Part shown: positions 1 to 24,305 of the stretch, piece after piece | Position numbering within the stretch: position 1 is the first letter of the stretch | How the letters are laid out: each line of letters opens with the position of its first letter | IMG/VR virus record: IMGVR_UViG_3300025687_000316 | Coordinates: 1-24,305 of that record | From: a virus | DNA: 24,305 bases | Strand: one strand, 5' to 3' | The notes under the pieces: generated by a model | Told to the model about the DNA's origin: nothing | Databases searched by the model: none | The model's input: only the letters and a program-made list of their open reading frames with translations | Position numbers and translations under genes: made by a program

Positions 1-98
1 TCATAGGTAACGAGGTCAGAAATACCAATCAACTTCCCTGCCCATATATTTGAGTCCTTCCAGTATTCAATCGTGCCGTATTGATCTTTGTATTTCAT
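1..98 (-). CDS. Hypothetical phage protein, C-terminus cut off by window edge
   Basis: The first 32 codons of a leftward gene are present and the reading frame is open to the window edge. The ATG (98-96) overlaps the TGA stop of the preceding gene in an ATGA junction, the same coupling seen at many junctions in this leftward operon. The visible N-terminus is polar and aromatic (MKYKDQYGTIEYW). No family can be assigned from so short a piece. It is called a gene because of the open frame, the tight coupling and the co-directional context. Confidence 0.6.
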   Translation of the reverse strand, partial: MKYKDQYGTIEYWKDSNIWAGKLIGISDLVTY

Positions 99-385
99 TC
101 CTCTACCTCCACCCATTTATCTTCGGATGGGACACGCTTAGAGTGATTTGCACCTACCACCATCTTATCTTCACGATGCCACTGCAATACTCCATCCACT
201 AACCAAGCCTCTAGCTTGATCTTCTTGGTGGCTTTCTTGATGCGATAGTCATTGACGATCCAATCCCAGTCAGGATCGTTGTTTAAGTAAGAATCAATCC
301 ACTCATTTCTGCTTGCCTCAACCTCACCACCATCAGCGTAGTGCTGCATTACTTTGATGGCTTCTAGTGTTTCTTCTCTAGTCAT
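95..385 (-). CDS. Hypothetical small phage protein with a WDW...YRI motif
   Basis: A 96-residue protein. I chose the ATG at 385 because GGAG sits 8 nt upstream; a GTG three codons earlier is also in frame. The N-terminus (MTREETLEAIKVMQHYADG) is a predicted helix, followed by a DWDWIVNDYRI segment and an acidic C-terminus ending VEVEE. Short phage proteins with a W-x-W...YRI segment are common in early regions and have no known activity that I can name. The start overlaps the end of the upstream gene by 8 bp and the stop overlaps the next start by 4 bp, so it belongs to a coupled operon. Confidence 0.72.
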   Translation of the reverse strand: MTREETLEAIKVMQHYADGGEVEASRNEWIDSYLNNDPDWDWIVNDYRIKKATKKIKLEAWLVDGVLQWHREDKMVVGANHSKRVPSEDKWVEVEE

Positions 386-554
386 CCTCGTCACTCCAGT
401 ATTCGTTCAATTCAGGCGGTTTGCGGCTCAGCTTCTTAAACTTCATCGGAACCCACTTGGTGCTGCCTTCATACATCACTTGGAAGTCCCAACGCTCTCC
501 TTTTGACCAGCCACGGCCTTCTGTCCACTCAACTCGGCGAATATCTTTAATCAT
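378..554 (-). CDS. Hypothetical small phage protein
   Basis: A 58-residue basic and aromatic protein starting MIKDIRRVEW, with a lysine-rich middle (KFKKLSRK) and an acidic tail (SDEDD). The ATG at 554 overlaps the stop codon of the upstream gene. I preferred it over an in-frame start six codons earlier, which would overlap the neighbour more deeply. A GAGGGG lies about 12 nt upstream, so initiation probably depends on translational coupling. No domain is recognised. It is supported by the open frame and by packing between two other leftward genes. Confidence 0.65.
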   Translation of the reverse strand: MIKDIRRVEWTEGRGWSKGERWDFQVMYEGSTKWVPMKFKKLSRKPPELNEYWSDEDD

Positions 555-735
555 CTTTCTTAAACCCCTCACGCAATTCGTACACGGCTTCTAACAAGTC
601 GTCCTGTGAATCAAAATCACGCGTTGTCAATAACATGATCACTTGGTCAATAGCAAAAGTGCCAATCGAAGTAAACATGTCTTCGATTTCGCTCTTTGGT
701 ATTGTAACTACTTCTTCTTTCCAGATTGGTTCCAT
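547..735 (-). CDS. Hypothetical small acidic phage protein
   Basis: A 62-residue protein, rich in Asp and Glu and probably helical in its second half (DDLLEAVYELREGF). I do not recognise a family. It has no clear Shine-Dalgarno sequence and its start lies 28 bp inside the end of the preceding gene, so it may rely on coupling. Its stop overlaps the next start. The composition looks like a soluble host-takeover or accessory protein, but that is only inference. Confidence 0.6.
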   Translation of the reverse strand: MEPIWKEEVVTIPKSEIEDMFTSIGTFAIDQVIMLLTTRDFDSQDDLLEAVYELREGFKKDD

Positions 736-929
736 GATTTAAACCTGTGTGGGTCCCATTTTCGCCATGAACTGGCCTTCGCTGCTCGGTGGCCCGCCTC
801 GGAGCGGGTGCAGAGTGGTGCATTGAATGCATCCTCCTCTGACCAACCCCGCTTTAGGCGACCTTCAACCGTTTCAACCCTGAGACCCGCTTCCTTACAT
901 TTTTTAACGAATTCGGGATCTCTTTTCAT
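708..929 (-). CDS. Hypothetical protein with an N-terminal GRLKRGWS-EEA-like DNA-binding segment
   Basis: A 73-residue protein. Residues about 17-35 (VETVEGRLKRGWSEEDAF) resemble the short helical motif R-x-K/R-R-G-W-S/T-x-E-x-A found in phage DNA-binding and homing-endonuclease-associated modules. That similarity is from memory and untested. The C-terminal half is basic and serine-rich and looks unlike the N-terminal half, so a frameshift near base 815 is conceivable. The ATG lies 2 nt after the TAA of the antirestriction-like gene, with only a weak GGA upstream. Its end runs 28 bp into the next gene. Confidence 0.5.
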   Translation of the reverse strand: MKRDPEFVKKCKEAGLRVETVEGRLKRGWSEEDAFNAPLCTRSEAGHRAAKASSWRKWDPHRFKSWNQSGKKK

Positions 930-931
930 TG

Positions 932-1363
932 TTAATCCAAGAATCTGTAGATTGCAGCTACTTCTTCATCTTCCAAGTTGTTATACGCCCAATCTTTCAA
1001 ATCAGAATACAACTTGCAATACCGACTCGCTTTGCGCTCGTTGTTGTTATCATAAAAATGCCAACACAACTTATTGTATGCCATAATATTGACCGCCACG
1101 CTTGCAACTCTACCACTCATAGCGATGTTTTCTTGCAAACCATCATTGCGAGCTGTCACCTCTTCATCGGTGCTCCACACAATCACGGGGATGTCGCCTT
1201 TTATCGTGTTGGCAAATTCCCAATAACCACCGTTGTACTCTTTAACCAATCTACTCATGATGTTAAAAATGAGCTGTTCTACGCGCAGCCCATCCACACC
1301 GAATTCGCTTGGTAAAAAGTCCAAACGGTCATCATCTGAGCAGTAATTAAGCAAAGTTTCCAT
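932..1363 (-). CDS. ArdB/KlcA-like antirestriction protein
   Basis: A 143-residue protein resembling the ArdB/KlcA family (Antirestrict, PF03230), whose members block type I restriction enzymes in vivo by a mechanism other than DNA mimicry. Visible features are the signature YNGGYWEF at residues 43-50, the AMSGRVASVAVNIMAYN helix near 81-97, and the C-terminal helix ending EEVAAIYRFLD, where family members end in a similar AIFRAID-type segment. Length matches the family (about 140). I chose the ATG at 1363 because GAGG lies 7 nt upstream; an in-frame upstream start would begin within the leader hairpin and promoter region. It is the first gene after a sigma-70-like promoter at 1420-1448. Family assignment is from motif recognition, not a search. 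Confidence 0.85.
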   Translation of the reverse strand: METLLNYCSDDDRLDFLPSEFGVDGLRVEQLIFNIMSRLVKEYNGGYWEFANTIKGDIPVIVWSTDEEVTARNDGLQENIAMSGRVASVAVNIMAYNKLCWHFYDNNNERKASRYCKLYSDLKDWAYNNLEDEEVAAIYRFLD

Positions 1364-1392
1364 ATCATTTCCTCTATTGCGGTCTATTAACA

Positions 1393-1411
1393 GGGGCCGC
1401 CTATCGACCCC
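1393..1411 (-). promoter_or_regulatory. 5'-terminal stem-loop of the antirestriction transcript (GGGGTC-N7-GGCCCC)
   Basis: On the minus strand GGGGTC and GGCCCC can form a 6-bp stem (one G-U pair) closing the 7-nt loop GATAGGC. It begins about two bases after the expected start of transcription from the 1420-1448 promoter. The core GGTCGATAG recurs at the same place after the 7651-7679 promoter. It may stabilise the mRNA or be a protein-binding site in RNA or DNA. Confidence 0.55.
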
Positions 1412-1419
1412 ATATGCAT

Positions 1420-1448
1420 ATGATATCATACACCCCCATCGCAGTCAA
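1420..1448 (-). promoter_or_regulatory. Sigma-70-like promoter for the antirestriction gene cluster
   Basis: On the minus strand a TTGACT -35 (1448-1443) and a TATCAT -10 (1425-1420) are separated by 17 bp. The -35 lies in a small palindrome, GCAGTTGACTGC, which could be an operator. The promoter sits just after the mazZ-like gene and reads into the antirestriction gene and the small genes beyond, giving them a supply of transcript independent of the replication cluster. Confidence 0.7.
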
Positions 1449-1459
1449 CTGCTGAGTGA

Positions 1460-1741
1460 TTAAACATGACTCATAATACCGAGTTCTTTATTGAATTTCC
1501 ACTGACGATTTTTATTAATAACCATCTTTTCAATAATCGCTTCTTCCAAATTAATACCATTTAATTCGGCCAAGTCCGCTAGCAAAATAAAAACATCGGC
1601 ATACTCGTGCGCCTCTTCCGGACATTTGGTTAATTCCCCGATCTCTTCAAAGAATTTTACCAATACCCCGGCTTTGGTGCGGTCTGGGAAGACCGTGTTA
1701 CACCAATTAGAGATTTCCTTTTGAGCTGTTAGTATTTCCAT
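1460..1741 (-). CDS. mazZ: MazG-like nucleotide pyrophosphohydrolase, probable MazZ
   Basis: A 93-residue all-alpha NTP pyrophosphohydrolase of the MazG/DUF550 type. The metal-binding pattern is visible: EEIGE at residues 32-36, then EYADV at 46-50, then E-K-x-x-x-N-K-N-R-x-W near 71-81, the last being typical of DUF550-like members. In Z-genome phages the MazZ enzyme hydrolyses dGTP (and dATP) to the monophosphate, and the dGMP made is the substrate of PurZ. Here it lies directly downstream of purZ, which is why I call it MazZ rather than a general MazG. The ATG at 1741 has GGAAAG about 8 nt upstream; a longer frame back to 1828 would overlap purZ and adds a non-conserved N-terminus. The MazZ label is context inference, the MazG fold call is firmer. 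Confidence 0.82.
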   Translation of the reverse strand: MEILTAQKEISNWCNTVFPDRTKAGVLVKFFEEIGELTKCPEEAHEYADVFILLADLAELNGINLEEAIIEKMVINKNRQWKFNKELGIMSHV

Positions 1742-1847
1742 CTTTCTTTCCAAAAATTCGGTCCCAATTATCTTCGAATTGTTTGCGGTCCTGAATGGGA
1801 CGCGGCTTGCTGCCCTTCCCACCATCACTTTTCTTCGACGTTTTCAT
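1707..1847 (-). CDS. Small SDGGKGSKPRP...NWDRIFGKK protein nested between purZ and mazZ
   Basis: A 46-residue gene that would be missed by a length cut-off. A strong GAGGA lies about 8 nt before the ATG at 1847, inside the last codons of purZ, and it ends with TAA at 1709-1707 inside mazZ. The protein is Gly/Lys-rich at the N-terminus (SDGGKGSKPRP, residues 7-17) and has NWDRIFGKK at residues 27-35. Small phage proteins with a GGKG-x-x-PRP start and a W-D-x-I-F-G end occur in many unrelated phages, to my knowledge without an assigned function. Its codons overlap purZ by 23 bp and mazZ by 35 bp in other frames. Coding status rests on the Shine-Dalgarno, the conserved motif and the placement. 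Confidence 0.8.
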   Translation of the reverse strand: MKTSKKSDGGKGSKPRPIQDRKQFEDNWDRIFGKKDGNTNSSKGNL

Positions 1848-2853
1848 TTAACGGTCCTCTTCCGATGTAGGCCACCCGACCCCCGCTTTGCTCAATACCA
1901 TGAATGATAGTATTCAGCGCCGATGGATCACAATAATTAGCAAAATTCAAAAAGATCTCGTCCGGTTCCACGATTTCAATAAAATCTTTGATTTGCGCTT
2001 GCGAGAATGTGAACACGCGACGCGGCAACTTGGTCACGGTCGTGTATTCGGTCTCCACGCCAATATCTTCAAACGTAATTTCGCGCTGATCTTCATAACA
2101 CGGCCCGCTTGATTCGGTCATGTTACCATCTGCATCGTAACGGTTAGCCACGCGAATCGGGAAGGTCCGTGCGACCCCGACTACATGCATATCTTTCAGG
2201 AAACGACGCGGCAGATCAAGGTCCACCATCAGCTGCTGTGGCGTGCATTCGCGACTTGTACACTTCGGCCAAAACCCACGATTGATGCCCAACGAGAAAC
2301 CTTGTGCGCCCTCGATTTGAACAATTTCCCCCATGTTTACGATGGTGTTCCACCAGTGGGCGTCAACAACATTCATTACTGGCGGCAATTCGCTGTCTAC
2401 AGCCAGCGTTCCCTTGCGTGCGATCTTCATCATCAAAGCCGCCCCGGACCCCTTGCGGGTACTCCCGATCTTCGCGTGCTCTTCTGATGCCTCCAACTGG
2501 CGGTGCTCGTCAGTCAATACCATCGCAGCTTCGTGTATATACACAGCCACATCTTTCAAATGCGGAAGAATTTGAATTGCATTGTTCCATTCAATCATAA
2601 ATGCTTCTACATTGAGAACCGTCCCCGGCCCCAACATTAAGCGCTTCAAACGCTTTGACACGATGCCGTTAGCCAGCATAGTGTGCTTTAGCTCGCGGTG
2701 TCCTTCTTCCGTTTTGAAGAAACTGGTATGACCAGCGTTGGGCGCCCAAGCTGTCATAATGGTGTCGGGTTCATATTTTTCAGCAAAGTAGCCCGCCGCT
2801 AATCCTTTGCCGGTTGATCCAAATTGTGCATCAACAATCGTAATAATTTTCAT
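1825..2853 (-). CDS. purZ: PurZ: 2-aminoadenylosuccinate (ADGSA) synthetase
   Basis: A 342-residue homologue of adenylosuccinate synthetase. PurZ joins aspartate to dGMP with nucleotide triphosphate hydrolysis; host PurB and kinases then give dZTP, the 2-aminoadenine nucleotide. The N-terminal nucleotide loop reads QFGSTGKG (residues 10-17) where PurA has QWGDEGKG. The PurA catalytic base Asp13 is thus Ser13, the diagnostic PurZ change. Also visible are NAGHT (39-43, catalytic His42), IGSTRKGSG (129-137), EGAQG (181-185), ARTFPIRVANR (228-238) and TKLPRR (274-279). The length is short like archaeal PurA and phage PurZ, not the roughly 430 residues of bacterial PurA. I chose the ATG at 2853 because GAGG lies 6 nt upstream and it places the loop as in PurA; an upstream in-frame ATG at 2907 adds 18 residues. 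It sits between PrimPol and mazZ. Confidence 0.93.
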   Translation of the reverse strand: MKIITIVDAQFGSTGKGLAAGYFAEKYEPDTIMTAWAPNAGHTSFFKTEEGHRELKHTMLANGIVSKRLKRLMLGPGTVLNVEAFMIEWNNAIQILPHLKDVAVYIHEAAMVLTDEHRQLEASEEHAKIGSTRKGSGAALMMKIARKGTLAVDSELPPVMNVVDAHWWNTIVNMGEIVQIEGAQGFSLGINRGFWPKCTSRECTPQQLMVDLDLPRRFLKDMHVVGVARTFPIRVANRYDADGNMTESSGPCYEDQREITFEDIGVETEYTTVTKLPRRVFTFSQAQIKDFIEIVEPDEIFLNFANYCDPSALNTIIHGIEQSGGRVAYIGRGPLNENVEEK

Positions 2854-2893
2854 TGGTACCTCTTCGTCTATGACACTATCAAAATCTGGCCAA

Positions 2894-3142
2894 TTATACT
2901 TCGGCATTTTTTAGATGCCCTCTCATCAAATTACCTAACGCCATGCGCTGCATACCAACATTCAAATGTTCGTATTTAGCTTTCAATTCCTTGGCTTTTA
3001 GCCCCAAGGCCGCTGCAACTACGCTGTACACTTCTTCAATGTGGAGGCCGCGCAGCTTTTCTGCCACATCATCACCGTTATCAATATAACGGAAACCATC
3101 TTTGGTTTTACCCGTAACAAATTTTTCTACATTAGGACGCAT
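2894..3142 (-). CDS. Hypothetical phage protein, paralogue of the 8940-9425 C-terminal domain
   Basis: An 82-residue protein. Its body (DNGDDVAEKLRG, then HIEEVY, then KYEHLN, then MRGHL at the end) aligns over about 65 residues with the C-terminal half of the protein at 8940-9425, which reads DNNDEVAAGLRG, WIETLY, RYGHLN and VRGHL at matching positions. It looks like a compact helical domain that is common in phage early regions and has no function I can name. The ATG follows the PrimPol stop immediately, with GAGGAG 6 nt upstream, so it is co-translated with PrimPol and precedes purZ. A role in replication or nucleic-acid binding is only a guess from position. Confidence 0.8.
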   Translation of the reverse strand: MRPNVEKFVTGKTKDGFRYIDNGDDVAEKLRGLHIEEVYSVVAAALGLKAKELKAKYEHLNVGMQRMALGNLMRGHLKNAEV

Positions 3143-5305
3143 TTAATACTCCTCTTCAATAGGATTTGCTTCTGGGAGTGGTCCATCAAACACGAACACA
3201 TTTGCAAGCTTGCCGTTTACGGTTCGTCTTCTCTTCACCATCCCAAATTCTTTCAATGCATCAGCAGCCATGTTCATGTTGAACGCTTTAATATTCTGAA
3301 CAGAGTGCTGCGCAAAGTCTGTTAAAAATTCAGCTGATGATACATAGCCCTTTTGCTTGTACCTCTGGATTGCGAACGCCAGCCCGCCATCCATCGCCGC
3401 CAATATATTTTCTACCATGTGCTTTTCGTGTATCTCGTGATTGCGTGATGTAAACCCTATGTCTCTCGTCTCTTTCTGTATGTCTTCTTCTGTTACTGAC
3501 TTGTACAGGTGATAAGCTTCACCCCACAGTTGGTCCCTGTTTTCAATTAACCACTTTAAATCGATTGTGTTATTTTCGTTGTATTTTGGATCAATTTCAA
3601 TAATCCAATACCGGCGGTTCCCCGTGCGGTCTGTTAGGAATGAATCATCATTTGTTGTACCAATAAACACACATGTTCTCGGGTGTGATGTGACTTTGTT
3701 GCGGTACAACTCCCGATAATCATCCGATGTGCGTGTAATAAACGACTTTAGCGTGTTGTGGTCTTTAGTGGACCTGAATGACGACAATTCGGACAACTCA
3801 ATAATCCATTTGCTGCTGGCCAAACGTTGCGCTTCCACATTATCCATCATCCCGCTAAAATCGCAGTGCCATTGATTATTATCAAATGCTAGGATTTTTG
3901 TAAACGCGGATTTACCACAATGCTGCTTCCCTTTCAGAATGACCATGTGCTCCATCGGGCACCCCGGCTCAAATACCCGCCGCACTGCTGTGCGGAACCA
4001 CGCTTTTGACATGGTGGAGTATATCGATCCTTTGACCCCGAACAGGTCTTGGAACAGGGTTGGGATTCGTTCTTGCCCATCCCATTTACACTGTTTGATC
4101 CTGTCCGCTAGGAAGTTTACTGAATTCGTGGTCGCTGCAATATCAATAAGGACTTTGTACAGCCGCTCTGGCCCGAACGATACTCGGTACTTGTTGGCAA
4201 TGTAAACAGACAGCCCCAATTCGTGTCCTTCTTCAAACGATGACCCAATTGCCGGTGGATTGAACCCATATTTTTCAACGTCCGGCATCGGGTTTACATA
4301 CACTAGGTCATTTGTAATTTCGTCTCTTGCCACCAGATTCGATAGTTGGGAATCATGGCGTACAATCAATGATAGGTTTTCTGTCGTCTTTTCGATTGCC
4401 CCTTTCCCTGTGAAGCTTAACCCCGGAATGTCGGTATCGGCTACACCCACGTTTCTGATAATGAATTGGAAAACGTCATCGGTTAGGATGTCCCGCAATT
4501 TACTTGACCCGGCTACTGGTTCCCCCTCTTCCCATCGTCTGATCGTCCCTCTTACAGATGAATTCAGGCGTTTTACCATTTCTTCATCTTGGGCTTCCGT
4601 CATCACCCCCTCTAGTGCTGATATAATCAGGTCGGCCGGGTAATCGGATTTTAGGAGTATTGCAGTCAGGTGGATTGAGAGGTCATCTCTTATTCCTGAG
4701 TCCCAACACTTCAAGATGACGCTTGCAATTGCCAGCAACTTCAGGCGCTTGTATAACGGCTCAATGTCCTCAATAAGGAGCGGCTGTGATTCTGTTTCCC
4801 ACTTCACCGGCTCCCCGTTTGGGTGCATTGATGGCGGGAACATCGTTTGCGAATATTTGCCGGTCTTGGTCAGCCCCCGCAGTTCCATCACCATAGACTT
4901 TTCGTCTTCTTGGACCAAGCTCTTTGGCATCCGCCATTGCTGGATCTTTACACCTTCATCATCAAATTCCGGCGATAATGAATACACCCAGTGGGATGAC
5001 GGCGCCGTTTGACGCCCGAACACTGCAGTTTCTGGTAGGATGTATTTTGCCAGACCCCGGGCTTCTGGGCAGTCGAGGTCGATATCAATAACGCGCTTCC
5101 CGAGCAGCACCCCCAAGTTTATGGGGCTTTGGGCGTATTGTTTTAGGAGATCGAAGTCTAGCGGTTTTTCGTTCCAGTTGTCCTCTAGTGGTTGTTTGGT
5201 TCCGTACTTTAGTGGTATTACGAACCAGCTTTGATCATTATAATATTTGGCGATAGATTCAATTGTCTTACGGTGGTTGTAAGACCTTAAGTCCAATACA
5301 TTCAT
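3143..5305 (-). CDS. Primase-polymerase fused to VirE/VapE-type helicase
   Basis: A 720-residue replication protein. The N-terminal ~170 residues look like a bifunctional primase-polymerase (AEP, Prim-Pol) domain: acidic metal site DIDLD at 74-78, SSHWVY with His105, ELRG at 141-144, and the PPSMHPNGEPVKW segment at 157-169. The C-terminal ~300 residues are a VirE/VapE-like (PF05272) P-loop ATPase: Walker A GKQHCGKS (459-466), Walker B region WIIELSEL (500-507), sensor FIGTTND (547-553) and arginine-rich GNRRYW (562-567). Together it would prime, copy and unwind phage DNA. Cyanophage S-2L, whose genome contains Z instead of A, also uses a PrimPol-type replicase, and this gene lies just upstream of purZ and mazZ. 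The ATG has GAGGA 6 nt upstream, immediately after the terminator at 5321-5343. Confidence 0.9.
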   Translation of the reverse strand: MNVLDLRSYNHRKTIESIAKYYNDQSWFVIPLKYGTKQPLEDNWNEKPLDFDLLKQYAQSPINLGVLLGKRVIDIDLDCPEARGLAKYILPETAVFGRQTAPSSHWVYSLSPEFDDEGVKIQQWRMPKSLVQEDEKSMVMELRGLTKTGKYSQTMFPPSMHPNGEPVKWETESQPLLIEDIEPLYKRLKLLAIASVILKCWDSGIRDDLSIHLTAILLKSDYPADLIISALEGVMTEAQDEEMVKRLNSSVRGTIRRWEEGEPVAGSSKLRDILTDDVFQFIIRNVGVADTDIPGLSFTGKGAIEKTTENLSLIVRHDSQLSNLVARDEITNDLVYVNPMPDVEKYGFNPPAIGSSFEEGHELGLSVYIANKYRVSFGPERLYKVLIDIAATTNSVNFLADRIKQCKWDGQERIPTLFQDLFGVKGSIYSTMSKAWFRTAVRRVFEPGCPMEHMVILKGKQHCGKSAFTKILAFDNNQWHCDFSGMMDNVEAQRLASSKWIIELSELSSFRSTKDHNTLKSFITRTSDDYRELYRNKVTSHPRTCVFIGTTNDDSFLTDRTGNRRYWIIEIDPKYNENNTIDLKWLIENRDQLWGEAYHLYKSVTEEDIQKETRDIGFTSRNHEIHEKHMVENILAAMDGGLAFAIQRYKQKGYVSSAEFLTDFAQHSVQNIKAFNMNMAADALKEFGMVKRRRTVNGKLANVFVFDGPLPEANPIEEEY

Positions 5306-5320
5306 TTCACATCCTCAAAG

Positions 5321-5343
5321 AAAAAGCGGGGATTCCGCCCCGC
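5321..5343 (-). terminator. Rho-independent terminator or attenuator just ahead of PrimPol
   Basis: On the minus strand GCGGGG and CCCCGC form a 6-bp GC-only stem with loop CGGAAT, followed by TTTTTCTTT. It lies 7 bp after the stop of the 5350-5568 gene. The PrimPol ribosome binding site begins right after the T-tract, so this cannot simply be the end of an operon: PrimPol, purZ and mazZ need read-through or a promoter inside the upstream gene. Confidence 0.82.
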
Positions 5344-5349
5344 ACGGCC

Positions 5350-5568
5350 TCAATTACCCGATGAGGAACGGGAGGATGTCTCCATCTTTTGGACGACCCG
5401 GTACGCTGCACGCAGCATCTTTTTTGTTTCCGGTATGAATTCCGATTCGCCCACATAATTTCGCGCAATATAACGCGAGAAAATGGATCTAAAGGTCTTA
5501 TTTCTACATAGAGCCGTCATAACTTGGGAGTCAAGAGACCCGGATTCCAAATCATTGATAAAGCTCAT
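5350..5568 (-). CDS. Hypothetical small phage protein
   Basis: A 72-residue protein starting MSFINDLESGSLDSQV, basic in the middle (FSRYIARNY, KKMLRAAYRVVQK) and ending in a Ser-rich tail (SSRSSSGN). It looks helical and soluble. I do not recognise a family. GAGG lies about 8 nt before the ATG. It is preceded by an 85-bp leader that contains a perfect hairpin (5602-5620) and possibly a promoter (5648-5676), and is followed directly by a terminator. It may be expressed as a short separate transcript. Confidence 0.75.
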   Translation of the reverse strand: MSFINDLESGSLDSQVMTALCRNKTFRSIFSRYIARNYVGESEFIPETKKMLRAAYRVVQKMETSSRSSSGN

Positions 5569-5601
5569 TGAAAAAACCTCTTAGTATCCCCTATTAAATC
5601 T

Positions 5602-5620
5602 TTGGTCATTTGATGACCAA
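5602..5620 (-). promoter_or_regulatory. Perfect 8-bp inverted repeat in the leader of the 5350-5568 gene
   Basis: TTGGTCAT, a 3-nt loop, and ATGACCAA form a perfect 8-bp stem in either strand. There is no T-tract on either side, so it is not a terminator. Its core GGTC-N7-GACC has the same spacing as the GGTC-N7-GGCC leader hairpins at 1393-1411 and 7628-7642. It could be an operator or an RNA element. Confidence 0.55.
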
Positions 5621-5647
5621 GAAGCTTAGCTATCATCTTCTTTATGA

Positions 5648-5676
5648 ATTGTATCATAGCGTGTCCGTGTTGATAA
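5648..5676 (-). promoter_or_regulatory. Possible sigma-70 promoter upstream of the 5350-5568 gene
   Basis: On the minus strand TTATCA (5676-5671) and TACAAT (5653-5648) are separated by 17 bp. The -10 is good and the -35 is fair. It overlaps the end of the 5654-5995 gene and precedes an otherwise unexplained 85-bp leader. Confidence 0.45.
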
Positions 5677-5995
5677 TTACATCCCCGAAGTAGAGCACTC
5701 CGTCGTTTGCGTGGCATTCAGGCAATTCATCAAACATGTGAACAGTCATCATGTCGTCTGGGTCTTTGAAATCTTCGGCTTCCATAATCCCAATAACCCC
5801 GGCATCTACCGAGTACGAGTTCCCCATATTGTCAAAATAATAACCGTCCCCATGCGCTGTGTGAAAGGCCATCACTTGTTTGCCACTTGATGTGTAACCC
5901 ACGGGTTTACGGAAGAAATCAGAACTCTCTAATAGTCCTTCCCACTCTTCGGATGGGACCACATAACATGGGTCCCCAATCAAATAAGCCTTCAT
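5654..5995 (-). CDS. IGDPCYV-family hypothetical phage protein
   Basis: A 113-residue acidic protein. The N-terminus MKAYLIGDPCYVV is the signature of a phage protein family of unknown function found in many unrelated tailed phages; the following W (residue 18) is also typical. The rest alternates short beta-like and Gly-rich segments (TAHGDGYYFDNMGNSYSVDAG), consistent with a small beta-sandwich fold. The ATG overlaps the upstream TGA in an ATGA junction and has a GGGGG run nearby upstream. It may be bicistronic with the 5992-6234 gene. Confidence 0.8.
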   Translation of the reverse strand: MKAYLIGDPCYVVPSEEWEGLLESSDFFRKPVGYTSSGKQVMAFHTAHGDGYYFDNMGNSYSVDAGVIGIMEAEDFKDPDDMMTVHMFDELPECHANDGVLYFGDVIINTDTL

Positions 5996-6234
5996 ACTGG
6001 TACCCCCGCCCCACGTTTTGGGGTCGATTTGATGCTTTTGTAGACTTCCATCGCTCTTTCTGCTGTTTCACGATCGTGGGTCGTCGCATATTCAATAAAA
6101 TGCTGGCCATCACGATCCATGTCCCAGATGATTCTCCTATCCCTAAATAGGGGACCAATCCACAGGTATTCGTATCTAAAGAATCCCCACCTACGCACGG
6201 CGTACAAACCGTCTTCGAATTTTACTACTTTCAT
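5992..6234 (-). CDS. Hypothetical basic phage protein
   Basis: An 80-residue basic, Trp- and Arg-rich protein (YAVRRWGFFRYEYLWIGPLF) ending with a KSTPKRGAGVPV tail. A helix near residues 55-70 contains RETAERAMEVYKSIKS. No family is recognised. There is no clear Shine-Dalgarno; the start lies 10 bp after the stop of the membrane-anchored regulator gene, so coupling is likely. The stop overlaps the next start. Confidence 0.68.
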   Translation of the reverse strand: MKVVKFEDGLYAVRRWGFFRYEYLWIGPLFRDRRIIWDMDRDGQHFIEYATTHDRETAERAMEVYKSIKSTPKRGAGVPV

Positions 6235-6244
6235 TTGAAGTAAA

Positions 6245-6511
6245 TCACTGAAAATAAATTATTGAAATCGCGGCCGCCAACACAGCTGCGGATAATAAAA
6301 GAATGACCACAAATTCGTTGTCCTTCTTGGCTTTTGGGGTTTTCTTGGGTTTGCTGTCGGCGAAAAGAATCTCCAGCGCCATACGGTGATTTGGGCGCGG
6401 CTTAACCACCCCTTTTTCCCATCTCACGATCGTAGTGGCTGTGACCCCGATTGCTTCAGCCAGTTGTGCTTGAGTCATGCCGCGTGCTTTACGCATTTCT
6501 TTAAGATTCAT
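6245..6511 (-). CDS. XRE-family (HTH_3) regulator with a C-terminal transmembrane helix
   Basis: An 88-residue protein. Residues 3-50 form a Cro/C1-type helix-turn-helix: KEMRKARGMTQAQLAEAIG, then VTATTIVRWEKG, with the usual Q-x-x-LA and W-E-x-G positions. A Lys/Pro linker (KPKKTPKAKK, 54-63) follows. The protein ends with a hydrophobic stretch (residues about 67-87, VVILLLSAAVLAAAISII) long enough to cross the membrane once. The predicted topology is a cytoplasmic DNA-binding head tethered by its C-terminus. The ATG has AGG about 10 nt upstream and overlaps the previous gene by 11 bp. It could be a membrane-tethered repressor or a small RodZ-like protein; the HTH call is firm, the role is not. 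Confidence 0.85.
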   Translation of the reverse strand: MNLKEMRKARGMTQAQLAEAIGVTATTIVRWEKGVVKPRPNHRMALEILFADSKPKKTPKAKKDNEFVVILLLSAAVLAAAISIIYFQ

Positions 6512-6674
6512 AAGTACCTACCTTATTTCCATTGCTGTCGTACAGCGGTTTGTTGTGACTGAAATCTTTTAAATGATCCACTACAGTCAATAAAATACGG
6601 GCGACCTCCGCCCTCCACTCCGGGGATTTGTGCTCCCCAAATGCATCATTTGTCGTCTTGATTTCTATTTTCAT
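6501..6674 (-). CDS. Small conserved phage protein (EVARIL...LxDxNGNxVG type)
   Basis: A 57-residue protein. The pattern TNDAF near the N-terminus, EVARILLTVVDHL in the middle and PLYDSNGNKVG at the end is recognisable from many phage genomes, with no function known to me. I chose the ATG at 6674 because GGAG lies 7 nt upstream and the conserved part starts there; the longer frame to 6719 reads back into the upstream gene. It overlaps both neighbours. Confidence 0.78.
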   Translation of the reverse strand: MKIEIKTTNDAFGEHKSPEWRAEVARILLTVVDHLKDFSHNKPLYDSNGNKVGTYES

Positions 6675-6822
6675 AATATCGCTCCACATATAAACAGTCA
6701 GCCGGGTTGGTGGTATCACATTCGTACATAGTCGGGCTGTCCCCCGTTCCGTAATAATCGTGAACCGCTATACCATATTGGCACTCGTGACAACAGTCGG
6801 CTTTTTCCATCAATTCATCCAT
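6646..6822 (-). CDS. Small Cys-rich phage protein, putative zinc-binding
   Basis: A 58-residue gene below the usual length cut-off. The protein has five cysteines: CCHEC at residues 10-14, then YEC at 33-35 and DCLYVE from 42, a C-x2-C ... C ... C arrangement that could bind zinc. The segment YYGTGDSPTMYEC is highly specific and resembles small phage proteins of unknown role. I chose the ATG at 6822 because GGGAG lies about 8 nt upstream; a second ATG at 6810 forms a TGATG junction with the upstream stop. It overlaps the 6810-7280 gene by 13 bp and the 6501-6674 gene by 29 bp. Confidence 0.75.
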   Translation of the reverse strand: MDELMEKADCCHECQYGIAVHDYYGTGDSPTMYECDTTNPADCLYVERYYENRNQDDK

Positions 6823-7280
6823 ACCGGTTTCTCCCTTTTGGTGTACTTCAATAAGTGCGCCTTGCTGCCTTTGTAATAACGACGATAGGAATCAACAGCA
6901 TCATCTGATTTGTAAACATCCGGCATCGCCAATGCAAACGGGGTCATTGGCTTTGATGGGATTCCCTTAGGCGTGCTGGCCACAATCTTGTGCAGCTTTT
7001 CAAATGTCAAGTGGGACTTTCCGTACCGGTGCGTGTACTCGCCGGCCAGCGCATAAAAGTGCCGGACCAGCCACCCATAGTTCTCGTCACTGCTCTTCGC
7101 CCACAACACGCACGGATGGTGTACATGGGTCGAGCGGTACAGGAGGGCATCCGTGTTGCCGTACGCTCTTTGAATGGTGGACAAAATCTGCCCGGTTTCA
7201 AGAGTCATTTTAACCACATGATTATCACACTGCATCTGGGCAGCCTGCACGGGGTTGTGATCAAGAATAAAGATATTCAC
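6810..7280 (-). CDS. Conserved phage protein of unknown function (CDxHVVKM family)
   Basis: A 156-residue protein starting at GTG, with an excellent AGGAGG 6 nt upstream. The order of motifs is distinctive: NIFILDHNPVQAAQMQCDNHVVKM at the N-terminus, HPCVLWAKSSDENYGWL near 55-71, EYTHRYGKSHLT near 81-92, MPDVYK, then YRRYYKGSKA. The family is widespread in tailed phages and has conserved His, Cys and Trp positions that suggest an enzyme, but I know of no demonstrated activity. It overlaps the upstream gene by 20 bp. Confidence 0.83.
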   Translation of the reverse strand: MNIFILDHNPVQAAQMQCDNHVVKMTLETGQILSTIQRAYGNTDALLYRSTHVHHPCVLWAKSSDENYGWLVRHFYALAGEYTHRYGKSHLTFEKLHKIVASTPKGIPSKPMTPFALAMPDVYKSDDAVDSYRRYYKGSKAHLLKYTKREKPVWMN

Positions 7281-7449
7281 GCAATTCCTCCTCTATTTCA
7301 GCTATTAATTCACGCATCGATGTGATCTCGGCTTCACATTTTGCGACCCGGGCTTTAGCGTTGTGAATCGCATCATATTTTAGTACGATCTTGGTAAATT
7401 CATTCAATGTAATCAGACCATTTTCATATTGTTGATACGCTTTTTTCAT
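7261..7449 (-). CDS. Hypothetical coiled-coil protein
   Basis: A 62-residue, mostly helical protein. Residues 27-60 have a charged heptad-like pattern (AIHNAKARVAKCEAEITSM, then IAEIEEELREYL), suggesting a short coiled coil. GAGGG lies about 6 nt before the ATG, which overlaps the preceding stop in an ATGA junction. It ends 20 bp inside the next gene. Function unknown. Confidence 0.72.
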   Translation of the reverse strand: MKKAYQQYENGLITLNEFTKIVLKYDAIHNAKARVAKCEAEITSMRELIAEIEEELREYLYS

Positions 7450-7610
7450 GCTGCCCTCGAATTGTAGTTGCGGATTGCCACATACTCTTTTTCAGTGGCA
7501 CCATGCGAGTATTCACCAAGACCAACTTCCTCCATTTTGTCATAGAGGGCGTTGTGCGCATTATCTTTGCTGCCGGGGGTGGCATCTAAGACCCAAGATC
7601 CAATGTTCAT
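7446..7610 (-). CDS. Hypothetical protein, first gene after the strong 7651-7679 promoter
   Basis: A 54-residue protein starting MNIGSWVLDATPGSKDNAHN. I chose the ATG at 7610 because GGAG lies 7 nt upstream and the promoter at 7651-7679 would start RNA near 7644, excluding the longer frame that runs back to 7799 through an AT-rich control region. Composition is polar and acidic and no family is recognised. As first gene of the promoter-proximal operon it may be among the earliest products expressed. Confidence 0.72.
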   Translation of the reverse strand: MNIGSWVLDATPGSKDNAHNALYDKMEEVGLGEYSHGATEKEYVAIRNYNSRAA

Positions 7611-7627
7611 TTCTCTTCTCCTATGTC

Positions 7628-7642
7628 GGCCATCTATCGACC
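7628..7642 (-). promoter_or_regulatory. 5'-terminal stem-loop (GGTC-N7-GGCC) of the 7.6 kb leftward transcript
   Basis: On the minus strand GGTC and GGCC pair (one G-U) around the loop GATAGAT, beginning two or three bases after the predicted transcription start. The sequence GGTCGATAG is identical to that at the 5' end of the antirestriction transcript (1393-1411). The stem is short (4 bp), so it may instead be a DNA site. Confidence 0.5.
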
Positions 7643-7650
7643 TTGAAGCA

Positions 7651-7679
7651 AGTATATCAGGCTGAGTGCTGAGTGTCAA
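7651..7679 (-). promoter_or_regulatory. Strong sigma-70 promoter, leftward
   Basis: On the minus strand a perfect TTGACA -35 (7679-7674) and a TATACT -10 (7656-7651) are separated by 17 bp. The start is expected near 7644, about 34 nt before the first ATG at 7610. It drives the gene set 7610 down to at least 5654 and, with read-through, the replication cluster. Confidence 0.88.
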
Positions 7680-8201
7680 GGGTTCTTTGATTAAATATAA
7701 TATGTAATCGGGGGTCAGATAGTATGTAATTGACACACTAATATATAATGAAATACTCAACCTTATTCGGTAGAGTTCGTATATAATTGGGTGTATCATA
7801 GTGTATATGATTGGGGTTCAATTACATACTATTAGAACAGATATCCAACGACCCAAGATTCAAGAAGGACGGGGGCTTTGCCCCTCTTACACACTAACAT
7901 ATATTATTTTCTTTGTTGTTGTTGTAGTAATTAAAAAGAAAGGGGGGAAAAGGGTACAAGAACGGTATAAAAAAAGGAAAATTTCCGAGATAGTATGATA
8001 TGTGTGTATAGTGTGTAACGGAAGGTCTTTGACCGCCCCCGCCGGGGGTCGGAGAGCGGTTTTCCGCGGCCGGTTGTTGAGGGTTGCTCAATTTGGCCCC
8101 GGGTCGGGGGTCGTACGCCCCCGGGTTTATTGATGCCCCTCCTGCGCCCCCGGTGGGCTTCCTTTGGCCTTGATGGGGGTCGGAGGGGGTATTATAGGGG
8201 G
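7680..8201. other. Gene-free control or origin-like region
   Basis: About 520 bp without a credible gene between two blocks of leftward genes. The left part is AT-rich (ATATATAATG, TATAATATG), followed by a polypurine run near 7930-7980 (AAAAAGAAAGGGGGGAAAAG). The right part (8030-8195) is strongly G/C-rich, with repeated GGGGGTC and short hairpins such as CGGGGG-TCGTACG-CCCCCG (8105-8123). A 15-bp inverted repeat (7719-7733 with 7818-7832) and one CTCAAC and one GTTGAG box (7756-7761, 8076-8081) are present. Open frames here lack ribosome binding sites. An origin of replication is possible but unproven. Confidence 0.6.
7719..7832. repeat. 15-bp perfect inverted repeat with 84-bp spacer
   Basis: ATAGTATGTAATTGA at 7719-7733 is the exact reverse complement of TCAATTACATACTAT at 7818-7832. 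The flanks do not match, so the arms are exactly 15 bp. Between them lie AT-rich sequence and a CTCAAC box. Placement just upstream of the leftward promoter suggests regulator or initiator binding sites. No transposase gene is associated, so an insertion sequence is unlikely. Confidence 0.7.
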
Positions 8202-8390
8202 TTAGGCCAAGGAAGGGCGTTCTTTGGCCAACCAGTCTTCGACGCGTTCGGCCCAGTCTGGGTGCTGTTCCTCAAGTTTTGCCAACTCATTTGAGTATTT
8301 GGCCACTTCGCGTTGCGCATTGATGGCTTGCAGGTCCATCAGCCGCGCGACGGTGTGAATGTATAAATCTTTAAATTCGAAGTAATTCAT
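8202..8390 (-). CDS. Hypothetical small helical protein
   Basis: A 62-residue protein (MNYFEFKDLYIHTVARLMD...) predicted to be almost all helix, with a heptad-like region near 25-52 (AQREVAKYSNELAKLEEQH). GGAGG lies about 10 nt before the ATG, which overlaps the upstream stop as ATGA. It is the last gene of the 9425-8202 operon; no terminator with a T-tract follows. Function unknown. Confidence 0.72.
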   Translation of the reverse strand: MNYFEFKDLYIHTVARLMDLQAINAQREVAKYSNELAKLEEQHPDWAERVEDWLAKERPSLA

Positions 8391-8665
8391 GCGTGTTTCT
8401 CCTCCAGCAGCCTTTTCAGATAATCTCGGGCTTCGTCCTCGTATTTTTCATGCCAAAACATGCCGCCGGCGTCCTCGATTGCCTGCCCGGGCTTGCGTTC
8501 CAGCACGACCCATCTATTCTCTTTGATCGCCCGGCGCCCACTGCGGGTCACAAATGGGGTGTCCATGCCCTTTCGCAATTCGATCGTGCCCGGCTGGTGT
8601 GGGTTTGGGTGTGATTCAATCAAAACACCCGGCTTGCACGCTGCTTTTTTATCTTCCCATTTCAT
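8387..8665 (-). CDS. Hypothetical phage protein
   Basis: A 92-residue protein with a possible small beta-rich N-terminal part (GVLIESHPNPHQPGTIELRKG) and a helical acidic and basic C-terminus (EKYEDEARDYLKRLLEEKH). The ATG overlaps the upstream TAA in a TAATG junction. No family is recognised. Its place in the first leftward operon suggests early expression. Confidence 0.72.
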   Translation of the reverse strand: MKWEDKKAACKPGVLIESHPNPHQPGTIELRKGMDTPFVTRSGRRAIKENRWVVLERKPGQAIEDAGGMFWHEKYEDEARDYLKRLLEEKHA

Positions 8666-8865
8666 TAGTCATCTCCATAAGTGTTGACAAAATTGGCCAA
8701 TTCTTCAATGTCGGCCTTGGCCATGGTGTCGGTGTAAAACACCAGCAGCTCGTTTGCCATGTCGCTGGCACTTAGATCGCTGATGTAATTTTCTGCTGCG
8801 TTTTCCAACCGTTCCAGCAGCAGGTCTCTGCGAAATTTGTTTAGTGATTCAAGTGCGTTTTTCAT
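8665..8865 (-). CDS. Hypothetical small acidic helical protein
   Basis: A 66-residue protein starting MKNALESLNKFRRDLLLERL, predicted all-helical and acidic. I chose the ATG at 8865 because of the strong leader AATAGGAGAATAGACATG, which is identical over 18 bp to the leader of the gene at 9425. An upstream in-frame start at 8943 would run through the terminator at 8910-8931 and is rejected. Function unknown. Confidence 0.75.
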   Translation of the reverse strand: MKNALESLNKFRRDLLLERLENAAENYISDLSASDMANELLVFYTDTMAKADIEELANFVNTYGDD

Positions 8866-8909
8866 GTCTATTCTCCTATTGAATGACGGGTTTTGTAAAA
8901 CCTCGTCAG

Positions 8910-8931
8910 AAAACCCCGGCCGAAGCCGGGG
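8910..8931 (-). terminator. Rho-independent terminator between the first and second leftward genes
   Basis: On the minus strand CCCCGGC-TTCG-GCCGGGG forms a 7-bp GC stem with a UUCG tetraloop, followed by TTTT. It lies just after the stop of the 8940-9425 gene. Genes at 8865 and beyond are downstream without an obvious new promoter, so partial read-through or antitermination is implied. Confidence 0.8.
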
Positions 8932-8939
8932 GTCGGGGG

Positions 8940-9425
8940 TCACACTTCAACTTTCACGCGGTTCAGATGGCCGCGCACGCGGTTGCGCAGATTCATTGAT
9001 TGCTGACCCTTGTTCAAGTGGCCGTAGCGCTCGCGCAATTCCGATTCTGGCACGCCGAGGATTTTGGCAACGGTCGGATAGAGCGTTTCGATCCACATGC
9101 CGCGCAGGCCTGCTGCAACCTCGTCGTTATTGTCCACGACCTTGCGGCCGGATTCGCTCACTGCGTCGTCGTGGGTCACATAGCGTGGGCGATAGCGCTT
9201 AAGCTGGTTGCTCATGGTGTGGACCTCTTCTTCTTCGAGGTCGTCCATTGTGAAATCGGTCTGATCGCCGAATTCGCTCATCATTGCGATATCTTCATCG
9301 GTCAGGATTTCGAGGTCCGCGCTGCTGCGGATCTTTTCAATCTCGCCGTCGAAGTCAACTGTTAGCCAAGCGCCTTTCTTTTCGATGATGGTGCCAAGGC
9401 CGGTTTCTGTCTTGAGGTAGTTCAT
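8940..9425 (-). CDS. Two-domain hypothetical protein, first gene of the leftward operon
   Basis: A 161-residue protein. Residues 1-40 (GLGTIIEKKGAWLTVDFDGEIEKI) look like a small beta-barrel (KOW/SH3-like). An acidic linker (EDIAMMSEFGDQTDF...EEEEV) follows. Residues about 78-161 form the domain shared with the 82-residue protein at 2894-3142 (DNNDEVAAGLRG, ELRERYGHLN, RVRGHL). The ATG has AGGAG about 8 nt upstream and lies about 40 nt downstream of the predicted start of the 9475-9503 promoter. First position after a strong promoter suggests a regulatory or very early role. Function is unknown. Confidence 0.8.
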   Translation of the reverse strand: MNYLKTETGLGTIIEKKGAWLTVDFDGEIEKIRSSADLEILTDEDIAMMSEFGDQTDFTMDDLEEEEVHTMSNQLKRYRPRYVTHDDAVSESGRKVVDNNDEVAAGLRGMWIETLYPTVAKILGVPESELRERYGHLNKGQQSMNLRNRVRGHLNRVKVEV

Positions 9426-9474
9426 GTCTATTCTCCTATTAGGTCAAGCAGCACCATGCCACTTGATGCTGCGC

Positions 9475-9503
9475 ATTGTATCATTACTCAACTATGTTGT
9501 CAA
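9475..9503 (-). promoter_or_regulatory. Strong sigma-70 promoter for the leftward early operon
   Basis: On the minus strand a perfect TTGACA -35 (9503-9498) and a TACAAT -10 (9480-9475) are separated by 17 bp. A GTTGAG box lies inside the spacer (9492-9487) and another is 3 bp upstream of the -35 in opposite orientation (9506-9511), so a repressor bound there would occlude polymerase. Confidence 0.88.
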
Positions 9504-9553
9504 CGGTTGAGGAGAGATACTCAACTCAGGATATGCTCAACTATCCACTCAAC
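9487..9553. repeat. Cluster of CTCAAC boxes, likely operators
   Basis: CTCAAC occurs at 9487-9492, 9520-9525, 9536-9541 and 9548-9553, with the reverse GTTGAG at 9506-9511: five copies in 67 bp. The two bases before each are Y-R (TA, TA, TG, CA). The boxes overlap the leftward promoter. More copies occur at 7756, 8076 (inverted), 9796 and 9828, all in non-coding DNA. Confidence 0.65.
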
Positions 9554-9554
9554 A

Positions 9555-9595
9555 AAACCGTTTTTCATTTGGTGCGAAACCGTTTTTCATTTGGT
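9555..9595. repeat. Two tandem 19-bp repeats with 22-bp period
   Basis: AAACCGTTTTTCATTTGGT occurs exactly at 9555-9573 and 9577-9595, separated by GCG. The 22-bp period is about two turns of the helix, so two bound proteins would face the same side. It adjoins the CTCAAC cluster. Confidence 0.75.
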
Positions 9596-9666
9596 CAGGA
9601 TAAACAATTTGTCAAGCCGGGGGTCGTTTGTCCGGGGTCGCTTTTTTCCGGTTGGGCGCGTTCCGT

Positions 9667-9684
9667 CCGCGTTCCGCGGTTTTT
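9667..9684 (+). terminator. Possible short rightward terminator
   Basis: CCGCG-TTC-CGCGG followed by TTTTT. The stem is only 5 bp but all G/C. It would block any transcript coming from the repeat region before the rightward promoter at 9861. Weak evidence. Confidence 0.3.
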
Positions 9685-9860
9685 CTCCAAATATAGGGGA
9701 ACCCCTTAAAAACAACGGGTCCCCCGGAAAAAGGAAAAATCGGTTCTTAAATTCGTGGCCATTAATTTCCGGCAAGGCATATAATATATTCAGCGCTCAA
9801 CACATACTATGTATATTTTTTCGGGTGCTCAACGGGTCCCCGACCCCCATATACATATAT

Positions 9861-9889
9861 TTGATTTCCAGGGCATTTTGTGTTAAACT
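9861..9889 (+). promoter_or_regulatory. Probable promoter for the packaging and head genes
   Basis: TTGATT (9861-9866) and TAAACT (9884-9889) are separated by 17 bp, and TG one base before the -10 gives an extended -10. Both boxes are moderate matches. Transcription would start near 9896, shortly before the strong GAGGAGG ribosome binding site of the first rightward gene. Confidence 0.62.
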
Positions 9890-9921
9890 CGCCCCATCAG
9901 TGTATTTGAGGAGGACTCAAA

Positions 9922-10227
9922 ATGGCTGCTTCTATTAAGCCAAAAACAATGTCTGAGGGCGAGCGTAAAAAGGCGGTTAGCCGCATCATTGCAGCCCAGT
10001 ACCCGAATTTTGACCCGGTTCTTGCCATGATTGATATGGCCCATGAAGAAGAAGTTGAGCGGTCAATCAAGTTCCAGTGTCTCAAGGAAGTTGCCCAGTA
10101 CCTTTATCCGAAACTCAAGTCTGTTGATATTCAGGTCGAGGACAACACTGGCAAATCCCGTGATGAAATTATTCAACGCTTGAAGCAGTTGGATAATAAT
10201 TTTATTGAAGGCGAAGTGACTCACTGA
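9922..10227 (+). CDS. Putative terminase small subunit
   Basis: A 101-residue protein, first gene of the rightward late operon, with GAGGAGG upstream of the ATG. Residues 25-70 (AAQYPNFDPVLAMIDMAHEE, then FQCLKEVAQYLYPKLKSVDI) match the pattern FDP-x-x-A-M-I-x-x-A...EVAQY-x-x-P-K-x-K found in small terminase-type proteins of podovirus-like phages, where a helical N-terminal part binds the packaging site. The C-terminus is charged (RDEIIQRLKQLDNN). The role is inferred from motif and position; the large terminase lies one gene downstream. The stop overlaps the next start as TGATG. Confidence 0.68.
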   Translation: MAASIKPKTMSEGERKKAVSRIIAAQYPNFDPVLAMIDMAHEEEVERSIKFQCLKEVAQYLYPKLKSVDIQVEDNTGKSRDEIIQRLKQLDNNFIEGEVTH

Positions 10228-11375
10228 TGGATGTTCAGGATTATATTGATCTGATGGAGGCGCCGACCTCTGCTTACGATCGTGTGATGATGAAGCATTC
10301 ACCGGAGGCCCGCAGTATTCCGTCTTATTCAGAACGTCCTAAGAGCGGCATTCTTGATCTTGTGCCAACCCGTGAGGAGTTGCGTCAGGGGACATTTGAT
10401 GTAATGCATGATATGGGGTTCTCCCCCCGAGCATCCCGTAAGACGGCCCAAACGTTGTTTGGTACCCGTTCTGATTCTCTTGACGAGTCTGCAATGCCTG
10501 TTCCTGATATTGGGGCCGCAGATTTTGTTACCGGGGCCGCAGCGAAGCGATTAATTGACCCACTTCTTTTGACGGATGCCCAAACTTACCGTCTTGATGA
10601 CGAGCCTTTAATGGCTGCAACCATGGCTAGTCTGTCTGTAGCCGGGCCGGCGGTAAGTGCTATCAAGGGTATGTCTGGGGCATCTGATCAGGTTATTGAA
10701 GATGTTACTGATATGTCGCGTCGGCAATTCTTGAAAAATGCTGCGGGTATTACAGCATTGACTGCGTTGCCGGTTCCGGCCATTAAGATGGCTGCCAAAA
10801 ACCCCCAAGTGGCCGCTGCCGCGGTTAAGGCCGCCCCCGTGGTCGCAGGAACTATTAAGGGGTTGGGTGGTTGGAAAACCGCGTTAGCGTTGTTGGGTCA
10901 TTCAAAATCGTATATGAATGACGCTGTGGATGTTATTGATCCGGCAAGAATATCAGAAAATCTTGATCCAAAGGATGTGAAAGGTATTGCAGATGAAATC
11001 ACTGATATGTTGGGCGGTGCTGACGAAAATCATTTAATTATTGATTTTACCGATCCGCGCGGTCGTTATGCAGATTTAGATGTTCCGGAAAGGTTGTATA
11101 CAGATTTTGAAGATTATGATTTAGATAATATTATCGATGAATTCACAGAAACGTTGTCTGACGATTTAAACAAAGCCGAGATCATAGAGACCAGATCAAT
11201 AAAAGTACCCGAGCACGTCGCGGAAGAATTCGGGGGCGATGTGGTGTTGGAGAAAGTGCGATTTGGGGATGGTACAGAGGCTGTCAGAATAAAGGGTGGA
11301 TTTGATGGTGATGATTTAATGTTTTCTAAATTAGATCGAGATGTTGCTGACAATGCCAGCAGTGTTCTCAAGTAA
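10227..11375 (+). CDS. Putative virion-associated protein between the terminase genes
   Basis: A 382-residue protein I cannot assign to a family. Residues 1-130 are mixed and proline-rich, residues 130-230 are Ala/Gly-rich and hydrophobic (AATMASLSVAGPAVSAIKG, then AAAVKAAPVVAGTIKGLGG), and residues 235-350 are strongly acidic (DFEDYDLDNIIDEF). Residues 164-186 read SRRQFLKNAAGITALTALP, an internal copy of a twin-arginine-type motif followed by a hydrophobic segment. The ATG overlaps the small terminase stop, and the 3' end overlaps the large terminase start by 35 bp. A role as an injected or internal virion protein would fit the Ala-rich stretches, but this is speculation. Confidence 0.65.
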   Translation: MDVQDYIDLMEAPTSAYDRVMMKHSPEARSIPSYSERPKSGILDLVPTREELRQGTFDVMHDMGFSPRASRKTAQTLFGTRSDSLDESAMPVPDIGAADFVTGAAAKRLIDPLLLTDAQTYRLDDEPLMAATMASLSVAGPAVSAIKGMSGASDQVIEDVTDMSRRQFLKNAAGITALTALPVPAIKMAAKNPQVAAAAVKAAPVVAGTIKGLGGWKTALALLGHSKSYMNDAVDVIDPARISENLDPKDVKGIADEITDMLGGADENHLIIDFTDPRGRYADLDVPERLYTDFEDYDLDNIIDEFTETLSDDLNKAEIIETRSIKVPEHVAEEFGGDVVLEKVRFGDGTEAVRIKGGFDGDDLMFSKLDRDVADNASSVLK

Positions 11376-12894
11376 TTGTGACATCTACACCCCCAATTAT
11401 GAGGGGATGTCGGACGAGGACCTCGAAGAGTATTTAGCGTTACGCGAGCAGTTGTCACATGCGGATCACATGGAAATGTGCCGCAATGATTTTATTGAAT
11501 TTCTAAAATTTATGGAACCCACTGTAATGGTGGGTGGTCACCATAAGATAATGGGCGAGAAGTTTAATGAGTTAAATGTCTCAGGTAACAAGCGTATTAT
11601 CATTAATATTGCCCCGCGTCATGGTAAATCATTTCTAACGTCTCAATTTCTGCCAGCGTGGTATATTGGGAATAACCCCAAAGCGTATTTGATGTCGATT
11701 TCAAATACCACGGAATTGGCCGTGGGGTTTGGTCGTAAAGTGCGTGATATCGTAAGTTCAGAGCGGTTCCAAGAAGTGTTCCCAGATGTCAAAGTACGCG
11801 CCGACAGTAAATCGGCGGGTCGTTGGGCGGTTGAACAAGGTGGTGAATTGTTCGCAGCGGGTGTTGGGGCGTCGGTCACGGGCCGCGGCGCGGATCTCTT
11901 GATTATTGATGACCCATACACGGAGCAATGTATGCTCCAGCCAAGTGTATTTGATGATGTATGGGAATATTATCAGGCAGGTCCCCGCCAGCGTTTGATG
12001 CCGGGTGGAAACATCCTAGTGGTGCACACTAGATGGTCCACCAAAGATTTGACCGGGATGTTGGTCAAAGAACAGGCCAAAAACCCGGACGCGGATAAAT
12101 GGGAGCTTATTGAGTTCCCAGCGATAATGCCGTCGGGCAATGTTCTGTGGCCGGAATTCTGGACCGCGGATGCTCTAAAAAAGGTACAAAACTCAATTGC
12201 GCCGCACCTGTGGAATGCGCAGTGGTTGCAAAACCCAACGTCAGAAGAAGGTGCGCTGGTTAAACGTGAATGGTGGAACAGGTGGCAATTTGAAAACCCG
12301 CCAAAATGCGATTATATAATTCAATCATATGATACCGCGTTCAGTAAAAGAGACACGGCCGATTATTCCGTAATATCGACATGGGGCATATGGTACCCAG
12401 ATGGTGAGTATATCATTAATCGAGATGGCCAGAAAAAGATATTTGACGGAACAATACCTCATGTGATATTGTTGGACGTGGTAAAGGACCGTTTCGAATT
12501 CCCAGAGCTGAAACAAAAAGCTGTTTACTTATACAACTACTGGGAACCGGACTCCGTTATCATTGAAGCGAAAGCGTCAGGAATGTCGCTAGCGCAGGAG
12601 TTCCGATATATTGGGATTCCAGTACAAGAGTACAGTCCGGGGCGTGGGCAAGACAAAATTGCTCGTGTAAACTCGGTATCAGATCTTTTTGCATCGGGGT
12701 TCATTTGGGCGCCGGAAAAAAGGTTTGCAGATGAAATGATAGATGAAGTGCAGGCGTTCCCAACAGGTGATCATGATGACCAAGTGGATGCAATGACGCT
12801 AGCATTGATGAGGTTCAGACAGGGCGGTTTCATTAGGCTGGATTCAGACTGGCGCGATGAATACACACCAAGACGCATGAGGACGTATTACTAA
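11341..12894 (+). CDS. terL: Terminase large subunit (TerL)
   Basis: A 517-residue ATPase-nuclease that powers DNA packaging and cuts concatemers. The ATPase half has Walker A APRHGKS at 91-97 and Walker B LLIIDD at 186-191, with the HTRWSTKDL coupling region at 229-237. The nuclease half (RNase H-like, Terminase_6C type) has the acidic residues in SYDTAF (Asp331), IIEAKASG (Glu409) and HDDQVDAM (478-485). The start is uncertain: 11341 overlaps the upstream gene by 35 bp and has no strong Shine-Dalgarno; ATGs at 11353 and 11407 are alternatives, and conserved sequence begins near RNDFIEFLKF (residue 48). The stop overlaps the portal start as TAATG. Confidence 0.95.
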   Translation: MLLTMPAVFSSNCDIYTPNYEGMSDEDLEEYLALREQLSHADHMEMCRNDFIEFLKFMEPTVMVGGHHKIMGEKFNELNVSGNKRIIINIAPRHGKSFLTSQFLPAWYIGNNPKAYLMSISNTTELAVGFGRKVRDIVSSERFQEVFPDVKVRADSKSAGRWAVEQGGELFAAGVGASVTGRGADLLIIDDPYTEQCMLQPSVFDDVWEYYQAGPRQRLMPGGNILVVHTRWSTKDLTGMLVKEQAKNPDADKWELIEFPAIMPSGNVLWPEFWTADALKKVQNSIAPHLWNAQWLQNPTSEEGALVKREWWNRWQFENPPKCDYIIQSYDTAFSKRDTADYSVISTWGIWYPDGEYIINRDGQKKIFDGTIPHVILLDVVKDRFEFPELKQKAVYLYNYWEPDSVIIEAKASGMSLAQEFRYIGIPVQEYSPGRGQDKIARVNSVSDLFASGFIWAPEKRFADEMIDEVQAFPTGDHDDQVDAMTLALMRFRQGGFIRLDSDWRDEYTPRRMRTYY

Positions 12895-15296
12895 TGATGC
12901 CGATTGAAGATATGGCGCCGGAAGGTATCGAATTCATTCCAGAAGACGATGGAATGATCATTGATTTTGAGCCGTCCACCGATTTCATGCCGGAAATGTT
13001 GCCTCACGGGGCCAACTTGGCGGAATTTATTGATGACGAAGTGTTGCGTCCGCTGGCGTCAGAACTTATTGACCTCTACAAAGAAGACGTTTCATCGCGT
13101 CAAGATTGGTTGGACAGCTTCTCAGATGGCCTAAAACTGTTAGGTACAGAAAACGAAGAGCGTACCGAGCCGTTTGAAGGGGCCTCGGGGGTCCACCACC
13201 CATTGTTATCAGAAGCTGCAACGCAGTTCCAAGCGCAAGCGTATAAGGAATTGCTCCCAGCGGGTGGTCCGGTATCAGTAGCCACCGTGGGTGCTTATCC
13301 GAGTCCTCCGGAAGGTGAAGAGCCGACCTCACTGGCGGCCCAAGCGGGTCGCGTGAAGGAGTTCATGAATTATCAAATCACTAACGTGATGGAAGAGTAT
13401 GACCCAGAATTGGATCAGATGCTCTTTTATTTGCCGCTTAGTGGTTCAGCGTTCAAGAAAGTGTATTATGATGCGTCGCTAGGGCGTGCAGTATCCAAGT
13501 TTGTAACGGCAGAAGATTTAGTTGTAAATTACACGGCAACCGATCTGAAATCCGCGTCGCGTATTACGCATGTGATTAACATTTCAGAAAATGACGTGCG
13601 TAAACAACAGGTATACGGGTTCTACAAGGATGTGGACCTAAAGCCGCCGCACGAGCCAGAGCAGAACATTCTGCAAGAGACGATTGACGACCTGCAGGGT
13701 ATTAAGCGCACCAACGGTAACGATCAATATACTCTTCTTGAAATGCATGTCAATTTGGACGTGCCGGGTTTTGAGGATGTATACCCAGACACTGGTGAGC
13801 CGACCGGTGTGGCGCTCCCGTATATTGTAACAATCGTGGAGGATACCCAGCAGATTCTTTCAATTCGCAAGAATTGGATGGAAGAGGATCAGCTGAAGGC
13901 GAAGCGCGATTATTTTGTGCATTACAAGTTCCTGCCGGGCCTGGGTTTCTACGGGTTTGGTTTGATTCATATGATTGGCGGACTTTCCAAGTCAGCCACT
14001 TCCATCCTGCGTCAGTTGATTGATGCGGGCACGCTTAGCAATCTGCCGGCTGGTTTCAAAGCACGCGGGTTGCGTGTAGCGAACGAAGAAGAGCCGATTG
14101 CGCCGGGCGAATGGCGTGATGTGGACGCGCCGGGTGGTTCCCTGCGCGAATCCCTAATGCCGCTGCCGTATAAAGAACCGTCTGCAGTATTGTACCAGTT
14201 GCTGGGTATGATTGTAGAAAGTGGTCGCAGGTTTGCAGCGATTGCGGATATGGCGATTAGTGAAACCGGGTCACAACAGAACCCAGTTGGTACCACGTTG
14301 GCGCTTCTTGAGCGTGGTTCCAAAGTAATGTCGGCCATCCACAAGCGTCTGCATTATGCACAGAAGAAAGAATTTAAGCTTTTGGCGAGGATTTTCTCAG
14401 AAACACTGCCAGAATATCCGTATCCGATTGGAGATAACTCGCCATCTATTGCGCGTGAAGATTTTGACGACCGTGTGGATGTAATTCCAGTAAGTGATCC
14501 GAACATCTTCAGCACCAGTCAGCGTATTTTGATTGCACAGCAGCAGCTACAAATGGCACAGGCGGCGCCGGAGATTCATGATCTGCGCGAAGCTTTCCGT
14601 CGTATGTATAATGCTATGGAAATCAAAGATGTTGATCAACTTCTCAAGAAGAAAGATAAGCCAGCCCCGCGGACCCCGGCGCAGCAGTTGATGGACATTC
14701 TTCAGAACAAGAAGATTGCAGCGTTCCCGGGTCAAGACCATATGATTCATGTGCAATCATTGGTGCAGTTTGCACAGAATCCGATGATACAGGGCGTGCC
14801 AGATTTTTATACCAACATCCTGCAGGGTATTGCTGGTCATGTCAATATGATGGCTATCGAGCAGGTGGAAGCGGAAGTGCGCAAAATGTCCAATGGGCAA
14901 CAGATTCCGCCGGAGGTCATGAAGCAGTTGCAGCCGCAGATTGAAAAGCGTGTATCTGAAACAGAATCTCAAGTGATTGCACAGATTTTGCAGCAGATGA
15001 TGCCGCCGCAGCAACCGGATCCGATGATTGCCATGCACGATAAGGAAATGGCCATCAAACAGGCAACCGAACAACAACGCGCACAGACTGAGCAGGCCAA
15101 GATTGAAGCAGATCTTATTAAGGCCCAGATGGCGGCGCAGACCAAGCAGGATCAAATTCAGGCACAGATCCTGCAGAATGAACAGAGAGTGGCGCAGGGT
15201 CGCGAAGAAGCGTTCCTAGATGCTGATGTGAAACGTCAAAAGTCATATATTGACCTTCAGAAAGAAATTGCAAGGAGTCGAAATGGCCAAATGTAA
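12894..15296 (+). CDS. Portal protein
   Basis: An 800-residue portal, the dodecameric ring at the head vertex through which DNA passes. The N-terminal third contains PFEGASGVHHPLLSEAATQFQAQAYKELLP (about residues 92-121), a strong signature of the large podovirus-type portals, followed by PLSGSAFKKVYYD and the long wing and stem regions. The last ~130 residues are Gln/Met-rich and helical (QQMMPPQQPDPM, then KEMAIKQATEQQRAQTEQ), a coiled-coil barrel as in P22-like portals. Two ATGs (12894 and 12897) are adjacent; either is possible. It ends 14 bp inside the next gene, whose ribosome binding site lies in the portal coding sequence. Confidence 0.93.
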   Translation: MMPIEDMAPEGIEFIPEDDGMIIDFEPSTDFMPEMLPHGANLAEFIDDEVLRPLASELIDLYKEDVSSRQDWLDSFSDGLKLLGTENEERTEPFEGASGVHHPLLSEAATQFQAQAYKELLPAGGPVSVATVGAYPSPPEGEEPTSLAAQAGRVKEFMNYQITNVMEEYDPELDQMLFYLPLSGSAFKKVYYDASLGRAVSKFVTAEDLVVNYTATDLKSASRITHVINISENDVRKQQVYGFYKDVDLKPPHEPEQNILQETIDDLQGIKRTNGNDQYTLLEMHVNLDVPGFEDVYPDTGEPTGVALPYIVTIVEDTQQILSIRKNWMEEDQLKAKRDYFVHYKFLPGLGFYGFGLIHMIGGLSKSATSILRQLIDAGTLSNLPAGFKARGLRVANEEEPIAPGEWRDVDAPGGSLRESLMPLPYKEPSAVLYQLLGMIVESGRRFAAIADMAISETGSQQNPVGTTLALLERGSKVMSAIHKRLHYAQKKEFKLLARIFSETLPEYPYPIGDNSPSIAREDFDDRVDVIPVSDPNIFSTSQRILIAQQQLQMAQAAPEIHDLREAFRRMYNAMEIKDVDQLLKKKDKPAPRTPAQQLMDILQNKKIAAFPGQDHMIHVQSLVQFAQNPMIQGVPDFYTNILQGIAGHVNMMAIEQVEAEVRKMSNGQQIPPEVMKQLQPQIEKRVSETESQVIAQILQQMMPPQQPDPMIAMHDKEMAIKQATEQQRAQTEQAKIEADLIKAQMAAQTKQDQIQAQILQNEQRVAQGREEAFLDADVKRQKSYIDLQKEIARSRNGQM

Positions 15297-15468
15297 CTGT
15301 GAATTGCAGGATTGTGTGCACAACACTGATATGGTTTGTCAGGCACCAGAAATCCAAATTATTGCTAGCAATGGTATGGCTGAATGTTCCTCATACGAAT
15401 CTTCTGAAGGTATGAGCGAAGGTTTGATGGGTGGCCCGGGTGGCCAAATGGACAAGGCGCTCTACTGA
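15283..15468 (+). CDS. Small Cys-rich DUF1540-like protein
   Basis: A 61-residue protein. The cysteine pattern KCNCELQDCVHNTDMVCQA, then EIQI, then ECSSY (residues 3-39) resembles the DUF1540 type, small putative metal-binding domains. The C-terminus is Gly/Met-rich (SEGLMGGPGGQM). I chose the ATG at 15283 because AGGAG lies 5 nt upstream; a start 11 codons earlier has no ribosome binding site. It sits between the portal and a virion-type gene, so it may be a minor structural or assembly protein. Its stop overlaps the next start. Confidence 0.78.
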   Translation: MAKCNCELQDCVHNTDMVCQAPEIQIIASNGMAECSSYESSEGMSEGLMGGPGGQMDKALY

Positions 15469-16103
15469 TGGGTAAGTTCTTCGGTTCAGATTCTGTACAA
15501 CGGGTTGTGCAGCCGGTTGCTAACCAAGCAGAAGTTGACCGTCTGCAGCAGCAGTATAATGCATTGGGTGACGCTGCCCCAACTGCTGATATGCAGTGGA
15601 ATCGTCAAGCACCGGAAGCGGTTGCAAAAACGATTCGAAAGGAACAGGGTGTGGCTAGCTTGCCCGGTGTAAGATTTGCAGAAACCCCAATGATGGATGC
15701 GTATAACCCGGCGTATACCGATTATATGCAGAAGTTGAATCAATATGATTATGATAAGAGCCAATTTGATCGCAATCTGGCGTTGGAAAATGCGCGGTTG
15801 GCGTCTGATTGGTCCGGGCAGCGTGCGGATATAATGAACCGTATGAACCAGTTAAAGGCTAACCCCGCGATTCAACAGGGAATTGGTAGTCTTGGGGGTT
15901 TCTTTGGTTCAATTATTCGGCCTGTGATTTCTGCTCCGGAGATTAGCCAGCGGTCTGCCTTGACTCCTCAAGAAATTGCATATCAAGATTTGCAAAAACA
16001 GTACGCGGATAACCCGCTGCAGAGACAAGTGTTTACCCCACCGCCGATGGCCACTCAGTATCAGCCGTTGGCGACCACTATGCCAACCCAGTATCAATTC
16101 TAG
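15468..16103 (+). CDS. Hypothetical virion-associated protein
   Basis: A 211-residue protein, Gln-, Ala- and Pro-rich, with predicted helices (VDRLQQQYNAL, YTDYMQKLNQYDYDKSQFD, ARLASDWSGQRADIMNRM), a central hydrophobic Gly-rich stretch (GIGSLGGFFGSIIRPVI, about 140-156) and a disordered C-terminus (PPPMATQYQP and PTQYQF). The gene is coupled to the DUF1540-like gene by a TGATG junction. The composition and location between portal and scaffold fit a minor head or internal protein. No family is recognised. Confidence 0.72.
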   Translation: MGKFFGSDSVQRVVQPVANQAEVDRLQQQYNALGDAAPTADMQWNRQAPEAVAKTIRKEQGVASLPGVRFAETPMMDAYNPAYTDYMQKLNQYDYDKSQFDRNLALENARLASDWSGQRADIMNRMNQLKANPAIQQGIGSLGGFFGSIIRPVISAPEISQRSALTPQEIAYQDLQKQYADNPLQRQVFTPPPMATQYQPLATTMPTQYQF

Positions 16104-16112
16104 GAGACGGTC

Positions 16113-16214
16113 ATGAGTTGTAATAAAAAGCACTACAAAAAGGGCGGCGTTGTTTCCCGTGGAACATGCCGTGGTATGCGTAAAGCCACTAAAGGTGGTA
16201 AGTACAACAAGTAA
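16113..16214 (+). CDS. Tiny basic KKGG...RGxCRGMRKATKGGKY protein
   Basis: A 33-residue gene with TAGGAG about 7 nt upstream of the ATG and a TAATG junction to the next gene. The product is very basic (about ten Lys and four Arg), with two Cys and the core KKGGVVSRGTCRGMRKA. Tiny phage proteins with a K-G-G...R-G-C-G/R-x-A-x-x-G-x-K/F-like core lie near portal and capsid genes in other podovirus-like phages; their role is not known to me. It could be a DNA- or scaffold-binding minor virion component. Support comes from signal, coupling and motif. Confidence 0.72.
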   Translation: MSCNKKHYKKGGVVSRGTCRGMRKATKGGKYNK

Positions 16215-16417
16215 TGGATTTTATAAAGCTTACGGAGTATTTGCTCCGCAATATTCGAGACCGCAGACAGCAAGTCTCGGATAAACTAACTTATGGTGGG
16301 TGTCCAAATTGGGAGACCTATCAGAAGCTCGTTGGTGAGGTATCGGGTCTAACCTACACCGAAAACGAAATTTTAGACCTGCTTAAAAAGATGGAGAAAT
16401 TGGATGATGACGACTGA
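16214..16417 (+). CDS. Hypothetical small helical protein
   Basis: A 67-residue protein with the pattern FIKLTEYLLRNIRDRRQQVSD, then WETYQKLVGEVSGL and an acidic C-terminus. Similar short proteins with L-V-G-E/K-x-x-G-L followed by an E-I-x-D-L-L-K-K helix are found near phage capsid genes. The start overlaps the upstream stop (TAATG) and the end overlaps the co-chaperonin-like gene by 14 bp. Function unknown. Confidence 0.72.
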   Translation: MDFIKLTEYLLRNIRDRRQQVSDKLTYGGCPNWETYQKLVGEVSGLTYTENEILDLLKKMEKLDDDD

Positions 16418-16841
16418 AGAACGTCGTGAGATTCCGGATCGTGTTCTGAATTTTGGTTCAGACACGCCGAAGCCAGAGGTGGAAGAGTCTTTTGATGAAA
16501 AAGACTACGAAAGACTTCCAAAACCTACTGGGTATCGAGTCATGATTCTTCCCTTTAAGGTGAAGGAGCGTACCAGAGGTGGCATTATTCTTGCCGATTC
16601 TGCACGGGAGAGAGAACAGCTAGCTACTGTAGTTGGTCTTGTGCTCAAACTCGGACCCGATGCGTATAAGGATCTTGACAAGTACCCGGAAGGGCCTTGG
16701 TGCAAGGAAAAGGACTGGGTGGTTTTTGGCCGTTATGCGGGTGCTCGTATTCCGATTGAGGGTGGTGAAATTCGCCTTCTGAACGATGACGAGATCCTTG
16801 CGGTTGTTGATGACCCGGAATACGTGTTGAATAAATTCTAA
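16404..16841 (+). CDS. GroES-like co-chaperonin (Cpn10 family)
   Basis: A 145-residue protein. After a 40-residue acidic N-terminal extension it contains a Cpn10-like barrel: PTGYRVMILPFKVKERTRGGI at about 41-61, ATVVGLVLKLG at about 74-84, DWVVFGRYAGARIP near 104-117 and LLNDDEILAVVDD near 124-136. The segment between RGGI and ATVVG (LADSAREREQ) corresponds to the GroES mobile loop that touches GroEL. Phage versions (such as T4 gp31) help the host GroEL fold a capsid protein that does not fit the normal chamber; here the gene is four genes upstream of the major capsid gene. Two ATGs are adjacent. No GroEL gene is present in the window. Confidence 0.85.
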   Translation: MMTTEERREIPDRVLNFGSDTPKPEVEESFDEKDYERLPKPTGYRVMILPFKVKERTRGGIILADSAREREQLATVVGLVLKLGPDAYKDLDKYPEGPWCKEKDWVVFGRYAGARIPIEGGEIRLLNDDEILAVVDDPEYVLNKF

Positions 16842-16855
16842 CATGGAGAAAAACC

Positions 16856-17740
16856 ATGCCTACTAATGCAGCTGAAGAGCTTGAACTTGAACTTCCAGAA
16901 GAGGAAGTGGAAAATAGCGCGGCCGATGTCACTGATGAAGTTACAGATGAAATTGTTGCCGAGGAAAAACCAGACGCGGAATCTCGTGTTCGTCAATTCT
17001 TAGAATCTGATGACGAGTTGAAGGCGTATGGTGATGGCGTGCAGAAGCGTATTGATAAGCTGACTTACAAATATCGCGAGGCTGAGCGTCGCGAACAGGC
17101 GGCTATTGAATACGCGCAAGCTGTGCAAGCTCAATTGGAAGAGCAAAAACGCCACAGTAAAGGTCAGGACGAAACGCTGTTTAATGAATACACCAATCGT
17201 ATTGATACGCAGTTAGCCCAGGCCAAGTCAAATTACAAGAGTGCATTTGATTCTGGTGATCCAGATGCAATTGCGGAAGCTAATCAAGAGCTAGCTCGTC
17301 TTGCTGTTGAACAGGAAAACCTGCGTCGTGTTCGCGCTCGTCGTGAACAAGCAGCGCAACAGCCTGTATATCAGCAGCAGCCACGTCGTCCAGCCGCGCC
17401 GCCGAAGCCTGATCCAAAGGCCGAAATGTGGGCTGAGAAGAATAGTTGGTTTGGTGAAGACGAAGCGATGACTTATTCAGCTTTCGGTATTCATCGTAAT
17501 CTCGTTGAACGTGAGGGTATTGACCCGAGCAGCGACGAGTATTATACTGAGCTTGATAAACGTATGCGAGAAGCGTTCCCGCATAAGTTTCAAAAGAGTC
17601 GTCCCGTGCAGACGGTGGCTTCCGCAAACCGCGGAGCTAAACAAAGCGCGCGTAAAGTTAAACTTTCATCCAGCGAGATTGCTATTGCGAATCGCCTAGG
17701 GGTGCCACTTGAAGAGTACGCGAAGTACGTCAAGCGTTAA
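16856..17740 (+). CDS. Scaffolding protein
   Basis: A 294-residue protein just upstream of the capsid genes. The N-terminus is very acidic (AAEELELELPEEEVEN), the middle (60-175) is a long charged helix with coiled-coil character (RIDKLTYKYREAERREQA, ARLAVEQENLRRVRARREQ), followed by a Gln/Pro-rich linker, then NSWFGEDEAMTYSAFGIHR near 199-217 and a basic C-terminus. This arrangement is typical of podovirus scaffolds, which guide procapsid assembly and are then released. GGAG lies 7 nt before the ATG. Confidence 0.85.
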   Translation: MPTNAAEELELELPEEEVENSAADVTDEVTDEIVAEEKPDAESRVRQFLESDDELKAYGDGVQKRIDKLTYKYREAERREQAAIEYAQAVQAQLEEQKRHSKGQDETLFNEYTNRIDTQLAQAKSNYKSAFDSGDPDAIAEANQELARLAVEQENLRRVRARREQAAQQPVYQQQPRRPAAPPKPDPKAEMWAEKNSWFGEDEAMTYSAFGIHRNLVEREGIDPSSDEYYTELDKRMREAFPHKFQKSRPVQTVASANRGAKQSARKVKLSSSEIAIANRLGVPLEEYAKYVKR

Positions 17741-17753
17741 GGAGAATATCCAA

Positions 17754-18230
17754 ATGCCAAATGATCGGACAAACAGAGCCGCTGAAACTCGTGATAAAAC
17801 ATCACGCAAAAAGTCTTGGGCACCGCCCTCAATGTTGGACGCTCCAGAAGCTCCTCCGGGTTACAAGTATCGTTGGATCCGCGAAGCGACTGGTGGCGTA
17901 GATGATAAAGTCAATATGTCCAAACGTATGCGCGAAGGTTATGAGCCGGTGCGTGCTGAGGATCATCCTGAATTTATGGCTCCGACAGTTGAAGACGGTA
18001 AACATGCAGGTACCATTGGCGTAGGTGGGTTAATCCTCGCTAAAGTTCCCGAAGAGATTGCTGAAGAGCGTAATGCTTACTACCGTAACCAAGCTGAAAG
18101 GGCGATGGATTCTGTAGATAACGATCTTATGAGGGAAAGTCATGCTTCTATGCCGATTTCTAAGCCGAATCGGCAGTCGCAGACGACGTTCGGGAATCCT
18201 CTGAATCGTAACGACTCCGAGGATTCATAA
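17754..18230 (+). CDS. Conserved head-region protein (WxPPSxL...PGYKYRWIR type)
   Basis: A 158-residue protein. The N-terminus is basic; then SWAPPSMLDAPEAPPGYKYR and WIREATGGVDDKVNMSKRMREGYEPV near 22-67, then TIGVGGLILAKVPEEIAEER. Phages with this scaffold and capsid type often carry such a protein between them; its role is unknown to me, perhaps in capsid assembly. I chose the ATG at 17754 because GGAG lies 9 nt upstream; an upstream in-frame ATG at 17709 lies inside the scaffold gene. Confidence 0.78.
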   Translation: MPNDRTNRAAETRDKTSRKKSWAPPSMLDAPEAPPGYKYRWIREATGGVDDKVNMSKRMREGYEPVRAEDHPEFMAPTVEDGKHAGTIGVGGLILAKVPEEIAEERNAYYRNQAERAMDSVDNDLMRESHASMPISKPNRQSQTTFGNPLNRNDSEDS

Positions 18231-18258
18231 TTCGTGAATCTTTTAGGAGACACTAGCA

Positions 18259-18828
18259 ATGGCTAATGTAAATGCCCCTAACGGATTTACCCCGGCATAC
18301 CATTTGACCGGTGGTACTATCCGTATGAAGGAGTATCGCATTGCTGATGATTACGCTACCGCAATCTTCAGTGGCGATCTCGTTAAGTTTGTAGCTGCAG
18401 GCACTATCGAAGTTTCTGGTGAAGGAGACTCCGTGATTGGTGTATTCGCAGGTTGTTCTTTCACTAAGGATAACGGCGAAATTACTTTTAGCAAGTATTG
18501 GCCGGCAGGTCAGTCTGTTAAGGGTTCTTACGCAACTGCGTATGTATATGACGATCCTTCGATCGTTTATACCGCACAGATGGAAGGCGCTTCCGGTATT
18601 GCTGATCTTGGTCAGCTAGCCGATATGGATGACGCTAATTCTGGCAGCACCTCTACTGGTCGCTCTGCTCAGCAGGTCAGCAGCACCACTGGCACCAGCA
18701 CTGCGCAGCTGCGCATTCTGGATTTTGTTACTTCCCCGGATAACGACCCGGCTTCTGACTACGCTCGCGTTTACGTGCAGATCGTAGAACATGAATACGC
18801 GGAAGCTCCGGTTGGTTCTGGCGTATAA
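18259..18828 (+). CDS. Putative capsid-associated or decoration protein
   Basis: A 189-residue Gly/Ser/Thr-rich, beta-type protein starting MANVNAPNGFTPAYHLTGG, then RMKEYRIADDYATAIFSGDLV. Proteins with this N-terminus precede the major capsid gene in a number of podovirus-like genomes and are reported as virion proteins. The C-terminal half has a Ser/Thr-rich linker (SGSTSTGRSAQQVSSTTG). TAGGAG lies about 11 nt upstream of the ATG. A decoration role is inferred only from position and composition. Confidence 0.72.
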   Translation: MANVNAPNGFTPAYHLTGGTIRMKEYRIADDYATAIFSGDLVKFVAAGTIEVSGEGDSVIGVFAGCSFTKDNGEITFSKYWPAGQSVKGSYATAYVYDDPSIVYTAQMEGASGIADLGQLADMDDANSGSTSTGRSAQQVSSTTGTSTAQLRILDFVTSPDNDPASDYARVYVQIVEHEYAEAPVGSGV

Positions 18829-18840
18829 GGAGACTAAATC

Positions 18841-19749
18841 ATGGCTATTAATCGTGCACAACTCGTAAAAGAGCTGGAGCCGGGTCTGAATGCCTTGTTC
18901 GGTCTCGAATACAGCCGTTATGAGCAGCAGCATTCTGATATCTTCGACAGCGAAAATTCTGATCGTGCGTTCGAAGAAGAAGTAATGCTCTCTGGCTTCG
19001 GTCAGGCTCCGACCAAGGGTGAAGGCGCTGGCGTCACTTATGACTCAGCTTCTGAGGTCTGGACTGCTCGTTACAATCATGAAACTGTTGCTATGGCCTT
19101 CGCTCTGACCGAAGAAGCTATCGAAGATAACCTCTACGACAAGCTGTCTTCTCGTTACACGAAGTCTCTGGCTCGTTCCATGAACTACACCAAGCAGGTT
19201 AAGGGCGCAAATGTACTGAACAACGGCTTCTCCGCTAGCTACACTGGTGGTGACGGCGTTGCTCTGCTCAGCACTGCACACCCGACCTCTTCTGGTGGTA
19301 ACGTTGCTAACAAGCCGTCTACCGACGCTGACCTGAACGAAACCTCTCTCGAAGCTGCTCTGATTGCTATCAGCAACTTTGTTGACGAGCGTGGCCTGAA
19401 GGTCAATGTACAGGGCCGCAAGCTGATTATTCCGTCAAGCTTGGGTTTTGTTGCAGAGCGTCTGATGATGTCCAACAACCGTACCGCAACCGCAGACAAC
19501 GACATCAATGCCGTTCGTTCTCGTGGTATGCTTCCGGAAGGTTATGTAGTTAATAACTACCTGACCGACGTTGATGCGTGGTTCATTAAGACCGATGCAC
19601 CTAACGGCCTGAAGCACTTCCAGCGTGCAGCTATGAAGACTGGTATGGAAGGTGACTTCGAGACTGGTAACGTCCGTTACAAGGCTCGCGAGCGCTACAG
19701 TTTCGGCTGGAGCGACTGGCGTGCAGTTTACGGCTCTACCGGCGCGTAA
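18841..19749 (+). CDS. Major capsid protein
   Basis: A 302-residue protein beginning MAINRAQLVKELEPGLNALFG, a recognisable N-terminus of podovirus major capsid proteins with the HK97-type fold. Further support comes from the N-arm, a central glycine-rich E-loop-like part (SGFGQAPTKGEGAGVTYD) and the C-terminal FQRAAMKTGMEGDFETG, RERYSFGWSDWRAVYG. Codon use favours C-ending codons (AAC, TTC, CTG) more than neighbouring genes do, as expected for a highly made protein. AGGAG lies about 9 nt upstream. A strong terminator follows directly. Confidence 0.93.
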   Translation: MAINRAQLVKELEPGLNALFGLEYSRYEQQHSDIFDSENSDRAFEEEVMLSGFGQAPTKGEGAGVTYDSASEVWTARYNHETVAMAFALTEEAIEDNLYDKLSSRYTKSLARSMNYTKQVKGANVLNNGFSASYTGGDGVALLSTAHPTSSGGNVANKPSTDADLNETSLEAALIAISNFVDERGLKVNVQGRKLIIPSSLGFVAERLMMSNNRTATADNDINAVRSRGMLPEGYVVNNYLTDVDAWFIKTDAPNGLKHFQRAAMKTGMEGDFETGNVRYKARERYSFGWSDWRAVYGSTGA

Positions 19750-19774
19750 TCAAATCTTCTGATTTGATGAGAAC

Positions 19775-19806
19775 TGACCCCGCTTCGGCGGGGTCATTCT
19801 TTTTTG
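19775..19806 (+). terminator. Strong Rho-independent terminator after the capsid gene
   Basis: TGACCCCGC-TTCG-GCGGGGTCA is a perfect 9-bp stem with a UUCG tetraloop followed by TTCTTTTTT. A second hairpin, ATCAAATC-TTCT-GATTTGAT (19749-19768), directly precedes it and overlaps the capsid stop codon. The pair should end most capsid transcripts and protect the 3' end. Confidence 0.92.
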
Positions 19807-19811
19807 GGTGC

Positions 19812-19840
19812 TTGACAAAGCGTTCGAAACAATTTATACT
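19812..19840 (+). promoter_or_regulatory. Strong sigma-70 promoter for the tail and adaptor genes
   Basis: Perfect TTGACA (19812-19817) and TATACT (19835-19840) with 17-bp spacing, the same boxes as the leftward 7651-7679 promoter. It starts 6 bp after the capsid terminator T-run. Transcription would start near 19847, leaving an ~86-nt leader. Confidence 0.9.
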
Positions 19841-19863
19841 TGGTTTAGGTTCTGGGATATTTA

Positions 19864-19906
19864 GCTACGCCGACCGACCCAGCGGACTTTGCAGAGACGG
19901 TGTAGC
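19864..19906 (+). promoter_or_regulatory. Stem-loop in the 5' leader of the post-capsid transcript
   Basis: GCTACGCCG (19864-19872) can pair with CGGTGTAGC (19898-19906), 9 bp with one G-U, closing a 25-nt loop. It lies in the leader between the 19812-19840 promoter and the ATG at 19933. No T-tract follows. It may control translation or RNA stability. Confidence 0.5.
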
Positions 19907-19932
19907 GAGTGCTGCAACACGGAGACACACAT

Positions 19933-20370
19933 ATGTCCTCAAGCACTTTTTCCGGTCCGTTGAAAGCCGGTGATATTCGCGAAGGCGCTTCCGCTAATGT
20001 TGGTTACGCTCTTATGGCTCAATCGGCCATTGTAACGATGACTGGTGCGGATGCTCAGACTACGACTATTGCCACAATCCCTGCTAACTCACAGATTGTT
20101 TCAGTCGTACTGTCTTGCACTACTGCTAATGACGATGGCACTGCTTCTACTGTCTCCATTGGTACTTCTGCCGATGCAGATGCTTTTCTAGCGGCTACTT
20201 CAGTACAAGCCGCCGGCACTACTTTTAGCGGCACTATGACCTCAGTATCCGCGGATGTTGGTGCATCTGATGTAGACGTGATTGCTACCTTTAATGCGAC
20301 TGACGAAGACGGTACTGCCGGTGTGGGACAGGCTACGGTTCTTTATATTCAGAACAATAATCTGTCTTAA
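19933..20370 (+). CDS. Putative virion structural protein (SSTFSGPLKAG type)
   Basis: A 145-residue small-residue-rich beta protein, first gene after the new promoter. The N-terminus SSTFSGPLKAGDIREG resembles a family of phage structural proteins next to the capsid gene. The rest alternates strands (SQIVSVVLSCTTAN, VDVIATFNATDEDG) and looks like a single Ig- or jelly-roll-like domain, possibly capsid stabilising. I chose the ATG at 19933 because GGAG lies about 9 nt upstream; a start eight codons earlier lacks a ribosome binding site. Confidence 0.75.
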   Translation: MSSSTFSGPLKAGDIREGASANVGYALMAQSAIVTMTGADAQTTTIATIPANSQIVSVVLSCTTANDDGTASTVSIGTSADADAFLAATSVQAAGTTFSGTMTSVSADVGASDVDVIATFNATDEDGTAGVGQATVLYIQNNNLS

Positions 20371-20390
20371 TCTACTAAGGGGTAACGGCT

Positions 20391-20966
20391 ATGCAAACTG
20401 ATGTTTGGGCAGTTACGGTTGGTTCAGACGCGGATTTCTACGTCACCACAGTAACGCCGACAGATACTACGCCTCTTACCCTAGCCAACACTAAGCCTGA
20501 ATATAACGGCGCAGGATATCAACTATCGATCACTCCTGCGTCCGATGAAACAGGCAAGTCTCTCACAGTTGTGGGGACTGGAGTAAATGGTCAGACTATT
20601 ACCGAAACGGTTGCGATGGGTAATGCGACGGCTACTTACAGCACAAATTATTTTGTGTCTGTAACTTCAATTACTCCGTCTGGTGCAACTGCTGGAGCCA
20701 TTACGGTTGGTTATGGTGGTAATTTGGCGTTACCGCGTACTCGTGTGAAAGGTGTTTATTATGTCGCTTCTGGTTCTGCTGGAAGTGTTGTAATTACTCG
20801 CAACAGCAACTCACGTGTACTTCTTAACTTGGCGACTCCGGCTAGTGCTACGGTTACGCAGGATCTGGTCGTTCCCGGTGAAGGTATTCTTACCGCCGCC
20901 GCGAATGACGATTATGCGTATGTGGCAGCAACCAATGTCACCTCACTTACGTTGATTTGTGGTTAA
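20391..20966 (+). CDS. Putative beta-rich structural protein
   Basis: A 191-residue Thr/Ala/Gly/Val-rich protein without cysteines except near the end, composed of short beta-strand segments (SLTVVGTGVNGQTITETVAMG, SVVITRNSNSRVLLNLA). It looks like two stacked beta-sandwich domains. AAGGGG lies about 9 nt upstream. The stop overlaps the next start as TAATG. A decoration or tail-hub role is possible; no family is assigned. Confidence 0.7.
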   Translation: MQTDVWAVTVGSDADFYVTTVTPTDTTPLTLANTKPEYNGAGYQLSITPASDETGKSLTVVGTGVNGQTITETVAMGNATATYSTNYFVSVTSITPSGATAGAITVGYGGNLALPRTRVKGVYYVASGSAGSVVITRNSNSRVLLNLATPASATVTQDLVVPGEGILTAAANDDYAYVAATNVTSLTLICG

Positions 20967-21625
20967 TGGCTACCTCAGGCACTCAAACATTTAATATTGA
21001 TGCTTCCGATATTATAGAGGAAGCGTACGAACGGTGTGGGCTTGAATTGCGCACGGGTTATGATGCTCGTACCGCTCGACGCAGTTTAAATATTTTGATG
21101 TCTGATTGGTCTAACAGGGGTATCAACCTGTGGACCGTTAAAGAAGCCACGCAGTCTCTGACCGCTGGGACTGCAAATTATACGCTTGACGCGTATACGG
21201 TAGATGTGCTGGATGCGGTGATTCGTCGGAATGGTGTTGATTACAATATGGAACGCATTGGTCGTTCTGAGTATCAAAACCTTCCGAAGAAGACGACTGA
21301 AGGTCGCCCAACTCAGTATTGGGTTGATCGTCAGTCTACGCCAGTCATTTATTTGTACCCAACTCCCGAGAATTCCACCGACCAGCTGCGATTTTATCGT
21401 ACTGAGCGTGTGGAAGATATTAATGAGTTGACAAACGATGCCGATGTGCCTTCCAGATTCTTGGCGCCGCTAATTTCTGGTCTTGCTTATTATCTTGCGA
21501 TCAAAAAAGCCCCGGAACGGGCGCAGGGTCTCAAGATGATTTATGAAGAGGAAATGGTTCGTGCAGAAACGGAAGATCGCGAGCGTGTAAGTTTGCGGAT
21601 TGTTCCAAGTAGGGGTTATTTGTAA
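20966..21625 (+). CDS. P22 gp4-like head-tail adaptor
   Basis: A 219-residue protein. The N-terminus FNIDASDIIEEAYERCGLELRTGYDARTARRSLNILMSDWSNRG (about 8-51) is a characteristic start of P22 gp4-type tail accessory proteins, which bind under the portal and seal it after packaging. Later FYRTERVEDINEL and LISGLAYYLAIKKAPERA are also typical. I chose the ATG at 20966 (TAATG junction) over one three codons earlier. A second adaptor-type gene follows at 21945, which agrees with a short-tailed virion. Confidence 0.85.
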   Translation: MATSGTQTFNIDASDIIEEAYERCGLELRTGYDARTARRSLNILMSDWSNRGINLWTVKEATQSLTAGTANYTLDAYTVDVLDAVIRRNGVDYNMERIGRSEYQNLPKKTTEGRPTQYWVDRQSTPVIYLYPTPENSTDQLRFYRTERVEDINELTNDADVPSRFLAPLISGLAYYLAIKKAPERAQGLKMIYEEEMVRAETEDRERVSLRIVPSRGYL

Positions 21626-21945
21626 TGGCATACGCTCTAGGCAAACACGCTAGAGCGATGTGTGATATATGTGGTTTTGAGGTCAAGTATACCAGTCTCA
21701 AGCCGCAATGGGACGGCTTTCGGGCGTGTCCATCGTGTTGGACGCCTAGACAGCCCCAGGATTTTCCTAAAATTGTTCTTGTGGACGCGGAAACGCTTCG
21801 GAACCCACGTCCTGATAACGATCAAGAGGCAAACGGTGGGACGATTTATACCTATGTCGCAAACAATGCGACGCCAATTGGGTCAGCTTTTGCGGGATTT
21901 AGGGCGCAAGGGTCTGTTGGCACCGTTACAGTGAGTATTAGCTGA
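21625..21945 (+). CDS. Small zinc-ribbon-like structural-region protein
   Basis: A 106-residue protein. The N-terminal half begins MAYALGKHARAMCDICGFEV, with CDIC at 13-16 and CPSCW at 35-39: a C-x2-C...C-x2-C zinc ribbon, followed by PRQPQDFP. Many podovirus-like phages have this A-L-G-K-H-A-x-x-x-C-D protein between the adaptor genes. The C-terminal half is a Gly/Thr-rich beta tail. The start overlaps the adaptor stop (TAATG). Metal binding is expected from the pattern; role unknown. Confidence 0.82.
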   Translation: MAYALGKHARAMCDICGFEVKYTSLKPQWDGFRACPSCWTPRQPQDFPKIVLVDAETLRNPRPDNDQEANGGTIYTYVANNATPIGSAFAGFRAQGSVGTVTVSIS

Positions 21946-22574
21946 TGGCTGGATACACTTACACGACGTTGAAGCAAGCGATTCAAGACTTCACAGATAA
22001 CACCGAAACGGTGTTTGTGAGTCAGATTGATAACTTTATTCAGAACGCTGAAGAGCGTATTCTGAAGATGCTTGCTCCGTTGGAAACTTTTCGTAAAAGT
22101 TCTTCAGCGGCGATGACCGCTTCAAATAAGTACCTTCCCAAACCTTCGGATTGGTTACACACATATTCGATCTCGATTGAAGTGTCCGGCGACAAGAAGT
22201 TCTTGTTGAACAAAGATGTGAATTTTGTTCAAGAGTATTGGCCGGATGCTACTGATACAGGTGAGCCTAAGTATTACGCAGATTTCAGCGTTTCCACGTT
22301 TATTTTGGCTCCCACCCCAAACGCAAATTACACCGTTGAAGTTCATTATTATTATCGTCCAGAAACGATTGTAACGGCAAGTACTACATGGATTGGCACG
22401 AATGCGGGTCCGTTGCTGTTGTATGCGGCGTTGGTAGAGGCGTACACCTTTATGAAGGGTGAGCCTGATATGTTACAAATTTATGAACAGAAGTTCATGC
22501 AGGAGGCTGAACGCTTGGCAATGTTTGCAGTTCAAGCGGAAGGTCTTGATTTTTACCGTAAGTCAGCGGCTTAA
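21945..22574 (+). CDS. SU10-like adaptor protein
   Basis: A 209-residue protein with N-terminus YTYTTLKQAIQDFTDNTETVFVSQIDNFIQNAEERILKML, which matches the start of the phage SU10-type adaptor family. The later segments LPKPSDWLHTYSI, PKYYADFSVSTFILAPTPNANYTVEVHYYYRPE and LLYAALVEAYTFMKGEPDM are also typical. It probably forms a ring below the gp4-like adaptor, joining it to the nozzle. The TGATG junction couples it to the zinc-ribbon gene. Confidence 0.83.
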   Translation: MAGYTYTTLKQAIQDFTDNTETVFVSQIDNFIQNAEERILKMLAPLETFRKSSSAAMTASNKYLPKPSDWLHTYSISIEVSGDKKFLLNKDVNFVQEYWPDATDTGEPKYYADFSVSTFILAPTPNANYTVEVHYYYRPETIVTASTTWIGTNAGPLLLYAALVEAYTFMKGEPDMLQIYEQKFMQEAERLAMFAVQAEGLDFYRKSAA

Positions 22575-22586
22575 CAGGAGAAGCAA

Positions 22587-23006
22587 ATGGCTATTTCTCA
22601 GGCACTTTGCAGCAGCTTCAAATCCGAGCTGCTGGGCGGTACCCATGATCTGGATACTGATGTAATTAAAATCGCGCTGTTTACCAGTTCAGCGACGTTG
22701 GGCGCTTCGACAACTGCGTACAGCACCACGAACGAAGTTTCCGGCACCGGCTATACGGCAGGCGGCAACACGCTGGCGAGTGCTGCGATCAGCTTGGACG
22801 GCACGACTGCAATTGTAGATTTTGCGGACACCACATGGTCTTCTGCGACGATCACCGCGAATGGTGCGTTGATCTACAACTCGTCTAAGGCGAATCGTGC
22901 GATTGCGGTGCTGGCGTTTGGTGGGGATAAGACCTCTACCAACGGTGACTTCACGATCCAGTTCCCGACTGCGGATGCTTCTAACGCGATCATCCGTATT
23001 GCGTAA
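22587..23006 (+). CDS. Putative virion structural protein (MAISQALCSSFK type)
   Basis: A 139-residue protein. MAISQALCSSFKSELLGGTHD is a very recognisable N-terminus shared with short structural proteins of many podovirus- and siphovirus-like phages. The body (DVIKIALFTSSATLGASTTAY, then VSGTGYTAGGNTLASA, then ALIYNSSKANRAIAVLAFGGD) is beta-type. AGGAG lies 5 nt upstream of the ATG. It may be part of the tail hub or fibre base. No function is established to my knowledge. Confidence 0.8.
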   Translation: MAISQALCSSFKSELLGGTHDLDTDVIKIALFTSSATLGASTTAYSTTNEVSGTGYTAGGNTLASAAISLDGTTAIVDFADTTWSSATITANGALIYNSSKANRAIAVLAFGGDKTSTNGDFTIQFPTADASNAIIRIA

Positions 23007-23935
23007 TGGCATCGTCTACTGAATACGTCGGTTGGGGCCGAGCCGGGTGGGGCCAAGCGTCCTACGGGCTTGACTGGACCGTTGTATCAGTAGATGGGAG
23101 CGCCGGAACCGGCGCGGTTGGTGATGAAACGGTTGTCGCAAAGGCCGTTGTTTCTGTAACCGGGGTATCTGCTTCTACCGCACTCGGCGCAGAAATCGTT
23201 ATCGCGAAAGCGGTAGTCCCGGTCACGGGGGTCGCGGGTACTTCTGCGGTAGGCGATGAAACCGTTGTTGCGAAGGCGCTTGTCGCGGCCACCGGATCGG
23301 CGGGTACTTCGGCCCTCGGCACCGTAACGCTTTACACTACGAACGTCTTCCCGGTCACGGGAGTTCAAGGCACCAGTGCACTGGGCGATGAGACGGTTGT
23401 CGCGAAGGCCTTGATTGCTCAAACCGGCGTAAGCGCGACTTCTGCACTGGGCGATGAGACGGTTGTCGCGAAGGCTCTGGTGCTTCCGACGGGGGTTGCG
23501 GGTACTTCTGCGCTGGGTGCGGAGACCGTCACGGCGGATGCCAACACGGCGGTCACCGGAAATGCGGGTACTTCTGCTCTTGGCAGTGTCGTCACCGTTG
23601 CGAAGGCGGTTGTTGTCGCGACAGGTGTAGCAGGCACCTCTGCGCTGGGCGCAGAGACCGCCAAAGCGAATGCAGATGTTCCAGTAACTGGTGTATCCGC
23701 AACGGCATCATTGGGTTCGGAAACGACTACCGCCACTGCGGTTGTGATTCCGATAGGTGTCTCTGCAACGGCAGTATTGACGAACGTGTTTGTTTGGGGT
23801 ATTCTTGGCACGGACGCCCCAAGCGCAACTTATACTGAACGCGGAACCGGGGGAGATCTTCCGAGCGCGACTTATACGGATCGTGGAACTGGAGGAGAAT
23901 TACCTTCAACCACTTGGATGGATTTAGCCGCTTAA
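23006..23935 (+). CDS. Repetitive fibre-like protein with ten 22-residue repeats
   Basis: A 309-residue protein. It starts ASSTEYVGWGRAGWGQASYG, a Gly/Trp-rich anchor, then has ten 22-residue repeats of the type TSALGDETVVAKALVxxTGVxG (residues 35-254) and an eleventh broken copy. The end has a second repeat, PSATYTERGTGGDL then PSATYTDRGTGGEL then PSTTW, known from phage fibre proteins. Units 5 and 6 are almost identical in DNA. Such beta-type repeats probably form a rod or brush on the tail or head. The start overlaps the upstream stop (TAATG). Function is unproven. Confidence 0.8.
   Translation: MASSTEYVGWGRAGWGQASYGLDWTVVSVDGSAGTGAVGDETVVAKAVVSVTGVSASTALGAEIVIAKAVVPVTGVAGTSAVGDETVVAKALVAATGSAGTSALGTVTLYTTNVFPVTGVQGTSALGDETVVAKALIAQTGVSATSALGDETVVAKALVLPTGVAGTSALGAETVTADANTAVTGNAGTSALGSVVTVAKAVVVATGVAGTSALGAETAKANADVPVTGVSATASLGSETTTATAVVIPIGVSATAVLTNVFVWGILGTDAPSATYTERGTGGDLPSATYTDRGTGGELPSTTWMDLAA
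23108..23767 (+). repeat. Ten tandem 66-bp repeats inside the fibre-like gene
   Basis: The repeats keep a 66-bp (22-codon) period with no frame loss. Copies at 23372-23437 and 23438-23503 share a long identical stretch around GGCGATGAGACGGTTGTCGC, showing recent duplication, while others have diverged. This is a natural substrate for unequal recombination, so copy number may vary between isolates. Confidence 0.85.
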
Positions 23936-23947
23936 TGGAGCGACACT

Positions 23948-24305
23948 ATGGCTAGTACTTATACACCAGCGGGTATTGAACTGATTGCAGACGGCGAGCA
24001 GTCCGGTACTTGGGGACAGACCACCAATACCAACTGGGAGCTGGTTGAAGAGCTTGCTACAGGTGTAGTTTCGATCTCTCTAACAGGTCTTACCACATAT
24101 ACTCTTACAACTACTGATGGTACCTCTACCGAAGGCCGCCATGCAGTAGTTAAGTTCACTGGCTCTCCGGGCGGCACCTGTACCGTGACCGTAAGCCCGA
24201 ACGACATGCAGAAGATCTACTGGATCGTGAACGCCTCTGACCAATCTGTGGTCATGACGCAGGGTTCAGGCGGCAATGTCACGGTTCTGGCGGACTCTAA
24301 AAAGG
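23948..24305 (+). CDS. Putative tail fibre or tail structural protein, C-terminus cut off
   Basis: The first 119 codons are present. The N-terminus ASTYTPAGIELIADGEQSG, then TWGQTTNTNWELVEEL, matches the G-E-Q-S-G-T-W-G-x-T-T-N-x-N start shared by many phage tail-fibre and structural proteins. GGAG lies 8 nt upstream of the ATG. What follows (TGLTTYTLTTTDG, TVSPNDMQKIYWIVNASDQ) is a beta-rich domain repeated in such fibres. The frame is open to the window edge. Confidence 0.82.
   Translation, partial: MASTYTPAGIELIADGEQSGTWGQTTNTNWELVEELATGVVSISLTGLTTYTLTTTDGTSTEGRHAVVKFTGSPGGTCTVTVSPNDMQKIYWIVNASDQSVVMTQGSGGNVTVLADSKK

Follow-up and report, generated by a model that had tools for sequence, protein, structure and literature searches.

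The Z:T pair, in which 2-aminoadenine (Z) takes the place of adenine, has three hydrogen bonds. Published work has established Z biosynthesis and the enzymes MazZ, DatZ and DpoZ (PMC8342488, PMC8065100, PMC8599892, PMC12884076, PMC8515928), and Z phages fall into seven or more groups by the count of PMC12884076. In the podoviral phages phiVC8, ZP6 and BUCT555 the genes follow the order dpoZ, primase/helicase, purZ, mazZ, datZ; a PrimPol-helicase gene adjoins purZ, so this arrangement is already known. Cyanophage S-2L encodes PurZ, MazZ-1, DatZ and a PrimPol with a VapE domain, and the Acinetobacter siphophages of the SH-Ab 15497 group have a DUF550-type MazZ. We describe a locus that is strongly supported, from its predicted proteins, as a different form of this established system, set in a virion background new to it.

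The window (the whole stretch analysed) is a linear IMG/VR record of 24,305 bases without end repeats, and so is probably a fragment. Megablast of the whole window against phages gave zero matches. Its main features are the following.

932-1429, minus strand: ArdB/KlcA-like antirestriction protein, a weak assignment (PF03230 1e-4, below cut-off; phrog_10132 1e-18)
1460-1828, minus strand: mazZ (MazZ-1 / DUF550 type), predicted to convert dGTP to dGMP (PF04447 1.5e-8; 7ody 3.7e-14)
1825-2907, minus strand: purZ, predicted succino-2-amino-dAMP synthetase (NF038379 9.2e-87)
2894-3142, minus strand: 82-aa protein, stand-alone copy of the ZaP domain (phrog_8941 2e-16)
3143-5305, minus strand: PrimPol (AEP) and VapE/DUF5906 helicase fusion (PF09250 1e-9, PF05272 1e-66, PF19263 7e-9)
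8940-9425, minus strand: 161-aa second ZaP copy, barrel plus ZaP domain (phrog_8941 8e-8; family profile match)
11341-12894, plus strand: terminase large subunit, HTVC023P/HTVC027P-like (47-52% identity)
12894-15296, plus strand: portal protein, HTVC023P-like (phrog_1216 2e-47; 46-47% identity to the HTVC023P-type set)
16404-16841, plus strand: GroES-like co-chaperonin of the head module (phrog_3188 2e-16)
18841-19749, plus strand: major capsid protein, HTVC023P-like (66-69% identity)

The PrimPol gene, the 82-aa ORF, purZ, mazZ and the antirestriction gene are spaced by 0, -14, -4 and 30 nt. The 82-aa ORF starts directly after the PrimPol stop and overlaps purZ by 14 nt, purZ and mazZ overlap by 4 nt, and the antirestriction gene, which has a counterpart on the sister contig described below, comes next after mazZ. 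A first-pass annotation of this DNA had placed the PrimPol-helicase, purZ and mazZ side by side in one direction; their coordinates and common direction stand, while the adjacency does not, since the 82-aa ORF separates PrimPol from PurZ.

When IMG/VR was searched with PurZ and PrimPol alone, a single relative was retrieved, the contig IMGVR_UViG_3300005512_000282 (the sister contig), with PurZ 86% and PrimPol 92% identical to those of the window. Positions 730-18424 of the window are syntenic with it at about 70-89% nucleotide identity, so the gene arrangement is no assembly artefact. The first 730 bases of the window are unlike the sister, which extends beyond the window's left end.

Homology of the predicted PurZ, MazZ and PrimPol-VapE proteins to their families is far beyond chance. 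PurZ matches NCBIfam NF038379 at 9e-87 over model positions 2-290 of 293 (291 bits against a cut-off of 300), and its PDB matches include the PurZ structures of S-2L (7odx, 2e-68) and phiVC8 (6fm1, 3e-64); it also matches PHROG 1211 and Pfam PF00709. Its catalytic motif, invariant in the PurZ alignment, is GSTGKG, whose counterpart in Escherichia coli PurA is GDEGKG; Ser thus replaces PurA Asp13, as it does in every phage PurZ and PurZ0 sequence (100%) of the count in PMC12884076. The loop YTTVTKLPRR and an insertion after PIRV are retained. In a tree of 102 rows the window and sister PurZ fall within the PurZ clade (83-row fork, SH-aLRT 98), apart from PurZ0 (fork SH-aLRT 98) and E. coli PurA, on a long stem of their own (1.61). 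By tree path the nearest named group is SH-Ab 15497 (47% identity), although the tree was built quickly and its outgroup branches are long, which leaves the exact position inside the PurZ clade insecure. The first-pass annotation had called this protein a PurA homologue with PurZ features and proposed placing it in a tree with known PurZ and PurA; the 7odx match, the diagnostic Ser and the tree, which sets it inside the PurZ clade and not among PurA, all bear that description out.

In the PDB, the MazZ protein is closest to S-2L MazZ (7ody, 4e-14). The alignment shows the equivalents of S-2L E34, E35, E38, E50, D53, I56, D60 and K76 retained, as well as those of N80, R83, W85, M93 and H95. PMC8342488 describes, for S-2L MazZ, metal-binding Glu/Asp residues together with I56 and D60, which read the guanine, and every one of these MazZ-1 residues, metal-binding and guanine-specific, is present here. 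The earlier reading of the MazG-like hydrolase as MazZ was therefore well founded, given this top match and these retained residues.

Neither datZ nor dpoZ is found in the 24.3-kb window; the sister contig has both. Its datZ (L002:13504-14013) matches the dATP triphosphohydrolase family phrog_7076 (1.6e-22) and S-2L DatZ (6zpa, 4e-8), and retains the metal, phosphate and HD residues, with the changes W20 to F, I22 to M and P79 to Q relative to S-2L; it matches 66 phage records, Aeromonas and Shewanella phages among them. The sister DpoZ scores 837 bits with NF038380 (cut-off 500), has phiVC8 DpoZ (7pbk, 2e-151) as its top PDB match, and carries insertions 2 and 3 plus L455, F459 and G548, which are traits of the phiVC8 DpoZ clade (PMC8599892). 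Also encoded on the sister are a stand-alone DUF5664 protein (PF18909, 6e-22), a VRR-NUC-type protein, an SNF2-like helicase and an SSB. With DatZ and DpoZ on a syntenic sister, the lineage probably has a complete Z set.

With DatZ and DpoZ taken from the sister, this lineage shares PurZ, MazZ, DatZ, a phiVC8-type DpoZ and a PrimPol-helicase beside purZ with phiVC8, ZP6 and BUCT555. It departs from them in several respects: the window has MazZ-1, whereas phiVC8 and ZP6 have MazZ-2; its helicase is VapE-type, that of the phiVC8/ZP6/BUCT555 cluster PriCT_2/DUF5906-type; the gene order is unusual, with the sister's datZ about 2 kb past mazZ rather than adjacent to it and dpoZ 7.6 kb downstream of purZ; and the virion genes differ. 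The SH-Ab group resembles it in the DUF550-type MazZ and the presence of DUF5664, but there the two domains are fused, whereas the sister has them in separate genes, and the SH-Ab locus gives no PrimPol-VapE match. S-2L, while alike in PurZ, MazZ-1, the sister's DatZ and a VapE-bearing PrimPol, has no DpoZ and no ZaP, and its PrimPol resembles that of the window in the VapE region alone (37% over 183 aa); a PDB search with the window PrimPol protein retrieved a VapE protein only and not S-2L PrimPol. The first-pass idea of a separate branch of the system stands in part: the PurZ stem and the gene order speak for it, while a PrimPol-helicase beside purZ was already known and PurZ lies within the established clade.

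It is highly probable that the window comes from a tailed phage with a mosaic genome in which adenine would be replaced by 2-aminoadenine, with the Z enzymes and a PrimPol primase/helicase. MazZ would convert dGTP to dGMP, PurZ would condense dGMP with aspartate, and host PurB and kinases would presumably complete dZTP. DatZ, whose gene is seen only on the sister, would deplete dATP; DpoZ, likewise seen only there, would copy the genome using dZTP, with the PrimPol-VapE protein acting beside it as primase and helicase. ZaP would assist the phage with its Z-DNA, most likely as an adaptor that binds nucleic acid or a polymerase. Because the sister carries datZ and dpoZ, Z substitution in the phage DNA is strongly predicted, and replication by PrimPol alone is not.

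Other readings of these genes were weighed. The purZ homologue could be taken for a standard phage PurA serving adenine synthesis, which fits the PF00709 match, yet the Ser at the Asp13 position, the tree, the top structural matches to PurZ and the MazZ neighbour all oppose it, and we give it almost no credence. In another reading, replication follows S-2L, with PrimPol-VapE as the principal DNA polymerase and Z arising from dATP depletion alone; the first-pass annotation drew the analogy with S-2L. S-2L itself replicates so (PMC8065100), PrimPol and VapE domains do lie beside purZ, and the window is without dpoZ. However, the lack of a family A polymerase that characterizes the S-2L type does not extend to this lineage, whose syntenic sister encodes a full DpoZ with phiVC8-type insertions; outside the VapE part the protein is unlike S-2L PrimPol; and phiVC8 and ZP6 have PrimPol and DpoZ together. 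S-2L-style replication is therefore most improbable, and the analogy is not supported by comparison with the sister; from its DpoZ, the window PrimPol most likely serves as primase and helicase, like its counterparts in phiVC8 and ZP6, and not as the sole replicase. Substitution might instead be partial or nil, with an altered nucleotide pool and a genome mostly of adenine. The S-2L Z-cluster placed in E. coli exchanged about 1/4 of A for Z in plasmid DNA (PMC8342488), but across this lineage, sister included, the PurZ/MazZ/DatZ/DpoZ set is full, and PMC12884076 presents known ZTGC phages with such sets as completely substituted, so that we regard incomplete substitution as improbable. Under-representation of 6-mer palindromes (o/e 0.86 in the window), taken as a possible mark of restriction escape, did not clearly separate Z from non-Z phages. 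The prediction of 2-aminoadenine DNA made in the first pass thus gains support from the PurZ and MazZ identities, to which the sister adds DatZ and DpoZ.

The virion genes have a different affinity, and their non-Z ancestry was missed in the first-pass annotation. The 47-52% terminase identity is to HTVC023P, HTVC027P, 023Pt_psg01 and DSL-LC04, as is the 66-69% capsid identity, and the GroES-like gene has an equal position in HTVC023P-type genomes. Among window ORFs of at least 120 aa, 9-11 match HTVC023P-type phages, against 1-2 for any compared Z phage. HTVC023P-type pelagiphages and DSL-LC04 thus resemble the window in the terminase, portal, GroES, scaffold-region and capsid genes, that is, in head and packaging, but not in the replication module: they have an annotated primase, a helicase and an ordinary PolA, where the window has PrimPol-VapE and the sister DpoZ. 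The PolA of HTVC023P and DSL-LC04 is without insertion 2, F459 and G548, and the HTVC023P-type reference PolA proteins are only about 28-31% identical to the sister DpoZ. PurZ and ZaP had zero matches in HTVC023P and DSL-LC04 (whole) and in HTVC027P and 023Pt_psg01 (40 kb each), and a paper on 82 HTVC023P-type genomes leaves PurZ unmentioned (PMC9599517). Since the head genes are of HTVC023P type and these references lack purZ in the sequence searched, the genome is, on its gene content, a recombinant mosaic, in which the predicted Z module entered, or was kept in, an HTVC023P-like virion background. Among the Z-phage genomes examined this virion lineage is new for Z-DNA, and beside the groups counted in PMC12884076 it is likely an eighth.

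The 82-aa ORF, overlooked in the first pass, belongs to a family that we provisionally name ZaP, for convenience only. It is assigned to PHROG 8941 (‘unknown’) and to no Pfam family; it comes with neither a function nor a Z-phage link, and the PurZ association was derived in the present analysis. A search of the open literature, with subscription papers of 2021 outside its scope, found no description of the family. Most members are 130-300 aa long; their N-terminal part varies, and the C-terminal domain is conserved (consensus gD.vA..LrG..l..vY...A......L...Y.HLN.GMQRMNLGN..R). Two copies lie in the window, at 2894-3142 and in the C-terminal half of 8940-9425. Among cultured Z phages, Alteromonas phage ZP6 has homologues at L006 4048-4527 and 811-1596, and phiVC8 has one at L005 5865-6557. 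A spurious ORF is ruled out by 83% conservation at the matching sister position and by conservation across many Z phages.

We searched 50,697 phage records by tblastn (E<=0.01) with a member from another Z phage. ZaP was found in 57 records, all of PurZ phages, and so in 57 of the 60 PurZ records, the exceptions being S-2L and the pair of Ochrobactrum phage OH records; non-PurZ phage records, PurZ0 phages included, gave no match. Two further queries gave subsets of the identical phages, and S-2L, OH, three full PurZ0 genomes, HTVC023P and DSL-LC04 had no significant match to a sensitive profile. Near-identical Vibrio and Acinetobacter strains make up many of the 57 records, which therefore stand for fewer independent lineages; our estimate for GenBank is perhaps seven or eight, and diversity is greater in the IMG/VR sets. 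Contigs gathered there by the ZaP domain alone (best 80 of 247 matches) carried PurZ in 43 of 75 cases and, at lengths of at least 35 kb, in 27 of 27; those without PurZ were fragments under 33 kb, and the longest of these fragments, at 32 kb, encodes DpoZ. Distant non-Z members may lie beyond these best 80 of 247 matches. In the reverse direction, ZaP was present on 34 of 35 PurZ contigs longer than 36 kb, and it was absent from 397 other Pseudomonadota genomes. A generic phage domain is ruled out by these distribution tests. The contrast is with the sister's neighbouring replication proteins, which match 3,260 (helicase) and 504 (Pam3_Gp34-like) phage records, many of them non-Z.

Structures were modelled with AlphaFold, the alignment rows coming from IMG/VR and genome-contig loci only. 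The 82-aa protein has a mean pLDDT of 87. The C-terminal ZaP domain is modelled as a short beta hairpin and four helices, with pLDDT mostly about 90-98 in the longer protein, and the 161-aa paralogue adds a confident N-terminal five-stranded barrel with a helix. Foldseek against the PDB gave no match at E<0.001 for either model. The barrel resembles SH3/tudor-like folds (HIV integrase C-terminal domain, UvrD C-terminal domain, Hfq; probability <=0.99), only a hint given E values of at least 0.18, and the fold search with the C-terminal domain gave nothing worth naming. The SH3/tudor-like folds in question are nucleic-acid- or polymerase-binding domains, and many ZaP members may carry such an attached barrel. 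The best inference is that ZaP may be a nucleic-acid- or polymerase-binding adaptor for Z-DNA.

There is about an even chance that ZaP is a dedicated and hitherto unrecognized component of 2-aminoadenine biology, travelling between unrelated phages with the phiVC8-type PurZ/DpoZ, that recognizes Z-DNA or fits a polymerase to the Z:T helix with its greater stability. A somewhat less probable but serious possibility is that it co-occurs with PurZ merely as a passenger of one inherited replication module, with no action on Z-DNA. The near-identical strains behind many of the 57 records would suit that view, as would its absence from two phages, S-2L, where DpoZ is missing, and OH, where PolA is without insertion 2. 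Against it, ZaP is present in the window phage, which shares only 1-2 genes with other Z phages; the ZaP gene is usually not adjacent to purZ; and the neighbouring replication genes, unlike ZaP, are spread over many non-Z records. We favour a role in Z-DNA over the passenger explanation because ZaP is strictly absent elsewhere and occurs in a phage that is otherwise unrelated, and we propose, from its sequence distribution, that ZaP may be an uncharacterised hallmark of Z-genome biology, whose function we infer.

Earlier work accounts for how Z phages make dZTP and copy with it. ZaP, which occurs in almost every DpoZ-type Z phage and was absent from all other phages searched, is a specific candidate for how the rest of infection copes with the Z:T helix. 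Its domain can also serve as a marker, flagging Z genomes even on contigs without purZ. The HTVC023P-like virion shows the predicted Z module spreading into abundant groups of aquatic phages.

Several further genes of the window are listed with their coordinates and strands:

932-1429, minus strand, ArdB/KlcA-like antirestriction protein (weak match), the next gene after mazZ
6810-7280, minus strand, pyrimidine-dimer DNA glycosylase-like protein (PF03013, 1e-8; phrog_624, 4e-58)
16404-16841, plus strand, GroES-like co-chaperonin
23006-23935, plus strand, repeat protein with many imperfect 'VTGVAGTSALGDETVVAKA'-like repeats

The co-chaperonin gene is situated within the head gene module, as it is in the HTVC023P-type pelagiphages. 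Repeats in the DNA encoding the repeat protein are too diverged for detection by Tandem Repeats Finder.

The ZaP domain (a provisional name; the 82-aa protein belongs to PHROG 8941) occurs in two copies with differing N-terminal parts in several Z phages (phiVC8, ZP6, L018, L070, L016 and L021). Zinc-ribbon-like Cys motifs are seen in some of the members with a single copy (L008, L009). PurZ and ZaP also share a contig in L101 and L104, which were binned into deltaproteobacterial and gammaproteobacterial MAGs but are probably of phage origin. Another contig of the L104 genome, L195, carries one more copy of ZaP.

In the sister contig L002, DUF5664 and DUF550 (MazZ) are encoded by two separate genes (12745-13146 and 11077-11445, respectively), whereas in the Acinetobacter phage SH-Ab 15497 they are fused. 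The DUF5664 protein of L002 may be an additional dATP/dGTP hydrolase.

Window 1-730 does not share the gene content of L002, while the adjoining 17.7 kb is syntenic: probable local gene turnover beside the Z operon. The ArdB/KlcA-like protein is possibly a second anti-restriction layer in a phage with predicted Z-DNA.
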